Of a DNA stretch of 64,000 nucleotides, positions 1-64,000 are shown in pieces (the first letter of the stretch is position 1; each line of letters starts with the position of its first letter). The notes beneath the pieces are model-generated. The model worked only from the letters and a program-made list of their open reading frames with translations, did no database searches and had not been told where the DNA came from. The translations under genes were made by a program, and so were the position numbers. Source of the stretch: Cytobacillus sp. NCCP-133 (GTDB lineage Bacteria > Bacillota > Bacilli > Bacillales > Cytobacillaceae); contig NZ_BRVM01000014.1 in assembly GCF_026011715.1 (NCBI RefSeq), forward strand, positions 1-64,000. Reading direction: 5' to 3'.

Positions 1-174
1 TATGTTTGATCTCTAGGAGATTATCGCATATAAAAAAGCGACAAACCATGTGGGCGTAGTTTGACGCTTACCTTTATACTATTAAAAGTAAATAACTTTA
101 TTATTAATGAACAGCAAAATCGAGTTCTTCCTTAGCAAAATAAACTGTATTCTTGGTCAAATTAAACGTTCCCT

Positions 175-222
175 AACACGAGCGAAAATCGGAATCACCA
201 TCCGATTTTCCTCGTGTTTTTT
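175..222. terminator. Strong rho-independent terminator-like hairpin
   Basis: AACACGAG and AAAATCGGA are followed by a short loop and then TCCGATTTT and CTCGTGTT with a T run. The long, nearly perfect stem ending in TTTTTT is a typical intrinsic terminator. No gene inside the window clearly feeds into it from the left. Confidence 0.75.
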
Positions 223-280
223 GTTGGATGAAAAGAGAGAGGAAAAAGCCTGGCGAGAAAGAACGTGGTGTTAAAACAAA

Positions 281-332
281 ATAAAGTTTGCAGAATGAGA
301 AAAAAGTCTGCATAAGAAGAATAAAGTTTGCA
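281..332. repeat. Three 12-bp repeats at exact 20-bp period
   Basis: ATAAAGTTTGCA (281-292), AAAAAGTCTGCA (301-312) and ATAAAGTTTGCA (321-332) recur at exactly 20-bp spacing. Phased repeats of this size are typical of transposase binding sites at the ends of Tn7/Tn5053/Tn552-type elements. A fragment of such a transposase lies at 1804-1979, so this is plausibly the end of that element. Confidence 0.55.
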
Positions 333-612
333 TAAAGCCCCGTGAGTGTATCCGGTATATGGATATATAAACGGGGTTTTTTATGTGGATTTATGGCCGT
401 ATCTGTAAGGAATTCCCTTACGGGAAGAGTAACCCTTGAGTAAGTAGGGTGAAAGGGATGTCCCAATGTCTCTCTAAAGGTATACAGACCCGAAACTGAT
501 TTAATGAACGAATGCCCACACCATGTAACGTGTAAAATGCTTCAAGTGGTTTCTCTTATGAAAATAAATATAAATAAATAATAAGGGGTTGGTCTGGATT
601 GTCAACACTAAA

Positions 613-1446
613 CTAGACAGATTTTATAAGGTGTCCAAGTTTGTATTCAACTGGGCTTAAATAGCCTAAGGTTCCGTGAATACGAATGTGGTTGAACCAA
701 TGAACATAGTCATTGAATTCTCTCGTTAACTCTTCTAAACTTGTAAAATGCTTTCCTCTGACAAACTCGGTCTTGATGATTTTAAACGTTGCCTCAGCTA
801 CTGCATTATCATAGGGGCAGCCTTTCTTGCTTAAGGATCTCTTAATATCAAAAGTCTTCAGAGCTTCATCTATCAGCGTATTCTTAAACTCGCTTCCACG
901 ATCGGTATGAAAATATTCAATTTTCCTGAGGTCCTTTTTAATGGACGCAAAAGCCCGATAGACCAATGCTGCATCTTTGTTTGGTCCTGTACTGGACCCA
1001 ATAATTTCACGGTTGAAGAGATCAACAAAGACACATGCGTAATGCCATTTTTGATTGACTCTTACATATGTTAAATCGCTTACAACTACTGTTAATTCTT
1101 CTTCCTGGTCAAACGCACGGTTTAATTCGTTCCTTTGAGCGGAATCGTTACAGCCTTTTGAATGTGGCTTAAACTGAGCGACTGTATAACTCGACACCAA
1201 TCCTTGTTCATTCATAATTCGGCCAATACGGCGCCTGGAAACCTGATGCCCAAGCTTTTTTAGTTCCACCTTGATCTTTCTGGTTCCATAATTCTGACGG
1301 CTGTTTTGGAAAATTTCAATGTTCGTTGAGGTTAAATCGTCCTCAGCGGGCCTTTCTTTTGCTTCATAGTATTAGGTACTTCTTGAAATCTGCAGGACCT
1401 TGCACATTGCTGATATCGAGTATTTGTGTTGATTATTCTTGATCAC
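613..1446 (-). pseudogene. IS3-family transposase OrfB (rve core), interrupted by a stop
   Basis: This is the catalytic DDE integrase subunit of an IS3/IS150-type element. Motifs include VVVSDLTYVR, YFHTDRGSEF and the region KKGCPYDNAVAEATFKIIKTE, which carries the catalytic Glu. The frame can be followed upstream to a GTG at 1446, just after the end of orfA. In this frame a TAA stop at 1372-1374 falls where family members have a Tyr after R-S-T (normally RS[ST]YYY). Only the part from about 1269 onward is open with an ATG, and it lacks the N-terminal HTH_21 region. The stop is seen directly; loss of function is inferred. Confidence 0.8.
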
Positions 1447-1448
1447 AA

Positions 1449-1733
1449 TTACTTTCGTCCTAGTATCAGCGCGGCTTGCTTTAAAATATCGTTCTCCATC
1501 ATCAGCTGCTTATTTTCTTTCCGTAACCTCACCAGCTCTTGTTCTTCCGGAGACAGATTATCCTTTTCTTTGAATGATCCTGACTTCTGACTCTGGCTCA
1601 CCCACTTATCCAATGAAGAAGGCGTGAGGTCATATTCACGAATAAGATCCTTTCTAGGCTTTCCGTTCTGATAGAGCTGCACAATCTGTTGTTTGAATTC
1701 CGGAGTAAATGTCCGGCGTTCTTTCTTAGTCAT
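1449..1733 (-). CDS. IS3-family transposase OrfA (HTH_Tnp_1)
   Basis: This 94-residue protein starts MTKKERRTFTPEFKQQIVQL, the standard opening of IS3-family OrfA. A helix-turn-helix follows (about residues 12-50), then a leucine-zipper-like tail (LVRLRKENKQLMMENDILKQA, residues about 68-88). OrfA binds the element ends and, when fused to OrfB by -1 frameshifting, forms the active transposase. It looks intact, but its partner orfB downstream carries a stop codon. Length is normal for the family. Confidence 0.85.
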   Translation of the reverse strand: MTKKERRTFTPEFKQQIVQLYQNGKPRKDLIREYDLTPSSLDKWVSQSQKSGSFKEKDNLSPEEQELVRLRKENKQLMMENDILKQAALILGRK

Positions 1734-1775
1734 AGTAGTTTCTCCTCAAATGTATTATCTGTAGTCTACTTGACC

Positions 1776-1979
1776 TTAATTTTTCTGTTCAACTAAGTGT
1801 AGCCTATCCACACGGCGATGGTAATCCTCCTCAAGCCACCGCCAGAACCTTTCATTCAGTTCATCGAGCGACATGGCAGGTTCTGCCTGCAATAAAGGAT
1901 AGAATCGTGTCTGAACCGTTTTGAAAAAGCGTTCAATTTTCCCTTTGCTTCTAGGATCGTACGGACGGGTGTGGGCCAA
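1776..1979 (-). pseudogene. Fragment of TniA/TnsB-like DDE transposase
   Basis: About 58 residues of a retroviral-integrase-type transposase remain. The stretch HTRPYDPRSKGKIERFFKTV carries the third catalytic residue (Glu in KGKIERFF). It continues through the region normally followed by the Mu-type C-terminal domain, and homology stops at DYHRRVDR (about 1804). The last residues are encoded by the IS3 end. The 5' part, with the first two catalytic Asp residues, is missing. This family normally works with an AAA+ ATPase partner, which is absent. Confidence 0.7.
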
Positions 1980-1998
1980 AAAATATCGGAATGTTTTG

Positions 1999-2128
1999 AA
2001 TTATATACGGGCATTATAATCGACTAATTCTGGACAGGCAATACCGTCAACTTTAGATAATTCAAGGGTGTCAAAAACACCAATGTCTAATCTTGTTTGG
2101 GTGAAATTTCCTATTTTTATTTTAAAGA
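1999..2128 (-). other. Short unexplained open stretch, possible gene remnant
   Basis: On the minus strand about 43 codons are open without a start codon, ending with a TAA near 1999. The translated tail contains DTLELSKVDGIACPELVDYN, which looks protein-like rather than random. I do not recognise it. It may be the 3' remnant of a gene cut off by the promoter region of the siderophore operon, or it may be chance. Confidence 0.2.
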
Positions 2129-2191
2129 TTGACTATGATAATCATTATCAATTATGATAAATGAGGTAATTGATACTGATATTCATTCTCA
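2129..2191 (+). promoter_or_regulatory. Fur-controlled promoter of the siderophore operon
   Basis: A sigma-A promoter is visible: TTGACT at 2129-2134 and TATGAT at 2153-2158, with 18 bp spacing. A perfect 7-1-7 Fur box TGATAATCATTATCA (2136-2150) fills the spacer, so Fur binding would block RNA polymerase. A weaker second box TGATATTCATTCTCA lies at 2177-2191. The arrangement predicts strong repression under iron-replete conditions for the biosynthesis genes that start at 2261. Confidence 0.85.
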
Positions 2192-2260
2192 ATGTTGAAC
2201 TCTAATCAGTAATATCAATTACTGTAATATCCGTAATTAAATAAAAAGGAGTGTCTATTT

Positions 2261-3610
2261 ATGATCAAATTTAAAATGGAGAACAAGTATTTAGAATTAC
2301 AAAATCAAAAAGAATCGAATGCCAGATCCTATCCACGTTGTTTTCCGCTGGTAATCGAGAAAGCTGAAGGATTAATGATAACGGATGTGGAAGGAAAAGT
2401 ATTTTATGATTGTTTAAGCGGTGCGGGAACATTGGCATTGGGGCATAATCACCAAGTTGTAATTGAAGCAATAGAAGGTGTGCTAAAGCGGCAAATTCCT
2501 TTACATACCCTTGATCTGGCAACTCCTTTGAAAATCGAATTTATACAAGAGATTATCTCCGTATTGCCTTTGGAGTTGAGGGACTCGACTAAAATACAGT
2601 TTTGTGGCCCAACCGGTGCCGATGGTGTCGAGGCAGCGATTAAATTAGTAAAAAATGCCACTAACGGGAAGTCCGTTTTAGCGTTTCAAGGGGGTTACCA
2701 CGGTTCGACCCAAGCTACGATGTCTATGAGTGGAAATTTAAGCAAGAAACAACATTTGCAAAGTTTATTGCCGGATGTTCATTTTTTGCCCTTCCCTTAT
2801 GAATACCGTTGCCCATTTGGGATAGGGGAAGGTAAGACTGCCAAAATTAGTGCGCAATATATTGAAAATTTATTAGACGATTGTGAAAGTGGCATTGCGT
2901 CCCCCTGCGGTATGATAGTTGAAACAGTACAAGGGGAAGGCGGGTCAATCCCAGCTGATATTGAATGGTTAAAAGAAATGAGGCGTATTACCGCAGAAAG
3001 AGGGATTCCTTTAATTATCGATGAAGTTCAAACAGGAATTGGGAGAACTGGAGAAATGTTTTCTTTTGAACATGCAGGGATCATTCCAGATGTGATTGTT
3101 TGTTCAAAAGCAATAGGCGGCAGTCTTCCAATGTCAGTTGTTATTTATAAAGAAGAACTGGATCAATGGAATCCAGGGGCCCATATTGGTACTTTCCGCG
3201 GCAATCTGTTGGGAATGGCTACAGGTCTGGCAACTTTAAGATATATAAAAGAAAAACATCTACTTGAAAATGTAAAAGCACGCAGCAGGCAATTATTTGA
3301 AAGGCTTAACGGTTTAAAAGAAAAATATAAGGAGATTGGCGATGTTCGTGGAAGAGGGTTGATGATAGGGGTTGAAATTGTAAATCCAAAAGAACCCAAA
3401 GATTGTCTGGGGCACTATCCACAATTTGAGGAACTGGCTAAAAAAGTTCAGGAGAGATGCTTTCATAATGGCATGATTCTTGAAGTAGGGGGACGCCACT
3501 CTGCAGTCATGCGTTTCTTGCCTCCATTGATCATTACAGAAAATGAAGCCGCTGAAGTTCTGGATATATTTGAGAAGTCTGTAGTTGAAGCTATTCAAAT
3601 GATCAAATAA
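2261..3610 (+). CDS. dat: 2,4-diaminobutyrate:2-oxoglutarate aminotransferase (class III PLP)
   Basis: This protein is predicted to transfer an amino group from glutamate to aspartate semialdehyde, giving L-2,4-diaminobutyrate (DABA), the amine building block of the siderophore. Its 449 residues match class III aminotransferases of the DABA type (Dat, RhbA, AcsF). Features are ESNARSYPR near the N-terminus, FCGPTGADGVEAAIKL for the cofactor phosphate, IIDEVQTGIGRTG, and PLP lysine 283 in CSKAIGG. The ATG has a GGAGTG site 8 nt upstream. It is the first gene behind the Fur-boxed promoter. Its presence in place of SbnA/SbnB separates this locus from staphyloferrin B clusters and matches AcsF of achromobactin clusters. 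Confidence 0.88.
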   Translation: MIKFKMENKYLELQNQKESNARSYPRCFPLVIEKAEGLMITDVEGKVFYDCLSGAGTLALGHNHQVVIEAIEGVLKRQIPLHTLDLATPLKIEFIQEIISVLPLELRDSTKIQFCGPTGADGVEAAIKLVKNATNGKSVLAFQGGYHGSTQATMSMSGNLSKKQHLQSLLPDVHFLPFPYEYRCPFGIGEGKTAKISAQYIENLLDDCESGIASPCGMIVETVQGEGGSIPADIEWLKEMRRITAERGIPLIIDEVQTGIGRTGEMFSFEHAGIIPDVIVCSKAIGGSLPMSVVIYKEELDQWNPGAHIGTFRGNLLGMATGLATLRYIKEKHLLENVKARSRQLFERLNGLKEKYKEIGDVRGRGLMIGVEIVNPKEPKDCLGHYPQFEELAKKVQERCFHNGMILEVGGRHSAVMRFLPPLIITENEAAEVLDIFEKSVVEAIQMIK

Positions 3611-3612
3611 CA

Positions 3613-5043
3613 ATGAAAATGTTGATCAATTTGAAGAAGCATACTGTTTTATTTGCTATCCTTATTGGCGCCTTTTCTCTAGTATTAACGAATAGTGCCT
3701 TTAATATATTATTGCCGAATTTTGTTGAAATGTACAATATTTCAACGGTGTATGGCGGTTGGATTATCGCACTTTATCTGTTGGCAATGACGATAACAAT
3801 GCCGTTGACCGCTTGTATTGTCGATCGCCTCGGCAGAAAAAAAACGTACATTTTGGGAATTGGGTTATATGGTGTGTTTTCCATTATAGGAGGCATATTT
3901 TCACAATATGTACAGACGATACTGATTGTGCGCTTTATGCATGGCGTCTCAGCTGGTTTAATGATCCCGTTATCGTTAGTTTTATTATTTGATATTTACA
4001 GTAAGGAAGTGCGCGGAAAAGTGACTGGTGCATGGGGAATGCTGTTAACCATTGCACCGGCTGTTGGCCCAACGTTTGGAGGCTTCATTATTCAGTTTGG
4101 AGAGATGAAGCATCTTTTCTGGATCAATGTTCCTTTCGCGCTGCTTTCCTTAATACTGTGCTACAGGCAAATCACCCCAGATACACCTGCACACAGAAAA
4201 ACAATCCGCCTTCAAGGCATTGGATTAATGGTATTAGGTGTTGGCGGACTGAGTTTGGGCATTCAGATGGTTTCAAATCAGACATTTCCGGGATGGGCGG
4301 CAAGTGCATTGCTTATTTTAGGTGCAGTTATTTTAGTTCGTTTTATTCAATTGGAGGATAGACAAAAGGAACCTCTTATTCGTTTCAGACTGTTACAGAA
4401 TCCGGTATACGCTGCCTCGGTTATTATGTCAGCAGTCCATGCTTCAGTTATGTTTGGTGTTATTTTTATATTGCCCTTGATGTTCCAAGAGGTGTTTGAT
4501 TTATCACCTTCATTAACAGGTGTACTCTTTATTCCTACAGCCATTTGCACAAGTTTGTTTGTATGGATCGGAGGGAACTTAATTGATTCGGGCAAATCAA
4601 TGCGTTTTATTGTTTATGGCATCGGCCTGATTGCCATTTCCATATTATTTTTTGCATTTATCCCAAAAGGAGTGCCATTAATTTTAATTTTCATCCTAAT
4701 GGCAGGTAGAGGAATAGGTGTGGGTTTATCGAATATGCCCGTCACGACTATTGGGCTTAATTCACTCAAGGATGATGATCTGCACGAAGGTTCAACATTG
4801 TCCAATACAATCAAACGGTTGGCATCTTCTTTTTCAGTAATACTATTATCCGTTTATTACGATATCCGCTGGCATATGATCATTCAGTCCGGAGAAAGGC
4901 CGGAACTTGCAAAATGGATTGCGTTAAAAGAAGAATCCCTAATGCTAGGGGTTTGCATGCTATTAACATTACCGTTGGCTTCATTCTTAAATAGATCAAA
5001 AGTAAATGAAGGTGTTGAAAATGTCAGAAAAAAAACGATTTAA
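3613..5043 (+). CDS. MFS siderophore exporter, DHA2/EmrB type
   Basis: This 476-residue membrane protein has about 14 predicted hydrophobic segments. The MFS loop motif DRLGRKKT follows segment 2 and the antiporter-type motif AVGPTFGG lies near residues 148-155, both typical of proton-driven exporters. It begins 2 nt after the aminotransferase stop, with no clear ribosome binding site, so translation is probably coupled. Its position matches SbnD of staphyloferrin B and YhcA of achromobactin loci, hence the predicted role in secreting the finished siderophore. Substrate is inferred from context only. Confidence 0.85.
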   Translation: MKMLINLKKHTVLFAILIGAFSLVLTNSAFNILLPNFVEMYNISTVYGGWIIALYLLAMTITMPLTACIVDRLGRKKTYILGIGLYGVFSIIGGIFSQYVQTILIVRFMHGVSAGLMIPLSLVLLFDIYSKEVRGKVTGAWGMLLTIAPAVGPTFGGFIIQFGEMKHLFWINVPFALLSLILCYRQITPDTPAHRKTIRLQGIGLMVLGVGGLSLGIQMVSNQTFPGWAASALLILGAVILVRFIQLEDRQKEPLIRFRLLQNPVYAASVIMSAVHASVMFGVIFILPLMFQEVFDLSPSLTGVLFIPTAICTSLFVWIGGNLIDSGKSMRFIVYGIGLIAISILFFAFIPKGVPLILIFILMAGRGIGVGLSNMPVTTIGLNSLKDDDLHEGSTLSNTIKRLASSFSVILLSVYYDIRWHMIIQSGERPELAKWIALKEESLMLGVCMLLTLPLASFLNRSKVNEGVENVRKKTI

Positions 5044-6700
5044 CAGTCGCGATCAAGCAAATTTCCATACGTGCAAAACATTATTAAATTGTTACATTAG
5101 AGAGTTCTGCGGTGAAAACCCCAACTTATTTTCAGTCAATAAAGATGCTTATTCTATATATTTCCCAGTGAGTAACGCAATAATATCAGGGTCTCTTTCG
5201 TTCTATTCAGCACTGGGTGAACACGAATATGCCAATTATTATGTAAATGGAGTTGGAAAGCTTGATTATACTTATTTAATTGAACTGATTGTTAATGATA
5301 TAAAGGGTAAGCATCCTGAAATAAAGGCAGAACGTTCGACTGATTTTTTCAATAAAGTTGGCAATAGCTTTCATAAACTGGCCTTATTTTTAGACCATTC
5401 CGTTGAACAACATAAATGGGATTATATAACGTCAGAGCAATCACTCTTGTATGGGCATCCGTTCCATCCCTTTCCAAAAAATACATTAGGGTTTACGGAA
5501 GATGAGGTTAAAAGGTTTTGTCCCGAACTCCGAACTTCTTTTCAGTTATGTTATTTAGCTGTCAGAAAAGATATTTTTCAAGAAGAATGGGTGTCAGAAG
5601 AAAAACGGGTTAAATTGCATGACAGTATTATAGAGCATGTACGAGAAGTACTAAAAGACAAATTGGATTCCTACGAAATTTTACCCATCCATCCTTGGCA
5701 ATACGAGCATGTAAAAACAGTAAAAGATGTCTTGGATTATATAAATCAGGAGAAAATCATCCCGTTAGGTAGCTTTGGCCCTGTGGCATACCCAACATCT
5801 TCGGTTCGTACGGTGTATATTCCTGAAATGAATTGCAACATCAAGCTTTCGCTGAACATTCAAATCACAAATATGATGAGAACCAATAATAAAGAACAAA
5901 TGCGCCGAACAATGGATGCCGCCAGATACATATTACATAGAAACGGATTCGGGGCGCAATCAAATACAAAAATAGCATATGAAACAGGGATATGTACATG
6001 TCAATTTGCAAGTGAAGATGTGACAAAATTATTTACAATTGTCTATCGCCCAATTGAATTCAATCTAGAAACAACCTATGTTCTATCCAGCTTAATAGAA
6101 ATCCCAGTTAATTGTAAACATTCCCGACTTTACTCTCTGATAAAAAGTCAACATATAGAGTTAGGGGCCTGGCTCAAACAATATTTGGACATTTCATTAT
6201 TACCTATAGTCCGTTTAGCAGAAGAGAAAGGCATTCATTTTGAGGCGCACTTACAAAACTCTTTACTAACAATAAGGAATGGTTTTCCGCACACCTTTAT
6301 TATTAGAGATTTGGAAGGCGTAAGTGTAAATCAAGAAAAGGTTGAAGATGATGTTGATCCGACAGGTCCTCTTTTCTACAAAAAAGAAGAAGCCTGGGCA
6401 CGGACATCCTATTATTTTATTGTTAACCATTTAGGATCTTTAATCCATGCAATGGCCAAAGATGCAAATGTGAAAGAAGAACATTTTTGGGCGATTGTAC
6501 GTCATGTTCTTCTTCAAGAATATGAAAATAATTCAAATGAATTCATTCTTCATTTACTGACAACTGAAACGTTTGCTGCCAAAAAAAATATGATAAGTTG
6601 TCTTTGGGGAAATAGTGAGACACCGTCCTATATTCCGGTGGAAAATATATTGAAAAAATTAGGGAGTGAAACCTATGGCAACGCTAAGTTACTTGTATAA
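5021..6700 (+). CDS. NIS siderophore synthetase 1 (IucA/IucC family, likely SbnE/AcsD-type)
   Basis: This ATP-dependent synthetase adenylates a carboxylate and couples it to an amine or alcohol. Family motifs are GHPFHPFPKNTLGF (from about residue 145), HPWQ (224-227), KLSLNIQITN, HLQN (from 410, ATP/Mg binding) and a C-terminal FhuF-like region. The ATG at 5021 is chosen because AAGGTG lies 6 nt upstream; a start at 5006 lacks such a site. The gene overlaps the exporter by 23 nt. By order and family it is the best candidate for the first condensation on citrate (type A), but the assignment of substrate among the three synthetases is an inference. Confidence 0.85.
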   Translation: MSEKKRFNSRDQANFHTCKTLLNCYIREFCGENPNLFSVNKDAYSIYFPVSNAIISGSLSFYSALGEHEYANYYVNGVGKLDYTYLIELIVNDIKGKHPEIKAERSTDFFNKVGNSFHKLALFLDHSVEQHKWDYITSEQSLLYGHPFHPFPKNTLGFTEDEVKRFCPELRTSFQLCYLAVRKDIFQEEWVSEEKRVKLHDSIIEHVREVLKDKLDSYEILPIHPWQYEHVKTVKDVLDYINQEKIIPLGSFGPVAYPTSSVRTVYIPEMNCNIKLSLNIQITNMMRTNNKEQMRRTMDAARYILHRNGFGAQSNTKIAYETGICTCQFASEDVTKLFTIVYRPIEFNLETTYVLSSLIEIPVNCKHSRLYSLIKSQHIELGAWLKQYLDISLLPIVRLAEEKGIHFEAHLQNSLLTIRNGFPHTFIIRDLEGVSVNQEKVEDDVDPTGPLFYKKEEAWARTSYYFIVNHLGSLIHAMAKDANVKEEHFWAIVRHVLLQEYENNSNEFILHLLTTETFAAKKNMISCLWGNSETPSYIPVENILKKLGSETYGNAKLLV

Positions 6701-8462
6701 ACACAAGGCATCATTGATGGAAGAAGTAAAAGAGAGGATTATGCGCCAGACGTTGGAGGCCTTATTTTTTGAAGATATTATAAAAGCAATTAAAAAGGGA
6801 ACCGATTGGGTTTTTAACGGAAAAAGCGGTAAAGGAGATATCATCCAATATTCGTGTAAAGCAGTTGAGAAATGGTCATTCGGCCGAATAAAAATTGAAA
6901 AAAATTCTATTAAAAGAGAAGGAGAGAAATGCACAAATCTATATCTGTTTCTTGAAGAGGTTATACAAAATAACTTAACAGGTTCATATACTTCTCAATT
7001 TATTCATGAGCTACTAGAAACGTTAGTAAAGGATCATCAATCAAAGCAGTTCCAATTAGATCAAATACCAGAACAGGACCAACACTATGAAGCGTTGGAA
7101 AGTCATATGGTGGATGGTCACCCTTATCATCCAAGCTATAAATCAAGAATCGGTTTTTCTTTAGAAGATAATTTTGCTTATGGACCGGAATTCAATCAGG
7201 AAGTTTTAATATACTGGGTTGCAGTAAATCAACAACTAATAGATGTCAATACTTTAAAAAAGATGTCATTTGAAGAAATCATAAAACATCATATAAAAAA
7301 TGAAGATAAACTCAGGTTTTTACAGGTGCTTAAAGAAAAAGGCAGCGAAGAAAAGAATTATGTTTTCTTGCCAGTACACCCTTGGCAACTGAAAAACAAA
7401 ATTCAATCTCTCTTTGTTCAACAATTAATGGATAAAGATATTGTAATCTTGGGAACAGCAAACAGTACTTATAGAGCACAGCAATCGATCCGTTCTTTAT
7501 CTCGTCGCGAAAAAACAGAAGCACCCTATATAAAATTCCCTTTAAGTATAACAAATACTTCCACCAGTCGTATTTTAGCCCATCATACAACTCAGAATGC
7601 CCCGTTAATAAGTGATTGGCTAAACAAAATCATAGAAGATGACTCGTTATTAAAAAAGGAAAAATTTCAGATTTTAAGAGAAGTAATGGGAATATCTTTT
7701 CGATACGATCAGCTAAATTCAATTCAATACGGTATGACTTATGGAACTCTCGGCGCTATATTCAGAGAAAACGTTTCGACATATCTTGAAGATAATGAAG
7801 AAGCTTGGCCGCTAAATGCTCTATCGCATATTCAAAAGAACGGAAAACTATTTATCCAAGCTGCGATAGATCAATATGGGGTTGAAGCTTGGAGTGAAGC
7901 GCTTATTAAAGTTGTGACAATCCCAATTATACATCTATTGTTCGCTCACGGGATCGCGCTGGAATCCCACGCCCAAAATATTATCCTGGTCATTGAAAAC
8001 CAATTCCCGAAAAGAATCATTATTAAAGATTTGCATGATGGCGTTCGCTACACTCCTGATCAACTTTTAAAACCGGATTGGGCACCAAAATTAAATCCGG
8101 AGCCGGAAAGTCACAGGAAGTTTAATAGATATTCGTTCATTCAGGCCAAAGATTCAGCAGAAGTAAGAGACTATACCTATGATGCATTTTTCTTTATCTG
8201 CATGACAGAAATTTGTTTTGCTTTTGAAAAATCCGGCTTGAGTGAGAAAGATTTTTGGCGTACATGTGTAAAAACGATAGCAGCCTATCAAAATGCTCAC
8301 CCTGAATTTGCAGAACGGTTTAAAATGTTTGATTTATTTTCTGAGGATGCATTGATCGAAGAAATGACTAAGCGCCGTATTTACGGTGACGGCCAGTTGT
8401 ATTTCCGTAAAGCAAAAAATCCTTTGCTGCTGGCGTGGACTGAAATAAATGAAAAAAAATAA
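6675..8462 (+). CDS. NIS siderophore synthetase 2 (IucA/IucC family, likely SbnF/AcsA-type)
   Basis: This is the second NIS synthetase, 595 residues from the ATG at 6675, which has GGGAG 8 nt upstream. The motifs are complete: GHPYHPSYKSRIGF (from about residue 148), HPWQ (235), KFPLSITNTSTSR, HAQN (432) and IIKDLHDG. It overlaps the previous gene by 26 nt. In staphyloferrin B clusters the synthetase at this position (SbnF) acts on the mono-substituted citrate, and AcsA plays the comparable part in achromobactin. A type C role is therefore proposed, without direct proof from sequence. Confidence 0.85.
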   Translation: MATLSYLYKHKASLMEEVKERIMRQTLEALFFEDIIKAIKKGTDWVFNGKSGKGDIIQYSCKAVEKWSFGRIKIEKNSIKREGEKCTNLYLFLEEVIQNNLTGSYTSQFIHELLETLVKDHQSKQFQLDQIPEQDQHYEALESHMVDGHPYHPSYKSRIGFSLEDNFAYGPEFNQEVLIYWVAVNQQLIDVNTLKKMSFEEIIKHHIKNEDKLRFLQVLKEKGSEEKNYVFLPVHPWQLKNKIQSLFVQQLMDKDIVILGTANSTYRAQQSIRSLSRREKTEAPYIKFPLSITNTSTSRILAHHTTQNAPLISDWLNKIIEDDSLLKKEKFQILREVMGISFRYDQLNSIQYGMTYGTLGAIFRENVSTYLEDNEEAWPLNALSHIQKNGKLFIQAAIDQYGVEAWSEALIKVVTIPIIHLLFAHGIALESHAQNIILVIENQFPKRIIIKDLHDGVRYTPDQLLKPDWAPKLNPEPESHRKFNRYSFIQAKDSAEVRDYTYDAFFFICMTEICFAFEKSGLSEKDFWRTCVKTIAAYQNAHPEFAERFKMFDLFSEDALIEEMTKRRIYGDGQLYFRKAKNPLLLAWTEINEKK

Positions 8463-9252
8463 ACTTAAAGAAAAGATTAAAAAAAAGCAGCCTGTTTTTG
8501 GAATGTTTGCATCTATCCCACATCCCATTATGGTTGAACTAATTGGCCATGCGGAGTTTGATTTTGTCATTATAGATTACGAACATACATCAACGAATAT
8601 GGAAACAATTGAAGAAATGGTCCGTGCTGCGGAGTTAGTGGGAATTACACCGCTTGTCCGTATTTCGAAAGTCGATCGGATCGAAATCTTGAAAGTGCTT
8701 GATTGTGGAGCTCAAGGAATCGTAATACCTAGTGTTACCCAAAAGGAACAAATAGAAAAGGCAATTAACTATGCTTTCTATCATCCAATTGGTATGAGAA
8801 GTCTTAATAGCGGTAGGCCGGGACTTTTTGCAAAATATTCTTTAAGGGATTATATCTCCAAGGCAAATGAAGAGATCATGATCGTGCCAATGATTGAAAG
8901 CCTGGAAGGAATTCAGGGAAGTGAATCTATTTTATCATTGCCGCAAGTTAGCTTCGTTCTGGAAGGAGCGGCTGACCTTTCTCAATCACTTGCTGTGCCA
9001 TGGGAGACAGATCATCTGGAAGTTCAAAACCATCTAGAAAAATTATATGAAGTCTCAAAGCATTGTAACGTACCTTACGCAATTGTCTCCCGACATCCTA
9101 ATAACCATAGAAAGTGGTTGGAAAAAGGGGTACATATTTTTGTATTGGGGGATGAAAGAGGTACAGCATTTCGGGCATATATGGAAAAATTGAATGAATA
9201 CCGAAGTTTAATTGGAGGTCAGAATGAATTCTATAAAAAAATTAATAAATGA
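8449..9252 (+). CDS. sbnG: SbnG-like citrate synthase (HpcH/HpaI aldolase family)
   Basis: This TIM-barrel class II aldolase-family protein is predicted to condense oxaloacetate with acetyl-CoA to citrate, as SbnG does for staphyloferrin B. Its 267 residues are close to the SbnG length. Visible family motifs are FDFVIIDYEHTSTN (residues 34-47), MIESLEGI with the metal-binding Glu, and LEGAADLSQSL with the metal-binding Asp. It overlaps the upstream synthetase by 14 nt. A dedicated citrate source would uncouple siderophore production from the TCA cycle, which is often shut down in iron starvation. AcsB has the same role in achromobactin loci. Confidence 0.85.
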   Translation: MKKNKLKEKIKKKQPVFGMFASIPHPIMVELIGHAEFDFVIIDYEHTSTNMETIEEMVRAAELVGITPLVRISKVDRIEILKVLDCGAQGIVIPSVTQKEQIEKAINYAFYHPIGMRSLNSGRPGLFAKYSLRDYISKANEEIMIVPMIESLEGIQGSESILSLPQVSFVLEGAADLSQSLAVPWETDHLEVQNHLEKLYEVSKHCNVPYAIVSRHPNNHRKWLEKGVHIFVLGDERGTAFRAYMEKLNEYRSLIGGQNEFYKKINK

Positions 9253-10468
9253 GGTGCATAATCAGACGAAAGATCCAATATGTGCTTATATTTATGACTT
9301 GGAAGGGATTCGAAGCCATGTAAGTAATATGTTAAGCACACTGCCCAGGCAGACACATTTATTTTATGCGATTAAAGCGAATCCGGATAAGAGAATTATA
9401 GAAGTATTATTGCCATTAGTGAAAGGGTTTGAAGTAGCATCAATAGGTGAGTTGAACAAAGTAAGAGAGGTTTCCAAGACGGTTCCTGTTTTATTTGGGG
9501 GACCCGGCAAGAAAGATTACGAACTTGAAAGCGCAATGAGTGAAAATGTTTCATATCTGCATGCAGAAAGTCTTTTGGAACTGAAGAAATTAATTGTACT
9601 GGCGAAAAAAAGCAAAAAACATATTCATGTCTTATTACGGATTAATTTAAGAACAAATTCTTTACCCAAAACTAACATATCGATGGGAGGTCGACCAAGT
9701 CAGTTTGGAATGGATGAAGAGTTAATTGGGGAAGCGCTATCCATTTTAAGAGAGAAAGAAAATACCCACGTTCATTTCAAGGGTTTTCACTTCCACTCTT
9801 TATCAAATAACCTGAAAGCGGAATTGCACGTAGAAATGATTCATCATTATATTCAAAAAGTGGAACGATGGAAGCACCAATATGGATTAGATGTAAAAGT
9901 GATCAATGCCGGAGGAGGTTTTGGGGTTTCCTATAATGAAACAACTGGATTTGACTGGAATCTTTTTACCTCCTTGCTCTCCAATAGTGAAAAAGTACAA
10001 AGTCTGGGGGATACGGAATTGTTCTTTGAACCTGGCAGGTTTGTCGTTGCTGACCATGGTTATTATGCTGCGGAAGTAGTTGATATAAAAATGTCAGTCG
10101 GGCAGTGCTTCGCTGTTATAAGGGGAGGAACCCATCATAATAGATTGCCTGCATCTTGGGGGCATAATCATCCGTTTTCTGTTATGCATCTTGAAAGATG
10201 GTCTTATCCTTTTCAAAGGCCGGAAGTCAAAGATTCGAACGTTACGATTGTAGGTGAGTTGTGCACCCCAAAGGATCGACTCCATGAAAATGTCATGGTG
10301 AAAAGTTTACGGGTTGGGGATGTCATCTTGTTCAAAAAGTCAGGTGCCTATTGCTGGACGATTTCTCACCACGACTTTTTAGGTCATCCTCATCCTGAAT
10401 TTTATTACATAACAGAAGGGGACTGTCATGGAAAAAGCAATGATTCAAAAACAAAGTATTACAGCTGA
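9224..10468 (+). CDS. sbnH: SbnH/AcsE-like PLP-dependent decarboxylase (fold III)
   Basis: This decarboxylase belongs to the alanine racemase-like fold III group with diaminopimelate decarboxylase. The PLP lysine is residue 51 in YAIKANPD. The glycine-rich phosphate loop is INAGGGFGVSY, and the active-site Cys 347 lies in GELCTPKD. SbnH and AcsE remove CO2 from a citryl-amino acid intermediate during assembly. The ATG at 9224 is preferred because GGAGG lies 5 nt upstream; it overlaps sbnG by 29 nt. Substrate here could be citryl-serine (achromobactin route) or a citryl-diamino acid (staphyloferrin B route). Confidence 0.85.
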   Translation: MNSIKKLINEVHNQTKDPICAYIYDLEGIRSHVSNMLSTLPRQTHLFYAIKANPDKRIIEVLLPLVKGFEVASIGELNKVREVSKTVPVLFGGPGKKDYELESAMSENVSYLHAESLLELKKLIVLAKKSKKHIHVLLRINLRTNSLPKTNISMGGRPSQFGMDEELIGEALSILREKENTHVHFKGFHFHSLSNNLKAELHVEMIHHYIQKVERWKHQYGLDVKVINAGGGFGVSYNETTGFDWNLFTSLLSNSEKVQSLGDTELFFEPGRFVVADHGYYAAEVVDIKMSVGQCFAVIRGGTHHNRLPASWGHNHPFSVMHLERWSYPFQRPEVKDSNVTIVGELCTPKDRLHENVMVKSLRVGDVILFKKSGAYCWTISHHDFLGHPHPEFYYITEGDCHGKSNDSKTKYYS

Positions 10469-12263
10469 GCAAATCATAACTCAAGATTTAATGAATGCAT
10501 TTATTGCAGAGCAATTTTTTTTGATCGATAAACAGACGACAAAAATGCTGGAAGAGGCACCAACTGGTATCCAACAACTTTATCCCGCATTTAAACAAAC
10601 CTTGGTTTATATTGATAACTTATGTTTTCTGCTTGAAAAAAGCTATAGACAGGGATATCAGTGGGTATCTGGTTCTTCTATTTACAAGAAGGAGGACCAA
10701 GATTGGGTAGAGATCACTTCAACAATTGAACTTAGTGAATGCGTACTGGAATATTCGTTGTCAAAAGAAGCGTATGAACATCCCGGTGTAAAGGATTTTC
10801 TGAAAGGGTTAAAAGTATCTATAGAGCAATTAAATCTTAGCCTAAAACGGGTAGATGATTTCAAAACGATTAAGCCGAAATCAGCTTACGATTGGTTTGT
10901 AAAAGGAGAGATGATTGCATCATTACGCGATCGCCCATTTCATCCGTTATCCAAAGCTAAAATAGGTTTTACACCAATTGATTATCAACAATATATGGCT
11001 GAATTCAGGAGAAAGACAACTCTATGCTGGGTGGCAATATGTAATGATTCAGTCGTAAAAGGGGGCCCGGAAAATGGACTTGAAAGCTTTGATATTCTAA
11101 AAGACGAGGAAAAAGCGATTATTGAAAAGGAGTTAATGATCAAGGGAATTTCCAAAGATGAATATACGATTATCCCAGTTCATCCTTGGCAGCTTAACAA
11201 TATAATCATCCCGAATTTTAATCAGGAATTAAAAGACAAAACAATTGTTATTCTGGATGCAAAAGTTGGTGATTTCCTAGCCACATCTTCTGTCCGCTCA
11301 TTAACATCTCCCCATGAGTCAACAAAAATGCTGAAATTGCCAATTAGTGTTATGTCTTTGGGCGCTTCCAGATACTTACCAGTCGTAAAATTGTTGAACG
11401 GCATAGCTGGAGAGAAAATGTTTCGGCAAGCCTTAGCTTGTGACGAGACTCTTACTGACAGAGTATTCTTATGTGAAGAAAAAAATTGGTGGGGATATTT
11501 ACCACAATCAATGGGGCTTTTTGTTGATCATCCGCGCCATTTAGCTACCCAAATAAGAGTTTATCCTCAAGAAATTATGAAAAATGGGTATAAAATAGTC
11601 CCTATGTCTTCATTGGGCGTAGATCTACAGGACCAACATTTTTTAAGTGAATTAGTAGAAAAGAATTTATCAAATAAAGATGTCGTCGATATTTACTCGG
11701 AGCTCACAGGGATGTTTTATGATATTACTATGAGGTTGTTTAAAGTCGGAATTGTACCGGAAATTCACGGCCAAAATTGTTGTGTGGTTCTAAAAAATAA
11801 AAAAATAGCGGGACTGTTATTTAGAGATCATGATTCAGTACGCCTGTATCAACCATATTTAGATAAACATCAAATTAAAGATCCTAAGTACCATATAAGA
11901 CCTGGTTATTCAAACAGCTTGTACAACGAAACAGTTGAAAAATTAATTTTTTATATCCAATCCCTTGGCACACAAGTGAATTTGGCGGCAATAATGGAAT
12001 CTTTATCAAAAATCTATCATATTCCAGAAGAAACATTTTGGAAAATTACAGAAATTAAATTACGAGAAGCATTACAAACAATTGACATTCCTGAGAAGGA
12101 TAGAGAAGTAATCCACTATGCACTTTTCGAAAGAAAACAATGGCCAGTAAAGCTGATCATCCGTCCTTTACTTGAATCGGATGGTGTACCAGGGGCGATG
12201 CCATCTGGAAAGGGGATAGGATATAATCCATTTTATGAATTAGCAAGGGGGTCAAAATGTTAA
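10428..12263 (+). CDS. NIS siderophore synthetase 3 (IucA/IucC family, likely SbnC/AcsC-type)
   Basis: This third synthetase has 611 residues. Motifs are RPFHPLSKAKIGF (from about residue 169), HPWQ (252), KLPISVMSLGASR, HGQN (447) and LFRDHDSVRLY. Arg replaces Gly before the PFHP motif, unlike the other two copies. Type B enzymes (SbnC, AcsC) use 2-oxoglutarate as carboxylate donor. I propose that role because the other two positions fit types A and C. The gene overlaps sbnH by 41 nt and has AAGGGGA upstream of the ATG. In S. aureus sbnC comes first, so the order differs. Confidence 0.83.
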   Translation: MEKAMIQKQSITAEQIITQDLMNAFIAEQFFLIDKQTTKMLEEAPTGIQQLYPAFKQTLVYIDNLCFLLEKSYRQGYQWVSGSSIYKKEDQDWVEITSTIELSECVLEYSLSKEAYEHPGVKDFLKGLKVSIEQLNLSLKRVDDFKTIKPKSAYDWFVKGEMIASLRDRPFHPLSKAKIGFTPIDYQQYMAEFRRKTTLCWVAICNDSVVKGGPENGLESFDILKDEEKAIIEKELMIKGISKDEYTIIPVHPWQLNNIIIPNFNQELKDKTIVILDAKVGDFLATSSVRSLTSPHESTKMLKLPISVMSLGASRYLPVVKLLNGIAGEKMFRQALACDETLTDRVFLCEEKNWWGYLPQSMGLFVDHPRHLATQIRVYPQEIMKNGYKIVPMSSLGVDLQDQHFLSELVEKNLSNKDVVDIYSELTGMFYDITMRLFKVGIVPEIHGQNCCVVLKNKKIAGLLFRDHDSVRLYQPYLDKHQIKDPKYHIRPGYSNSLYNETVEKLIFYIQSLGTQVNLAAIMESLSKIYHIPEETFWKITEIKLREALQTIDIPEKDREVIHYALFERKQWPVKLIIRPLLESDGVPGAMPSGKGIGYNPFYELARGSKC

Positions 12264-12856
12264 CCATTAAAGAAAGGATTCAGAGATACACAACGGATGA
12301 AATGGCGAAATTTAAAACAATAAGTACTTCCACAATAGGGCACTTTACCGACTTTGGTTTTATATCCAATTTTAAATGTACAGTGCCTGTCACAAAAGTG
12401 CATGGGGAAGTCATTACCGTAAAATTATCAAGTGGAGATGGTTACCCGCTAAATATAGCCCTTCAACATGCCAAAGAAGGGGAAATTTTAGTTATTGATA
12501 CTTCTGGGAATAAAACACATGCATGCTGGGGAGAATTCAGAGCGAGAAAAGCAGTTGAAATTGGATTATCTGCCGTTATAATTGACGGGGCAGTAGCAGA
12601 TGTTGAATATTTAAGGCATTGCCGGATTCCTGTATTTTATGAAACAATTTCACCAAAGACGACAAGAAATTTAAAGCTCGAGGGTGAAGTCAACACTCCG
12701 GTAAGTGTTGGAGGAGTCGTTTTTGAATCGGGTGACTATATTATCGCTGATCAAGACGGGATTTACAAATTTAACCACCTAAATTATAAAATGTTAATGG
12801 AACGTGCAATTGACAAAGAAAAAAAAGAGAAGTCAAGAAGATTGGGGATTTCTTAA
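12257..12856 (+). CDS. RraA-like protein (HMG/CHA aldolase-type fold)
   Basis: This 199-residue protein is of the RraA/4-hydroxy-4-methyl-2-oxoglutarate aldolase family, whose active members split or decarboxylate oxaloacetate-like acids. The family core is present: SSGDGYPLNIALQHA, AKEGEILVIDTSG, CWGEFRARKAVEIGL and the IDGAV-DVEYL segment. In active aldolases and RraA that segment reads GAVRD, with Arg contacting pyruvate and Asp binding metal; here Arg is replaced by Ala 114 while Asp 115 is kept. It overlaps the last synthetase by 7 nt, so it belongs to the operon. Its function in siderophore synthesis is unknown. Confidence 0.75.
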   Translation: MLTIKERIQRYTTDEMAKFKTISTSTIGHFTDFGFISNFKCTVPVTKVHGEVITVKLSSGDGYPLNIALQHAKEGEILVIDTSGNKTHACWGEFRARKAVEIGLSAVIIDGAVADVEYLRHCRIPVFYETISPKTTRNLKLEGEVNTPVSVGGVVFESGDYIIADQDGIYKFNHLNYKMLMERAIDKEKKEKSRRLGIS

Positions 12857-12878
12857 AGATTAATTTGGAGCATATGTA

Positions 12879-12902
12879 TTCCCACCAAACTTTTGGTGGG
12901 AA
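12879..12902 (+). terminator. Hairpin ending the biosynthesis operon
   Basis: TTCCCACCAA and TTGGTGGGAA form a perfect 10-bp stem with a 4-nt loop, 22 nt after the RraA-like stop. No T run follows directly (a T6 tract lies about 15 nt further), so it may be an attenuator or an mRNA-stabilising hairpin rather than a full terminator. Confidence 0.6.
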
Positions 12903-12987
12903 TGTACGTATAAGGTTTTTTACTGCCGAAGTTTTAGCAGTTGCTAATTATTCATCATAATCGAAAAAATTTATTAGGATGATAAAC

Positions 12988-13743
12988 ATGAACAATACGG
13001 TGAGCAATAAACTCAGGACCTTTAATATACATTTAGAGAATGAGAAAGCAAAAGATATCGATATGTCGGAACTTTTAAATGAAAAAACATGTAGAATATT
13101 TTTACAGAGGTTGATGAAAGAGATAAAGGCACCAAATTTATCAGTCGCTGCTTCGATGTTTTCCAAAAGGTATGCCTATCTTGTGGTTGCTTCAAACTTA
13201 TATAGTATGGTCGAATACAACAGTGCACTAAAATTACCCATTAAAGCATGTGCGTTGAGCAAAGAACGGGAATTATGCATTCAATCGAAAGATTGGCCCT
13301 GGGACGAAGGATCTGATTCAGTGAGGGAACAATGGCGTGAAAATGTATTACACTCTCTTTTTTCTGAGCATATTACGCCCATCTTTAATATTCTGCAAAA
13401 AACTTCCCGTCTTTCATCAGCAATTTTGTGGGAAAACGTAGCCATTCGAATCAACTCCATCTATCGGAAATTATTATCAAAAGATATGGAGATGGTTAAA
13501 ATTGAGCGTTTGAACAGTGACTTTGAATTCTTAAAGGATGCACAAGGGGACCTTTTTAATTTAAAAGAAAATCCGATTAGACAATTTTTGAAGATTGGAT
13601 TTGAATTTGAGCAAAATTCTTCGCGAAGAACTTGCTGTATGTATTATCAGCTGGAAGAAGACATTGAAGGAATAGGTTATTGCGGAATTTGCCCGATGAA
13701 AAGCAAACTCAAAAGAACCGGTAAATATATAGAAGAATGTTAA
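12988..13743 (+). CDS. FhuF-like ferric-siderophore reductase
   Basis: This protein of about 251 residues has the C-terminal signature of FhuF-type [2Fe-2S] reductases. A Cys pair in RRTCCMYY is followed after about 15 residues by YCGICPM, giving the CC-x(n)-C-x2-C cluster ligands. Members remove iron from imported siderophores by reduction in the cytoplasm. The ATG at 12988 is preferred over 12979 because AGGA lies 8 nt before it. The gene sits between the biosynthesis block and the importer, which supports a role in iron release. The N-terminal half is poorly conserved and unassigned. Confidence 0.72.
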   Translation: MNNTVSNKLRTFNIHLENEKAKDIDMSELLNEKTCRIFLQRLMKEIKAPNLSVAASMFSKRYAYLVVASNLYSMVEYNSALKLPIKACALSKERELCIQSKDWPWDEGSDSVREQWRENVLHSLFSEHITPIFNILQKTSRLSSAILWENVAIRINSIYRKLLSKDMEMVKIERLNSDFEFLKDAQGDLFNLKENPIRQFLKIGFEFEQNSSRRTCCMYYQLEEDIEGIGYCGICPMKSKLKRTGKYIEEC

Positions 13744-13785
13744 TATTTAATTTTGAAACTCTATTGATTGAAATCCCTAAATAAT

Positions 13786-13813
13786 TTATCATTATAAATG
13801 ATAACGATTATTA
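13786..13813 (+). promoter_or_regulatory. Overlapping Fur-type palindromes
   Basis: TTATCATTATAAATGATAA (13786-13804) is a perfect inverted repeat of the Fur hexamer. It overlaps TGATAACGATTATTA (13799-13813), a 7-1-7 Fur box with two mismatches. The cluster lies about 170 nt before the importer operon and could hold two Fur dimers, or regulate a second start. Confidence 0.65.
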
Positions 13814-13947
13814 ATATCAATTGAGGTAAGTACTTGCCATATAAATCCCCCTTTTATATTGCATGTGCTCCATCTTTAATAAAGGGAGGAAAAGCTTATT
13901 CAGTAGGTCTTTAGATTACTAGATTAGGAATTTATAAAAACATAAAA

Positions 13948-13962
13948 TGATAATAATTATCA
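13948..13962 (+). promoter_or_regulatory. Perfect Fur box before the importer operon
   Basis: TGATAATAATTATCA is a perfect 7-1-7 box, flanked so that the palindrome extends to AAAATGATAATAATTATCATTTT (seen across 13944-13966). It lies 24 nt upstream of the lipoprotein start and overlaps the likely transcript start, predicting iron repression of the uptake genes. Confidence 0.85.
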
Positions 13963-13986
13963 TTTTCAACCAAAGGAGGAAAATGT

Positions 13987-15033
13987 ATGTCTGGAATTAC
14001 ATATTCATTTGAAAAAAAATACTCATTTTCATTGCTTGCAATCATTTTATCACTTGTAATGTTTCTGGCTGGGTGCGGAAGTCAATCATCAGGGGGAACT
14101 TCGAAAGATAATAAAGAGGCGGAACAAACAGAACAAAAAGAAGCAGCTGCCCCAGAATCTGAAGGTTCCCGTGAAATCACTCATGCAATGGGAACAACAA
14201 CCATTAAGGGAACACCAAAAAGAATTGTAACCCTATACCAAGGAGCTACCGATGTTGCAGTTGCTTTTGGAGTGAAGCCGGTAGGTGCGGTGGAGTCCTG
14301 GGTGGAACAGCCGGTTTATGAATATCTGAGAGCCGATTTGGAAGGGGTTCAAAATGTCGGTTTGGAGACACAGCCAAACTTGGAAGAAATTGCTAAATTA
14401 AAACCTGATTTGATTATCGCTTCAAAACTGCGTCATGAAAAAATTTATGATCAATTATCTCAAATTGCCCCAACAGTCACACATGAGACGGTTTTTAAAT
14501 TTAAGGAAACGGTAGATTTAATGGGGAATGCCTTAAATAAAGAAAAAGCAGCAAATAAACTTGTTTCTGATTGGGACGGCAGGGTTGCTGATTTCAAAGA
14601 AAAAATTACTGCCAAAATGGGAGATAAGTGGCCGGTTGAGGTCTCCATACTTAATTTCAGGGAAGACCACTCCCGTATTTATATTACAGGCTTCGCGGGG
14701 GACATTTTAAGTGAACTGGGATTTGAACGTCCTGAATTTCAGCAACAAGAAGCTGAAAAAGGTACTGTAGTACTAAAGCTGACAGACAAAGAAAGTATTC
14801 CCAATATGAATGCCGATGTTTTCTTTGTTTTCAATTTTGATGATACTAGCGGCGATGCTGTTAAAAAATCTTTTGAGGAATGGACGAATCATCCATTGTG
14901 GAAAGATCTTGATGCTGCGAAAAATAATCAAGTCTATATGGTAAATGAGATTTCCTGGAATAATGGTGGGGGCATCATTGCTGCCAATAACATGCTGGAT
15001 GATCTTTATACGCATTTCGAGTTGGAGAAATAA
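13987..15033 (+). CDS. Ferric-siderophore ABC transporter, substrate-binding lipoprotein
   Basis: The N-terminus has a basic start, a hydrophobic segment and the lipobox LAGC with Cys 30 as lipidation site. A low-complexity linker rich in Glu, Ala and Ser follows. The mature domain resembles FepB/FecB-type binding proteins: PKRIVTLYQGATDVAVAFG, then LKPDLIIASKL and WNNGGGIIAANNMLDDL at the C-terminus. It would capture the iron-loaded siderophore at the cell surface. It is similar in type to SirA and YfiY. GGAGG precedes the ATG, and Fur boxes lie directly upstream. Confidence 0.85.
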   Translation: MSGITYSFEKKYSFSLLAIILSLVMFLAGCGSQSSGGTSKDNKEAEQTEQKEAAAPESEGSREITHAMGTTTIKGTPKRIVTLYQGATDVAVAFGVKPVGAVESWVEQPVYEYLRADLEGVQNVGLETQPNLEEIAKLKPDLIIASKLRHEKIYDQLSQIAPTVTHETVFKFKETVDLMGNALNKEKAANKLVSDWDGRVADFKEKITAKMGDKWPVEVSILNFREDHSRIYITGFAGDILSELGFERPEFQQQEAEKGTVVLKLTDKESIPNMNADVFFVFNFDDTSGDAVKKSFEEWTNHPLWKDLDAAKNNQVYMVNEISWNNGGGIIAANNMLDDLYTHFELEK

Positions 15034-15051
15034 ATATTCAAAGATTTAGGC

Positions 15052-15083
15052 AGAATAGGAAGGATTTTTAATCCTCCTATTCT
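15052..15083 (+). terminator. Intercistronic hairpin after the binding protein gene
   Basis: AGAATAGGAAGGATT pairs with AATCCTCCTATTCT across a short T-rich loop. Only a weak T tract (TTGTCGTTT) follows, so this is likely a partial terminator that lowers permease expression relative to the binding protein. Confidence 0.65.
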
Positions 15084-15122
15084 TGTCGTTTATAAACTAA
15101 TTCATGAAAGAAGAGGGAGGAA

Positions 15123-16136
15123 ATGACGCATCTATTTCCCTATAACTACTTAAAAATTTTAGGTTTAATTCTCGGTTTTTGTCTTTTTGCCATCTCTTTT
15201 ATTTTAAGCGTTGCTTTGGGCCAGACACCAATTCCTTTTAAAACTACGATTGATGCCTTGCTGAATTTCGACCCATCTTCAACAGAACATGTAATCATAA
15301 CAACGACACGAATTTCAAGAGCTGTTATTGCAACCGTAATCGGAGCAAGTCTCGCCATAGCTGGGGCATTTATGCAGGCATTAACGAGAAACCCGCTGGC
15401 TTCCCCGAGTATTTTTGGGATCAACGCCGGTGCACTGTTCTTTATCGTTTTAGCAGTTTCTTTTTTTTCAGTTTCCTCCTTGATACATCTTATGTGGATG
15501 GGTTTTTTGGGGGCGGCAGTTGCAGCAATTTTAGTGTATTTTCTTGGTTCGTTGGGACGGGATGGGTTGTCACCAATAAAAATTGTTCTGGCGGGTGCTG
15601 CCATTTCAGCCTTATTTGTATCTTTTACTCAGGGGTTACTGGTCCTTGATGAACAAAATCTGGAAGGAGTACTTTTTTGGCTGTCCGGCTCTGTTGCTGG
15701 CAGGACACTGGATATGCTGAAACCAATCTTACCTTTCATGGCAGGCGCAGGAATCTTGGCTTTCTTATTGGGGCATGCAGTTAATATTTTGTCCTCTGGA
15801 GAAGACATTGCGAAAGGTCTGGGGCAACGAACCATTTTAGTTAAAATATTAATGGCATGTGTTGTTGTCATCTTGGCTGGCGGTTCTGTTGCAGTTGGCG
15901 GTTCCATTGGTTTTATTGGTCTGATTATCCCTCATATTGTTCGTTCGTTAGTTGGTATTGACTATCGGTGGATTGTTCCCTATAGTGCATTATTTGGGGC
16001 CAGTTTATTATTGTTGGCTGATGTGGCGGCAAGGTTTGTTATTATGCCCCAAGAAATGCCTATCGGAGTGATGACCGCATTTATTGGCACCCCATTTTTT
16101 ATTTATATTGCACGCAGGGGGTTTAATAAGGAATGA
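15123..16136 (+). CDS. Ferric-siderophore ABC permease 1 (FecCD family)
   Basis: This 337-residue permease has about nine to ten hydrophobic segments. FecCD landmarks are GASLAIAGAFMQALTRNPLASPSIFGINAGA near residues 75-105, the GGSVAVGGSIGFIGLIIPHIVR coupling-helix region near 255-277, and LLLADVAARF. It forms half of the membrane channel with the next gene. GGGAGG lies just before the ATG. The 3' end overlaps the second permease by 4 nt. Confidence 0.88.
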   Translation: MTHLFPYNYLKILGLILGFCLFAISFILSVALGQTPIPFKTTIDALLNFDPSSTEHVIITTTRISRAVIATVIGASLAIAGAFMQALTRNPLASPSIFGINAGALFFIVLAVSFFSVSSLIHLMWMGFLGAAVAAILVYFLGSLGRDGLSPIKIVLAGAAISALFVSFTQGLLVLDEQNLEGVLFWLSGSVAGRTLDMLKPILPFMAGAGILAFLLGHAVNILSSGEDIAKGLGQRTILVKILMACVVVILAGGSVAVGGSIGFIGLIIPHIVRSLVGIDYRWIVPYSALFGASLLLLADVAARFVIMPQEMPIGVMTAFIGTPFFIYIARRGFNKE

Positions 16137-17173
16137 ACAAGTATTTCTCAGTTAGGAATAAATCAGGTAAAGTATCTTTCCATTTAGAAAAAAAAATGAT
16201 TGTCATGTTATTATCATTATTTTGTGTATCACTATTGTTATTTATCACGGGATTATCCGTTGGCAGTACGATGATTAACCCTATTACAGTCCTATTGCAT
16301 TTACTGGGGGTGGAAAGTCCAGAACATCAATTTATCATTGAAACTCTTAGACTTCCTCGAGCGATTCTTTCTTTACTTGTCGGCATGGCACTTGGGGTAT
16401 CCGGTTTAATTTTACAGGGAATCATACGGAATCCGTTGGCTTCTCCTGATATTATAGGAATAACGGGCGGGGCTTCAGCTGCGGCAGTTTTGTTTATTAC
16501 ATACTTTTCGGGTTCAGTCAGTATTAATTTAATCCCTTTTGTAGCCATTTTGGGGGCAGGAACCGTCTCGCTTGTCATCTATATTTTAGCCTGGAAGAAA
16601 GGGGTAACACCGATTCGGCTAGTGCTGATAGGAATAGGAATGTCAGCGGCAATGGGTGCTTTAACGACAATGATGATTGTTCTTAATCGCACTTATACTA
16701 CAGGCCAAGCTTATATTTGGCTAACAGGAAGTGTTTATGGTGCAAATTGGGAAAATGTGTATTCCATGCTGCCGTGGGTGCTGATTTTTGTTCCTCTTGC
16801 TCTTCTTTTTTCGCCAGAGGTGAATGTTCAGGAACTGGGAGATCAAGTTGCCTTGGGTTTGGGATCAAGAGTTCAGCTTAACCGATTAGCTTTGCTTATT
16901 ATTTCAGTGGCTTTGGCAGGTTCCGCTGTGGCATATGGCGGAGGAATCGGTTTTGTCGGTTTAATTGCGCCCCATATTGCAAGAAAACTTGTTGGCCGAT
17001 CTTTTGGAGGGTTAATACCAATGTCTGCTTTAATAGGTGGATTAATCGTTATTTTAGCGGATGTGGTGGCTAGAACTGTATTTCTTCCACTTGATCTTCC
17101 GGCAGGGGTTTTTGTATCTGGAATAGGTGCACCATTTTTTATATATTTACTTTACAGAAATCGGAATATGTAA
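16133..17173 (+). CDS. Ferric-siderophore ABC permease 2 (FecCD family)
   Basis: This is the second FecCD permease, 346 residues, with an extra N-terminal basic segment before the first membrane helix. It has [49 protein letters not shown] (the ATPase-contacting EAA-like loop) and a C-terminal [21 protein letters not shown]. The start overlaps the previous stop by 4 nt, so the pair is translationally coupled, consistent with a heterodimeric importer such as SirBC or YfiZ/YfhA. Confidence 0.88.
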
Positions 17174-17187
17174 AGGAGCTAAGACTT

Positions 17188-17991
17188 ATGAACGTGTTAG
17201 AAGCAAGGTCTCTGACCTTGAAATATGGTGAAGCAACAATAATTGATGATCTTGATTTGATAATTCCCACAGGAAAAATCACGGTATTCGTTGGAGCCAA
17301 TGGTTGCGGGAAATCCACTTTATTGCGTTCACTAGCCCGTCTTATAAAACCCAAATCAGGTCAGGTGTTACTAGGGGGTGATGTTGTAGGAGATTTATCT
17401 ACTAAAGAGGTGGCTAAACGTCTTGGCATTTTACCACAGGGTCCAGTTGCTCCTGAAGGTCTTACAGTTTTTCAACTTGTTAAACAAGGAAGGTATCCTT
17501 ATCAAAGTTGGCTAAGACAATGGTCTTTTGAAGATGAAAAAGTGGTGGATCAAGCACTTCGGGTTACCGGAATGAAAGAATTTTCTGATAGGTCAGTTGA
17601 CGCCTTATCTGGCGGACAGAGGCAAAGAGCATGGATTGCGATGACATTGGCTCAAAAGACGGATATTATTTTATTAGATGAACCCACAACCTATTTGGAT
17701 ATGACACATCAAGTTGAAATTTTAAACCTTTTATTTGAATTGAATGAACTGGAAAAGCGAACAGTTGTTATGGTTTTACATGATTTGAATTTGGCGTGTC
17801 GATATGCGCATCAAATTGTAGCAATTAGTAATAAAAAGGTTTATTTACAGGGGAAACCGGAGGATGTAATAACATCTGAAATGGTAAAAGATGTTTTTCA
17901 AATGGATTGCATCATTACAAAAGACCCGTTGTTTGGTACTCCTTTATGTATTCCACACGGCAAAGGCAGACGAGTTTTAGTAAAGGAGTAA
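17188..17991 (+). CDS. Ferric-siderophore ABC ATPase (FecE/YusV-like)
   Basis: This 267-residue ATPase powers the importer. Walker A is GANGCGKST (residues 36-44), the signature is [10 protein letters not shown], Walker B is [12 protein letters not shown], and the switch His lies in VMVLHDLN. Overall it resembles YusV/FecE-type iron-carrier ATPases. It starts 14 nt after the second permease behind AAAGGAG. A close but damaged paralogue lies at 20021-20779. Staphylococcal staphyloferrin B uptake lacks a dedicated ATPase gene in its locus, whereas this locus has one. Confidence 0.9.
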
Positions 17992-18002
17992 AGAAGAGAA
18001 AT

Positions 18003-18020
18003 ATATTATAATTATAATAT
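18003..18020. promoter_or_regulatory. Perfect 18-bp AT palindrome
   Basis: ATATTATAATTATAATAT is its own reverse complement. It contains PerR/Fur-like TTATAAT half sites, but with no central spacer base. It lies just after the importer operon, so a regulatory role is uncertain. Confidence 0.3.
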
Positions 18021-18037
18021 GGGTAGTTTTTTCGAAC

Positions 18038-18070
18038 AGCGTAAATCAAAAGAGAGGTTTGCGCTATTTT
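18038..18070 (+). terminator. Terminator of the importer operon
   Basis: AGCGTAAATC pairs with GGTTTGCGCT (10 bp with two G-T pairs) around an AAAAGAGA loop, followed by ATTTTAAATTT. It lies about 45 nt after the ATPase stop. Confidence 0.65.
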
Positions 18071-18541
18071 AAATTTATTGTAGCCATTTCTTCTATGAGG
18101 GTCCCACCAACAAAACGCGGAAAACTGATCAACTCGAATTTGGAAGCACAATAGGCAGTAGCATTGGGCAACCTTTTTTTCGGCTACCGAAGAGACATTA
18201 ATAATGTATCCTGAATTTTACAGTTTCATAGAAAGGAAGACAGCAATCTGAGAAGGTAAACCATATAATATTCATTGCTCTGTTTGACCTTTGGGACATG
18301 GATACCAATTAGCATGCCAAAAGAAATCTCAAACTCTTGTACCCGAAAGACGTTGGAAGATTTTTATTTCATAAGGTGCACAATATCCTCGGTTTGTGGG
18401 GAATAAAGCTGTTATTTATCATCGAGGGAGAATATTCATAATGATTTTTACAAAGTAGAATGGATATATCTCCCTTTTTTAAAAATTTTGTAAAAATATC
18501 AATCTCATTTAAAAATATCAATTAAGAAAGAGAGAGAAAAA
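18071..18541. other. Gene-free stretch before the decayed region
   Basis: No coding region is supported in this stretch of about 470 nt. The last part carries a direct repeat AAAAATATCAAT (18492-18503 and 18511-18522) shortly before a good ribosome binding site (GAAAGAGAGAG) for the broken reductase gene. The rest shows short AT-rich hairpins only. Confidence 0.4.
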
Positions 18542-18905
18542 ATGGAATATCGGACACTTGGAAAAACAGGATTAAAGGTTTTTGAAATTGGTTTTGGTGG
18601 ATGGGCAATCGGAGGGGACGCTTGGGGTTCGGTAGAAGATCAGAAGTCTATTCCAGCGATGAATCATGCCTTTAATTTAGGTGTTAATTTCTTTGATACA
18701 GCCGATGTCTATGGTGCTGGGCATAGTGAAACATTGGTAAAGCAAATTATAAAAGATAAATGAGATCAAATTATTCTTTCAACAAAAGGCGGATTAATGG
18801 ATCATACCCGGAAACCGGAACCAATATATGACCGTCCTGAAAAAGTAATTCAGGCATTTTGTAATGTATCCCTCTGTCAAGACACGAAATCCAGATATTT
18901 AAGAT
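18542..18905 (+). pseudogene. Aldo/keto reductase remnant
   Basis: The first 73 residues are a clear aldo/keto reductase N-terminus: EYRTLGKTGLKVFEIGFGGWAIGGDAW, then NLGVNFFDTADVYGAGHSE with the catalytic Asp and Tyr. A TGA follows at 18761-18763, where family members continue without break. In the same frame homology goes on as DQIILSTKGGLMDH and YDRPEKVIQAF until about 18865, then stops. The gene is thus broken by a nonsense codon and a deletion of most of the barrel. Confidence 0.8.
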
Positions 18906-18946
18906 AAACTACTTCTCCTTTCGTTTTGGTTTTTTGATCGCCTTTC

Positions 18947-19989
18947 TTAAATTGTGGTTAACCTGAGCTCACCACCCTGGACCGCGTTTGAGTCCGTGGT
19001 AAGTTCTCGGTCGGCGGATGGGATAAAAAATGCCTTTACGGCACCATCCGCAGGAATAAATACCTTTTCATTAATAAGGGGATCATTTGTTAAAATGTCA
19101 GTTAGAATTTTACTCATAAGTGGCCCGTTATGAATGGTTTGTTCGGATAATGTTCGAACCTCACCAGTCAAATGGACATTTGTTGTTAATTTATAATGTG
19201 GTTTAAAGCCCTTCATATCCATAGGAAATAGCGTTCTAAAAGACATTCCCGCATAGTAAAAGCATTTGTCATAAGGAATCTTAATTAGTTCCATGCTATT
19301 TATTTCCGATGAAAACATGGTTGGTACTATATTTTCTGCTTGCCAAGGGTGAACAGGAAGAATGTAATAATTTTTAGTTTTTTTCCCCAATTCTATTAAT
19401 GTTTTTTCAAATGTTGTTTTCAGATCAGGTTCGTATGAAAAAAGTAACTCATTCCAATTTCTATTTAAAATACTCCTACTCGCCAACGTTTTATATAAGG
19501 CAACAAAGGAGAGTTTAACTGGGTTTTGGAATTCAGATGAATATTTATAATTTTCATAGGCTGAGAGGCCTTTCCTCATCTTTGCGCCCGGATGGCAGGG
19601 GTGACCCTCAATAACGGATTGCTCCATAATTACATAGGAATCCTGATGATTTTCTGCTGCCTCTAAAAAGGAAACAGGATTCAGTGATTTTTTAAAATCT
19701 TTATACGCATAAGCAAGTGCTAAATTAGCGGAACTGTTGGAAAGGTCGTTCTTGAACGAATCCAATGCTTCTTGACCTTGATTCCAACCCTCTTTTGATA
19801 TATTTCAAGGACCTTCACAGGATGTGTAATCTCCATTTGAATCCCTTTCTCGGGTACAAGTGCAAATGGACTTGCTACTTCCACCCTTCCAGATGCAAAC
19901 CTTTGAATGATAGGTACAATGATAAAAGTCCCTTGATTGTTGAAAGGAAGAATAGTAAGCTCTATGAATCTTTCGTAGACATTATACAT
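18947..19989 (-). pseudogene. Fourth NIS synthetase (IucA/IucC), frameshifted and truncated
   Basis: On the minus strand, 18947-19765 encodes family motifs GHPCHPGAKMRKGLS and YILPVHPWQAEN, followed by MSFRTLFPM and YKLTTNVHLTGEVR. The N-terminal continuation (FASGRVEVASPFALV, 19720-19989) lies in another frame, so a frameshift sits near 19765-19780. The C-terminal half, with the H-x-QN nucleotide motif and FhuF-like tail, is missing; homology fades near 19000. Its motif sequence differs from the three intact synthetases, so it came from a different siderophore gene set. Confidence 0.82.
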
Positions 19990-20020
19990 GCTTAGGATAT
20001 GAGTCCATTTCTGTTGTTAG

Positions 20021-20779
20021 GATTTAATAATCACCATTCCAGAAGGGAAAATAACGGTATTGATTGGCGGTAACGGGAGTGGAAAATCTACCATTCTCCG
20101 TTCGCTGGCCAGACTACTGAAGCCACAAAAAGGAACAGTATACTTGGATGGTAAAAAAATTGACCGTGAACCTACGAGGGAAGTTGCAAAAAAGCTTGCA
20201 ATATTACCACAGGGTCCACAGGCACCGGAAGGTTTGACAGTTAAGGAGTTGTGTTACTATGGTCGTCATCCGCATAAAGGGCTTTTATCAAAAAATACAA
20301 AAATTGACCATGAAATGGTTGATTGGGCACTTGATGCTACCCGTATGCATGACTTTGCGGAAAGGCCACTCGACGCTTTATCAGGAGGACAACGACAAAG
20401 GGCATGGATCGCAATGGCACTCTGTCAAGGAACAGACTTACTCCTATTGGATGAGCTAACAACTTATCTTGACTTGGCCCACCAAATTGAAGTACTGCAG
20501 TTGTTAAGGGAATTAAACGGTGAATACGGCCGAACCATCTTAATGGTACTCCATGATCTTAACCAGGCTGCACGCTATGCTGACTATTTAATAAGTATTT
20601 CGAATGGAAAAATATACAGAGAAGGGACTCCAAAGGATATTTTTACAGAAAAAATGATTAATGAAGTATTTGGACTAGAATGCCGTATTATTGAAGACCC
20701 TGTGGAAGGATCACCAATGTGTGTTCCGATTGGCCTGAGCGGAGAAAAAAAGAAGAAAAAGATTATTTCCATTTCTTAA
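20021..20779 (+). pseudogene. Second siderophore ABC ATPase, 5'-truncated
   Basis: The frame opens right after a TAG at 20018-20020 and joins the family at [22 protein letters not shown], so about the first 22-25 residues are missing. No good start exists except a TTG at 20060 inside Walker A. The rest is intact ([17 protein letters not shown]). Walker B reads [12 protein letters not shown] instead of DEPTTYLD, a Pro to Leu change at an otherwise nearly invariant site. It is a close paralogue of the ATPase at 17188-17991. Truncation plus this change point to a decaying copy. Confidence 0.75.
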
Positions 20780-20892
20780 AGGACAATATTGGGGGCGAGG
20801 AGATTAAAATGGACGCTTTTAATGCAATAGGAAATTGAAGAAGTAATGGAACAGTGAAAGCTGATCCGGTAGATAAAGAATGAATTAATAAA

Positions 20893-21132
20893 ATGTTACA
20901 AGCTGCGGCATGGGCACCCAACCCAAAAGCAGGCCTGTCCGCTGCCAACCTTGCAAAGGCGATAGCAGCAGCCTTATTGTTTGATTACGAGGGTGACGAG
21001 GAAGCAGTAAAACTGCAGGATATGATTAAAGAAAATGGAGTGTTGTATGTACTTCAAGAAGTCTGTGGTCTCTCTGAATCAAGCGACCTGGCAAATGAAA
21101 TCATAAACCAGTATCAGGCATTGAAAAAGTAA
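20893..21132 (+). pseudogene. C-terminal remnant, probably mannitol-1-phosphate 5-dehydrogenase
   Basis: These 79 residues include NLAKAIAAALLFDYEGDEEA followed by a segment ending in EIINQYQALKK. The pattern resembles the C-terminal helical end of MtlD (DxxAVxLQxxI, and a terminal Y-x-A-L-x-K). No upstream part is visible; several stops lie just before it. A strong terminator follows. The match is from memory of the family and is tentative. Confidence 0.45.
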
Positions 21133-21143
21133 CCTTTTATTAT

Positions 21144-21190
21144 AAAAAGCCTCAGGCTTTCGAGTGATTCTCGGAAGCCTGAGGCTTTTT
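21144..21190 (+). terminator. Strong intrinsic terminator
   Basis: AAAAAGCCTCAGGCTT and AAGCCTGAGGCTTTTT form a 16-bp stem around a 15-nt loop, followed by T-rich DNA. It was presumably the terminator of the lost mannitol-type gene. Confidence 0.9.
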
Positions 21191-21227
21191 TATAATATCA
21201 GAATTTAGATCCCTTTGAACCTAGAGA

Positions 21228-21366
21228 ATTGTCTAGCGCAAGCAGCCTACCCTCTGAGGTCACAAGCTTGAGGCCCCCGGGATGGGGTCATGCAGACGTT
21301 GTCACAGGACGCAGCGTTCTTAATCTGCGTTCCTTCGTGGGCAAGACGCCCTGCGCGCTTTTCTTA
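21228..21366. repeat. Bacillus-type intergenic repeat, copy 1
   Basis: The segment starts GTCTAGCGCAAGCAGCCTAC, then GAGGTCACAAGCTTG, and ends GCGCGCTTTTCTTA. The same blocks occur at 42230-42300 (TAGCGCAAGCAGCCTACC, GAGGTCACAAGCTTG, CCTTGCGCTT). Such TAGC...GCGCTT elements are scattered between genes in many Bacillus genomes. Short inner hairpins (for example CGCAGCGTT with the later CTGCGTT) suggest an RNA structure. Confidence 0.65.
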
Positions 21367-21411
21367 GGGTCTGATAGCTTGCCTCTGAAGCATTAGAAGA
21401 ATTCTAACAGG

Positions 21412-22248
21412 CTAAAAATGATAATACTTTCGAAGTGAATAAGCAATCAATCTGCAATGCGGAAGGCTTTTGATATTTGCGATCAATCCTTTTATGATAG
21501 CAGGGCTCAGGCTGGGTTCCAGGACATCCTGCTTAAGCAGGATCAGGGAATCTTTTTCAATCGACTCTTCTAATTCCCGTATTTTTTGATCCATGATTTC
21601 TATCATTTTCCCGGTGGTTATCTCTTTATTTACCGGCTCGCTGAACATTTCGTAGAGCTCGTCCGTGATAAAGGGAATGGTTGATTGCTTTGCCATTAGA
21701 TTCGTTTTTTCCGCAAGTGATCGGCCCAGAAGGTTCAGATCCAGAGGCACATTGAAAAATAAAAATAAATGAGAGTATATATGCATGAAGCCTTTAATGC
21801 AATAGATTAAATCGTATTTTGTATGCTGGACAGTCTCTCCATATAACTGATCTAACATCGATAGGGTGATGTTATCGATTAATTGGTCAAAGTGGCGCCC
21901 TTTTGATATTAATTCTTGGTTAAACGTATGCGCTTGTTCTTTAATGAAGATTTTGGCAAAGTCTGAATGCTTCTGAAAAGAGTGGAAAGTGGTGTAAAAA
22001 AACTTTCTTAAAAGCTCTTCACCCGTATTATTGGGATCTTTGACTATATGGTCAAGATCTGAAATGAATTGCATCATAAAATGATCAATCAATGCCATGA
22101 TCAATTCATCTTTTGATTTGAATGATAAGTAAAAAGCTCCTTTGGAAATGCCGGAGTGCTCGGTGATCTGCTGAACAGAGGTAGCTTCAAACCCTTGCTT
22201 GGCAAAGAGTTCTAAAGCGCTTTCCATAATTAATTGCTTCTTGCTCAT
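21412..22248 (-). CDS. TetR-family repressor (YerO-like)
   Basis: The 278-residue protein has an N-terminal TetR helix-turn-helix (residues about 1-50: ALELFAKQGFEATSVQQITE, then HSGISKGAFYLSFKSKDELI) and a long ligand-binding domain. It is divergent from the RND pump gene and matches the yerO-swrC arrangement of B. subtilis, where the TetR protein represses the pump. GGAGTGA precedes the ATG. A palindrome in the shared promoter region is the likely operator. Confidence 0.85.
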   Translation of the reverse strand: MSKKQLIMESALELFAKQGFEATSVQQITEHSGISKGAFYLSFKSKDELIMALIDHFMMQFISDLDHIVKDPNNTGEELLRKFFYTTFHSFQKHSDFAKIFIKEQAHTFNQELISKGRHFDQLIDNITLSMLDQLYGETVQHTKYDLIYCIKGFMHIYSHLFLFFNVPLDLNLLGRSLAEKTNLMAKQSTIPFITDELYEMFSEPVNKEITTGKMIEIMDQKIRELEESIEKDSLILLKQDVLEPSLSPAIIKGLIANIKSLPHCRLIAYSLRKYYHF

Positions 22249-22271
22249 GTAAGAATGTCACTCCTTTATGA

Positions 22272-22300
22272 TTGACAAATGACCACCTGGTCATTATTAT
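22272..22300 (+). promoter_or_regulatory. Pump promoter with TetR operator in the spacer
   Basis: TTGACA (22272-22277) and TATTAT (22295-22300) are 17 bp apart. The spacer is occupied by AATGACCA-CC-TGGTCATT (22278-22295), a perfect 8-bp inverted repeat. This is a textbook placement for a TetR operator that blocks polymerase. Confidence 0.8.
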
Positions 22301-22342
22301 ATGTAATTGAGTCTAATAAGTCAATTTAGGGTAGGTGCACAA

Positions 22343-25300
22343 GTGAAAGGGTTAGTGAATTTTGTCCTGCAGAATAAACTTGCGGTCTGGCTGTTAACAA
22401 TTATTATCACGGTATCTGGCATTTATTCAGGTACACGGATGAATATGGAGACTATTCCGGATGTCTCAATTCCTTACTTAATGGTAATGGACGTATATCC
22501 GGGGGCAACTCCTGAAAAAGTGATGGAAGATGTGTCCATCCCAATCGAAAAGGCCGTCGAAGGTCTTGAAGACGTTAAATCTGTTTACTCAAATTCCTAT
22601 TCTAACATGTCGAATATCCAAGTGGAATATGAATATGGTATTGATATGGACGAAGCCAAGCGTGCTCTTCAATCGGCTCTGGATGCAGTGGAGCTGCCGG
22701 AAGGAGCACAGGAACCGACCATTACGGCCATCAGCATGAACATGATGCCGGTTGCTGCGCTGAGTGTAAGCAGCAAATCAGAGGATATCGTTGAGTTAAC
22801 TTCAACGGTAGGAGATATCATACTGCCAAAACTTGAAAAAATTGATGGTGTAGCATCAGCGACCATCACGGGCCAGCATGTGGAAGAAGTGCAGCTCACA
22901 TACAACGAAGAAAAATTGGCTGAGCTTGAGCTCACCGAAGATAAAGTAAAGGAAATGATTCAGGCAAGCAACATGGCTGTATCATTGGGACTTTACGAAT
23001 TTGAAGAAGGTGAACAGGCTGTCGCAGTGGACGGCAAGTTCATGACCGAGGATGAATTAAAGAATATGCTCATCCCGGTAACACCAACCGCACAAAACCA
23101 GTCACCTTTTGTAAAGCTGAGTGACATTGCCGAGATTGATACGGTCGGCAGAGTGCAATCTGTATCCCGTACAAATGGTGATGATGCCATTGCCATTCAA
23201 ATCGTCAAAGAACAGCAGGCTAACACGGTTGAAGTGGTCAATAATGTCAAAGAATTAATCAAGGAAGAAAAGGAAAAGATTGATGGCCTTGTCATAGATC
23301 TTTCACTTGACCAGGGTAAGCCGATTGAAGAATCCGTTTCAACTATGATTGAAAAGGCTGTGTTCGGCGGGCTGATCGCAGTCTTGATTATTTTGCTGTT
23401 CCTGCGTGATTTTAAATCAACGATCATCTCGATCGTATCAATTCCAGTTTCGATTTTTATGGCGCTCCTATTGCTTCACTGGATGGATATTACGCTGAAC
23501 ATCATGACATTGGGAGCCGTTACGGTTGCCATTGGCCGTGTTATTGATGACTCAATTGTAGTCGTTGAAAATATTTACCGCCGCCTTCATCTGAAGGAAG
23601 AAAAACTGACAGGGCGCGCACTTATTCGAGAAGCTACGATTGAAATGTTCAAGCCAATCCTCTCCTCGACATTGGTAACCGTTGCTGTATTCGCACCGCT
23701 CATTTTTGTCGGAGGAATGGTTGGCGAGCTGTTTACGCCATTCGCTTTGACCATGACTTTCGCGCTTGGTGCTTCACTTCTTGTAGCTATTACAATCGTT
23801 CCAGCGCTGTCTCACTTCTTGTTTAGGAAGAAACTGTACAGTGAAAAAACGGAAGGCAGCCATAAAGAAGCTGGAAAACTATCAAAATGGTATAAAGGCA
23901 TTCTTGAGAAATCTCTTAATCATAAGATTATTACATCCATCATTGCGGTAGTATTGCTGGCGGGCAGTTTAGCGCTGACACCAATGATCGGATTCAGCTT
24001 TATGGGCAGTGAAGAAGAGAAAGTGATGTATCTAACATACACACCTGAAGCTGGAGAACTTAAAGATGAAACTTTAAAGAACGTGGAAGCAGTAGAAGAA
24101 GAGATGCTGAAGCGTGATGATATTGACATCGTTCAAATATCTGTAACCGAAGAAGCGGATCAAATGGCTGCCATGATGGGCGGAGGAGCAGGCGGAGCCT
24201 TAATGTACCTGATCTTTGACCCTGAAATGGATAATTTTCCTGAAGTCCGTGAAGAAATTGAAGATTATGTGTTTAATATCGGACAATCAGGTGAATGGAA
24301 GAGCCAGAACTTCTCATCTATGTCCGGTTCAACCAATGAAGTCAGTTACACATTCTACAGTGAAGATTTAGATAAACTGAATGACGCTGTCAAAATGGTA
24401 GAAGACGTAATGAAGGAAAATGAAGAATTGGAGGACGTTTCTTCAAGTGCAGAAGGCGCCTATGTTGAATATACCTTCAATGTGGAGCAGGATAAACTGC
24501 TGCAGTACGGTCTGACAGCCGGACAAATTGTCATGATGCTGAATCCGTCAAACACCAAGGATGTTCTGACAACGATTGAAAAAGACGGTGAGATGCTTGA
24601 AGTCATTGTCCAGCAGGAGCAGGCGGAACAGCCGAAATCCATTGATGATATCCTGGCAACACAGGTGCCGACAGCAATGGGTACAGTTATGCTTCTTTCC
24701 GAGCTTGTTACAGTAAAAGAAGGTACAACGCATAATACGCTTGCCCGCAGTAAAGGCGAGTACTACGCAACCGTGTCAGGTACGGTCAAAGGCGAAGACA
24801 TCTCAAAGGCTACTTCTAAAACAGATGAAGCGATAGATGAACTGGATCTGCCTAAGGGTGTAACAGTCGGAGCTGCGGGCGTTCAGGCAGACATGACTGA
24901 GACGTTCACACAGCTTGGCACTGCGATGCTTGCAGCCATCGCGATTGTGTACTTCATTCTGGTCGTTACATTCCGTGAAGGAGTGGCGCCATTTGCGATT
25001 CTCTTCTCCCTTCCATTTGCCGTGATTGGTTCTTTCATTGGCTTATTAATTGCCGGCGAAACTATTTCTGTATCGGTCATGATGGGACTATTAATGCTAA
25101 TTGGGATTGTCGTAACCAATGCCATCGTTCTGGTGGACCGGATCATCCATATGGAACGTGATGGTCTGGTCATGAGGGAAGCGGTGCTGGAAGCGGGAGC
25201 AACCCGCCTTCGTCCGATCCTGATGACGGCCATTGCGACAATTGGCGCTTTAATTCCGCTGGCGATCGGTTCTGGCGGGGGCGGGTTAATCTCCAAAGGC

Positions 25301-25426
25301 CTTGCGATAACGGTTATTGGCGGTTTAACAAGTTCGACGTTATTAACGCTTATCATTGTACCGATCGTTTACGAAGTATTATCTAAGGTATTTAAGAAAA
25401 ACCGCAGAGAAATCGAAGAAAACTAA
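22343..25426 (+). CDS. swrC: SwrC-like RND efflux pump
   Basis: This protein of about 1027 residues belongs to the AcrB/HAE1 superfamily. It has two sets of membrane helices, a first helix followed by NMETIPDVSIPYLMVMDVYPGA, and the conserved helix-4 motif GRVIDDSIVVVENIYR with the proton-relay Asp pair. The second half is TNAIVLVDRIIHMERDG. B. subtilis SwrC (YerP) exports surfactin and is flanked by yerO in the same way. The GTG at 22343 is chosen because AGGGTAGGTG precedes it; the upstream TTG at 22307 lacks a site. No adaptor gene is nearby, as usual in Gram-positives. Confidence 0.87.
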   Translation: MKGLVNFVLQNKLAVWLLTIIITVSGIYSGTRMNMETIPDVSIPYLMVMDVYPGATPEKVMEDVSIPIEKAVEGLEDVKSVYSNSYSNMSNIQVEYEYGIDMDEAKRALQSALDAVELPEGAQEPTITAISMNMMPVAALSVSSKSEDIVELTSTVGDIILPKLEKIDGVASATITGQHVEEVQLTYNEEKLAELELTEDKVKEMIQASNMAVSLGLYEFEEGEQAVAVDGKFMTEDELKNMLIPVTPTAQNQSPFVKLSDIAEIDTVGRVQSVSRTNGDDAIAIQIVKEQQANTVEVVNNVKELIKEEKEKIDGLVIDLSLDQGKPIEESVSTMIEKAVFGGLIAVLIILLFLRDFKSTIISIVSIPVSIFMALLLLHWMDITLNIMTLGAVTVAIGRVIDDSIVVVENIYRRLHLKEEKLTGRALIREATIEMFKPILSSTLVTVAVFAPLIFVGGMVGELFTPFALTMTFALGASLLVAITIVPALSHFLFRKKLYSEKTEGSHKEAGKLSKWYKGILEKSLNHKIITSIIAVVLLAGSLALTPMIGFSFMGSEEEKVMYLTYTPEAGELKDETLKNVEAVEEEMLKRDDIDIVQISVTEEADQMAAMMGGGAGGALMYLIFDPEMDNFPEVREEIEDYVFNIGQSGEWKSQNFSSMSGSTNEVSYTFYSEDLDKLNDAVKMVEDVMKENEELEDVSSSAEGAYVEYTFNVEQDKLLQYGLTAGQIVMMLNPSNTKDVLTTIEKDGEMLEVIVQQEQAEQPKSIDDILATQVPTAMGTVMLLSELVTVKEGTTHNTLARSKGEYYATVSGTVKGEDISKATSKTDEAIDELDLPKGVTVGAAGVQADMTETFTQLGTAMLAAIAIVYFILVVTFREGVAPFAILFSLPFAVIGSFIGLLIAGETISVSVMMGLLMLIGIVVTNAIVLVDRIIHMERDGLVMREAVLEAGATRLRPILMTAIATIGALIPLAIGSGGGGLISKGLAITVIGGLTSSTLLTLIIVPIVYEVLSKVFKKNRREIEEN

Positions 25427-25432
25427 AGAAGG

Positions 25433-25470
25433 AGCCCTGCAGAATATGTAAAGCCTGCAGGGCTTTTTCT
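25433..25470 (+). terminator. Terminator of swrC
   Basis: AGCCCTGCAG pairs with CTGCAGGGCT (10 bp) around an 11-nt loop, followed by TTTTCTTTTTT. It begins 7 nt after the stop codon. Confidence 0.9.
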
Positions 25471-25547
25471 TTTTTAAACGGTATCACTTTATAATTCAAT
25501 AATTGTTTAGCTCCAAAAGGGGATTTTTCTTCAGATTTGTGAGGGGG

Positions 25548-25783
25548 ATCGGTCAGATTTTTTCTTTTTCTGCTGCTTTTCGGTGCACATATTGGTTTGA
25601 TTTGGACTTTTCAGTGGATATGCGGTGCCGATCAGTGTCAGATTCTACTAAACTCAGCGTCTGGAGGAGGATATCGGTCAAATTTTCCTAATAATCGGTC
25701 ACTTCCCCAGAGATATCGGTCAAATTTTCCTTTTATCGGTCACTTCCCCCTTTATATCGGTCAGATTTTTAATATATCGGTCA
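25548..25783. repeat. ATCGGTCA array with about 20.6-bp period
   Basis: ATCGGTC starts at 25673, 25694, 25715, 25735, 25756 and 25776 (steps 21, 21, 20, 21, 20). Copies alternate between ATCGGTCA(A/G)ATTTT and ATCGGTCACTTC. An outlying copy at 25548 is 125 bp before the first, close to six periods. The array lies between two convergent genes. Open frames across it translate into repeats of YRSNF-like peptides and are not believed to be coding. Function unknown. Confidence 0.8.
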
Positions 25784-25861
25784 CTTCGCGTTACATCAAC
25801 TTTCCAGCAAAATCATGGTGGAAACGTGACTTAAGCCCTGGCCGAAAAGGCTTCTTCATTT

Positions 25862-27085
25862 TTATATGCCCCTAATAAACTCCCTCTTTTCTTTTACAAG
25901 ATCCACCCTTGCAAACAGAAGTGCATACATAAAAGTAAAAATAAGATACGCTAAGCCAATAATCAGGCTAAGAGTCCTCGGGTCAAAAATCTCCAGCAGG
26001 AATCCTGCTGCACCCATGGAGATAGCCAGGGAAAGGTTTGAAACCATCTGCATTAAACCAAAAAAGGTTCCCTGTCTTGATCGGGGTATGAATTTCATCA
26101 TGACCGTGTCCAGGCAGATGTTGCCAAGGCCGCCTGCAAAGGTGATCAGCACAACAGTGAAAAGTGCTGTATAAAAGCTTGGTGCGAGGCTTAATAAAAT
26201 ATGGCCAGTGCCTTCTAAAGCGATAAAGATGATTGCGAGTACAAGGATGCCTTTCTTGATCATATGAGAAAAGAATGAACTTAGAATAAGCCCAATCCCC
26301 AGTGCTCCATACATAAATCCAACGCCCAATTCTCCCATATCAAAAACCTCCAGCCCATAAATGCTTACAAGAATATTGTCAATACCATTGGCGAGCGGCA
26401 TGGTCAGCATCATGACAAAAAAGGCAATCAGTGCAGAAGAGCCAAGTATAAGTCTCGCTGGCGAAATGGCAGCGGATGTTTTCGTTCTTTTTCTATTTTC
26501 CTCAGAGACAGCCGGGAAAACCATCCTGGAGATTAGATATGCTGATAACAGGAAGGTAAGGCTGTTAATCATGAAAGCGGCATTGTTACCTAGAAAGTAG
26601 GCGAGAATTCCGCCTGTGCTTGATCCAATAATGAGGACGGCCCCGATCATGACTTGTTCAATCGCGTTTACAAATATGAGCCTATCTGACTTTACAAGGG
26701 CAGGTATCGCAGACATCCTGGCTGGTGAGTAGATGGCTTCTCCCGTTGCGATTAGGAGTGCACTTGCGTAAACAATCCATAAATCCCCTGCCTCCCTTAC
26801 GAAAAGCAGCCCCATGACAGCAGGCACTCTCAACAAGTCTACTGCCACGAGAATGGCCTTTTTGGAAAAACGGTCTGCCAGCATTCCGCCTATTGGAGCA
26901 ATGAAGAAAAAAGGTGCCATGCGAATGGCGAATAACAGGCCAATAGCTACTCCGGAACCTGTCACGTGGTATAGCAGGGCAAGCAGCGCAACCTGAGTAA
27001 ATCGATTTCCAATTCCATTAATGACACCCGCCCAAAAGAGCTTTTGATAATTTTTTTCCTGTTTCCATACAGTCCAATTTGTCAT
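25862..27085 (-). CDS. MFS transporter
   Basis: The 407-residue protein has about 12 hydrophobic segments and the MFS loop ADRFSKKAILVAVDLLR after helix 2. The N-terminus (WKQEKNYQKLFWAGVINGIG) resembles the EntS/MFS_3 group that exports siderophores, macrolides and other compounds. The substrate cannot be read from the sequence. Upstream DNA holds three AATTAGA repeats that may be an operator. It runs convergently with swrC. Confidence 0.75.
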   Translation of the reverse strand: MTNWTVWKQEKNYQKLFWAGVINGIGNRFTQVALLALLYHVTGSGVAIGLLFAIRMAPFFFIAPIGGMLADRFSKKAILVAVDLLRVPAVMGLLFVREAGDLWIVYASALLIATGEAIYSPARMSAIPALVKSDRLIFVNAIEQVMIGAVLIIGSSTGGILAYFLGNNAAFMINSLTFLLSAYLISRMVFPAVSEENRKRTKTSAAISPARLILGSSALIAFFVMMLTMPLANGIDNILVSIYGLEVFDMGELGVGFMYGALGIGLILSSFFSHMIKKGILVLAIIFIALEGTGHILLSLAPSFYTALFTVVLITFAGGLGNICLDTVMMKFIPRSRQGTFFGLMQMVSNLSLAISMGAAGFLLEIFDPRTLSLIIGLAYLIFTFMYALLFARVDLVKEKREFIRGI

Positions 27086-27152
27086 TTATCTGCACCTCTG
27101 CTTATTCTAATTCGATATATATCAAATTTGTAAACAAAAAATAACTTAAATT

Positions 27153-27191
27153 AATTAGATAAATGTCTAATTAGATTATATTCAAATTAGA
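27153..27191 (-). promoter_or_regulatory. Three AATTAGA repeats at 16-bp period upstream of the MFS gene
   Basis: AATTAGA occurs at 27153, 27169 and 27185, exactly 16 bp apart. The first also forms an inverted repeat with TCTAATT at 27166-27172 (6-nt spacer). A separate palindrome GATATATATC lies near 27114-27123, just before the gene. These look like operator sites for an unidentified regulator. Confidence 0.4.
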
Positions 27192-27351
27192 TAGTTGCTG
27201 CAATCCTTAATTTTCAATTTTTTTGTTGATTGAAAGAGGGGCTAGAACGCCCGCAGCAGCATAAGAAATCCGCAAACTGATTAACTAGAAGTTTTAAAAT
27301 GTTTTTTTGTTGGTATTTAAATAGTAAAACATCAAGAGAGGATTATGAGAG

Positions 27352-27486
27352 ATGAAAGAAATTACGGTAACAATTGATTATGAAGGACAAAAATATCAGA
27401 CTAATATCCTTACAAATAAAGAAGCCGGCGATAAGGAAATCTTAAAGAAGGCAGAAGATCAGATTCGAAAACAGTGGAATAATTAA
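27352..27486 (+). CDS. 44-residue protein, BA3454-type small stress protein family (tentative)
   Basis: The short gene has a GAGAGGA site upstream, an ATG at 27352 and a strong terminator directly after it. The peptide begins MKEITVTIDYEGQKYQTNIL and ends in a charged helix with QIRKQWNN. The pattern of a beta-strand pair followed by a lysine-rich helix ending in KQW agrees with what I recall of the short BA3454 family of Bacillus. The assignment is from memory; the gene itself is well supported by signals. Confidence 0.6.
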   Translation: MKEITVTIDYEGQKYQTNILTNKEAGDKEILKKAEDQIRKQWNN

Positions 27487-27497
27487 TAATAAAAATT

Positions 27498-27528
27498 CAC
27501 CCCCTTAATCCGTTAAGATAAGGGGGTG
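27498..27528. terminator. Bidirectional terminator
   Basis: CACCCCCTTA pairs with TAAGGGGGTG (10 bp) around an 11-nt loop. It serves the 44-residue gene on the plus strand and may also serve the minus-strand gene ending at 27539. Confidence 0.85.
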
Positions 27529-27538
27529 AACGATTGGA

Positions 27539-28234
27539 CTAGTAAAATTTTTGATTTAGTTTTTGCTGCAATAATTCGATTTTATTTGGCAGGGCAAATA
27601 AGTACTCTATTAAACTTTCGAGGAGCTCCATCAGCAGAGAAGCCATTTCCTGATCAATATCCTTTTCAAGATCAAGCATCTGGTAAAAAGCGCTGCCTGG
27701 CTGTGCCAGCTGGCTTAAAGACTGCAGAGGCCTTGCTAAATCAACATGCTTTGGCAATTGTTCAAATTGCTTTGAAAGGTTTTGCCCTTTGACCTCTTCG
27801 CCGAGAAAGTTTTTTAGAATACTCTCAAGCACCCGTTTGGACATAACTGCAGTAGCAACTGTGTCTTTGGAATAGCTGACATTTAAAGCTGATCGATAGG
27901 CTCTGGTCAGATCGCCGGGCACTTCCTTTATTTTCGCCAGCTGAGTCAGAAGCTCTTTCGCTGAATTGGGGTCATATATATATAGCACCGTCTCGTCGCT
28001 GGATTGGTCAGCTTGATTAAGAATCATAATAAAAACGGATTCTTTTTTACAGGCAGAACAATTTGCATGGGATAGAATGCTGGACTTGCTTGTATGATTA
28101 TAATTTGCCTTTATCGTAAAAAGGCTCGGCTTACTGCATTTTGGACACTCACATTGGACACTTGATGGTAACTTCCTATAACCAAATTGACTATGAGAAA
28201 TAATTTGTGCAGGCAACACTCTTCTCATCATCAT
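27539..28234 (-). CDS. Zinc-ribbon protein with DUF4145-like domain
   Basis: These 231 residues begin with a zinc-ribbon-like segment: two Cys pairs, in CECPKCSKPSL and NCSACKKES. A mostly helical domain follows, with YRSALNVSYSKDTVATAVMSKRVLESILKNF, reminiscent of DUF4145 proteins seen in restriction and stress contexts. No enzyme motif is visible. It is transcribed alone, with its own start region before 28240. Function unknown. Confidence 0.6.
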   Translation of the reverse strand: MMMRRVLPAQIISHSQFGYRKLPSSVQCECPKCSKPSLFTIKANYNHTSKSSILSHANCSACKKESVFIMILNQADQSSDETVLYIYDPNSAKELLTQLAKIKEVPGDLTRAYRSALNVSYSKDTVATAVMSKRVLESILKNFLGEEVKGQNLSKQFEQLPKHVDLARPLQSLSQLAQPGSAFYQMLDLEKDIDQEMASLLMELLESLIEYLFALPNKIELLQQKLNQKFY

Positions 28235-28640
28235 TTCCCCCCGCTAGATTCTAATTTCCATTCCATTACAATTAAGTATAACTTTGAAAATTAATAAGAC
28301 AAAGCAGAAAAATATGGAATTTTCCCTCAATTTATTTAGCAAAGGATGATGGAATAAGTATATTGGGTATGACATAGATATTAAAAAGTGCATTCATTAA
28401 CAATAAACTGGAGCTAAAGTTAACCATATTATTTTTAATGAGGTAAAGAATGAAGAATTGATATCCTCGTTCATTTTCGGATATAGGACGGAAATAGAGG
28501 ATGCCTATTCGGGATACGATCGTGGAGTAAAGCCGTATCGGAATGTGGAGATTCGTTTGGAAACCTGCTGGAGATCTATTCACATGCTATATGACTTATT
28601 CACTTGGGGCTTTTCTAATGGCAGTATTGATTTAAATGTT
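28235..28640. other. Intergenic stretch with a possible gene remnant
   Basis: A plus-strand frame is open from about 28400 through 28640 and reads YRTEIEDAYSGYDRGVKPYR and ETCWRSIHMLYDLFTWG, which looks protein-like. There is no good start codon with a ribosome binding site (only a TTG at 28458), and the frame runs on into a terminator and antisense to the next gene. It may be a truncated gene I do not recognise. Confidence 0.25.
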
Positions 28641-28679
28641 AAAAGGAGCCAGTCCCATCACGGGAATAGCTCCTTTTTC
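28641..28679 (-). terminator. Terminator of the stress protein gene
   Basis: AAAAGGAGC and GCTCCTTTTT form the stem around a 19-nt loop. It lies directly after the stop of the minus-strand gene, with a T run on either strand. Confidence 0.75.
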
Positions 28680-28680
28680 T

Positions 28681-29454
28681 TTAGCCTTTATAAGGGTTAT
28701 TGCGGTTTTCCCTTACATTATCAAAGTCATATGCATCTCTCTGGCGGACATCGGCTTCATCGGTATAGCCGGAAACAGTCCGATCTGTGTAGTCATCTGC
28801 AGTTGTATCACCAAGGTTTTCGCTTAACGGCCGATTTGAGTCAAGATTGTCATCTGTCCAAACACTGCTGCTGTTTCGAGTATTATCCTTGAAAGCGTTT
28901 GTTCCGCGATCAAGCTCGCCAGGATTTAAAGGGTCAACATTTGTATAGGTTGTCCGACCTCCGTCAAGTGCAGTACGGTCAGTGTCGGCATAGCCGGAAT
29001 CAAAATCAGCTGACTTGGTTTCAGGATCTACTAGCACAAGGATTTTCCCTGACTTCACATCCGCTTCATAACGATGTGCTTCCTCTTCCGGAATGCCCAT
29101 GCCAATAAGAGCCCCGGCAATTCCGCCTGCCCCTGCTCCAACTGCGGCACCTGTTAATGTAGCGGCGATCGGCCCTGCAGCGACAATTGGGCCAATTCCC
29201 GGGATCGCCAATGCACCCACGCCTGCAAGCAGCCCTGTTAAGCCTCCTAGAATCCCGCCTGTTGCAGCTCCGGTTGCTAGGCCTTCTTCTGTTTTTGTAC
29301 CTGTTTCTTCTGTCACCGCGTCAACATCTTCCTGGTTTTTGCTGATCACAGAAATATCTTCGGGACGATATCCTTCAGCTCTTAATTTCTCAACTGCCAG
29401 AATCGCTTCCTGCTCTGTATCATATGCGCCTGCAATATGCTTGCTTGTTGCCAT
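28681..29454 (-). CDS. General stress protein, YflT/GSP17M-like
   Basis: The 257-residue protein begins with the heat-induced stress protein YflT-type domain (HIAGAYDTEQEAILAVEKLR, then GYRPEDISVIS). It is followed by a long Gly/Ala-rich helical-hairpin segment (residues about 60-120) common to these proteins. The C-terminal half is polar, low in complexity and rich in Asp, Asn and Arg. No catalytic motif is seen. A near-consensus sigma-B promoter upstream supports a general stress role. A GGAGGAGG-type site precedes the ATG. Confidence 0.72.
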   Translation of the reverse strand: MATSKHIAGAYDTEQEAILAVEKLRAEGYRPEDISVISKNQEDVDAVTEETGTKTEEGLATGAATGGILGGLTGLLAGVGALAIPGIGPIVAAGPIAATLTGAAVGAGAGGIAGALIGMGIPEEEAHRYEADVKSGKILVLVDPETKSADFDSGYADTDRTALDGGRTTYTNVDPLNPGELDRGTNAFKDNTRNSSSVWTDDNLDSNRPLSENLGDTTADDYTDRTVSGYTDEADVRQRDAYDFDNVRENRNNPYKG

Positions 29455-29498
29455 TGTTATTCCTCCTCCTTTTTTAAAATGCTTATCTATTGGTATAC

Positions 29499-29524
29499 AT
29501 ACCTTTTATAGGACTTCAATAAAC
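29499..29524 (-). promoter_or_regulatory. Sigma-B-type promoter
   Basis: Read on the minus strand, GTTTAT, 14 nt, then AGGTAT is close to the sigma-B consensus GTTTAA-N12-15-GGGTAT. The -10 element lies 45 nt before the start codon of the stress protein gene. Confidence 0.65.
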
Positions 29525-29633
29525 CGGGTGGGTAAAATTACTAATATTTTACCCTTGACTCAAGCCTCTGCTTGACCTGAATGACCTGAATGGTTAGGTT
29601 TAAAATAGATAAATCATAGGAAGGTTGATTAGC

Positions 29634-30854
29634 TTGAGGAAATTATATTATGAGGATCCTTACATGCGTTCATTTAAAACGGAGATGCTGAAACAAGAAA
29701 CGGATGAACGGAATAGGGTTTTTGCAGTACTTAAAAAAACAGCTTTTTACCCGGCTGGAGGCGGACAGCCTCATGACCTTGGGACTCTTAATGGATTAAA
29801 AGTAGTGGATGTCGAGGAAGTGGAAGGGGAAATCCGTCATTATTTAGAAAAGGAATTGGAAGCTCACGGTCCGGAGATATCAGGTGAAATAGATTGGGGC
29901 AGGCGTTTTGACCATATGCAGCAGCATGCCGGACAGCATATTTTATCAGCTGCCTTCGAAGAGCTATTCGGCTATAAGACAGTCAGTTTTCATATAGGCA
30001 AAGAGGCATTAACCATTGACTTGGAAATCAGCGAGTTGCCAGAACGGCATGCAGAGGAAGCGGAGGGGCTGGCTAATGCCATCATTCTTGAGAATCGGCC
30101 GATTGAGACCAGGTGGGTGGCTGCGGAGGAAGCTGCCCGATTTCCACTGCGCAAGCAGTTAGCTGTCAGCGACGCCATACGCCTTGTTATTATTCCTGAG
30201 TTTGATTATAACGGATGCGGCGGAACACACCCATCCTCAACCGGACAGGTTGCCGGGATTAAAATATTGGATTGGGAACGGCAAAAGAAAAAAGTACGAG
30301 TGCAATTTATCTGCGGCAGCCGAGTGCTTAAACAGCTTCAGCAAAAACACAGGTTTACAAAAGAGCTAAGTCAGCTTCTTAATGCGCCTGAACAGGATCT
30401 GTACATTGCGGGAAAACGTTTAATTGATAATGGGAAAGAACTGGAGAAAGAACTGGATGCAGCAAAAGATGCCCTTTTATTTTATGAAGCAAAGGAAATG
30501 GCAAGCAGCCCAGCAATAGCAGAATCCGGGAAGGTCATTAGCGGAGTTTATCAGGAGCGTTCGATCCAAGAATTGCAAAAGCTAGCGCGTCTGATTTCTT
30601 CCCAAACAGAAGATGCAGCGATTATTTTAATAAATGAAATGGAAAATAAATTGCAATTTGTTTGTGCGAGGGGGTCGCTTTCTGAGATTAATATGAAGGA
30701 CTTGTCCGCTGAACTTTTAAAGGCGATTAATGGCAAAGGCGGCGGCAACCCTCAATTTGCCCAAGGTGGCGGAGACAAGCGCATGAGTGGAGAAGAGTTA
30801 ATGCAGCAAGCTTTGGAACTTGCAGGGGAAAAGTTGATTAGGGATTTAAATTGA
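29634..30854 (+). CDS. AlaX-type alanyl-tRNA editing protein with DHHA1 domain
   Basis: This protein of about 406 residues resembles the editing half of alanyl-tRNA synthetase. The zinc ligands are H98 and H102 (HAGQH), and C195 and H199 (CGGTH). A coiled region (about 245-285) follows, then a DHHA1 domain with GKGGGNPQFAQGGG near the C-terminus. It would hydrolyse Ser- or Gly-tRNA(Ala) mischarged products in trans. The TTG at 29634 is preferred because AGGAAGG ends 9 nt before it; the TTG at 29625 directly touches that site. Confidence 0.88.
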   Translation: MRKLYYEDPYMRSFKTEMLKQETDERNRVFAVLKKTAFYPAGGGQPHDLGTLNGLKVVDVEEVEGEIRHYLEKELEAHGPEISGEIDWGRRFDHMQQHAGQHILSAAFEELFGYKTVSFHIGKEALTIDLEISELPERHAEEAEGLANAIILENRPIETRWVAAEEAARFPLRKQLAVSDAIRLVIIPEFDYNGCGGTHPSSTGQVAGIKILDWERQKKKVRVQFICGSRVLKQLQQKHRFTKELSQLLNAPEQDLYIAGKRLIDNGKELEKELDAAKDALLFYEAKEMASSPAIAESGKVISGVYQERSIQELQKLARLISSQTEDAAIILINEMENKLQFVCARGSLSEINMKDLSAELLKAINGKGGGNPQFAQGGGDKRMSGEELMQQALELAGEKLIRDLN

Positions 30855-31001
30855 TAAAATATTTAGAAAAGTGTTGAAAAATGATTGTCAGACAGCTCCT
30901 GTTGTATTACAATTTTAGTATGGGCCATGCATTATAATGAATGTTTATGTTTAACCCCATAAACACCTCATATAATATCCGGTTCTGCAGGAGGCAAGTT
31001 C

Positions 31002-31319
31002 ATGTACAGGCAAAATACCGTCTATATCATCGGAGACAGCAAGACATCATTGAACAATCCTATTATGCAAAAATATAATGGTTTCTTTGTTGCACTTGTG
31101 ATCGATAGGGAAACAGATCAAATTGTTGATGCAGAATGTTCATCAACAATTAATTTAACCTCATTATTTATTAAATCTATATTTGTTGGCAAATCTATAT
31201 TAGAAGTAGACAAGGTGATGGAAGAAATAGAAAGCCGCTACTTCGGTTCCTCACAAAAAGCCTTAATGGTTGCTTTTAAAAATGCCCATATTAAATACAC
31301 ACAAATTATGAATAAATAA
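31002..31319 (+). CDS. DUF3870 family protein
   Basis: The 105-residue soluble protein has the pattern TVYIIGDSKTSLNNPIMQKY, FVALVIDRETDQIVDAEC and YFGSSQKALMVAFKNAHIKY, typical of DUF3870 proteins in Firmicutes. Function is unknown. It has a GGAGG site before the ATG, a terminator after its stop, and no operon partner. Confidence 0.72.
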   Translation: MYRQNTVYIIGDSKTSLNNPIMQKYNGFFVALVIDRETDQIVDAECSSTINLTSLFIKSIFVGKSILEVDKVMEEIESRYFGSSQKALMVAFKNAHIKYTQIMNK

Positions 31320-31346
31320 AGCTGCTTTTTCTGTTTTCCGCAGATG

Positions 31347-31397
31347 AAATCCAGCTATCAGAGAAGAACTACTTTTCTCCGATAGCTGGATTTTTTG
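31347..31397 (+). terminator. Terminator after the DUF3870 gene
   Basis: AAATCCAGCTATC and GATAGCTGGATTTTTT form a 12- to 13-bp stem with a T run. Confidence 0.9.
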
Positions 31398-31440
31398 TAG
31401 ACGAAACAGGAAATCAAGCAAATTGGAAAATCGATGACAG

Positions 31441-31471
31441 AGTTTACAGAAAATATTAAATAATCTATAAT
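31441..31471 (+). promoter_or_regulatory. dpp promoter with CodY-like box
   Basis: TTTACA (31443-31448) and TATAAT (31466-31471) are exactly 17 bp apart. The stretch AGTTTACAGAAAATA (31441-31455) matches 12 of 15 positions of the CodY box AATTTTCWGAAAATT and covers the -35 element. The B. subtilis dpp operon is CodY-repressed, so the same nutritional control is likely. Confidence 0.7.
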
Positions 31472-31513
31472 ATAGAAAAATACTATAATAATATAATATT
31501 TGGGGGATTTTGT

Positions 31514-32338
31514 ATGAAGCTTTATTTATCTGTTGATATGGAAGGAATCACAGGGCTAGCTGACCATACCCATGTTGATTCCTCGAAACATAATTATGAA
31601 CGCGGCAGAGTGATCATGACGGACGAAGCAAATCATGTTGTTACAGCTGCTTTCGAAGAAGGCTGCAGCGAGGTTGTTGTAAATGACAGTCACTCCAAAA
31701 TGAATAATCTCCTTATTGAAAGGATGCATCCTGAAACCCAGCTGATTACTGGTGATGTAAAGCCGTATTCCATGGTTCAAGGGCTGGATTCGAGCTTTGC
31801 TGGTGCAATGTTTGCAGGCTATCATGCAAGAGCTTCCATGAAAGGGGTTATGTCCCACTCTATGATATTTGGTGTGAGGCATATGTACATAAATGACAAG
31901 GCTATTGGTGAGATGGGTTTTAATGCCTATGTGGCAGGCTATCATAGAGTTCCGGTCTTAATGGTGGCTGGAGATGACCAGGCGGCATTGGAAGCCATGG
32001 AATTGATCCCAAATGTCACAACGGCTGTTGTGAAAGAAACGATGTCCCGTTCTGCTGTAAAATCCCTGACGCCTGCAAAGGCAGGGCAGCTTTTAAGAGA
32101 AAAAGCCGCCGAGGCTCTTAAAAAGAAAGATCTCGTAGAACCGCTAGTTCCTCCGGAAAATCCTGTATTAAGAATCGAGTTTGCCAATTACGGCCAGGCC
32201 GAATGGGCGTCGTTAATGCCGGGAGCGGAGATAGAAGAGAACACAACCATTGTCCGCTATCAGGCAAAAGACATTCTAGAAGCCTATCAGGCAATGCTTG
32301 TCATGACTGAGCTGGCTATGAGAACTACATTCTGTTAG
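31514..32338 (+). CDS. dppA: D-aminopeptidase DppA (M55)
   Basis: This 274-residue zinc peptidase removes N-terminal D-amino acids, such as D-Ala-D-Ala from wall peptides. The M55 opening MKLYLSVDMEGITGL carries metal-binding Asp and Glu. HTHVDSS, then VNDSHSKMNNLL and SFAGAMFAGYHARA, carry further ligands. It heads the dpp operon as in B. subtilis, 43 nt behind the -10 element with GGGGGA as ribosome binding site. Confidence 0.92.
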   Translation: MKLYLSVDMEGITGLADHTHVDSSKHNYERGRVIMTDEANHVVTAAFEEGCSEVVVNDSHSKMNNLLIERMHPETQLITGDVKPYSMVQGLDSSFAGAMFAGYHARASMKGVMSHSMIFGVRHMYINDKAIGEMGFNAYVAGYHRVPVLMVAGDDQAALEAMELIPNVTTAVVKETMSRSAVKSLTPAKAGQLLREKAAEALKKKDLVEPLVPPENPVLRIEFANYGQAEWASLMPGAEIEENTTIVRYQAKDILEAYQAMLVMTELAMRTTFC

Positions 32339-32351
32339 GAAGTGTTAATAA

Positions 32352-33284
32352 ATGACTGGATACATAATTAAACGCCTTATCGCTATGATTGTAACACTCT
32401 GGTTCATTATCACACTTACTTTCTTCTTAATGCATTCCATACCTGGATCACCTTTTAACGAAGAACGAAACACTAGTGAAGCGGTCCAGCGTAACATGGA
32501 GAAATTCTACCATTTAGATGAGCCGCTCTATGTACAATATGGGATGTATTTAAAGTCTGTTGTTACGTTTGATTTTGGTCCTTCTATTAAAAAATCCTCC
32601 CAGACAGTTAATGAAATGCTCGGGCGCGGATTTCCCGTCTCGTTTGAATTGGGCATAGTCACGCTGATCGTGGCTGTTTTTTCCGGCATCGCCCTGGGAA
32701 TCATCGCAGCTCTCCGGCATAACGGATTTATTGATTATTTGGCAATGACCATTGCCGTTCTGGGAATATCCGTACCAAACTTTGTTCTTGCAACTTTATT
32801 GATTCAGCAGCTGGCAGTTAATCTGGCTATTCTGCCGGTTGCCACCTGGTCAAGCCCGAAGCATATGATTATGCCGACTTTGGCGCTTGCAACAGGGCCT
32901 ATGGCGATTATTGCCCGCTTAACACGCTCAAGCATGCTGGAAGTGCTGACCCAGGATTACATAAAAACAGCCAAAGCAAAGGGTTTATCTCCTGTAAAAA
33001 TCGTTTTTAAGCACGCATTAAGGAATGCGCTGCTTCCGGTTGTAACAGTTTTGGGATCCCTGGCAGCAAGTATTTTGACAGGTACATTTGTCATTGAAAA
33101 AATATTTGCTATTCCTGGGATGGGGAAGTATTTCGTTGAGAGCATAAATACCCGCGATTATCCGGTCATAATGGGTACAACCGTTTTTTACAGCACCATC
33201 TTAATCATTATGTTGTTTCTTGTTGACATCGCGTACGGAATTTTAGATCCGAGAATTAAGCTTCATAAAAAGGAGGCGAGCTAA
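32352..33284 (+). CDS. dppB: Oligopeptide ABC permease DppB
   Basis: The 310-residue permease has six hydrophobic segments. The N-terminus YIIKRLIAMIVTLWFIITLTFFLMHSIPG is typical of DppB/OppB proteins. The EAA loop for ATPase contact reads HALRNALLPVVTVLGSL. It lies 13 nt after dppA and touches dppC (ATG overlap region at 33284). Confidence 0.92.
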   Translation: MTGYIIKRLIAMIVTLWFIITLTFFLMHSIPGSPFNEERNTSEAVQRNMEKFYHLDEPLYVQYGMYLKSVVTFDFGPSIKKSSQTVNEMLGRGFPVSFELGIVTLIVAVFSGIALGIIAALRHNGFIDYLAMTIAVLGISVPNFVLATLLIQQLAVNLAILPVATWSSPKHMIMPTLALATGPMAIIARLTRSSMLEVLTQDYIKTAKAKGLSPVKIVFKHALRNALLPVVTVLGSLAASILTGTFVIEKIFAIPGMGKYFVESINTRDYPVIMGTTVFYSTILIIMLFLVDIAYGILDPRIKLHKKEAS

Positions 33285-34240
33285 TGGAACTGCGCAAACA
33301 GCATGAAAGCCACAATCTTGCACCCGAAATTCCGGATGATTGGTTTGTGCCTAAGATCAGGGATCAGGATGAAGCAGAAGCAGTTGTAAGGCCAAGCCTC
33401 TCCTATTGGCAGGATGCCTGGCGCCGGCTTTTGAAAAATAAGCTCGCTATGGCAGGGTTGTTTTTTCTCATCGCTTTAGCTTTTATGGCCATTTTCGGTC
33501 CTGTCATTTCACCGCATAGTGTATCTGAGCAATCTCTGGCCAATCAGAATCTGCCCCCATCTTCAACCTATTGGTTTGGAACAGATGAGCTGGGCCGTGA
33601 TGTATTCGCCAGAACCTGGTATGGTGCAAGAATTTCATTATTCGTCGGGATTGTAGCGGCGATGATTGATTTTGCAATCGGAGTTATATATGGAGGTATT
33701 GCCGGCTATAAAGGCGGCCGAACAGATAATGCCATGATGAGGGTTGTTGAGGTTCTTTATGGTCTCCCTTACCTGCTTGTTGTCATATTAATTAGTGTTG
33801 TAATGGGACCAGGGTTATTTACAATCATATTTGCCCTCTCTGTGACGGGCTGGGTGGGCATGGCCCGCATTGTCCGCGGACAGGTTCTGCAAATAAAGAA
33901 CTATGAATTTGTATTGGCGTCCAAGACATTCGGAACAAAGACTTCCCGGATTATTAAGAAAAACCTGCTGCCAAACACTATGGGTCCGATCATCGTACAA
34001 ATGACCCTTACAGTGCCGTCAGCTATCTTTGCAGAAGCGTTTCTTAGCTTCCTTGGTCTAGGCATTCAGCCGCCTTTTGCGAGCTGGGGTTCAATGGCGA
34101 ATGATGGTTTGTCTACGATTCTATCAGGCCATTGGTGGCGCCTGTTCTTCCCGGCCTTTTTCATCTCCCTGACAATGTTTTCATTTAACGTGCTTGGAGA
34201 TGGATTGCAGGATGCCCTCGATCCGAAGTTAAGGAGGTAA
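33284..34240 (+). CDS. dppC: Oligopeptide ABC permease DppC
   Basis: The 318-residue partner permease has a cytoplasmic N-terminal segment of about 55 residues, then six membrane segments. The OppC-type N-terminal motif LKNKLAMAGLFFL precedes HSVSEQSLANQNLPPSSTYWFGTDELGRDVFAR. The EAA loop is KNLLPNTMGPIIVQ. The start follows AAGGAGG at the end of dppB. Confidence 0.92.
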   Translation: MELRKQHESHNLAPEIPDDWFVPKIRDQDEAEAVVRPSLSYWQDAWRRLLKNKLAMAGLFFLIALAFMAIFGPVISPHSVSEQSLANQNLPPSSTYWFGTDELGRDVFARTWYGARISLFVGIVAAMIDFAIGVIYGGIAGYKGGRTDNAMMRVVEVLYGLPYLLVVILISVVMGPGLFTIIFALSVTGWVGMARIVRGQVLQIKNYEFVLASKTFGTKTSRIIKKNLLPNTMGPIIVQMTLTVPSAIFAEAFLSFLGLGIQPPFASWGSMANDGLSTILSGHWWRLFFPAFFISLTMFSFNVLGDGLQDALDPKLRR

Positions 34241-34243
34241 AGC

Positions 34244-35242
34244 ATGGAAAAAGTACTGGAAATTAAAGACTTGCATGTCACATTTACAACTTACGGAGGC
34301 GAGGTCAAGGCGGTAAGGGGAGTCTCATTTGACCTTTTCAAAGGGGAAACGCTGGCAATTGTCGGTGAATCCGGCTGCGGGAAAAGTGTGACTTCCCAAA
34401 GCATTATGCGCCTGATTCCTTCTCCTCCAGGCAGAATAGCAGCTGGGGAAGTTTTATTCAAAGGTCAAGATCTGACCAAATTAAAAGAATCTGAAATGAG
34501 GAATATTCGTGGTGCAGATATTTCGATGATTTTTCAGGATCCTATGACAGCTTTAAATCCAACGATTACGGTCGGTGAGCAAATTATCGAAGGAATCATG
34601 CAGCATGAAACGATTACAAGGCAGGATGCTCGTAAAAAAGCTCTGGAAATGCTTGATTTGGTCGGAATCCCTAATCCTGTTGAACGATTGAAGCATTATC
34701 CCCACCAGTTCAGCGGAGGAATGAGGCAGCGTATCGTAATTGCTATGGCCCTTGTCTGTGAGCCAGAAGTGCTGATAGCAGATGAACCGACTACAGCTTT
34801 GGATGTTACCATCCAGGCACAAATATTAGATTTATTTAAAGATATCCAAACGAAAACGGGTGTATCGATTATTATCATTACCCATGACTTAGGGGTTGTT
34901 GCTCAAGTAGCAGACCGCATTGCAGTTATGTATGCAGGAAAAATAGTGGAAGCAGGGGAAAGAAGGGAAATCTTCTATAATCCTCAGCATCCTTATACAA
35001 AGGGTTTGTTAAATTCAGTTCCACGGCTTGATTTGGATGGTGCCGACCTGGTGCCAATAGGAGGATCACCGCCAGACTTATTCTCGCCGCCGGCAGGGTG
35101 CCCATTTGCGGCGCGCTGTGCCTTTGCAATGGAAGTATGTGACCGTGTTTTTCCGTATAAAACTCATATTAGCAGGGATCATCATGTTGATTGCTGGCTC
35201 CAGGATGAACGGGCTCAGAAAATGCTTGCAGGCATCAAATAG
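34244..35242 (+). CDS. dppD: Oligopeptide ABC ATPase DppD
   Basis: The 332-residue ATPase has Walker A GESGCGKSVTS, signature FSGGMRQRIVIA, Walker B VLIADEPTTALD and switch His in IITHDLGVVA. The C-terminal OppD-type extension includes the Cys-rich CPFAARCAFAMEVC segment, often an iron-sulfur or zinc site. Its partner ATPase is YkfD further down. It starts 3 nt after dppC behind AAGGAGG. Confidence 0.92.
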   Translation: MEKVLEIKDLHVTFTTYGGEVKAVRGVSFDLFKGETLAIVGESGCGKSVTSQSIMRLIPSPPGRIAAGEVLFKGQDLTKLKESEMRNIRGADISMIFQDPMTALNPTITVGEQIIEGIMQHETITRQDARKKALEMLDLVGIPNPVERLKHYPHQFSGGMRQRIVIAMALVCEPEVLIADEPTTALDVTIQAQILDLFKDIQTKTGVSIIIITHDLGVVAQVADRIAVMYAGKIVEAGERREIFYNPQHPYTKGLLNSVPRLDLDGADLVPIGGSPPDLFSPPAGCPFAARCAFAMEVCDRVFPYKTHISRDHHVDCWLQDERAQKMLAGIK

Positions 35243-35346
35243 GTTCTTCCTTTCACGGTACTTGATTAGGTGCTTTGAAAGTTCATTCAGCTGCCAGTTG
35301 CAGTTGAACATAGAAAGAAAATAATTTTAATAGAGGGGGAAAAAGA

Positions 35347-36975
35347 ATGAAAAAGTTTTTATCTCTGCTGTTATCGGCTGTGCTGCTATTTGTCATGTCA
35401 GCTTGCACGGCCAATGAAAATGCCGGCAGTGAAACTGACAGCAAGGACGACGGCAAGAAAGAGGAAGAAAGCACTGAGAAAGTTCTTTATTTGAACAATG
35501 GCCAGGAGCCGACTTCGTTTGACCCTCCAATCGGATTTGACTCTGTTTCATGGAGCGCGTTAAACAACTTGATGGAAGGTTTGACTCGTCTAGGAAAAGA
35601 ACATGAACCTGAAGCAGCAATCGCTGAAAAGTGGGATGTTTCAGAGGATGGAAAAACGTATACATTCCATATTCGTGAAGATGCAAAATGGTCAAATGGC
35701 GATGCTGTAACAGCAGGGGATTTCGAATTTGCCTGGAAACGCCTTTTAAATCCTGATACTGGTTCTTCAGCAGCTTTCCTCGGCTACTTCATTGAAGGCG
35801 GAGAAGCCTATAACAATGGTGAAGGATCAGCAGATGATGTAAAAGTAAAAGCTGTTGATGAAAAGACATTTGAAGTAACTTTAACTAGCCCGCAAGCTTA
35901 CTTCTTAAGTGTTATCACAAACCCTGCGTTTTTTCCGATTAACGAAAAAGTAGCAGCGGAAAACCCTAAGTGGTTTGCTGAAGCAGAATCTTTTGTTGGA
36001 AACGGTCCTTTCAACTTAACAGAATGGGAGCATGATAGCCATTTTGTTATGGAGAAAAATGATCAGTACTGGGATGCTGATAATGTAAAACTTGATAAGG
36101 TTCACTGGGCAATCATTGATGATACGAATACAGAATACCAAATGTACCAAACTGGCGAGCTTGATGTATCTGACGTTCCTGCAGAGCTAAGCGAACAGCT
36201 TTTAGGGGAGGCAAATGTTGAAGACCAGGCTGGTGATTATTTCTACCGATTTAATGTAAATATGGAACCATTCCAAAACCTAAATATTCGGAAAGCATTT
36301 GCAATGGCTGTAGATCAGCAGCAAATTGTTGAATATGTAACTAAGAATGGCGAAAAGCCGGCATATGGCTTTGTTTCTTACGGATTTACTGATCCTTCCG
36401 GAAACGATTTCCGCGAAACAGCAGGCGATCTTGTTAAAACAAATGCAGAGGAAGCAAAAGCCCTTCTTCAAAAAGGCATGGAAGAAGAAGGCTATGAGAC
36501 ACTGCCTGAAGTAACTTTAACTTACAGCACAAGCGACTCACACAAAAAAATTGCTGAAGCACTACAGCAAATGTTCAAAGAAAACCTTGGTGTTGATGTA
36601 AAGCTTGCCAACATGGAATGGAATGTATTCGCAGAAGAACAAAAAGCGCTTAAATTCCAGTTATCACGAAGCTCTTTCCTTGCTGACTATGCTGATCCAA
36701 TCAACTTCCTTGAAAACTTCCAGACAGGTCATTCCATGAACCGCACTGGATGGGAGAGCGAAAAGTATGATCAGTTAATTAAAGACGCGAAAAATGAGGC
36801 AGATGAAGCAAAACGTTTTGAACTAATGTACGAGGCTGAAAAGCTTTTATTTGAAGAAATGCCGATTATCCCTATCCATTTCTACAACCAAGTTTATCTT
36901 ACAAATGACGCAGTTTCAGGTATTGTCCGCCATCCGGTAGGATACATGGAACTTAAATGGGCAGATAAGAAGTAG
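35347..36975 (+). CDS. dppE: Oligopeptide-binding lipoprotein DppE
   Basis: The 542-residue extracellular binding protein is of SBP_bac_5 type. The signal peptide ends in a lipobox (VMSAC, Cys near residue 20). The mature domain has the Glu-rich linker, then WKRLLNPDTGSSAAFLGYF and the family motif KVHWAIIDDTNTEYQMYQTGELDV. It captures wall-derived and other peptides for DppBCD/YkfD. A gap of about 100 nt after dppD and a strong terminator after the gene indicate differential expression. Confidence 0.92.
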   Translation: MKKFLSLLLSAVLLFVMSACTANENAGSETDSKDDGKKEEESTEKVLYLNNGQEPTSFDPPIGFDSVSWSALNNLMEGLTRLGKEHEPEAAIAEKWDVSEDGKTYTFHIREDAKWSNGDAVTAGDFEFAWKRLLNPDTGSSAAFLGYFIEGGEAYNNGEGSADDVKVKAVDEKTFEVTLTSPQAYFLSVITNPAFFPINEKVAAENPKWFAEAESFVGNGPFNLTEWEHDSHFVMEKNDQYWDADNVKLDKVHWAIIDDTNTEYQMYQTGELDVSDVPAELSEQLLGEANVEDQAGDYFYRFNVNMEPFQNLNIRKAFAMAVDQQQIVEYVTKNGEKPAYGFVSYGFTDPSGNDFRETAGDLVKTNAEEAKALLQKGMEEEGYETLPEVTLTYSTSDSHKKIAEALQQMFKENLGVDVKLANMEWNVFAEEQKALKFQLSRSSFLADYADPINFLENFQTGHSMNRTGWESEKYDQLIKDAKNEADEAKRFELMYEAEKLLFEEMPIIPIHFYNQVYLTNDAVSGIVRHPVGYMELKWADKK

Positions 36976-37007
36976 TATTTTCTTCAGTTGATTTGAAAGT
37001 AACAGGG

Positions 37008-37041
37008 AAAAAGGGGTGTTCGTTCGAACATCCCTTTTTTT
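37008..37041 (+). terminator. Terminator between dppE and ykfA
   Basis: AAAAAGGGGTGTTC and GAACATCCCTTTTT form a long stem with loop GTTC and a T run. It separates dpp from ykf transcription at least in part. Confidence 0.9.
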
Positions 37042-37063
37042 AAGAAGATTACTTTTTCTGAAT

Positions 37064-37128
37064 CGATTTTCTTAATTATTTCCCGAAAAATAATTGATTT
37101 TCCCGAAATTTAGCATATATCCTCGAAA
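37064..37128. repeat. CGA(AA) elements at exact 20-bp period before ykfA
   Basis: TTTCCCGAAA occurs at 37079-37088 and 37099-37108. Related CGA cores lie at 37064, 37084, 37104 and 37124, and one more at 37164, all in 20-bp register. The array fills the leader between the dppE terminator and ykfA and may be a helically phased operator or DNA bend. Confidence 0.45.
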
Positions 37129-37210
37129 AAGAAATCATTTTCTAAATCAAAATCTTAACCATTCGAGCATATACTGCTAAATACCCAAATAAAAAAGAGG
37201 ATGTGACAGC

Positions 37211-38131
37211 ATGGCAATCAAACCTCACCGCCTTCAAAAGGGAGATGCGATTGGAATCATTGCACCGGCAAGCCCTCCAAATCAGGAAAACTTAAAGAGA
37301 TCATTGTCATTTTTGGAAGATCTTGGGTTAAAGGTGAAGATGGGTAACCATGTATATGACCAATATGGCTACTTAGCCGGAAAAGATGAAGATCGGCTGG
37401 CTGATTTACATAAGATGTTTCTTGATAAGGAAGTCAAAGCTATTATTTGTGCCGGCGGCGGCTATGGCACAGGCAGAATTGCTTCAAGAATTGACTACGG
37501 CATTATAAAAGATAACCCGAAAATATTCTGGGGCTACAGTGATATAACTTTTCTGCATATCGCAATAGGTCAGCAGGCAGGACTTGTAACATATCACGGG
37601 CCGATGCTTGCATCAGATATTGGCAAAGAAAATGCTGACCCTATTTCCAAGCGGTATTTCAGCCAGTTATTTCAGCCGGAGAAGCTTGATTATCCAGAAG
37701 GAATCTCAAATCTGAAGACGATGGTGAATGGAAGTGCAGCAGGGGTTTTAACCGGAGGGAATCTTTCCCTTTTGGCAAGCACCATAGGAACGGAATTTGA
37801 AATCGATACAAAAGATAAGCTTGTGTTAATTGAAGATATAAACGAAGAGCCCCGTGCAGTGGACCGCATGCTGAACCAGCTTCATATGGCAGGGAAACTG
37901 GAGGATGCAGCAGGCTTTATCATAGGGGATTTTAACAATTGTATCCCGCAAAGAGAGCGGTCCTTAGTGCTGGAGGATGTGCTGGACACTTATATAACAA
38001 GGGTGAATAAGCCGGCTGTAAAAGGCTTCAATATTGGCCATTGTTCCCCGCATATTTCCGTTCCCCTTGGCGTAAGGGCAGAGCTGGATGCAACAAATAA
38101 AAAGCTGACGATCGAAAGCGGCATTGAGTAA
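37211..38131 (+). CDS. ykfA: LD-carboxypeptidase (S66), YkfA/MccF-type
   Basis: The 306-residue serine peptidase cleaves the L-D bond in murein tetrapeptides or related peptides. The S66 signature AIICAGGGYGTGRIASRIDY precedes the substrate-loop segment GYSDITFLHIAIGQQAGL. The nucleophilic Ser lies in the YSD(I/V)T motif; the Glu and His of the triad are expected in VLIEDINEEPRAVDRML and FNIGHCSPH. It is first in the ykf block and has an AGAGGATG-type site. Confidence 0.88.
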   Translation: MAIKPHRLQKGDAIGIIAPASPPNQENLKRSLSFLEDLGLKVKMGNHVYDQYGYLAGKDEDRLADLHKMFLDKEVKAIICAGGGYGTGRIASRIDYGIIKDNPKIFWGYSDITFLHIAIGQQAGLVTYHGPMLASDIGKENADPISKRYFSQLFQPEKLDYPEGISNLKTMVNGSAAGVLTGGNLSLLASTIGTEFEIDTKDKLVLIEDINEEPRAVDRMLNQLHMAGKLEDAAGFIIGDFNNCIPQRERSLVLEDVLDTYITRVNKPAVKGFNIGHCSPHISVPLGVRAELDATNKKLTIESGIE

Positions 38132-38144
38132 AAGGGTGGTATAG

Positions 38145-39251
38145 ATGAAGATTGACAAAATGGAGACATATAGAGTTGCGGTACCACTAAAAAAACCATT
38201 TAGAACTGCTTTGCGAACAGTTGAAACTGCAGAAACAATTGTCGTAAAAGTAACTTGCGAAAATGGGATTATCGGCTGGGGAGAGGCACCGCCAACTGTG
38301 GTGATCACAGGTGATAGCCTTTCAAGCATTGAATCGGCTATCCACAATGTTTTAAAACCTCTATTGGTAAATAAAAGTCTTATAAACTATGAAGGCATCT
38401 TCCAAGGAATCCAGTCAGCCTTAGTAGGGAATTCAAGTGCAAAGGCAGCGGTTGATATGGCATTGTACGATTGCATTTCCCAACAATGTAAACTGCCTCT
38501 TTACCAATTTTTAGGCGGTCATAAAAACGAAGTTGAAACGGATTATACTGTAAGTGTCAATGGACCTGAGGAAATGGGAGAAGATGCCGTTTCCTATGTG
38601 CAGCAAGGGTTTGATGTGCTAAAAGTAAAAGTTGGCAAGGATGATATTTTGACAGATATTGAGAGGATCCGGGAAGTGCGGAATCGAGTGGGCTCTAAAG
38701 TTAAGATCCGATTGGATGCCAACCAGGGCTGGAAGGCAAAGGAAGCTGTTTATGCCATCCGTAAAATGGAATCAATGGATTTGAATATTGAGCTTGTCGA
38801 ACAGCCTGTGAAAGCATGGGATATTGAAGGTCTTAAGCAGGTTACGGATGCGGTGGATACCCCAATAATGGCTGACGAAAGTGTCTTTACGCCTAAGCAT
38901 GCTTTTGAAGTGATCAAGACGAGAAGTGCGGATTTGATTAACATCAAGCTTATGAAGTCAGGCGGTATCTATCAGGCTCAAATTATTAATCAGCTTGCTG
39001 AAGTCTGCGGGGTAGAGTGCATGGTCGGCAGCATGATTGAAACACGGATTGGCATTACGGCTGCTGCACATTTTGCAGCCAGCAAAAAGAATATTACCCG
39101 CTTTGATTTTGATGCGCCATTAATGATGGCGAAGGAAGTCGTAGATGGCGGCATCCGTTATTCAGGGCGAAAAATAATTCTTCCATCTGATCCTGGACTT
39201 GGGATCAGAGATGTCTTGTTCACGGAAAACAAACAGGAACTGACATCTTGA
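38145..39251 (+). CDS. ykfB: L-Ala-D/L-Glu epimerase YkfB
   Basis: The 368-residue enolase-superfamily enzyme has a capping domain, then the barrel with the KVK motif (VLKVKVG), metal ligands in RLDANQGW, ELVEQPV and MADESVF, and the second acid/base Lys in INIKLMKSGG. It converts the L-Ala-D-Glu released from murein peptides to L-Ala-L-Glu. It follows ykfA by 13 nt in the order known from B. subtilis. Confidence 0.9.
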   Translation: MKIDKMETYRVAVPLKKPFRTALRTVETAETIVVKVTCENGIIGWGEAPPTVVITGDSLSSIESAIHNVLKPLLVNKSLINYEGIFQGIQSALVGNSSAKAAVDMALYDCISQQCKLPLYQFLGGHKNEVETDYTVSVNGPEEMGEDAVSYVQQGFDVLKVKVGKDDILTDIERIREVRNRVGSKVKIRLDANQGWKAKEAVYAIRKMESMDLNIELVEQPVKAWDIEGLKQVTDAVDTPIMADESVFTPKHAFEVIKTRSADLINIKLMKSGGIYQAQIINQLAEVCGVECMVGSMIETRIGITAAAHFAASKKNITRFDFDAPLMMAKEVVDGGIRYSGRKIILPSDPGLGIRDVLFTENKQELTS

Positions 39252-39316
39252 ACAGTTCACTCTATTTAATCAAAGAATAAGGAAGCTTTAAATTTTAATG
39301 AAAGGAGGAGATCATT

Positions 39317-40246
39317 TTGGCAGCACAAGAAAAATGGCTTGTTTCAGTGCCGGTAGCAACATTGTGGACAACAAGCAATTCCTCAAGGGAGATAGACAGA
39401 GAGGCAGTGGGTAATCCAGTGGATTTGGATTCCTGGCTTGCAAAGCTGTCCTATGAGTCCCGCTTGGAGCTTTGTGATGCAAATTTGGTGCAGTCCCAGA
39501 TTCTCTATGGGGAAGAAGTTATTCTATTAGAAGAGAAAGAGGACTGGGTACATGTCATTGTCCCGGACCAATCTTCTTCAAAAAACGTAAGGGGATATCC
39601 CGGGTGGATCCCTAAACCACAGCTTATACAACACACAGATTGGAAGCTGCATAACAGTAAGGTCGCTATTGTACAGAAGAAAAAGGCTCAACTCTGCTCT
39701 GATGCGCTGAAGCCTGAACTGGTATTAAGCTACCAGACGATGCTTCCAGTTATAAGTGAAGATGCAGAATGGATTCAAGTGCAGACCCCTTCAGGAGAAG
39801 GGAGGCTGAAAGCGGAAGATGTGAGTGTATATGAATCTGCTAAGAGCATTCCCAAAGGGAGCGGAAAAAGCATTGTTGCAGCTGGTGAACAATTTTTAGG
39901 CTTGGCGTATTTATGGGGCGGAATGAGCAGCTATGGCTATGACTGTTCAGGGTTCAGCTATTCGATGTGCAAAGCAAATGGTTATATCATTCCCCGTGAT
40001 GCCTATGATCAGGCAGAATCAGGGAATCCAGTCGAGATTGATGCCATTGAACCAGGGGACTTATTATTTTTTGCCTACGAAGAAGGAAAAGGCAAGCTTC
40101 ATCATGTAGGCATCTATTACGGTGATGAAAAATTGCTTCATTCTCCTAATACCGGTAAAACGATCGAAATGATCGATTTGAAAGATACCATCTATGAAAA
40201 AGAATTGTGTGCAGCTAGACGTTACTGGCAAGAGACGGGGGAATAA
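39317..40246 (+). CDS. ykfC: gamma-D-glutamyl-L-diamino acid endopeptidase YkfC (NlpC/P60)
   Basis: The 309-residue protein has two SH3b-like segments (about residues 1-190) and a C-terminal NlpC/P60 domain. Catalytic Cys 210 lies in YDCSGFSY, the His in KLHHVGIYYG, and the third residue in LHSPNTGK. There is no signal peptide, consistent with cytoplasmic trimming of imported murein peptides. It starts after AAAGGAGGAG and is 3 nt from ykfD. Confidence 0.92.
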   Translation: MAAQEKWLVSVPVATLWTTSNSSREIDREAVGNPVDLDSWLAKLSYESRLELCDANLVQSQILYGEEVILLEEKEDWVHVIVPDQSSSKNVRGYPGWIPKPQLIQHTDWKLHNSKVAIVQKKKAQLCSDALKPELVLSYQTMLPVISEDAEWIQVQTPSGEGRLKAEDVSVYESAKSIPKGSGKSIVAAGEQFLGLAYLWGGMSSYGYDCSGFSYSMCKANGYIIPRDAYDQAESGNPVEIDAIEPGDLLFFAYEEGKGKLHHVGIYYGDEKLLHSPNTGKTIEMIDLKDTIYEKELCAARRYWQETGE

Positions 40247-40249
40247 AGG

Positions 40250-41260
40250 ATGTCAAAAGAAGATCTTTTAAAGGTTAACAACCTAAAAAAACATTTTTTC
40301 ATGGGTAAAGGACAAATACTGAAGGCTGTTGATGATGTTTCCTTTCATATCCAAAAAGGAGAAACATTCGGGATTGTCGGCGAATCCGGCTGCGGAAAAT
40401 CAACTGCGGGGCGCACGATTATTGGGTTATATGATCGTACAGAAGGAGAGGTCATATATGACGGAAAAAACGTCCATAACATGACTGAAAAAGAAAGGTT
40501 TGCTTTTCACAGAAAAATGCAGATGATCTTCCAGGATCCGTATGCTTCCTTGAATCCAAGGTCAACCGTTCAGGAGATTATCTCGGAGCCAATGGAGGTT
40601 CATGGATTATATCCCAATAAGAAAGAGCGCCTGGAGCGCGTTTATCAGCTATTGGAAGACGTGGGGCTTAACCGTGATCATGCCAACCGTTATCCGCATG
40701 AGTTCAGCGGCGGACAGAGGCAGCGGATTGGAATAGCCCGTGCTCTGGCGCTTGATCCAGAATTTATTATCGCAGATGAACCGATCTCCGCACTGGATGT
40801 ATCTGTACAAGCTCAGGTGGTGAACTTGCTAAGGGGGCTTCAAAAGAAAAAAGGTCTGACCTATTTATTTATCGCCCATAATCTATCAATGGTTAAACAT
40901 ATCAGCGACAGGATCGGCGTTATGTATCTGGGGAATTTAGTGGAATTAACAACAAGCGAAAGTTTATATAAAAACCCTCTTCACCCCTACACACAGGCGT
41001 TACTGTCTGCAATTCCCATTCCTGATCCTGATGTGGAGGACCAAAGGGGAAGAATCATATTGGAGGGGGAACTTCCAAGTCCAATGAATCCGCCAAGCGG
41101 CTGTGTATTCCGGACGCGCTGTCCGTATGCAATGGAGGCTTGCGCAACCATGAAACCTGAATGGCAGGAGATCGAGAAAGAACATTTTGTCGCATGCCAT
41201 TTATATAATGAAAAGGTCACAGGCGATCATAACCGGCCGCAAGTAGCCGCGGCCAAATAA
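40250..41260 (+). CDS. ykfD: Oligopeptide ABC ATPase YkfD (DppF/OppF type)
   Basis: This 336-residue ATPase pairs with DppD. Walker A is GESGCGKSTAG, the signature FSGGQRQRIGIA, and Walker B FIIADEPISALD. The C-terminal Cys-rich extension CVFRTRCPYAMEAC parallels DppD. It ends 1 nt before the next gene, so that gene shares the transcript. Confidence 0.92.
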   Translation: MSKEDLLKVNNLKKHFFMGKGQILKAVDDVSFHIQKGETFGIVGESGCGKSTAGRTIIGLYDRTEGEVIYDGKNVHNMTEKERFAFHRKMQMIFQDPYASLNPRSTVQEIISEPMEVHGLYPNKKERLERVYQLLEDVGLNRDHANRYPHEFSGGQRQRIGIARALALDPEFIIADEPISALDVSVQAQVVNLLRGLQKKKGLTYLFIAHNLSMVKHISDRIGVMYLGNLVELTTSESLYKNPLHPYTQALLSAIPIPDPDVEDQRGRIILEGELPSPMNPPSGCVFRTRCPYAMEACATMKPEWQEIEKEHFVACHLYNEKVTGDHNRPQVAAAK

Positions 41261-41261
41261 A

Positions 41262-42047
41262 ATGAACTTTACAGATCTCAAAGCAGAAGTTCTTGACTTG
41301 GCCAGATGCTGTGAAGGCCGCGCTGCCGTATACATCCAAACAGAGGATGGCGTAATTGAAACAAATGCCGATGACAGCTATTCTTCTGCAAGCTTAATTA
41401 AGGTGCCTATTTTATTTGCGGGGCTGACCCAGGCAGAGAAGGGGCTGCTTCAGCTTGAAGAAGAAGTGATAGTAAAGGATGATAGCCGGGTTGGCGGATC
41501 CGGGGTATTGCAGGCCATGACCAAAGGCTTAAAGGTCAAGATGCTGGATTTAATGACTCTTATGATCATTGTGTCTGATAATACAGCGGCTAATCTCATC
41601 ATTGAAATTCTTGGAAAAGAGAAAATCAATCAGCTCATAAAAGGTTTTGGGCTTGATAAGACAGAGCTAACCCGAAGGATGATGGATTTTGAAGCGTTAA
41701 GAAACGGTATAGACAACAAAACGACTGCCAGGGATATGGTAAAGAGCTTAAAGGCATTGGCAGAGCATACGATTCTATCAGGAAAATATACAGAATTGGC
41801 CCTGCGCATATTGGAAGAGCAGCAGTATAAAAACAAACTGGCAAACACCATGGACACGGAAAGAGTCAAAGTTGCCAGCAAAACAGGCGAGCTTCCTGGA
41901 ATAGAGCATGATTGCGCCATTTTTACCAGTAATGGAAAAACAGTCTACGCAGCTGTGCTTGTGGACCAGCTCCAAAATCAGGCAGCCGGAAAAGAAGTAC
42001 TGTCCTCAATCGGCAGCCGAATTTATCGGTTTATCGTTCATGAATAA
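41262..42047 (+). CDS. Cytoplasmic class A beta-lactamase-like serine hydrolase
   Basis: The 261-residue protein has the penicillin-recognising triad: SLIK with Ser 44 and Lys 47, SDN (105-107) and KTG (207-209). An omega-loop-like DFEALRNG may supply the deacylating Glu. No signal peptide or lipobox is seen, unlike true beta-lactamases. It starts 1 nt after ykfD, so it belongs to a set that imports and digests murein peptides. A hydrolase for a peptide or lactam-containing murein product is possible; the substrate is unknown. Confidence 0.8.
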   Translation: MNFTDLKAEVLDLARCCEGRAAVYIQTEDGVIETNADDSYSSASLIKVPILFAGLTQAEKGLLQLEEEVIVKDDSRVGGSGVLQAMTKGLKVKMLDLMTLMIIVSDNTAANLIIEILGKEKINQLIKGFGLDKTELTRRMMDFEALRNGIDNKTTARDMVKSLKALAEHTILSGKYTELALRILEEQQYKNKLANTMDTERVKVASKTGELPGIEHDCAIFTSNGKTVYAAVLVDQLQNQAAGKEVLSSIGSRIYRFIVHE

Positions 42048-42081
42048 GGAACCGTTTAATGAGAGCGGTTCCTTATTCATT
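42043..42081 (+). terminator. Terminator of the dpp-ykf operon
   Basis: GAATAAGGAACCG and GCGGTTCCTTATTC form a stem of about 12 bp overlapping the last stop codon. Confidence 0.85.
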
Positions 42082-42229
42082 CGTCATATTTGAATTCATG
42101 CTCCTTTTTCTGCTTATTCTAATCCTTCTTCGATTTCCTTCACCATTTCAGCTACAGTTGTTTAGACAAGTTTTTTTGAAGGAAAGCCTCATTTGAGATT
42201 TTCCCTAATCCGATCCAGAACCCCGAGAC
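42082..42229. other. Intergenic stretch with a possible 3' gene remnant
   Basis: On the minus strand a short frame encodes TVAEMVKEIEEGLE followed by TAA (about 42119-42165), which resembles the end of a helical protein. It has no start and is preceded by a stop. It may be the tail of a lost gene. Confidence 0.2.
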
Positions 42230-42300
42230 AGATGTAGCGCAAGCAGCCTACCTCCTCGAGGTCACAAGCTTGTCGGGGGTGGACAAGGCGCCTTGCGCTT
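42230..42300. repeat. Bacillus-type intergenic repeat, copy 2
   Basis: It shares TAGCGCAAGCAGCCTACC, GAGGTCACAAGCTTG and the closing CCTTGCGCTT with the copy at 21228-21366 but is about 70 nt shorter in the middle. It abuts the stop codon of the following minus-strand gene. Confidence 0.65.
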
Positions 42301-43045
42301 ATTTATGATGAAAAGGGCATTTCCCTTCGATTGGTTTAACATCATCACCAATAAAGTATTGCTTCCACTCCCGGTGTTCAGGATCCCCGTAGTGGCTGAT
42401 ATTTGGATGAGTAGGGAGGCCGTCCCATTTCTCCACGCGCTCTCTAACCTTGTCTCGTGACATAATGCCGCCTTTAGATGTTCCCTCGAGCCCTTCGAAG
42501 ATTCTGCGCGGCTGAAAGCCAAGCACCAGGCTGATGCCTAGATCCCTTGTTTTTCTCTGCTTATAGGCTGGTGCATTTCCAAACACAAAGAATGGCTCAT
42601 CAGCAAATGAAAATGCCCATAAGTGATGGTCTGGATCTGTAGGATAATCCTTCGGCCATGGCTTTGTATCCACCTTATGCAAATATTGAAGGATATTCCA
42701 GAAATACTCTCTGTAATGTTCAAGCGATTCTTCTTCTTTTTCTGGCTCGACAAATACAAACAAGCCATGGCGAATCAATTTAGGTGCGTCAAAAAGTTCG
42801 ATAAAAGATTCCAGAGCCTTTGGCAGGTTTGACCAATCTTCCTGTGTAATGTACGCATACCGCAGTTCTCCCCGCAATTCTGCGGTCATCCCGAAATAAC
42901 ATGGAAAGGTTTTATTTGTAACGGTATTATGAAATGTTTTATATTCTTTTATAACCCACTCCGGTACAATTCCAGGGTTAGTCATATCTTCTTTTGTTAA
43001 TAGAAACTTACTGGCAGTTTTCATTACTATACCCATTCCTCTCAC
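42299..43045 (-). CDS. YqcI/YcgG family protein
   Basis: These 248 residues match the YqcI/YcgG family of Bacillus. Landmarks are FPCYFGMTAELRGELRYAYI, GLFVFVEPEKEEESLEHYR, DHHLWAFSFADEPFFVFGNA and the C-terminal KCPFHHK. The conserved Cys and His residues are compatible with metal or heme binding, but no activity is known to me. The start is uncertain: GTG at 43045 or ATG at 43024. Its 3' end runs into an intergenic repeat. Confidence 0.75.
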   Translation of the reverse strand: MRGMGIVMKTASKFLLTKEDMTNPGIVPEWVIKEYKTFHNTVTNKTFPCYFGMTAELRGELRYAYITQEDWSNLPKALESFIELFDAPKLIRHGLFVFVEPEKEEESLEHYREYFWNILQYLHKVDTKPWPKDYPTDPDHHLWAFSFADEPFFVFGNAPAYKQRKTRDLGISLVLGFQPRRIFEGLEGTSKGGIMSRDKVRERVEKWDGLPTHPNISHYGDPEHREWKQYFIGDDVKPIEGKCPFHHK

Positions 43046-43136
43046 TTCGCTCGAGGCACTTTCACCTCAAAATGATTTATTTATGAAATATGTACCCCTT
43101 AAAAAGTCCTTTGAAACAAATAGGCCAACAAAGAAA

Positions 43137-43160
43137 TAAGCAGCCAAAATGGCTGCTTTA
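43137..43160 (-). terminator. Terminator of the DUF4395 gene
   Basis: AAGCAGCC and GGCTGCTT form an 8-bp stem with loop AAAAT, overlapping the stop codon. Confidence 0.7.
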
Positions 43161-43586
43161 TACTCTGTCCAGGAATTTCCGGTACTTATATTGGTTTAGC
43201 TGGTAGCGGATAAAACAGCCTATGCAAAATCCAAGAATGGCAATAAATGCAGATAATGCAACCATAGCCGCAAAAATATATCCGGCAATGGTCCATTCCA
43301 GCAGGAAGCTAATTAGACCAAATGCCAGGCAGACAACTGCGATAACCTGGTTAAATTGCTGCTGATTCCAGTCTTCCGGAATGTATTCTGAAGAATTTTT
43401 TCTGAGGAAAAGTCTAGCTGTATGCATAATGGGATTGTAGCCGAACAATAGGCCCATTACACCTGCAAGCAGGGGAATGGCGAGTATCCATGCTTCTCCG
43501 GTAAACCAGGAAGCTAAAACACTCAATACGATCGACCATTGATTGGTTCTAACGAGCGGACGGGGAATAGAAACCGGTTTAGTCAT
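43158..43586 (-). CDS. DUF4395 membrane protein
   Basis: The 142-residue protein has four hydrophobic segments and a pattern (RTNQWSIVLSVLASWF, FNQVIAVVCLAFGLI, ALSAFIAILGFCIGCFIRYQ) typical of DUF4395. Members often sit near thioredoxin-like or rhodanese genes; none is adjacent here. The Cys-containing last helix (GFCIGCF) could be redox active. Function unknown. Confidence 0.75.
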   Translation of the reverse strand: MTKPVSIPRPLVRTNQWSIVLSVLASWFTGEAWILAIPLLAGVMGLLFGYNPIMHTARLFLRKNSSEYIPEDWNQQQFNQVIAVVCLAFGLISFLLEWTIAGYIFAAMVALSAFIAILGFCIGCFIRYQLNQYKYRKFLDRV

Positions 43587-43721
43587 TTTTTCCGACTTTT
43601 CTCATTGGTTTTATAGGTATTATTAGTTTACTTAAATGGCACAGTTTTGGGAAGAGAAAAAGCCTGGAAAATCAAAAAAAGCACGTCTTCTGATCTGGTT
43701 CTGAATTTAACCAAGTATGCT

Positions 43722-44357
43722 TTAATAGAGCCTCTTCGCATAGCTTTCCTGAAGAGCGGATTCAATCTTTTTACTATCCAGGTCAGGCAAATTGACATGG
43801 TCCGCAAGAATTTGGGATGGCTTAGGCAACTCTTTTTTATCCAGCCACTCGAAAGAATTCCAAAGCTTAGACCGCTTGAGAGCTTTGGCGCAATGAATAT
43901 AGCATTCTTCTACCTCAACAGCTATGCCCAGAATTGGAATCTTGCTGTGTGCTGTCATTTTTTTTAGAATGTCAGTGTCTCTTATAATTTTGGCACGACC
44001 GTTGATCCTTAGAGTTTCCTCCAATCCAGGGATTATAAATAGAAGACCAATATGAGGATTAGATAAAATGTTGAGCAGTGAATCCATTCTTTTATTGCCC
44101 GGACGTTCAGGAATAACGAAAGACTGTTCATCCAAAATATGTACAAATCCGGGGGCATCGCCGCGCGGAGAAGTATCGCAGCTCCCGGAACTGTCAGCAG
44201 TTGAAAGAAACACGATCGGGGATTTACCAATAAATTCCCGGCAATGGCGGTCCAGCTTATAGATGACTTTATTGGCTGCTGTTCTGCTTGGGGTGCCCAG
44301 CAGGAAACGAAGCTCATCCTCAGAACCAATGACGTCTTTAAACACAGTATCTCTCAA
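43722..44357 (-). CDS. FMN-dependent PPOX-type flavoprotein
   Basis: The 211-residue protein belongs to the pyridoxamine 5'-phosphate oxidase-like split-barrel group, subfamily MSMEG_1061-like. Typical segments are SPIVFLSTADSSGSCDTSPRGDAPGFV, ERPGNKRMDSLLNILSNPHIGLLFIIPG and LRINGRAKIIRD, which bind FMN in related proteins. It probably reduces a cofactor-like or xenobiotic substrate. Confidence 0.8.
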   Translation of the reverse strand: MRDTVFKDVIGSEDELRFLLGTPSRTAANKVIYKLDRHCREFIGKSPIVFLSTADSSGSCDTSPRGDAPGFVHILDEQSFVIPERPGNKRMDSLLNILSNPHIGLLFIIPGLEETLRINGRAKIIRDTDILKKMTAHSKIPILGIAVEVEECYIHCAKALKRSKLWNSFEWLDKKELPKPSQILADHVNLPDLDSKKIESALQESYAKRLY

Positions 44358-44400
44358 AAAATCACTCCTCCATATCTATTTATTCAAGTTATTCAAGAAA

Positions 44401-44420
44401 AAGGAGGATTTCCCCTCCTT
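44401..44420 (-). terminator. Terminator of the putative small peptide gene
   Basis: On the minus strand AAGGAGG, a 6-nt loop and CCTCCTT are followed by TTTCTTG. It overlaps the stop codon of the 27-residue frame at 44419-44502. Confidence 0.7.
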
Positions 44421-44502
44421 ATGTACTAAAATGACTGTTTGAAACCTTCTTAAAAGAAAGCTCAGGAATGCTAATTCTAATAGAGTACTTTAAATATGCC
44501 AT
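44419..44502 (-). CDS. Putative 27-residue small protein
   Basis: A minus-strand frame begins MAYLKYSIRISIPELSFKK and is 27 residues long. GAAGGGAG lies 8 nt before the ATG and an intrinsic terminator overlaps the stop, so it has the signals of a real short gene. The peptide is cationic with alternating hydrophobic residues. It is too short for family assignment. It lies between dps and the PPOX gene. Confidence 0.4.
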   Translation of the reverse strand: MAYLKYSIRISIPELSFKKVSNSHFST

Positions 44503-44610
44503 TATGGAGACTCCCTTCTGAGATGCTAGGAGTGACATCTGCTCAATCTTACCATCTAAGAACGGCAGCTGGAAAAGTTATTGCTTCAAAAAAGCATCAT
44601 TTACGGGCAA

Positions 44611-44646
44611 AAAAAAGAGCCAGCGGTACTTCCCACTGACTCTTTT
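44611..44646 (-). terminator. Terminator of dps
   Basis: On the minus strand AAAAAGAGTCAG and CTGGCTCTTTTTTT form an imperfect stem with a T run, 12 nt after the dps stop. Confidence 0.75.
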
Positions 44647-44657
44647 TATTTCATTTA

Positions 44658-45095
44658 TTATTCTCCTAAGTAGGCATTTAGCATCCAAATGTGCGTATCA
44701 AGTTTTTCCATAAGCCCGATTGCGAAGTCAGCTGTTACTTGATCTTCATGTTCCTCAGCAAGCTGGGCTATAGAAGTTAATTGTTCCTTTAGATGTTTGT
44801 AGTCTGCAGACAGGCTGGCAACCATGTCTTCAGCCTTTACTTCTCCATCGGACTCTTCCAGGGTACATAGGCTTAAAAATTCCTTTAAACTTGATGCAGG
44901 AGTGCCGCCAATTGCAAGCAGACGTTCTGCAGCTTCATCTACAACTTCTGCAGCTTCATTATATAACCCCTCAAATTTTTCATGAAGGGCAAAGAAAAAC
45001 GGCCCTTTTACAAACCAGTGATAACGGTGCAATTTAGTATATAGGACACTCCAGTTTGCGATTTGAACATTTAATGCTGAATATAATTGTTCCAT
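44658..45095 (-). CDS. dps: Dps-family DNA-protecting ferritin
   Basis: The 145-residue protein has the Dps ferroxidase signature at subunit interfaces: WSVLYTKLHRYHWFVKGPFFFALHEKFEGLYNEAAEVVDEAAERLLAIGG, with the His, Asp and Glu ligands in place. The dodecamer binds DNA and oxidises Fe(II) with peroxide. A perfect PerR box upstream predicts induction by peroxide and metal limitation, as for B. subtilis mrgA. Confidence 0.92.
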   Translation of the reverse strand: MEQLYSALNVQIANWSVLYTKLHRYHWFVKGPFFFALHEKFEGLYNEAAEVVDEAAERLLAIGGTPASSLKEFLSLCTLEESDGEVKAEDMVASLSADYKHLKEQLTSIAQLAEEHEDQVTADFAIGLMEKLDTHIWMLNAYLGE

Positions 45096-45128
45096 TTGAA
45101 AATCCCCCTTTAATTAGCTTGTAATATC

Positions 45129-45178
45129 ATTATAACAAATATTAAATTAAAATCAATATTTATTTATAATAATTATAA
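45129..45178 (-). promoter_or_regulatory. dps promoter with perfect PerR box
   Basis: On the minus strand the -35 TTGATT (45151-45156) and -10 TATAAT (45129-45134) are 16 bp apart. TTATAATAATTATAA (45164-45178) matches the PerR box consensus TTATAATNATTATAA at every position and lies 7 bp upstream of the -35. Confidence 0.85.
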
Positions 45179-45221
45179 TTAATATTTTTATTTGTGTAAT
45201 GGGAGTAATGCACAAAGAAAA

Positions 45222-45244
45222 AATCCCGGTTTAAAACCGGGATT
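45222..45244 (-). terminator. Terminator of the yqaA-like gene
   Basis: AATCCCGGTTT and AAACCGGGATT form a stem with a run of T on the minus strand. Confidence 0.85.
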
Positions 45245-45247
45245 GAG

Positions 45248-45829
45248 TTACGCAGCTTTATTTCTTTTTTTCACCATGATATAAACAAAAAATACAACTA
45301 GAATGATTAGCCCTCCTGCCAGTGTTAGAAGGCTGAAATTTTCTTCAATGAATGTTTTCGCCTGCACACCCATCACCATAATAATAGCAGCTTCCAGAAA
45401 GAAGCGTGCTCCTCGGCCGATGATAGACCAAATGACTAAAACCCTTAAACGGATGTTAGATATTCCAGCGAAAATCGTAAAGACTTTATAAGGGATCGGA
45501 GTAAAAGCGGAAATTAAAATCGCCATCGCCCCGTACTTTGTAAAATAGTTTTCTACCTTTTGAATTCTTTCTTCAGAAATAATAAACCTTAATACAGGAC
45601 GGCCTAGTTTCTTTCCGATAAACCAGCCGAGAATGGCACCGAGTACGGAAGCAACTGTAGTAATAAAAGCGTACCAGAGCACACTTTCAGGGTTCGAAAT
45701 TCCCATTGGGATCAGCAGTACATCGGGCGGAATCGGAAAGAACGAAGAATCGGCAAAAGAGACGAAAAACAATCCAAAGATTCCATACTCCATCAGCCAT
45801 TCTTCAATTGCATGAATCATTTCAGACAT
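45248..45829 (-). CDS. YqaA/DedA-family membrane protein
   Basis: The 193-residue membrane protein has the DedA/VTT (SNARE-associated) core: GIFGLFFVSFADSSFFPIPPDVLLI, LGAILGWFIGKKLGRPVL and AFTPIPYKVFTIFAGISNI. The last carries the conserved F-x-P-x-P-hydrophobic loop. Members help move lipids such as undecaprenyl phosphate or phosphatidylethanolamine across the membrane. Start is ATG at 45829. Confidence 0.82.
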   Translation of the reverse strand: MSEMIHAIEEWLMEYGIFGLFFVSFADSSFFPIPPDVLLIPMGISNPESVLWYAFITTVASVLGAILGWFIGKKLGRPVLRFIISEERIQKVENYFTKYGAMAILISAFTPIPYKVFTIFAGISNIRLRVLVIWSIIGRGARFFLEAAIIMVMGVQAKTFIEENFSLLTLAGGLIILVVFFVYIMVKKRNKAA

Positions 45830-46032
45830 TTATGATAATCTCCTTTATAACTTCCATAATCACATATGTGAAGTATACCACTTTTTATGCCAGCCCGTCA
45901 TGCTGAAAAAATAGGCCCTGTTGGGGGAAGTTCGTGAACTTTCAAAAGTAAAGATCCCAACTTATAAACCCTGCTAAGTATGGTAAAGTGATATAGTATC
46001 AATAAAAAAGAACATAATAGTGAGGATTTCAC

Positions 46033-46917
46033 ATGGAATATATTTTATTTAGTATTTTAGGGGCACTGATCAGTGTGTTCTCCGGTTTCTTTGGAGTAGG
46101 AGGGGGATTTATATTAACCCCAACGCTAATGCTGTTTGGATTTTCTCCAGTAGAAGCTATTACAACAAGTTTATTATTTTCAATTGGAACCTCCATCTCG
46201 GGTATTACCGCTCATATCAAGATGAAGAATATTCTGCTAAAGCAAGGGTTAATCCTTGGACTAAGCGGAATGGCAGCTACACAGGCGGCACATCCTTTTG
46301 TGTTGTTTCTTGAAAAAAGAGGATGGGATGATTGGGCCGTTCCAATGTTTTATATCGTCCTTCTGTCTTACTTTGCCCTCACTATGCTGAAAAGGGGAAA
46401 GAAACCTAGATCAGGTGCTGATCATCCTGCTGAACAGTCTCATTCACTCATTAAGATGATTTCAATCGGTTTTTTTGCCGGATTTGTGTCAACCACTTTA
46501 GGGGTAGGCGGCGGATTTATTATGGTTCCCCTTTCGGTAGCACTTTTGGGCTTACTGCCAAAAAAAGCTGTGGGTACAAGCTTATTTGCCATTCTATTGA
46601 TCGTGTCGGCCGGTTTTCTATCTTATGCTTCCACGATTACCATTGATTATTGGACGGGCTTTTCTTTAGTTGCTGGCGGCCTAGTTGGATCCCAATTTGG
46701 AGCGAAGCTCACATCATATTTTGAAAACGAAGAGATTACGTATATGCTTGGCGCTCTTTATATGGCGACAGTTGCAAGTGTAATACTCAAATTAGTGAAC
46801 TTGAATTATGCTGGCCTTGTCTTAATGACTATTTTCGTAGGGGGCTTTTTAGTAAGGAGTATTGTAAAAATGAAGCTGGCGAACGCCCGGAATAACGCAA
46901 AAAAGGAGAGACCGTAA
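46033..46917 (+). CDS. TSUP family permease (TauE/SafE)
   Basis: The 294-residue protein has about eight hydrophobic segments in two halves, each opening with a glycine-rich motif (GFFGVGGGFILTPTLM and GFVSTTLGVGGGFIMVPL). This is typical of sulfite/organosulfonate exporters. Substrate not determined. The stop lies within its own terminator. Confidence 0.85.
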   Translation: MEYILFSILGALISVFSGFFGVGGGFILTPTLMLFGFSPVEAITTSLLFSIGTSISGITAHIKMKNILLKQGLILGLSGMAATQAAHPFVLFLEKRGWDDWAVPMFYIVLLSYFALTMLKRGKKPRSGADHPAEQSHSLIKMISIGFFAGFVSTTLGVGGGFIMVPLSVALLGLLPKKAVGTSLFAILLIVSAGFLSYASTITIDYWTGFSLVAGGLVGSQFGAKLTSYFENEEITYMLGALYMATVASVILKLVNLNYAGLVLMTIFVGGFLVRSIVKMKLANARNNAKKERP

Positions 46918-46931
46918 TGGCCTCTCCTTTT
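46901..46931 (+). terminator. Terminator of the TSUP permease gene
   Basis: AAAAGGAGAG and CTCTCCTTTT form a 10-bp stem overlapping the stop codon. Confidence 0.85.
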
Positions 46932-47030
46932 GTTTCAGGATCAGAAGGGATCTCTTTGAGCTCCGATAACTGTCCAGCTTTAGCGCCTTGCCCTGCAGGG
47001 AAATAAACAAGCTATTATACTCTGCAGGAG

Positions 47031-48215
47031 TTATTTTGCAACATAATTTGAACCTGTCGAAAACATATACGTTTTATGGTGATAGCGCATGCTGAATATC
47101 AGTCCCATGGCCAGCATGTTCCCCATCAGTGAACTCCCCCCATAGCTGATGAAAGGCAGCGGAATGCCGGTAATCGGCAGAACCTGGATGGTCATCCCAA
47201 TGTTTTGAAAAACATGGAAGGTAATCATGCTGATAATGCCGACGCAAATATAAGTATTAAAAGGGTCGATTGTATCCAGCGCTGTTTTAGTCAAGTGATA
47301 GATAAGAAGAAAGAACAAGCTGATCACAATACTGGCACCGAAAAAACCGTACTCTTCTCCAATAACACTAAAGATAAAATCAGTATGGGCATCCGGAACA
47401 TAGACTTGCCTGTCACTAAAGCCTTTTCCAGAGATTAAGCCGGATCCAATTGCAAGCATAGAGTTATAGAGCTGCATGCCAGCTCCTTGCTTATGGTTGA
47501 CAGGGTCCAGCCAGGAGTAGATTCTGCTGAATTGGTAGGGATCCACTCCAAGATATTTCTCCAAAATTTCAGGTGCTGCGATCACAAGGTAGAGGATAGT
47601 TCCAGCAAAGGCTCCCAGAAAACCATAAATGGGCACAAGGATTTTCCACGATATCCCTGACACAAGAGTCATGCCTGTTAAAATAGCAACAATGACTAGA
47701 GCTGTGCCCAGGTCCTCAATGATAATTAATCCTAATGGAAGCGAAGTCACTGCCCCAAGCTTAATGAGAAGAAGCAAATCAGAACCAAGGGTCTTGGTTA
47801 CATACTTAAAATGATGATCGGAAATGATTTTGCTCAAAGCTATAATCACGAAGACTTTTACAAACTCTGAGGGCTGAATGGAACCCAGCCCTGGAACCAC
47901 ATACCAAAGAGTTGCCCCTTTGCGCTCCGGTGCAATGCTTTCAGGTGCAATAAATAATCCCAGCAATAAAAGAATTCCAAAACCATATAAAAGCCATGAA
48001 AGTTTTCTAATTTGCTCACTATCAAAATACACAACTACGGCAATAATGATTAGGCCAACTACATAGTTTACGATTTGTTTAATTACAAAGTTCCCGGCAT
48101 ATTGCTCGGAGGATTGTCCGCTGTATATAGCGATGCAGCTAATAAGGAAGAAGAGCAGCAATAAAAAGCATAACGTCCAATCAAATCGGTCTGAAGGTTT
48201 TTTTGTTTGATCCAT
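47031..48215 (-). CDS. rodA: RodA-type SEDS glycosyltransferase
   Basis: The 394-residue protein has about ten hydrophobic segments and the SEDS motifs: GSIQPSEFVKVFVIIALSKI, IIIEDLGTALVIVAI, HTDFIFSVIGEEYGFFGA and ITGIPLPFISYGGSSL. These proteins polymerise glycan during cell elongation with a class B PBP, here encoded elsewhere. The catalytic Asp is expected in the EDLGTA or WLDP region. FtsW/SpoVE relatives share the motifs; RodA is chosen because it stands alone outside a dcw cluster. Confidence 0.85.
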   Translation of the reverse strand: MDQTKKPSDRFDWTLCFLLLLFFLISCIAIYSGQSSEQYAGNFVIKQIVNYVVGLIIIAVVVYFDSEQIRKLSWLLYGFGILLLLGLFIAPESIAPERKGATLWYVVPGLGSIQPSEFVKVFVIIALSKIISDHHFKYVTKTLGSDLLLLIKLGAVTSLPLGLIIIEDLGTALVIVAILTGMTLVSGISWKILVPIYGFLGAFAGTILYLVIAAPEILEKYLGVDPYQFSRIYSWLDPVNHKQGAGMQLYNSMLAIGSGLISGKGFSDRQVYVPDAHTDFIFSVIGEEYGFFGASIVISLFFLLIYHLTKTALDTIDPFNTYICVGIISMITFHVFQNIGMTIQVLPITGIPLPFISYGGSSLMGNMLAMGLIFSMRYHHKTYMFSTGSNYVAK

Positions 48216-48797
48216 CCCTATACACCTGGTTTCTTTTCCTTTTTTCCATTTTTATTGCATTCTAACGGGCAGTAAGACTACCGCTTCAACACCCAGAGGA
48301 ATCGAATGAGGTAATGGCACTTAAAATGTCCGTAAAGGCCCTAAAGAAGAACAAAGACTAAGAACGCCACGTCCTGTGGCAGTGTCTTTGTGCCCCGCTT
48401 CCTTTGGGCTTTAATAATCAATCAGTGGGATAAAAACCCCCCACTGATTGAAGTTTCACTTTATCCTAACAAAGATAGATACCCCTTACAATGGCTGTTT
48501 CAGTGTAGTCCTATACCTTTAGACGAAATGAGGAGTGAGATAGTTTCCGGCTTTTAATAATTTGAAGGCATAAAAAATAGTTTGATATAAAGAGGGTATA
48601 TGGAAATAAAATGGAACTATTTATAATATTTTTCTAAACAGGAAAGAAATCTTTACATATTTTTGCTACAATAAGAGAGGAAAAAACAGTCAGGTTCAAG
48701 CAGGCAGTTTCGCAGACAGAAGCTGTCTTTTTCGATAAATAGCCGCTGTGAGCGTTTGCTATAGATATTACTCTGTAACGGTTCGGAGGTTTCGTCA
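48216..48797. other. Gene-free stretch with two hairpin elements
   Basis: No gene is supported in this gap of about 580 nt. An imperfect hairpin at 48348-48390 has ACAAAGAC...GCCAC and GTGGC...GTCTTTGT arms, which resemble a scattered Bacillus repeat. A second, perfect hairpin at 48418-48452 (TCAATCAGTGGG and CCCACTGATTGA) may be a terminator for an incoming transcript. AT-rich DNA follows up to the next gene. Confidence 0.5.
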
Positions 48798-49574
48798 TTG
48801 AAAAAAAGAAATCATGCTATTCGTGAACTCATCTATGTCCATCTTAATGAACAGGATCAGTATGTTTTAACATATGGAATTGAGTTTGCCGAGTTTGTAC
48901 AAACCCTTGCAGATTCAATTAATAATTTGCTGCTTCTGAAGCACCGCTATGAGCATGGAGATTTCAATATGCATACGATGTTCGATTTTGTAACCAGAGA
49001 TAAGCTCGGAAAGCTTGTTGGAGAAGATGTATATAGCTATGGCGATTTCTGCTGGATTGATTTTGAGGAAGAAGAGGCTGTAAATGAACTTCCGGGCCAG
49101 ACGATCGCTGAGATTCTTTATCTTGGTCATGTTAAAGAGCACTTAAAGCCTCCTTTTTACAATTATTTAAGTAATCGGTATGTGTACCTTGCCCATGATG
49201 ACGGCTGGTTTAACCGTACCTATTACCGGGATTTGAATGATTTCTACCGGATGCTGGGGGAAGTGATCCCTGGGAAAATGGGGCAAATGAAAGTGGGAAA
49301 AACGCTGCTCGGCATGAAAAAGAAGAAAACATATCCCCCCATCACAAGAGATGTCCTTCTATCATTAAAACCTTTAATGAAGGAAGGGGCAGTGCTGTCC
49401 ATAAAGGATATTGACCAAAATCGGACACGGATTGAAATTCCGATTTGGATTATCGGTGATTTTGCACATATGGATGATATGTATGACGAATATGTAACCA
49501 TGTCTAAGGAGCCTTGTGAAGCAAAGATTGTATTCGATAAGAAGACTAGGGAGTGGAAGATTTACTCCCGATAG
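48798..49574 (+). CDS. Conserved hypothetical protein, soluble
   Basis: The 258-residue protein has no membrane segment or known enzyme motif that I recognise. Visible features are a helical N-terminal region (IRELIYVHLNEQDQYVLTYG), an acidic loop DFEEEEAVNELPGQ and a Lys-rich segment TLLGMKKKKTYPP. The start is TTG with GGAGGT 7 nt upstream. It has a distinct upstream region and is followed by the B12-regulated operon, to which it does not belong. Confidence 0.6.
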   Translation: MKKRNHAIRELIYVHLNEQDQYVLTYGIEFAEFVQTLADSINNLLLLKHRYEHGDFNMHTMFDFVTRDKLGKLVGEDVYSYGDFCWIDFEEEEAVNELPGQTIAEILYLGHVKEHLKPPFYNYLSNRYVYLAHDDGWFNRTYYRDLNDFYRMLGEVIPGKMGQMKVGKTLLGMKKKKTYPPITRDVLLSLKPLMKEGAVLSIKDIDQNRTRIEIPIWIIGDFAHMDDMYDEYVTMSKEPCEAKIVFDKKTREWKIYSR

Positions 49575-49611
49575 GATTCTGAACTTTTTTACAACATTCA
49601 GCAAATTTCTC

Positions 49612-49639
49612 TTACATTTCTAGCGGGATGGTGTATAAT
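49612..49639 (+). promoter_or_regulatory. Promoter of the cobalamin operon
   Basis: TTACAT (49612-49617) and TATAAT (49634-49639) are 16 bp apart, about 25-30 nt before the B12 riboswitch. Confidence 0.65.
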
Positions 49640-49672
49640 CGGATATAGAAAAATTTTATATGCATAAAAGAA

Positions 49673-49868
49673 CAGGTGTCTTCTTAAAGAGAGTAAAGCC
49701 ACATCATTTCGTTATTCTTTGAAGACTTAATAGGGAAGCTGGTGAAAATCCAGCGCGGTCCCGCCACTGTAAATGGGAGCTGTCTGCAAGTCCACTGTAC
49801 ATTTGTATGGGAAGGCGCAGAATGGCAATGACCATGAGCCAGGAGACCTGCCTGATTCGAAAGCACCC
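49673..49868 (+). ncRNA. Cobalamin (B12) riboswitch aptamer
   Basis: Core sequences are TTAATAGGGAAGCTGGTGAA, GCGGTCCCGCCACTGT and the B12 box GAGCCAGGAGACCTGCCT. The ends CAGGTGTCTTC and GAAAGCACC can pair as stem P1. The RNA binds adenosylcobalamin and lowers expression of the operon downstream. Confidence 0.93.
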
Positions 49869-49886
49869 TTAAACCTACGAGGATAG

Positions 49887-49980
49887 GGAGGTGTTTGGTC
49901 CGGCCATCTATTCTTGCTACATAACCCAGAGAATTATGACCATACAAACATCTCCTTGCCGTTCGAGGAGATGTTTTTTA
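49887..49980 (+). terminator. Riboswitch expression platform with terminator/antiterminator
   Basis: The terminator hairpin pairs CAAACATCTCC (49945-49955) with GGAGATGTTTTTT (49967-49979). The upstream GGAGGTGTTTG (49887-49897) can pair with the same CAAACATCTCC, with one G-U, forming a mutually exclusive antiterminator. This indicates transcription attenuation. Confidence 0.85.
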
Positions 49981-50102
49981 TTTATTTTGGGTGCCGGGCT
50001 TGTCTCTAGCGCTGCCCCCTCTCAATATCGGCAGCGGCAGGGCGCTTAGGTCTTCCTGGCATCACCAGGATTTTGTCAGAAAGTATTGGAGGATTGATGA
50101 GA

Positions 50103-51071
50103 ATGAAAAAGTTTTATTCATTGTTATTAGCTATGCTGCTTGCTGCAGGAGTACTGGCTGGCTGTGGAGAGAGTGCAGAGCAGTCTAAGCAGAAAGCTGA
50201 GGAAGGGCAGAAGGCTAGTGAAGAGGAGTCTGCATTTCCTGTAACGATAAAAGATGCTCTTGATAATGAGGTTGTGATTGAATCAAAGCCTGAAAGAATC
50301 GTTTCTATGATTCCAAGCAACACAGAAATTGCCTTTGGGCTAGGGCTGGGACAGGAAGTGGTAGGAGTCTCCGATTTTGATAACTACCCGGCCGAAGCCG
50401 CTGAGAAAGAAAAGATTGGGGGCATGGAATTTAATGTGGAGAAAATTATCTCCTTAAACCCAGATCTTGTCCTTGCACATGCTTCAAGCGCACATAATTC
50501 GGAAGCAGGTCTACAGCAATTAAGGGACGCGGGTGTGACAGTCCTTGTTGTCAATGATGCGAAAAGCTTTGAGCAGGTTTTTGAATCTATTGAAATGATT
50601 GGAATTGCCGCTGGAGTAAAAGAAGATGCAGAACAGCTTGTTGCGGACATGAAGAGCAAATTAGATGAAATTAAAACAAAAGCGCAAAGGATTAAAGAAG
50701 ATGATCGCCAATCGGTATTTGTTGAAGTTTCGCCTGCTCCTGAAATCTATACGGCGGGAAAAGATACATTTATGGATGAAATGTTAAGTGCGATCAATGC
50801 AGAAAATATCATTACCGAAGAAGGATGGCCAAAAATGGATCCGGAAGCAATTATCGAAAGAAATCCGGATGTAATCATCACAACCCATGGTTATTACACT
50901 GAGGATGCTGTTGGCAATATAATAAGCCGGGATGGCTGGCAGGACATAAGCGCAGTGAAGAATAAGCAAGTTGCTGATGTGGATTCCGATATGGTTACAC
51001 GCTCTGGCCCGCGTATTATTGAAGGAGTCGAGGAACTTGCAAAAGCAGTATATCCGGACGTATTTAAATAA
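50103..51071 (+). CDS. btuF: Cobalamin/cobinamide-binding lipoprotein BtuF
   Basis: This is a surface lipoprotein with signal peptide LLLAMLLAAGVLAGC. The mature domain has the BtuF/FepB-type fold: RIVSMIPSNTEIAFGLGLG, PDLVLAHASS and PDVIITTHGYY. Its position behind a B12 riboswitch and before btuC identifies the ligand as a corrinoid. The ATG at 50103 is preferred (GGAGGA 9 nt upstream) over 50097 and the earlier TTG. Confidence 0.85.
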   Translation: MKKFYSLLLAMLLAAGVLAGCGESAEQSKQKAEEGQKASEEESAFPVTIKDALDNEVVIESKPERIVSMIPSNTEIAFGLGLGQEVVGVSDFDNYPAEAAEKEKIGGMEFNVEKIISLNPDLVLAHASSAHNSEAGLQQLRDAGVTVLVVNDAKSFEQVFESIEMIGIAAGVKEDAEQLVADMKSKLDEIKTKAQRIKEDDRQSVFVEVSPAPEIYTAGKDTFMDEMLSAINAENIITEEGWPKMDPEAIIERNPDVIITTHGYYTEDAVGNIISRDGWQDISAVKNKQVADVDSDMVTRSGPRIIEGVEELAKAVYPDVFK

Positions 51072-52095
51072 TAAATTCTTAGCTTATATTACAGCAGCAG
51101 CTTTTTTGCTTTGTGCCGCGCTATTGGGGATCTCAATTGGAACAGTATCTGTTTCCCCCATCACGATTATCAAAGTGATAGCTGCTGAGCTTCTTCCGTT
51201 TATTTCATTAGAAAATACAGACACTATGCATTCAAATATCATTATGAATATTCGGCTGCCGCGCGTATTGCTGGCTGGCCTGGTAGGGGCGTCTCTTGCA
51301 ATTGCGGGAGCCGCCTTTCAAGGTTTATTAAGAAATCCTCTGGCGGATCCATATACAATTGGAGTGTCTTCGGGGGCTTCGCTCGGTGCTGTTTTAACTT
51401 TGTTTCTGGGTTTATCTATTCCTTTCGCAGGGATGTTTACCTTGCCATTATTCAGTATCCTTTTTTCATTCTTAACTATTTTTGCCGTTTTGCTATTTGC
51501 GAGAAATATTGAACGATCCATGAAAGTGGAAACGATTATTTTAACAGGCATTATCTTCAGTTCCTTTCTTGGCGCCCTTATCTCTCTTATGATTGCCCTG
51601 ACTGGAGAAGAGCTTAGGCAGATTATTGGATGGCTTCTTGGCAGTGTATCGATGAGGGGATGGGCGTATATTAAAATTATCATCCCGTTCTTTGGGATAG
51701 GTGCTATCCTTCTTTTGGTGAACAGCAAGGAGCTTAATGCTATGTCATTTGGAGAGGAAAAGGCCCAGCATATTGGAGTGGATGTTCAGAAAAGAAAGAT
51801 GATGATCCTAATAGCGGGCTCCATCTTAACGGGTGCTGCTGTAGCTGTTTCGGGGACAATAGGATTTGTAGGACTTGTGATTCCTCACCTGACCAGGCTC
51901 TTATGGGGTCCTGATCATAGGCATCTGTTGCCTTTATCCATTTTAATGGGAGCAGGCTTCCTGATCATTGCCGATCTGGTATCCCGGACAATCATTGCAC
52001 CTACCGAGCTTCCAATCGGTGTAATTACAGCGATAATTGGTGCACCTGCATTTGCCTTTATTTTGATGAAGAGACGGACAGAAAGAAGTGGATAA
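51037..52095 (+). CDS. btuC: Corrinoid ABC permease BtuC
   Basis: This FecCD-type permease has about 352 residues from the TTG at 51037, which has AAGGAG 9 nt upstream. The open frame extends to 50971 but only within btuF. Motifs are GASLAIAGAAFQGLLRNPLADPYTIGVSSGA and GTIGFVGLVIPHLTRLLWG. It overlaps btuF by 35 nt, so translation is coupled. Confidence 0.87.
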   Translation: MQKQYIRTYLNNKFLAYITAAAFLLCAALLGISIGTVSVSPITIIKVIAAELLPFISLENTDTMHSNIIMNIRLPRVLLAGLVGASLAIAGAAFQGLLRNPLADPYTIGVSSGASLGAVLTLFLGLSIPFAGMFTLPLFSILFSFLTIFAVLLFARNIERSMKVETIILTGIIFSSFLGALISLMIALTGEELRQIIGWLLGSVSMRGWAYIKIIIPFFGIGAILLLVNSKELNAMSFGEEKAQHIGVDVQKRKMMILIAGSILTGAAVAVSGTIGFVGLVIPHLTRLLWGPDHRHLLPLSILMGAGFLIIADLVSRTIIAPTELPIGVITAIIGAPAFAFILMKRRTERSG

Positions 52096-52097
52096 TC

Positions 52098-53570
52098 ATG
52101 CTAAGTGTTCAGCAAGTCACTGGCGGGTATGCCGGTGCACCGGTTGTAAAAAATATAAGTTTTGAAGTGAAAAAAGGAGAGCTTTTCGGGATATTGGGGC
52201 CGAACGGAAGCGGAAAAACAACGATTCTGAAGATGCTGAGCGGCATTTTGCCCCATAAATCAGGAGATATTGTAATCAAAGGTAAGACCCTTTCAAAGTA
52301 TACACCGAAAGAGCTTGCAAAAATTATTGCCGTTTTGCCCCAGCACTCCTCTCAAGCATTTTCTTATACCGTAAAAGAAACAGTTTCCCTTGGCCGGTAT
52401 GCCCATCAAAAAGGCTGGTTTCAGAGCTGGAGCAATAAAGATGAGGAAGCGGTCAATCGGGTTATGGAACAAACGGGCATCTCCCAGTTTCAGGATGATG
52501 ATATCCAGCAATTATCCGGCGGTGAAAGGCAGAGGGTGTTTTTAGCTCAGGCCCTTGCACAGGAGCCTGAAATATTATTGCTTGATGAGCCGACAAACCA
52601 TCTGGATTTGTCCTATCAAAAAGAGCTGCTTGACCTCCTTTCTGTATGGTCAAAAGACTGCGGGCTTACGGTTATTTCCATTTTTCATGATTTGAACTTG
52701 GCCGGCTTGTACTGTGATCGTCTATTGCTGCTGGAGAATGGTGAAGTCAATATCGACCACGTTCCCAATGAAGTGTTAAAAGAAGGCCGGATTCGTGAGG
52801 TTTACAGAACAAAAATTGAAAAGCTTCCGCATCCCAGAGTCCCGGCCCCTCAGATGGTTTTGGTGCCCGAACGCGCTCAGGCAAAAAGCCGGCAATTGAA
52901 GCGTATCGATCAAGACAGTTTTGAGATAAGGGAAGGCTTAATCATCCTTCGTTCACCATTTCCGCTGAAAACCATGTCATCAGGAGTAACAGGATCTGGC
53001 ACCGGATGGAATCGGATATTTCTAAATCGGCATGTGAGCAAGAATTATGATTGCAGTGACCATAGAGCAGAGATGGCTGAATTTGTTCAGGAAATTGGTT
53101 TTGAACCCGGTGAAACCGTAGGGATGATGACAGCCGTATATGTAGAGGATCATAGCAGCAAATTTTTTGAGGAAGAAACATTCTCTGTCTATGTAGTGGT
53201 GACAGCAGGCGTTGGCAATGCTGTTGATGCCTCGAAAAGTGAAGAGCATTCTTATCATCTGACTCCAGGTACAATCAATACATGGATTTTCGTTAATGGC
53301 AACTTGACAGAAGAAGCCTTTATTCAATGCATTATGACAGCAACAGAGGCAAAAACAAGAGCCTTATACGATCAGAAGGTAAAGGATACTGTCACAGGGA
53401 CGATTGCGACTGGGACCTCGACAGACAGTATTTTGATTGCGGCCACACAGAAGGGGGAAAACCTTGAGTACGCTGGGACCATTACGCCGCTTGGCAAGGT
53501 GATTGGGAAAGGTGTTTACGAATGTACTGTTGAGGCGATAAAAAATTCGCAAAGAAGGATAAAGAAATGA
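52098..53570 (+). CDS. BtuD-CbiZ fusion: corrinoid ABC ATPase plus adenosylcobinamide amidohydrolase
   Basis: The 490-residue protein has two parts. Residues 1 to about 255 are the ATPase (GPNGSGKTT, LSGGERQRVF, ILLLDEPTNHLD, IFHDLNLAG). Residues about 280-490 match CbiZ, which removes the aminopropanol arm from adenosylcobinamide to give adenosylcobyric acid. CbiZ landmarks are SGVTGSGTGWNRIFLN, VVVTAGVGNAVDA and GTSTDSILIAA. The fusion couples import to remodelling of foreign cobinamides. It lies 2 nt after btuC. Confidence 0.88.
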   Translation: MLSVQQVTGGYAGAPVVKNISFEVKKGELFGILGPNGSGKTTILKMLSGILPHKSGDIVIKGKTLSKYTPKELAKIIAVLPQHSSQAFSYTVKETVSLGRYAHQKGWFQSWSNKDEEAVNRVMEQTGISQFQDDDIQQLSGGERQRVFLAQALAQEPEILLLDEPTNHLDLSYQKELLDLLSVWSKDCGLTVISIFHDLNLAGLYCDRLLLLENGEVNIDHVPNEVLKEGRIREVYRTKIEKLPHPRVPAPQMVLVPERAQAKSRQLKRIDQDSFEIREGLIILRSPFPLKTMSSGVTGSGTGWNRIFLNRHVSKNYDCSDHRAEMAEFVQEIGFEPGETVGMMTAVYVEDHSSKFFEEETFSVYVVVTAGVGNAVDASKSEEHSYHLTPGTINTWIFVNGNLTEEAFIQCIMTATEAKTRALYDQKVKDTVTGTIATGTSTDSILIAATQKGENLEYAGTITPLGKVIGKGVYECTVEAIKNSQRRIKK

Positions 53571-54532
53571 TTTTATATCATTTGATCGCTCTCACAGTTG
53601 CCTGCATGATAGATAAGCTTATAGGGGATCCGCCAAACTGGCCGCATCCGGTCAGGTGGATGGGAGCCCTGATACATAAACTTGAAAAAATCCTTAACAG
53701 AGGCCGTTTCAGAAAATTAAAAGGAATCATCATGCTGTCAGTTATCGTGCTGGTGATAGGAGGCTTATCCTTTTTAATCATCCGAATCTTCTATGGAATT
53801 CATCCGATCGCCGGCATCCTTGCAGAAGGAATTCTTATCTTCACAGCGATTGCTCAAAAGAGTTTAAAAGACGCAGCACTGGAGGTCTATGAACCTCTGG
53901 CAAAAGGAGATATAGAAAAGGCAAGATTAAAGCTTTCGCACATTGTTGGCAGGGATACAGAGGGGCTGGATGAACCAGGCATTGTTCGGGCTGCCGTGGA
54001 GACAGTAGCTGAAAACACAAGCGATGGCATTACAGCTCCATTACTTTGGGCAGTGGTAGGCGGTGCTCCGCTGGCTCTTATCTACCGGGCCATTAATACG
54101 TGCGATTCGATGGTTGGTCATATGAATGATAGATTTATAGATTTTGGATGGGCATCAGCAAAGGTGGATGATAGCGCGAACTGGATCCCCAGCCGGCTGA
54201 CATCGATTTGCATCATGCTCACTCAAAGGCCTGAGCACACTTCAGCTGGAGAAGCCTGGGTCATATTGCTAAGGGATGCAAAGAAGCATCCAAGTCCTAA
54301 CAGCGGCTGGGGGGAAGCTGCTGTGGCCGCTCTTCTTGGCATTCAGCTGGGGGGAATCAATTTTTATAAAGGCGTCATCTCCGACAGGGCAACAATGGGA
54401 AATTCAATGGTGCTTCTTGGCAAAGAACATATTTTAAAAAGCATATCGATTATGAGAAGGGCTGTTTTCCTATTTTTACTCTTATTATGGACAGGAGGGA
54501 TGCTCCTTGAAATGGCCCTCACACGGCTCTAA
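53567..54532 (+). CDS. cbiB: Adenosylcobinamide-phosphate synthase CbiB/CobD
   Basis: The 321-residue membrane enzyme attaches (R)-1-amino-2-propanol phosphate to adenosylcobyric acid. Family motifs are DKLIGDPPNWPHPVRWMGALI, LSHIVGRDT, VAENTSDGITAPLLWAVVGGAPLALIYRAINTCDSMVGH and SGWGEAAVAALLGIQLGG. It overlaps the fusion gene by 4 nt. Confidence 0.92.
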   Translation: MILYHLIALTVACMIDKLIGDPPNWPHPVRWMGALIHKLEKILNRGRFRKLKGIIMLSVIVLVIGGLSFLIIRIFYGIHPIAGILAEGILIFTAIAQKSLKDAALEVYEPLAKGDIEKARLKLSHIVGRDTEGLDEPGIVRAAVETVAENTSDGITAPLLWAVVGGAPLALIYRAINTCDSMVGHMNDRFIDFGWASAKVDDSANWIPSRLTSICIMLTQRPEHTSAGEAWVILLRDAKKHPSPNSGWGEAAVAALLGIQLGGINFYKGVISDRATMGNSMVLLGKEHILKSISIMRRAVFLFLLLLWTGGMLLEMALTRL

Positions 54533-55583
54533 TCCCCGATATTTATATGAAGCTATGAATAAGGAAATGCCTGCAGAACGGGTAGACTTCAGTGCGAATA
54601 TAAATCCGCTTGGCCCTCCTCAGGAGTTAAAAGTAAGGTGGAATAATCTTTTTGAGTATATTACAGATTATCCGGATCCACATGCTTCTCACTTAAAACA
54701 TATATTGGCTGCCCGGGAGGGAATAAAGGAAACGCAAATCCTAGTCGGGAATGGCGGAGCAGAGCTGATTACACTAATCGGCAGGATGTTAGCCGGGAAA
54801 AAGGTGCTGATTATTCAGCCGGCCTTTTCGGAATATGAAGAGGCTTGCAGGGTAAATGGATGCATGGTTGCCTATCATCAGCTGGATCCTGAGACCTGGG
54901 AATTGGATATGGAAGCGTTATCTTTAAAACTAAGGGAAGCTGACGCCCTGTTTTTCTGTAATCCAAACAATCCAACCGGTGTTTTTTACCCATCAGCGAT
55001 TGTAAAGGAACTGATAGAAAGATGCCGTGTGTATAATTGTATGCTTGTTATGGATGAAGCTTTTTATGACTTCGTTGAAGAATACCAATCTATTATTCCT
55101 ATAATAAACAGCCACTTGCATGTTATGGTGCTGCGCTCTATGACAAAAATGTTTTCAATTCCAGGACTGCGTCTGGGGTATTTGCTCGCAAACGAGTCTT
55201 TAATAGAAAGTGTATCTACTCTAAAACCTCACTGGAGTGTAAATGCTCTCGCTTTAAAAGCAGGAGAGTGGTGCCTTGAAAGTGAAAAGCATGTCCAATT
55301 AACGAAGAAATTGATTAAACAGGAAAGAGAAAGGCTGGCTCATTTTTATCGGAAGCTGGAATTTGCTGTCTCCCCTTCTTCCGTGAATTTTTATTTGTTA
55401 AAAGATACAAAAATAGATAATCAGCTCCCTCTTTTTCAATTTTTGCTTGAAAAGGGAATAATCCCTAGGCACACGATGAATTTTCCCGGTTTGGAAGGAG
55501 AGTGGCTTCGTTTTGCGATTAAAGGTCCGAATGATAATGAGAAGCTGATGGAGGCGATAAAGGAATGGCGAAAGGTTCGCTAA
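54507..55583 (+). CDS. cobD: L-threonine-O-3-phosphate decarboxylase CobD
   Basis: The 358-residue PLP enzyme of fold I makes aminopropanol phosphate. Motifs are DFSANINPLGPP, FFCNPNNPTGVFY, VMDEAFYDFVEE and the PLP lysine in RSMTKMFSIPGLRLGY. It resembles HisC, but the operon context decides for CobD. It overlaps cbiB by 26 nt. Confidence 0.88.
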   Translation: MKWPSHGSNPRYLYEAMNKEMPAERVDFSANINPLGPPQELKVRWNNLFEYITDYPDPHASHLKHILAAREGIKETQILVGNGGAELITLIGRMLAGKKVLIIQPAFSEYEEACRVNGCMVAYHQLDPETWELDMEALSLKLREADALFFCNPNNPTGVFYPSAIVKELIERCRVYNCMLVMDEAFYDFVEEYQSIIPIINSHLHVMVLRSMTKMFSIPGLRLGYLLANESLIESVSTLKPHWSVNALALKAGEWCLESEKHVQLTKKLIKQERERLAHFYRKLEFAVSPSSVNFYLLKDTKIDNQLPLFQFLLEKGIIPRHTMNFPGLEGEWLRFAIKGPNDNEKLMEAIKEWRKVR

Positions 55584-56152
55584 TGTTTATTTCTGGGGGA
55601 GTTCGCAGCGGAAAAAGCTCTTTCGCTGAAAAAGCTGCTGCTGATCTGGCAAAACAGACTGGCGGAAAACTTCATTATATTGCTGCAGGAAAAGCGTGCG
55701 ACTCTGAAATGGAAGCCAGAATTCTGAGGCATAAGGAAGACCGGAAAAAAAACGGCATAAGCTGGACAACTTGGGAGCAGCCTGTACGGCTTGCAGAGCT
55801 TTCCGGCGTTTTTGGCGATAAGGATATCGTTTTGTTCGACTGTTTGACAACTCTCCTGAATAATGAGCTTTTTTCGGCCGAAAACCTATGGAGGAAACAG
55901 GATTTTCAGGAGAAAGTGTCATCTGATATTCTGCATGCCATTAATGAAATCCGTAAGAGGTGCAAAACCATCATAGTTGTCAGCAATGAAGTATTGAATG
56001 AACCGATTGGCGGAAATGAGCTGGTGTTTATATATGGGAAAATCCTGGGCTGTCTTCATCAAAAAATGGTCGAAATCGCGAATCAGGCCTATCTCATTGA
56101 ATCAGGCATTCCCATTCAAATGAAAGGAGAACCGGCATGCAAGGAATTATGA
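55565..56152 (+). CDS. cobU: Adenosylcobinamide kinase/guanylyltransferase CobU
   Basis: The 195-residue bifunctional enzyme has the P-loop SGGVRSGKSSFAEK, the guanylylated His in ARILRHKEDRKK, and WTTWEQPV. In the usual SNEVGxGIVP motif it reads SNEVLNEPIGG, which is diverged. A second CobU-like gene further down carries a better GIVP motif. It overlaps cobD by 19 nt. Confidence 0.85.
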   Translation: MAKGSLMFISGGVRSGKSSFAEKAAADLAKQTGGKLHYIAAGKACDSEMEARILRHKEDRKKNGISWTTWEQPVRLAELSGVFGDKDIVLFDCLTTLLNNELFSAENLWRKQDFQEKVSSDILHAINEIRKRCKTIIVVSNEVLNEPIGGNELVFIYGKILGCLHQKMVEIANQAYLIESGIPIQMKGEPACKEL

Positions 56153-57660
56153 TTCAAGGAACTTCATCAGATGTAGGGAAAAGTTTGATTGCTACGGCTT
56201 TTTGTCGGGCATTCTCCAATGAAGGTCTTCGGGCAGCTCCCTTTAAATCACAAAATATGTCCAACAATTCATATGTAACAAAGGATGGATGTGAAATCGG
56301 CAGGGCCCAGGGCATTCAGGCTGAGGCGGCAAGGGCGGATGCATCTGTCTGGATGAATCCCATTCTTCTTAAGCCTCAATCCGAACAGCATGCGGAAGTC
56401 ATCCTGCTGGGGAAAGCAATTGATTCTCTATCAGGAAAAAGCTATCGTGAAACTTTTTATGAAAAAGGATTGAAGACGATTGAGGAGGCTCTGCAGCTGC
56501 TCGAAGCTCATTTTGAATTGCTCGTGATAGAGGGAGCCGGAAGCCCTGTTGAGATTAATTTAAAAGATAGAGAACTAGTTAATATGAAAGTCGCTGAAAT
56601 GGCGGATGTACCTGTGATTCTGGTCGCCGATATTGACAGGGGCGGAGTTTTTGCAAGTATTATCGGCACGTTAGAGCTTTTCACAGAAGAGGAAAGAAAA
56701 CGGGTTGCTGGAATTATCATTAATAAATTTCGCGGGGATATTGGCCTGTTTGAAGATGGCGTTAAATGGATTGAGGAAAAGACGGGTATACCAGTTCTCG
56801 GGATTCTCCCTTATTTGAATGACCATATGATTGATGGAGAGGATTCTCTTTCCATTCAGCCTTTCGCCAGAAAAACGGGTGATGGCATCCTGGATATCGC
56901 TGTGCTCAGGCCTCCATATATTTCAAACTTCAGTGACATAGATCCTTTTTATTATGAAGAGGATGTGAGCATTAGGTGGGTGAGGCATCTATCGGAGATT
57001 GGCACCCCGGATGCTGTTGTTATTCCTGGCACAAAGAGCACGATCCACGATTTACGCTATTTTAAAGAAAAAGGGCTGGCTGATTGGCTTGTGTGGTATG
57101 CGGAAGAGGGAGGATATATCACTGGTATTTGCGGCGGCTATCAGATGCTTGGCCGGAATTTAATTGATATGGCGGGTACTGATACAGGATCTCCAGTTGA
57201 AAAGGAAAAAGGCTTAAACTTGATCCCTGCGGATACCTATTTCCATGAAAAGAAGAAGACCCTTCAGGTGAAGGGAAGGCTGCATCCAAGCATAGAGCTA
57301 GGCATGAGGGAAAGTCTAGATGGATATGAGATTCACTTAGGTGAGACACTTCTTGAAAATGAATGTTCAGGAAAACGCCTGCTGCTCCTTGAGAACGGAG
57401 AAGAAGAGGGGTTTTATGGAAGGGAAGGCAAGCTCATTGGGACTTATATGCATCACATCTTCCATAATGATGAATGGCGGGGTGGGTGGCTGAATTCATT
57501 GCGCAAACAAAAGGGCTATCCATGTAAGGATCCAGTGCCTATTAAAGCATTGAAGGATGAAAAGTACAATGAACTGGCAGAACACCTGCAGAAGCACTTT
57601 GACTGGGAAAAATTAAAGGAAATCATCTTTAATTGGAGAAAACAAAATGAAATGGCTTAG
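56137..57660 (+). CDS. cobQ: Cobyric acid synthase CobQ/CbiP
   Basis: The 507-residue glutamine amidotransferase amidates cobyrinic acid diamide. The N-terminal MinD-like domain has QGTSSDVGKSLIATAFCRAF and SQNMSNNSYVT. The C-terminal amidotransferase domain has ITGICGGYQMLG with the nucleophilic Cys, and YMHHIFHN with the His. It overlaps cobU by 16 nt. It is notable that no other corrin-ring gene is present. Confidence 0.92.
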   Translation: MQGIMIQGTSSDVGKSLIATAFCRAFSNEGLRAAPFKSQNMSNNSYVTKDGCEIGRAQGIQAEAARADASVWMNPILLKPQSEQHAEVILLGKAIDSLSGKSYRETFYEKGLKTIEEALQLLEAHFELLVIEGAGSPVEINLKDRELVNMKVAEMADVPVILVADIDRGGVFASIIGTLELFTEEERKRVAGIIINKFRGDIGLFEDGVKWIEEKTGIPVLGILPYLNDHMIDGEDSLSIQPFARKTGDGILDIAVLRPPYISNFSDIDPFYYEEDVSIRWVRHLSEIGTPDAVVIPGTKSTIHDLRYFKEKGLADWLVWYAEEGGYITGICGGYQMLGRNLIDMAGTDTGSPVEKEKGLNLIPADTYFHEKKKTLQVKGRLHPSIELGMRESLDGYEIHLGETLLENECSGKRLLLLENGEEEGFYGREGKLIGTYMHHIFHNDEWRGGWLNSLRKQKGYPCKDPVPIKALKDEKYNELAEHLQKHFDWEKLKEIIFNWRKQNEMA

Positions 57661-58438
57661 AGGATTATTGATAAACCTTCAATTTTTCACCAGCATCCCC
57701 ATTCCGATAGCGATGCCGATGGATAAGATTCACCTTGAGAAAGCGATCAAAACGTTTCCGCTGGCAGGACTCATTCAGGGGGGGATATATGCGTTCATTC
57801 TTTATGCTTTCCTTGAATGGACACCATTTTCCGTTTTGACTGCTGCGTTTGCGGTATGGCTGGCAGGGATTATATTGACTGGCGGTATTCATCTCGATGG
57901 GTGGATGGATGCGAGCGATGCATTCTTCTCCTACCGGGATCAGGAGAAACGGCTTGAAATCATGAGTGATCCCCGGGTAGGAGCCTTCGGGGTAATGTCC
58001 ATTATCGTTTTGCTGAGCGTCCGCTTTTTGTTTATCTATGAAATTGTGCTTTTATCACAATCTGCTACATACTTTCTCATCACTTTGATCCCTTTTTTAA
58101 GCAAAATGGTAATGGGTGTTTTACTGATAAACATCCAGGCTGCAAAAAAAGAAGGGCTTGGTTCTTTATTTCAGCAGGCAGCCACAAAAACAACTTTATT
58201 TATCTACCCATTCTTCCTTCTGCTGATCGCTGCTGCGGCATTGTTCACAGGGGCACAAGCTACTCTCGGATTTTTGGCCATGACGGTTTTTTCAGTACTG
58301 TTTTTCCTGTTCATATCAAAAAAAGTCATCGCCTGGTTTGGCGGCATGACAGGGGATATACTGGGTGCAAGTGTGGAAGGGATGGAGGTTTTCCTATGGA
58401 TGATCGTGTGGTTATTGCATTATTTCGCCATGGGATAA
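57647..58438 (+). CDS. cobS: Cobalamin synthase CobS
   Basis: The 263-residue membrane enzyme joins adenosylcobinamide-GDP and alpha-ribazole (or its phosphate). Motifs are LQFFTSIPIP, GGIHLDGWMDASDAFFSYRDQEKRLEIMSDPRVGAFGV with Mg-binding Asp residues, and MTGDILGASVEGMEV near the end. It overlaps cobQ by 14 nt. Confidence 0.92.
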   Translation: MKWLRGLLINLQFFTSIPIPIAMPMDKIHLEKAIKTFPLAGLIQGGIYAFILYAFLEWTPFSVLTAAFAVWLAGIILTGGIHLDGWMDASDAFFSYRDQEKRLEIMSDPRVGAFGVMSIIVLLSVRFLFIYEIVLLSQSATYFLITLIPFLSKMVMGVLLINIQAAKKEGLGSLFQQAATKTTLFIYPFFLLLIAAAALFTGAQATLGFLAMTVFSVLFFLFISKKVIAWFGGMTGDILGASVEGMEVFLWMIVWLLHYFAMG

Positions 58439-59010
58439 CGGAAGCAAATAAACGCCATGCCTACCTGGGCTGGACAGATTCATCTCTTTGCCCCATTAAT
58501 CAGAATCTTATCAAAGTTTCTGCCGGTTACGAGCTGATTTTATCCAGTGATTTAGGAAGATGCCGGCAAACAGCCAATATTCTCTTTCCGGGAACTACTC
58601 CAGATGCAAGCAAAGATTGGCGGGAAATCCATTTTGGGAAATGGGAAGGCAAAACTTATGAGGAATTGAAAGATAATGCTGATTATCGAAGCTGGTTAGA
58701 GATACCTTTCACCCATAAACCTCCTAACGGTGAATCATTCGGCGAATTTACAGAAAGAGTGGATAGGGGCTGGAATAAGCTGATTCACAGAATGCTGGAT
58801 GAAGAGATCAGAACAGCCGCGATTGTTACACATGGCGGTGTGATGCGGTACTTATTAAGTAAATATGCACCCGAAGCTAAAGAGTTTTGGGAGTGGCAGG
58901 TTCCCTTTGGTAAAGGATACGAATTTAGCTGGAAACAGGAAGGATTAAGGAGGGGTGAGAGATGCACTTTGTTACGGGAGGTGCCTTTAACGGCAAATCC
59001 AAGTGGGTGA
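58396..59010 (+). CDS. cobC: Alpha-ribazole-phosphate phosphatase CobC
   Basis: The 204-residue histidine phosphatase has the catalytic LFRHGITEANK, the phosphate-binding SSDLGRCRQTA, REIHFGKWEGKTY with the acid Glu and VTHGGVMRYLL with the second His. It removes the phosphate from alpha-ribazole phosphate or adenosylcobalamin phosphate. It overlaps cobS by 43 nt. Confidence 0.87.
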   Translation: MDDRVVIALFRHGITEANKRHAYLGWTDSSLCPINQNLIKVSAGYELILSSDLGRCRQTANILFPGTTPDASKDWREIHFGKWEGKTYEELKDNADYRSWLEIPFTHKPPNGESFGEFTERVDRGWNKLIHRMLDEEIRTAAIVTHGGVMRYLLSKYAPEAKEFWEWQVPFGKGYEFSWKQEGLRRGERCTLLREVPLTANPSG

Positions 59011-59396
59011 AGGATTTCTATCGTCTGGAGGAGGTCCAGTATCAGTGGATTTCCGCCTACAAGGGAAAAGTCAACATGGATACGGATCAAAATTCCGCTG
59101 ATATTCACATACTAGAAGGCGTTGAGTTGTGGATCCGCGGCCTGGCAAAAGAGTTTAATACCGATGAGGTTCGAACCAGATGGAAAAATCAGCTAAGGTT
59201 TTGGCTTGGTTGGGAGAAAGAAGACATTCATAGGAGAGTTATTTTAATAGGGTCAGATATTTCAAAAGGGATTGTTCCGGTGGAAGCCGCTGATCGATAC
59301 TGGCGGGATGTAACCGGATGGGCCTATCAGGACACCGCTGCGGCTGCAGATCGTATTGACTTAATTTGGTATGGCATAAGCCAAAAAATAAAATAA
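58962..59396 (+). CDS. Second CobU-like protein (short)
   Basis: The 144-residue protein has a P-loop-like HFVTGGAFNGKSKWV and a C-terminal segment GSDISKGIVPVEAADRYWRDVTGWAYQDTAAAADRIDLIWYGIS. This parallels the NEVGxGIVP...NQ...AD region of CobU. The central part with the guanylylated His region is absent or much changed. It overlaps cobC by 49 nt. It may complement the diverged CobU or have become a regulator. Confidence 0.6.
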   Translation: MHFVTGGAFNGKSKWVKDFYRLEEVQYQWISAYKGKVNMDTDQNSADIHILEGVELWIRGLAKEFNTDEVRTRWKNQLRFWLGWEKEDIHRRVILIGSDISKGIVPVEAADRYWRDVTGWAYQDTAAAADRIDLIWYGISQKIK

Positions 59397-59411
59397 AAAG
59401 GGGATTGAGCA

Positions 59412-59996
59412 ATGAAGCTTTACACAAGAACTGGCGATGAAGGAAAAACGAGCATTATCGGGGGAAGAGTTGAAAAGGATGATGTAAGGGTTGAGGCATA
59501 CGGTACTGTGGATGAAGTAAACTGTTTTGTCGGACAGGCTATAACACAGCTTGATCCTGCCATTTTTCAGGACGTACTGGTTGATCTTGAGAAAATCCAG
59601 CATGAGCTTTTCGACTGCGGCGGAGATTTAGCCAATGTCTCAAAGAATCGGGAGCTGAAGCTTGGCAAGGATTCGGTTGACTATTTGGAGTCTAAAATCG
59701 ATGTGCTTATCGAGGAAGCACCAGAGCTCGAACGGTTTATTCTGCCAGGAGGGGCACCTGCTTCTGCATCGATTCATATCGCAAGGACCGTAACAAGAAG
59801 AGCGGAAAGGCTCGTTGTCTCTTTACGAAAAGCAGATCCGGAAACATCTGCAGTTGCCTTAAAATACCTGAACCGCTTATCCGATTATTTCTTTGCTCTG
59901 GCAAGGGTTATTAACTTCCGGCTTAACGAAAAGGATGTGGAGTACGTCCGAAGTGCAAAAGTGTTCAGGGAAGGGAAGCGCAAGGAGGACAAATAA
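59412..59996 (+). CDS. pduO: ATP:cob(I)alamin adenosyltransferase, PduO type
   Basis: The 194-residue trimer-forming enzyme adenosylates corrinoids. Motifs are LYTRTGDEGKTSIIGGRVEKDD near the N-terminus, VDEVNCFVGQA, FILPGGAPASASIHIARTVTRRAER and LNRLSDYFFALAR. It is also called YvqK. It ends directly before the next ATG. Confidence 0.92.
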   Translation: MKLYTRTGDEGKTSIIGGRVEKDDVRVEAYGTVDEVNCFVGQAITQLDPAIFQDVLVDLEKIQHELFDCGGDLANVSKNRELKLGKDSVDYLESKIDVLIEEAPELERFILPGGAPASASIHIARTVTRRAERLVVSLRKADPETSAVALKYLNRLSDYFFALARVINFRLNEKDVEYVRSAKVFREGKRKEDK

Positions 59997-60491
59997 ATGA
60001 AAAGCATGAAGGTTTCTTTGGCAGCGATGCTCATCGCTTTAACCGCTGCAGGTGCAGCAATAAAAATTCCTGCTATTATTGGGAGTGTTGCTCTGGATGC
60101 CTTTCCTGCCCTGCTGGCGGCTGTGCTGCTTGGGGGCTGGGGAGGTGCTGCGGTTGCATCCGTTGGCCATCTTCTATCCGCTTTATTAGGAGGGATGCCT
60201 CTCGGGCCGCTGCATTTTCTCATAGCTGCTGAGATGGCACTCTTAGCATTCGCCTTTGGTTATTTATACCGCAGAGGCAGGCGCTGGCAGGCTGGTGTTC
60301 TTTTTATACTTGGCAATGCCTTTGCTGCGCCGCTTCCTTTCATCTTTTTAATGGGTAAAGCATTCTACTTGGCGATAGTGCCATCTTTATTTATCGGATC
60401 TGTTTTAAATACCGTTATTGCCTATATAGCTATTCCAAGACTTGTGAGGATACTTGAACCTCACTTTACTAAAATGAGTGAAGGGCAATGA
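59997..60491 (+). CDS. cblT: ECF-type transporter S component, probable alpha-ribazole transporter CblT
   Basis: The 164-residue membrane protein has about five hydrophobic segments with small-residue-rich packing (GGWGGAAVASVGHLLSALLGG), typical of ECF substrate-binding subunits. No ECF ATPase is in the window. In Listeria and Geobacillus type B12 loci such a gene, next to an AIR-synthase-related kinase, is CblT, which takes up alpha-ribazole. The assignment rests on that pairing. Confidence 0.75.
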   Translation: MKSMKVSLAAMLIALTAAGAAIKIPAIIGSVALDAFPALLAAVLLGGWGGAAVASVGHLLSALLGGMPLGPLHFLIAAEMALLAFAFGYLYRRGRRWQAGVLFILGNAFAAPLPFIFLMGKAFYLAIVPSLFIGSVLNTVIAYIAIPRLVRILEPHFTKMSEGQ

Positions 60492-61198
60492 GAGACGTCA
60501 TCACCTTTTCCGTCAGCTCCGGTGATACATTAGTTATTGCAGCTGATAATAGCGGAGCGATTGGAGAAAAAGATCAGGACGCAGTGCATGTACCCTATGA
60601 AACGGTTGCGTACTTTACTTTTCGTGTTTCTGTGATGGAATGTCTTTCTGCGGGTGGGGAACCATTCGCGGTGATCATGCAGAATTTCTGCGGTGATGAG
60701 GCGTGGAGTTCTCTTGTAAAAGGGATTGAACAAGGCATGAACGAGCTAGGCTTAACAAATCTGGTAATAAGCGGAAGTACAGAAAGCAACTTTCAATTAT
60801 CTCAGTCAGCTGTAGGGTTATCTGTTTTGGGGAAAAAAGTGGAAAATGGGGATCAGGGGCAAATTCCTTTTACAAACGAGTCTAGTATCGCTGTAATTGG
60901 CTCTCCGCTAGTCGGTGAAGAGGTAATCCAGCATGGGCTGGATATTGTTCCGTTGGACTTATTCCAAGAAATAAATTCACTCAGTGAGGTCGTGACCCTT
61001 CCTGTTGGTTCAAAAGGAATCCTATACAAGCTGAATGAACTATTTTCCAATAAGGCTTTCAGTGGGGATGAGTTTAATGCAGAAGTGGATATCCACAAAT
61101 CTTCAGGCCCGTCTACTTGTTTCATTGCTGTTTTTCCTCAGGAAAAAACAGAAGAGATAAGGAAACGGTCGGGGAAATATTTTCATCTATTAAAATAA
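60488..61198 (+). CDS. cblS: Probable alpha-ribazole kinase CblS (AIR synthase-related)
   Basis: The 236-residue protein has a PurM/ThiL-like pattern: TLVIAADNSGAIGEKDQDAVHVPYE with acidic metal ligands at the N-terminus, YFTFRVSVMECLSAGGEPFAV, and GLTNLVISGSTESNF. CblS phosphorylates imported alpha-ribazole in Firmicutes that lack CobT. It overlaps cblT by 4 nt and is the last gene of the operon. Confidence 0.72.
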   Translation: MRDVITFSVSSGDTLVIAADNSGAIGEKDQDAVHVPYETVAYFTFRVSVMECLSAGGEPFAVIMQNFCGDEAWSSLVKGIEQGMNELGLTNLVISGSTESNFQLSQSAVGLSVLGKKVENGDQGQIPFTNESSIAVIGSPLVGEEVIQHGLDIVPLDLFQEINSLSEVVTLPVGSKGILYKLNELFSNKAFSGDEFNAEVDIHKSSGPSTCFIAVFPQEKTEEIRKRSGKYFHLLK

Positions 61199-61286
61199 TA
61201 TTTCATGATCAGAATAGCGGGGGAGCCGGTCAATATTAATTAACACCTATCCTGCGTTTGAAAAATTTATCCTTTTTCATATAAAC

Positions 61287-61316
61287 AAAGGATCCTGAAA
61301 TCATCAGGATCCTTTT
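61287..61316 (-). terminator. Terminator between convergent genes
   Basis: AAAGGATCCTGA and TCAGGATCCTTTT form a 12-bp stem with loop AATCA, overlapping the stop of the minus-strand gene. Confidence 0.9.
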
Positions 61317-62584
61317 ACAGGTTGTTTGGCCAGCAATGCACTCAAAATAGCGATCACAGGCAAAATCATGGTGATATAAATAATTTCTTCATAGCTGCCG
61401 AAAAGATCATAGGCAAAGCCGAATGGAAGCGGTCCAAGCGCAGAGCCGATAACCATAACAGTCATCGCTGTGCCTTTAATGCTTCCAAGATACTGCCTGC
61501 CAAAATAACTTGGCCATACATAATTCAAAGCAATTCGTTCAAAGCCTCCGCTAATCCCCCAAAGGACCCCGAATAGGATGGCAACTGTCACATTTTTAGT
61601 GAACAGCAGGACCAGCATAAAGATAATCTCCCCTAGAAAAATGCCCGCCAGCACATAATTCACTTTCACCTTATCAAGGACGAATCCAGCCGCCAATGTA
61701 ATGGGAAAACCGATCATCGCCATTAGGCTTAGTACCAGTGCAGCAATACCAGGTGAAATATTCTGAACGCCCAAAATAGAGACTAAGTGAAAGGTCAGTC
61801 CGGTGTTTACAACGGCAGGTATGGCCACGCAAAAGAGAAGGAGCCAATAAGTCTTTGTTTTCATCGCTTCCTTTAACGTCCAATTTTCTTCTAAATCAGT
61901 TTCAGCATAACCCTCATCTAGTTCGCCTTTTTTACGTATCGGCTTTTCCCGTCCGTCAGGCAAAAGGCCGATATCCTCCGGTTTATTCCGAATGAGAACG
62001 TAAGCGAGCGGAACGAAAATCACCAGCGTAGCAACTCCCCAAAACTGCCATGAGAAGCTCCAGCCCCATTTATTAACCAGCCATGCATTTAATAGAGGAA
62101 AGATTGCAGAGCTGGAAAATCCGCCGATCGCCATCAGACTTAGTGCTTTTCCCCTCTTAGTTATAAACCATTGAGGAACAAGTGTATTAGGAATAAGGGT
62201 CATGGAACCCTGCCCAAGAAGCCTTAAAAAGAAGAAACCTATGAAGAGCATAGCGGTATTAGCCACAATGCTGTTCCAAAAACAAGCCAGCGCAAGGCTG
62301 ATTCCAATAAAAACAGCCATTTTCCGCTGTCCATGCCGGTCGATGAAGCGGCCGACAAAAAACATGCATAAGCCGGAAGCAAGAGTAGCTGCGGAATAGA
62401 CAGCCGATACTTGTGAACGGCTCCAGCCGAAATCGTGAATATAGGAATCAATAAAAACCGATATGGAATATGTTTGTCCCGGCCCAGCGAAAAACACACC
62501 GAGAGCAGAAATGAGGACAATCATCCAGCCATAATAAAAAGGTGTGGAAATAGGAGCAGCTATTCTTTGTGTTTGTGCTTTCAT
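61304..62584 (-). CDS. MFS transporter, oxalate/formate or monocarboxylate type
   Basis: The 426-residue protein has 12 hydrophobic segments. The N-terminus PFYYGWMIVLISALGVFFAGPGQTYSISVFI and the loop GRFIDRHGQRKMAV resemble OxlT/MCT-like transporters. A charged central loop (residues about 205-240) separates the halves. Substrate is not determined, although organic acids are typical. Confidence 0.75.
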   Translation of the reverse strand: MKAQTQRIAAPISTPFYYGWMIVLISALGVFFAGPGQTYSISVFIDSYIHDFGWSRSQVSAVYSAATLASGLCMFFVGRFIDRHGQRKMAVFIGISLALACFWNSIVANTAMLFIGFFFLRLLGQGSMTLIPNTLVPQWFITKRGKALSLMAIGGFSSSAIFPLLNAWLVNKWGWSFSWQFWGVATLVIFVPLAYVLIRNKPEDIGLLPDGREKPIRKKGELDEGYAETDLEENWTLKEAMKTKTYWLLLFCVAIPAVVNTGLTFHLVSILGVQNISPGIAALVLSLMAMIGFPITLAAGFVLDKVKVNYVLAGIFLGEIIFMLVLLFTKNVTVAILFGVLWGISGGFERIALNYVWPSYFGRQYLGSIKGTAMTVMVIGSALGPLPFGFAYDLFGSYEEIIYITMILPVIAILSALLAKQPVKGS

Positions 62585-62731
62585 GTCAAAACCTCCTCGC
62601 TTATCATATCAAAGCACGAAGGTTTTGCCCAATTTTTTACACATGGCTGTTTTCAGAAAAATTTTATTTTTGCATTGTGTCCAAAATGTGAAATTCAATA
62701 GGATTATCAAGCATTTACTATTTAACCTCAT

Positions 62732-62781
62732 AAAAAGGAAGGCTTTAAGCGTTTTCATGGGAAAAGCGCGCTTCCTTTTTT
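62732..62781 (+). terminator. Long hairpin upstream of the SulP gene
   Basis: AAAAAGGAAG and CTTCCTTTTTT form the outer stem, and GCGTTTTC with GAAAAGCGC the inner stem. It may end an upstream transcript or act in the leader of the permease. Confidence 0.6.
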
Positions 62782-62813
62782 TATGCTATGCTTTGAGCAT
62801 CAACGACGGATAC

Positions 62814-62836
62814 GACTTTCATGAGAGTTGAAAGTC
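62814..62836 (+). promoter_or_regulatory. Small perfect hairpin in the SulP leader
   Basis: GACTTTCA and TGAAAGTC form an 8-bp stem with a 7-nt loop, about 30 nt before the TTG start. It could be an operator or an RNA element. Confidence 0.4.
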
Positions 62837-62867
62837 ACAAATTAAAATAGGAAGAGGTGCCGTTTTA

Positions 62868-64000
62868 TTGAGTTTTAATAAAATTAAATATAGCTGGTTT
62901 GGTAACGTAAAGGGAGATTTGCTTGCGGGTATTGTGGTGGCATTGGCCCTTATACCAGAGGCCATTGCTTTCTCCATCATAGCAGGCGTAGACCCTATGG
63001 TAGGACTCTATGCGTCTTTCTGTATATCGGTAGTTATTGCATTTGTTGGGGGAAGGCCGGCCATGATTTCAGGAGCTACAGGTGCTATGGCTTTATTAAT
63101 GATTACCCTGATCGCTGACCATGGTCTGCAGTATTTATTGGCTGCTACTATTCTAACTGGTATTTTACAAATCATCTTTGGAGTTTTTAAGCTTGCCAGA
63201 TTCATGAAGTTCATTCCACGATCGGTTATGGTTGGATTTGTGAATGCATTGGCGATATTAATTGTTATAGCTCAGCTCGACCATTTTGTTGGTGAGACCT
63301 GGGTGATGTATGCTCTTGTAGCTGGTACATTAGCGATTATTTTCATTCTTCCAAAATTTACAACGGCTATTCCTTCGCCCCTAATAGCGATTGTCATCAT
63401 GACGATTGTAGCTATTTTTGGCGATTTGAATGTAAATACTGTTGGGGATATGGGTTCCCTGACACAGGCTTTGCCGTTGTTTGCCATTCCAAGCATTCCG
63501 TTTACATTTGAAACGCTTCAGATTATTTTCCCTTATTCATTGGCACTGGCTATTGTAGGGCTACTGGAATCTTTATTAACTGCTTCTATTGTGGATGATA
63601 TGACAGATACTGGAAGTGATAAGAATCAAGAAAGCAGGGGCCAGGGGATAGCGAATATTGTCTCAGGGTGTTTTGGCGGCATGGCCGGCTGTGCGATGAT
63701 CGGTCAATCGGTTATAAATGTAAAATCAGGCGGTAATAGCCGATTATCATCCCTGGTTTCAGGTGCAGTTCTCATGTTCCTCATTATAGTGCTTGGGGGA
63801 GTAGTTGTCCAAATTCCAATGGCCGCTCTTGTGGGTGTGATGTTAATGGTTGCAATCGGTACATTTGACTGGTCATCTATAAAGAGTTTAAAGGTAGTTC
63901 CTGTGACAGACTCGATTGTTATGGTTGTGACGGTTGTAACGGTTGTTGTTACACATGATTTATCAAAAGGTGTCTTTGCAGGGATTATTTTAAGTGCCAT
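62868..64000 (+). CDS. SulP-family anion permease (partial, runs off the window)
   Basis: The frame is open from the TTG at 62868 (GGAAGAGGTG upstream) to the window end, 377 residues. SulP motifs are [36 protein letters not shown] and [17 protein letters not shown]. Further along come [23 protein letters not shown] and [32 protein letters not shown]. It is a membrane exchanger for sulfate, bicarbonate or similar anions. Whether a C-terminal STAS domain is present cannot be seen. Confidence 0.87.

Follow-up and report, generated by a model that had tools for sequence, protein, structure and literature searches.

The RraA-like gene that closes the siderophore operon of Cytobacillus sp. NCCP-133 belongs to a subfamily in which all 90 members have lost the catalytic arginine of the pyruvate aldolases, a different arginine marks the members from siderophore loci, and a synthetase of the AcsA/SbnC clade accompanies the gene in all 79 linked loci with a NIS ORF of at least 350 aa. 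These results give a gene that recurs in achromobactin- and baumannoferrin-type clusters a signature (His29, Arg95, and no Arg114), a specific partner in the synthetase predicted to attach 2-oxoglutarate, and a chemistry that can be tested.

The RraA-like gene and its operon

Within the window (the whole 64,000-nucleotide stretch analyzed), the gene lies on the forward strand at 12257..12856 and is an intact, ATG-initiated reading frame of 199 amino acids, directly preceded by an AAGGGGG stretch. It overlaps the upstream NIS synthetase ORF (10428-12263) by 7 nt (12257-12263), as the preliminary description had stated, and ends a gapless operon that follows a Fur-box-like palindrome (2136..2150, forward strand; no mismatches to the consensus used; about 110 nt 5' of the first gene). 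Its assignment to the siderophore operon is supported. The genes ahead of it, all on the forward strand, encode a diaminobutyrate--2-oxoglutarate aminotransferase (AcsF/Dat-like; 2261..3610; NF005393, 724.7 bits against a cut-off of 671), an EmrB-like MFS exporter (3613..5043; below the EmrB-family cut-off), a NIS synthetase of the clade shared with AcsD-position proteins and so presumably type A (5006..6700), an SbnF/AcsC-like NIS synthetase assigned by clade (6666..8462; SbnF model, 507.5 bits, cut-off 900), and, from profile searches, a member of the HpcH/HpaI aldolase family at the SbnG/AcsB position (8449..9252) and a PLP decarboxylase at the SbnH/AcsE position (9212..10468). The overlapping synthetase (10428..12263) is SbnC/AcsA-like, likewise by clade (SbnC model, 406.5 bits, cut-off 700), and by homology would be a type B enzyme that attaches 2-oxoglutarate.

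Directly 3' of the RraA-like gene, a strong hairpin (12872..12911, forward strand) lies in a 122-nt spacer (12857-12978), which as a whole folds with an MFE of -32 kcal/mol (z -3.77). A scan for terminator patterns flagged none after the gene, the fold alone being strong, and the hairpin possibly marks the end of the biosynthetic transcript or stabilizes the mRNA. Beyond it, also on the forward strand, are an FhuF-like siderophore-iron reductase (12979..13743; 54.6 bits, below the 63.85 equivalog cut-off), a second Fur-box-like palindrome (13948..13962; an exact match to the same consensus), and the siderophore ABC uptake genes that it precedes (13987..17991). The latter, named by reading their translations, comprise a binding protein (13987-15033), two permeases (15123-16136 and 16133-17173), and an ATPase (17188-17991), gene types that also adjoin RraA in related loci.

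The protein matches PF03737 at 112.3 bits (curated cut-off 24.5), and its predicted model (mean pLDDT 93.8) finds 3NOJ, the HMG/CHA aldolase of P. putida F1, as its best fold match (Z 26.1 over 198 residues, rmsd 2.2). All 12 top structure matches have the RraA/HMG-CHA fold (Z 18.9-26.1; next row 8.9), including 3K4I, 5IR2, and 2C5Q, which are filed under other names. Profile and fold together place the protein in the RraA-like family. It misses the equivalog models of both better-known groups, specifically those of the HMG/CHA aldolases (TIGR02798, 82.1 versus 304.5; NF006731, 88.8 versus 179) and of the RNase E regulator RraA (NF006875, 71.7 versus 136; TIGR02998, 40.3 versus 241.25). The E. 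coli regulator has the same fold (2YJV, Z 20.1; 1Q5X, Z 20.0), whereas the window protein scores far below its equivalog cut-offs and is longer at both ends. In such operons, names assigned automatically, for instance 'RNase E regulator' or 'menaquinone methyltransferase', are misleading, and the 'Menaquinone biosynthesis' label of Psyr_2595, discussed below, is presumably an old RraA/MenG label.

Loss of Arg114 and gain of Arg95

The motif of the window protein reads IIDGAVADVEYL, i.e., GAVAD in place of GAVRD, as noted previously and now confirmed by translation of the ORF and by a phmmer alignment in which Ala114-Asp115 pair with Arg123-Asp124 of 3NOJ. In the P. putida enzyme, Arg123 stabilizes the pyruvate enolate, Asp124 and Glu199 are metal ligands, and Thr145 holds the acid water; Arg123Ala has no detectable activity, and with Arg123Lys kcat drops 181-fold (PMC5065237). 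Relative to the class II pyruvate aldolases of the LigK/ProA type, the window protein therefore lacks the catalytic arginine and retains the acidic metal ligands (Asp115 and, by alignment, Glu191). With 3NOJ, it shares the fold, the metal-binding Asp, the second acidic ligand, the acid-water Thr (Thr145 aligns with Thr136), and the pocket Gly. It differs at the essential Arg123 (Ala or Thr instead), at Glu36 (His29), and at Leu104 (Arg95, within ACWGEFR, which also holds Glu93), in overall identity (25%), and in context, which is aromatic-catabolic for 3NOJ and siderophore-related here.

The preliminary description raised the question of whether the arginine is lost in other siderophore-locus proteins, and it is. 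The scan gave the best 80 of 129 relatives. None of the 90 subfamily members examined has Arg at position 114 (Thr in 77, Ser in 7, Ala in 5, Asn in 1), a position outside both scan peptide patterns, while Asp115, Thr136, and Asp/Glu191 are kept in all 90. The family-wide loss and the intact ORF rule out a sequence accident or frameshift artifact. Among 71 further distinct RraA-family genes from the same searches (75 rows minus two repeats and two subfamily genes, with a near-orthologue in genome G044 included), 57 keep the Arg114 equivalent. The window protein carries the features of the subfamily (ACWGExR with Arg95, His29, Asp115, no Arg114), with Ala, as in four Paenibacillus loci, instead of the frequent but not universal Thr114; its nearest relative found, in G044, reads GAVTD, the gene being split in that assembly.

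Arg95 is present in 83 of the 90 members, a frequency biased upward because the R of ACWGExR lies inside one of the two scan patterns, and is absent from seven in peptide-transporter/amidase loci. By locus type, all 82 members from NIS or siderophore-uptake loci have it, and none of the seven from peptide-transporter loci does. Judged from these sequences, Arg95, not the loss of Arg114, is the siderophore-specific mark of the subfamily. The loss itself lies at the tree base of a wider branch that includes non-siderophore loci (103/138 rows, support 97/92, in a tree with unsettled bootstrap and long branches), which rules it out as a siderophore-specific trait.

Whether the arginine is supplied from elsewhere has a divided answer. 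A new arginine does stand beside the pocket: Arg95 aligns two residues past the Asp102 equivalent and falls in the first turn of model helix 93-102, from where it may reach into the pocket; as a replacement for Arg114, it is only a candidate. An active aldolase of the pyruvate type, or an active decarboxylase of keto acids, with Arg95 replacing Arg114 and, for example, supplying or draining oxaloacetate or 2-oxoglutarate, would be consistent with that placement and with the presence of Arg95 in 83 members while Arg114 is gone in all. We nonetheless consider it unlikely, given that the seven non-siderophore members lack both arginines, so that Arg114 loss needs no compensation by Arg95, that even the conservative Arg123Lys change is so costly to the known enzyme (PMC5065237), and that about 20 of 79 linked loci show, in the stretch read, no HpcH/HpaI aldolase to feed. 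The loss of the catalytic arginine also suits a role without catalysis, in which the protein would be a partner of the NIS enzymes or FhuF, a scaffold, or a metabolite sensor for them, comparable to E. coli RraA, a protein-protein inhibitor, and RraA-fold proteins do bind protein partners (PDB 2YJV title). Such a role seems rather improbable, because a pure scaffold would need neither the metal ligands nor the Thr136 that are invariant or conservatively replaced in all 90 members, and the NCBIfam RraA equivalog cut-offs are missed.

Association with siderophore loci and the type B synthetase

Contrary to the earlier view, which placed RraA-type proteins outside the standard NIS pathways, such a gene is already part of published siderophore clusters. 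Psyr_2595, labelled 'Menaquinone biosynthesis', closes the achromobactin cluster of P. syringae B728a, as the window gene closes its operon, and is 2.7-fold lower in an acsS mutant (PMC3329529, Table 3), while bfnG of the A. baumannii baumannoferrin cluster is counted among the biosynthesis genes (PMC10483418). The literature available to us in part yielded no assigned function for the gene in these clusters. In our scan, P. syringae-group loci carry a subfamily protein after the FhuF-like gene, at the place of Psyr_2595 (matched by place and label), whereas the window gene follows the type B synthetase. A BfnG-type gene with ACWGEQR and GAITD (L048:9962-10579, an unannotated locus matched to bfn by gene order) belongs to the same subfamily and adjoins an FhuF-like gene near an AcsA/SbnC-clade synthetase; it differs from the window protein in identity (30%), in that baumannoferrin is a hydroxamate siderophore, and in that the bfn cluster as listed has no gene labelled HpcH/HpaI aldolase, unlike the window operon.

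Siderophore loci host 82 of the 90 members, among them Pseudomonas achromobactin-type, Acinetobacter bfn, Moraxella, Sodalis, Thalassospira, halomonad, and Paenibacillus loci, and with 79 linked loci spread over Pseudomonadota and Bacillota, a one-off insertion of an unrelated catabolic gene is ruled out. The co-occurrence with siderophore genes is strong, yet most sampled Bacilli NIS loci lack the gene: a subfamily member above 200 bits was found in only 6 of 105 NIS-positive Bacilli genomes, three of the six in peptide-transporter loci. An AcsA/SbnC-type synthetase (type B, a name for the clade, whose link to SbnC/AcsA is one of homology) is present in all 79 RraA-linked loci with a NIS ORF of at least 350 aa, a filter that excluded L063 (SbnC-like ORF of 313 aa), and the count, which stems mostly from relatives of three query proteins, is not phylogenetically independent. 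Among NIS loci without RraA, it is present in 20 of 55, these being drawn from 53 of the 105 genomes and picked for spread and contig space. Within the Bacilli sample alone the association is weak, with RraA in 3/23 type B loci (including the window) and 0/35 others (Fisher p = 0.057).

Of the two keto acids to whose supply the preliminary description had suggested a link, 2-oxoglutarate gains support from the 79/79 count and from SbnC, whose substrate is 2-oxoglutarate (PMC3179956, PMC9301485). The compound is a constituent of both achromobactin and baumannoferrin (PMC3179956, PMC10483418) and is likewise reported in staphyloferrin B, and many bacteria with a subfamily member would appear to produce siderophores that contain it. 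The tie to oxaloacetate, as citrate supply by the HpcH/HpaI aldolase, is weakened by the aldolase-free loci (21 by ORF list, in stretches of at most 10 kb per side, with a tblastn match in L090 and with L107, L112, L113, L122, and L129 read only from inside the operon).

RraA has two main genomic positions, after the type B synthetase or after FhuF. In 51 of the 79 linked loci, the nearest upstream gene recognized by our queries is FhuF-like, and in 48 of these the gap is below 60 nt or the genes overlap. The two genes also overlap in Sodalis and Thalassospira, and L094 and L114 retain uptake genes, FhuF, and RraA but show no NIS gene in the stretch read, an arrangement that points to siderophore use rather than synthesis. 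These findings would fit cytoplasmic breakdown or unlocking of the imported ferric siderophore together with an FhuF-type reductase, the protein either hydrolyzing the 2-oxoglutaryl amide or splitting a citryl or 2-oxoglutaryl unit by a retro-aldol reaction. We regard this as possible, if on balance doubtful: an FhuF-like ORF was not found in the stretch read of 22 of the 79 loci, Pantoea pPag2 has uptake genes and FhuF with no annotated RraA within 12 kb (in an incomplete annotation), the window gene precedes the hairpin and is grouped with the synthesis genes, and aldol cleavage is unlikely without the arginine (PMC5065237).

The precursor genes found also differ between loci with and without the gene. 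In the stretches read, sbnA/sbnB were found in 0/79 RraA-bearing loci and the diaminobutyrate aminotransferase in 17/79, the remaining 62 showing neither, chiefly because reading stopped at 10 kb on either side, while 15 of the 20 RraA-free type B loci carry sbnA/sbnB. This could suggest action on a precursor instead of the siderophore, for example metabolite repair of an adduct that 2,4-diaminobutyrate and 2-oxoglutarate form spontaneously, which we judge very unlikely because three loci combine the aminotransferase and a type B synthetase with no RraA.

Candidate chemistry at the 2-oxoglutaryl arm

Our preferred reading, tentative and well short of an even chance, is that the protein is a metal-dependent enzyme unfit for enolate chemistry that interconverts an open 2-oxoglutaryl-amide and its ring form, a 5-hydroxypyrrolidone. 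Specifically, the alpha-keto acid head group would still be held through a divalent metal, and with Arg114 gone, C-C cleavage and decarboxylation would no longer be carried out. The substrate would be the 2-oxoglutaryl-amide attached by the type B synthetase, an N-substituted alpha-ketoglutaramate, whose ketone the metal would polarize for addition or departure of the amide nitrogen, interconverting the open keto-amide and 5-hydroxypyrrolidone-5-carboxylate. Arg95 would bind either the substituted amide or a carboxylate of the siderophore. Such an activity would be reversible, with ring closure in synthesis and ring opening after uptake, and reversibility would fit both genomic positions of RraA. 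The ring form is an alpha-hydroxycarboxylate and the iron-binding form; if the proposal is correct, an enzyme would control iron binding by the siderophore's 2-oxoglutarate arm. Against this reading, the parent reaction is described as spontaneous (PMC12004150), and elsewhere as base-catalyzed, so an enzyme may be unnecessary. Moreover, in the Bacilli sample RraA is missing from 20 of the 22 type B loci read, among them 15 that carry sbnA/sbnB and three (L222, L223, and L226) whose operon closely resembles that of the window.

The wider branch offers a second setting for this chemistry. Of the 22 rows lacking both Arg114 and Arg95, 9 have a carbon-nitrogen hydrolase gene, of the family to which omega-amidases presumably belong, no more than 2.5 kb away. 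Within 1.6 kb, such a gene lies in 5/22 of these rows, 0/58 Arg114 rows, and 0/85 Arg95 rows, an uneven count in that most control loci had flanks of only 1.5 kb. Alpha-ketoglutaramate exists to 99.7% as the lactam, whose opening at neutral pH is slow, and omega-amidase acts on the open form only (PMC9671947, PMC10452834), which would make a ring-opening partner sensible beside such a hydrolase. We found no established family of ring-chain tautomerases for alpha-ketoglutaramate-type compounds. More speculatively, and with considerable doubt, the whole Arg-less branch could consist of metal-dependent ring-chain tautomerases for keto-amides of this type, opening the lactam for the neighboring hydrolase in catabolic loci, whereas in achromobactin- and baumannoferrin-type loci Arg95 would retune the enzyme to the 2-oxoglutaryl end, where ring closure would create, and opening release, an iron-binding group, i.e., an enzyme-controlled chelation switch. 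If ring-chain interconversion holds, the same branch would also explain how the inert alpha-ketoglutaramate lactam is opened at neutral pH.

An RraA-like gene at the end of a siderophore operon

The RraA-like ORF (12257-12856, + strand) encodes 199 aa with a clear PF03737 match. As the preliminary description had it, the gene overlaps the preceding NIS synthetase ORF (10428-12263) by 7 nt, as read from the ORF coordinates, and carries a GAVAD motif, in which Ala114-Asp115 align to Arg123-Asp124 of the Pseudomonas putida HMG/CHA aldolase. The operon (2261-12856) has no real gaps and comprises a DAB aminotransferase, an exporter, a PLP decarboxylase, an HpcH/HpaI aldolase, and three NIS synthetases, of which one is SbnF-like and one SbnC-like, each scoring too low to pass those species-specific models; judged by gene order and family scores, it is achromobactin-like. 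Exact Fur-box-like palindromes lie 5' of the operon (2136-2150, + strand) and 5' of the uptake genes (13948-13962, + strand), and a strong hairpin (z -3.77) 3' of the RraA gene is followed by a FhuF-like gene whose 54.6 bits fall short of the 63.85 equivalog cut-off. Separately, a 272-aa ORF (18947-19765, - strand) aligns to the central part of IucA/IucC synthetases (FslA-like; 169-387 of 640 model positions) and looks like what remains of a second NIS synthetase. An adjoining second siderophore-type ABC ATPase ORF (20060-20779, + strand), by eye similar to the ATPase at 17188-17991, is possibly the leftover of another uptake cluster.

RraA-type proteins had been described as lying outside standard NIS pathways, a view that published clusters do not support. 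Specifically, bfnG is an "RraA family protein" in the gene table of PMC10483418, and the achromobactin cluster of P. syringae B728a ends with Psyr_2595, labelled "Menaquinone biosynthesis," which dropped 2.7-fold on acsS mutation; Psyr_2594, labelled "Hypothetical," precedes it (PMC3329529, Table 3). Relatives came from a scan of genome contigs, with a three-sequence alignment as the query; among the best 80 of 129, P. syringae-group loci place a FhuF-like gene and then RraA where Psyr_2594 and Psyr_2595 stand. Further related proteins lie within annotated siderophore operons of Sodalis pSG1, Thalassospira marina, and Moraxella osloensis. One more is encoded by an A. baumannii locus that carries no annotation but has a gene order matching bfnA-L. 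Three Acinetobacter baumannii records with a bfn-type locus (NZ_CP104448.1, NZ_CP077849.1, and NZ_CP064203.1; 3.6-4.1 Mb) are filed as plasmids and are probably chromosomes or cointegrates. Open-access literature on RraA, bfnG, achromobactin, baumannoferrin, and ketoglutaramate (for the last, the best 20 of 1,262 records), which mostly excludes the original cluster papers, yielded no function assigned to these proteins. Few genomes of the window's own family have the gene: among 193, a close match (79% or more) occurs only in the window genome and G044; in the near-orthologous G044 operon (G044:C43:70001-90000), several genes, including RraA, look split into two ORFs, which appears to reflect a decaying operon or poor assembly.

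Association with type-B synthetases

Tree-based typing of 318 NIS ORFs (at least 350 aa) revealed a well-supported 99-member clade that includes the window's SbnC-like protein and the Sodalis AcsA-position and BfnE-position proteins, along with proteins from sbnA/B-bearing operons of a family (f19) that is probably the staphylococci. We call this AcsA/SbnC clade type B. In staphyloferrin B assembly, SbnC attaches 2-oxoglutarate to the precursor (PMC9301485, PMC3179956). In achromobactin, DAB is linked with citrate and 2-oxoglutarate (PMC3179956), and baumannoferrin contains 2-oxoglutarate and DAB (PMC10483418).

The preliminary description had named a lack of co-occurrence with siderophore genes in other genomes as refuting its reading. 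Co-occurrence is instead strong: in the first set, 77/77 RraA-bearing loci with NIS ORFs of that length hold type B, and 79/79 do once L170 and L171 are added, although these linked loci share kinship and their counts are not independent. The gene is nonetheless absent from most NIS loci sampled in Bacilli. Type B occurred in 20/55 NIS loci lacking a subfamily member (53 Bacilli genomes), and in the Bacilli sample alone the association was weak, with RraA in 3/23 type-B loci (window included) versus 0/35 others (Fisher p = 0.057). Six of 105 NIS-positive Bacilli genomes held a subfamily member over 200 bits, three in type-B NIS loci (the window, G395, and G410) and three in peptide-transporter loci (G313, G388, and G467).

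Among plasmid records, 17 have an AcsA-like match at or above 38% identity, and each of them carries an RraA match within ~5 kb; they are, however, near-copies spread over four genera (Sodalis, 4; Thalassospira, 1; Acinetobacter, 3; and Moraxella, 9). Three of the 11 weaker matches were inspected (Agrobacterium, Methylocystis, and Pseudonocardia); sbnA was present, and none had an annotated RraA inside the siderophore operon, the Agrobacterium one having an Arg95-less RraA a few kb off on the opposite strand, beside a carbon-nitrogen hydrolase. In the stretches read, sbnA/sbnB occurred in 0/79 RraA loci and in 15/20 RraA-free type-B loci. The gene may aid some 2-oxoglutarate siderophores, or be specific to them, but as a class these do not require it. 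Three loci that closely resemble the window's operon (L222, L223, and L226) combine a DAB aminotransferase with a type-B synthetase that no RraA follows, and offer natural contrasts for what the gene adds.

In 76 of the 79 loci, RraA lies on the same strand as the type-B gene (median distance, 4.2 kb), and the nearest recognised upstream gene is FhuF-like (51), the type-B synthetase (16), a permease (7), or an ATPase (5). Listed ORFs include an HpcH/HpaI aldolase in 58/79 loci (that of L090 was missed in this count and found separately) and a FhuF-like gene in 57/79. Uptake genes, FhuF, and RraA are retained in L094 (Hahella) and L114 (Paenibacillus farraposensis), whose stretches show no NIS gene, and Pantoea pPag2 keeps uptake genes and FhuF without annotated RraA or NIS genes. 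These neighbourhoods would fit a synthetic as well as a utilisation role.

Distribution of Arg114 and Arg95

In 85 proteins (the best 80 of 129 scan relatives, four plasmid proteins, and the window protein), position 114 holds Thr (72), Ser (7), Ala (5), or Asn (1), and never Arg; five G-genome loci bring these to 77, 7, 5, and 1. The question raised earlier, whether relatives had all lost the Arg, is thus answered by Arg in 0/90 of this set, in which Asp115, Thr136, and Asp/Glu191 are each present in 90/90. Arg114 is kept in 57/71 distinct other RraA genes. Across 75 control rows, it accompanies Asp or Glu at position 29 (22/22) or a gap there (all 34), and is missing with His29 in 17/18. In a 138-row tree, with bootstrap not settled and long branches present, one branch (97/92) parts Arg114 rows from Arg-less rows, so the loss predates, and extends beyond, siderophore use.

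Arg95-bearing proteins fall within one 92-row group of that tree (97/91), which also nests nine Arg95-less peptide-transporter-type rows. Arg95 occurs in 80/80 members beside an NIS ORF, a frequency inflated within the scan because one scan pattern contained Arg95, and in 2/2 members of the uptake-plus-FhuF loci (L094 and L114). Elsewhere, 7/8 members have Val or Met (L100, L111, L121, L128, and L167-L169, the last three from a separate profile search), the exception being L083. In this set, Arg95 goes with siderophore loci. The L083 ORF (L083:10061-10546, Pseudomonas sp. CC6-YY-74) is a truncated orphan with no siderophore genes in its stretch.

The AlphaFold2 model (29-row alignment; mean pLDDT 93.8) returned 3NOJ, the P. 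putida aldolase, as the top VIA-align row (Z 26.1, 198 residues, rmsd 2.2, 25% identity), followed by other RraA folds (Z 18.9-22.7) and then a row at 8.9. Because helix 93-102 starts at Glu93, aligned to Asp102 of 3NOJ, Arg95 is predicted to lie in its first turn; Gly101 of 3NOJ, the preceding residue, lines the pyruvate pocket (PMC5065237).

A tentative ring-chain function and sister loci

The aldolase uses Arg123 to stabilise the pyruvate enolate, and Ala replacement leaves no detectable activity (PMC5065237). With the metal site kept and the Arg gone, the window protein would be expected to bind an alpha-keto acid through the metal and form no enolate. Its substrate could be the moiety added by the type-B synthetase, a keto-amide of the alpha-ketoglutaramate kind. 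At neutral pH, alpha-ketoglutaramate exists as 99.7% lactam and 0.3% open form, which interconvert slowly under base catalysis (PMC9671947, PMC10452834), and metal-assisted ring closure and opening would need no enolate. Taken whole, metal-dependent ring-chain interconversion of a 2-oxoglutaryl keto-amide is the leading candidate function, at low confidence. Of 22 rows lacking both Args, 9 have a carbon-nitrogen hydrolase no more than 2.5 kb away, which would suit a ring opener that supplies an amidase with substrate.

The sister RraA genes without either Arg (L100, L111, L121, L128, and L167-L169) have peptide-type ABC ATPases and a carbon-nitrogen hydrolase in their vicinity, which putatively marks an uncharacterised amide-catabolic locus. 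Families were checked in L100, where the hydrolase was confirmed as PF00795 and a PrpR-like sigma-54 activator, a creatininase-family gene, and a peptide-type binding protein also occur. Arg-less RraA genes likewise adjoin carbon-nitrogen hydrolases in Roseinatronobacter (L046:8869-10667) and on Agrobacterium pTiCFBP4996 (L227:120-1853), the latter with an sbnA/B siderophore locus a few kb off on the other strand.
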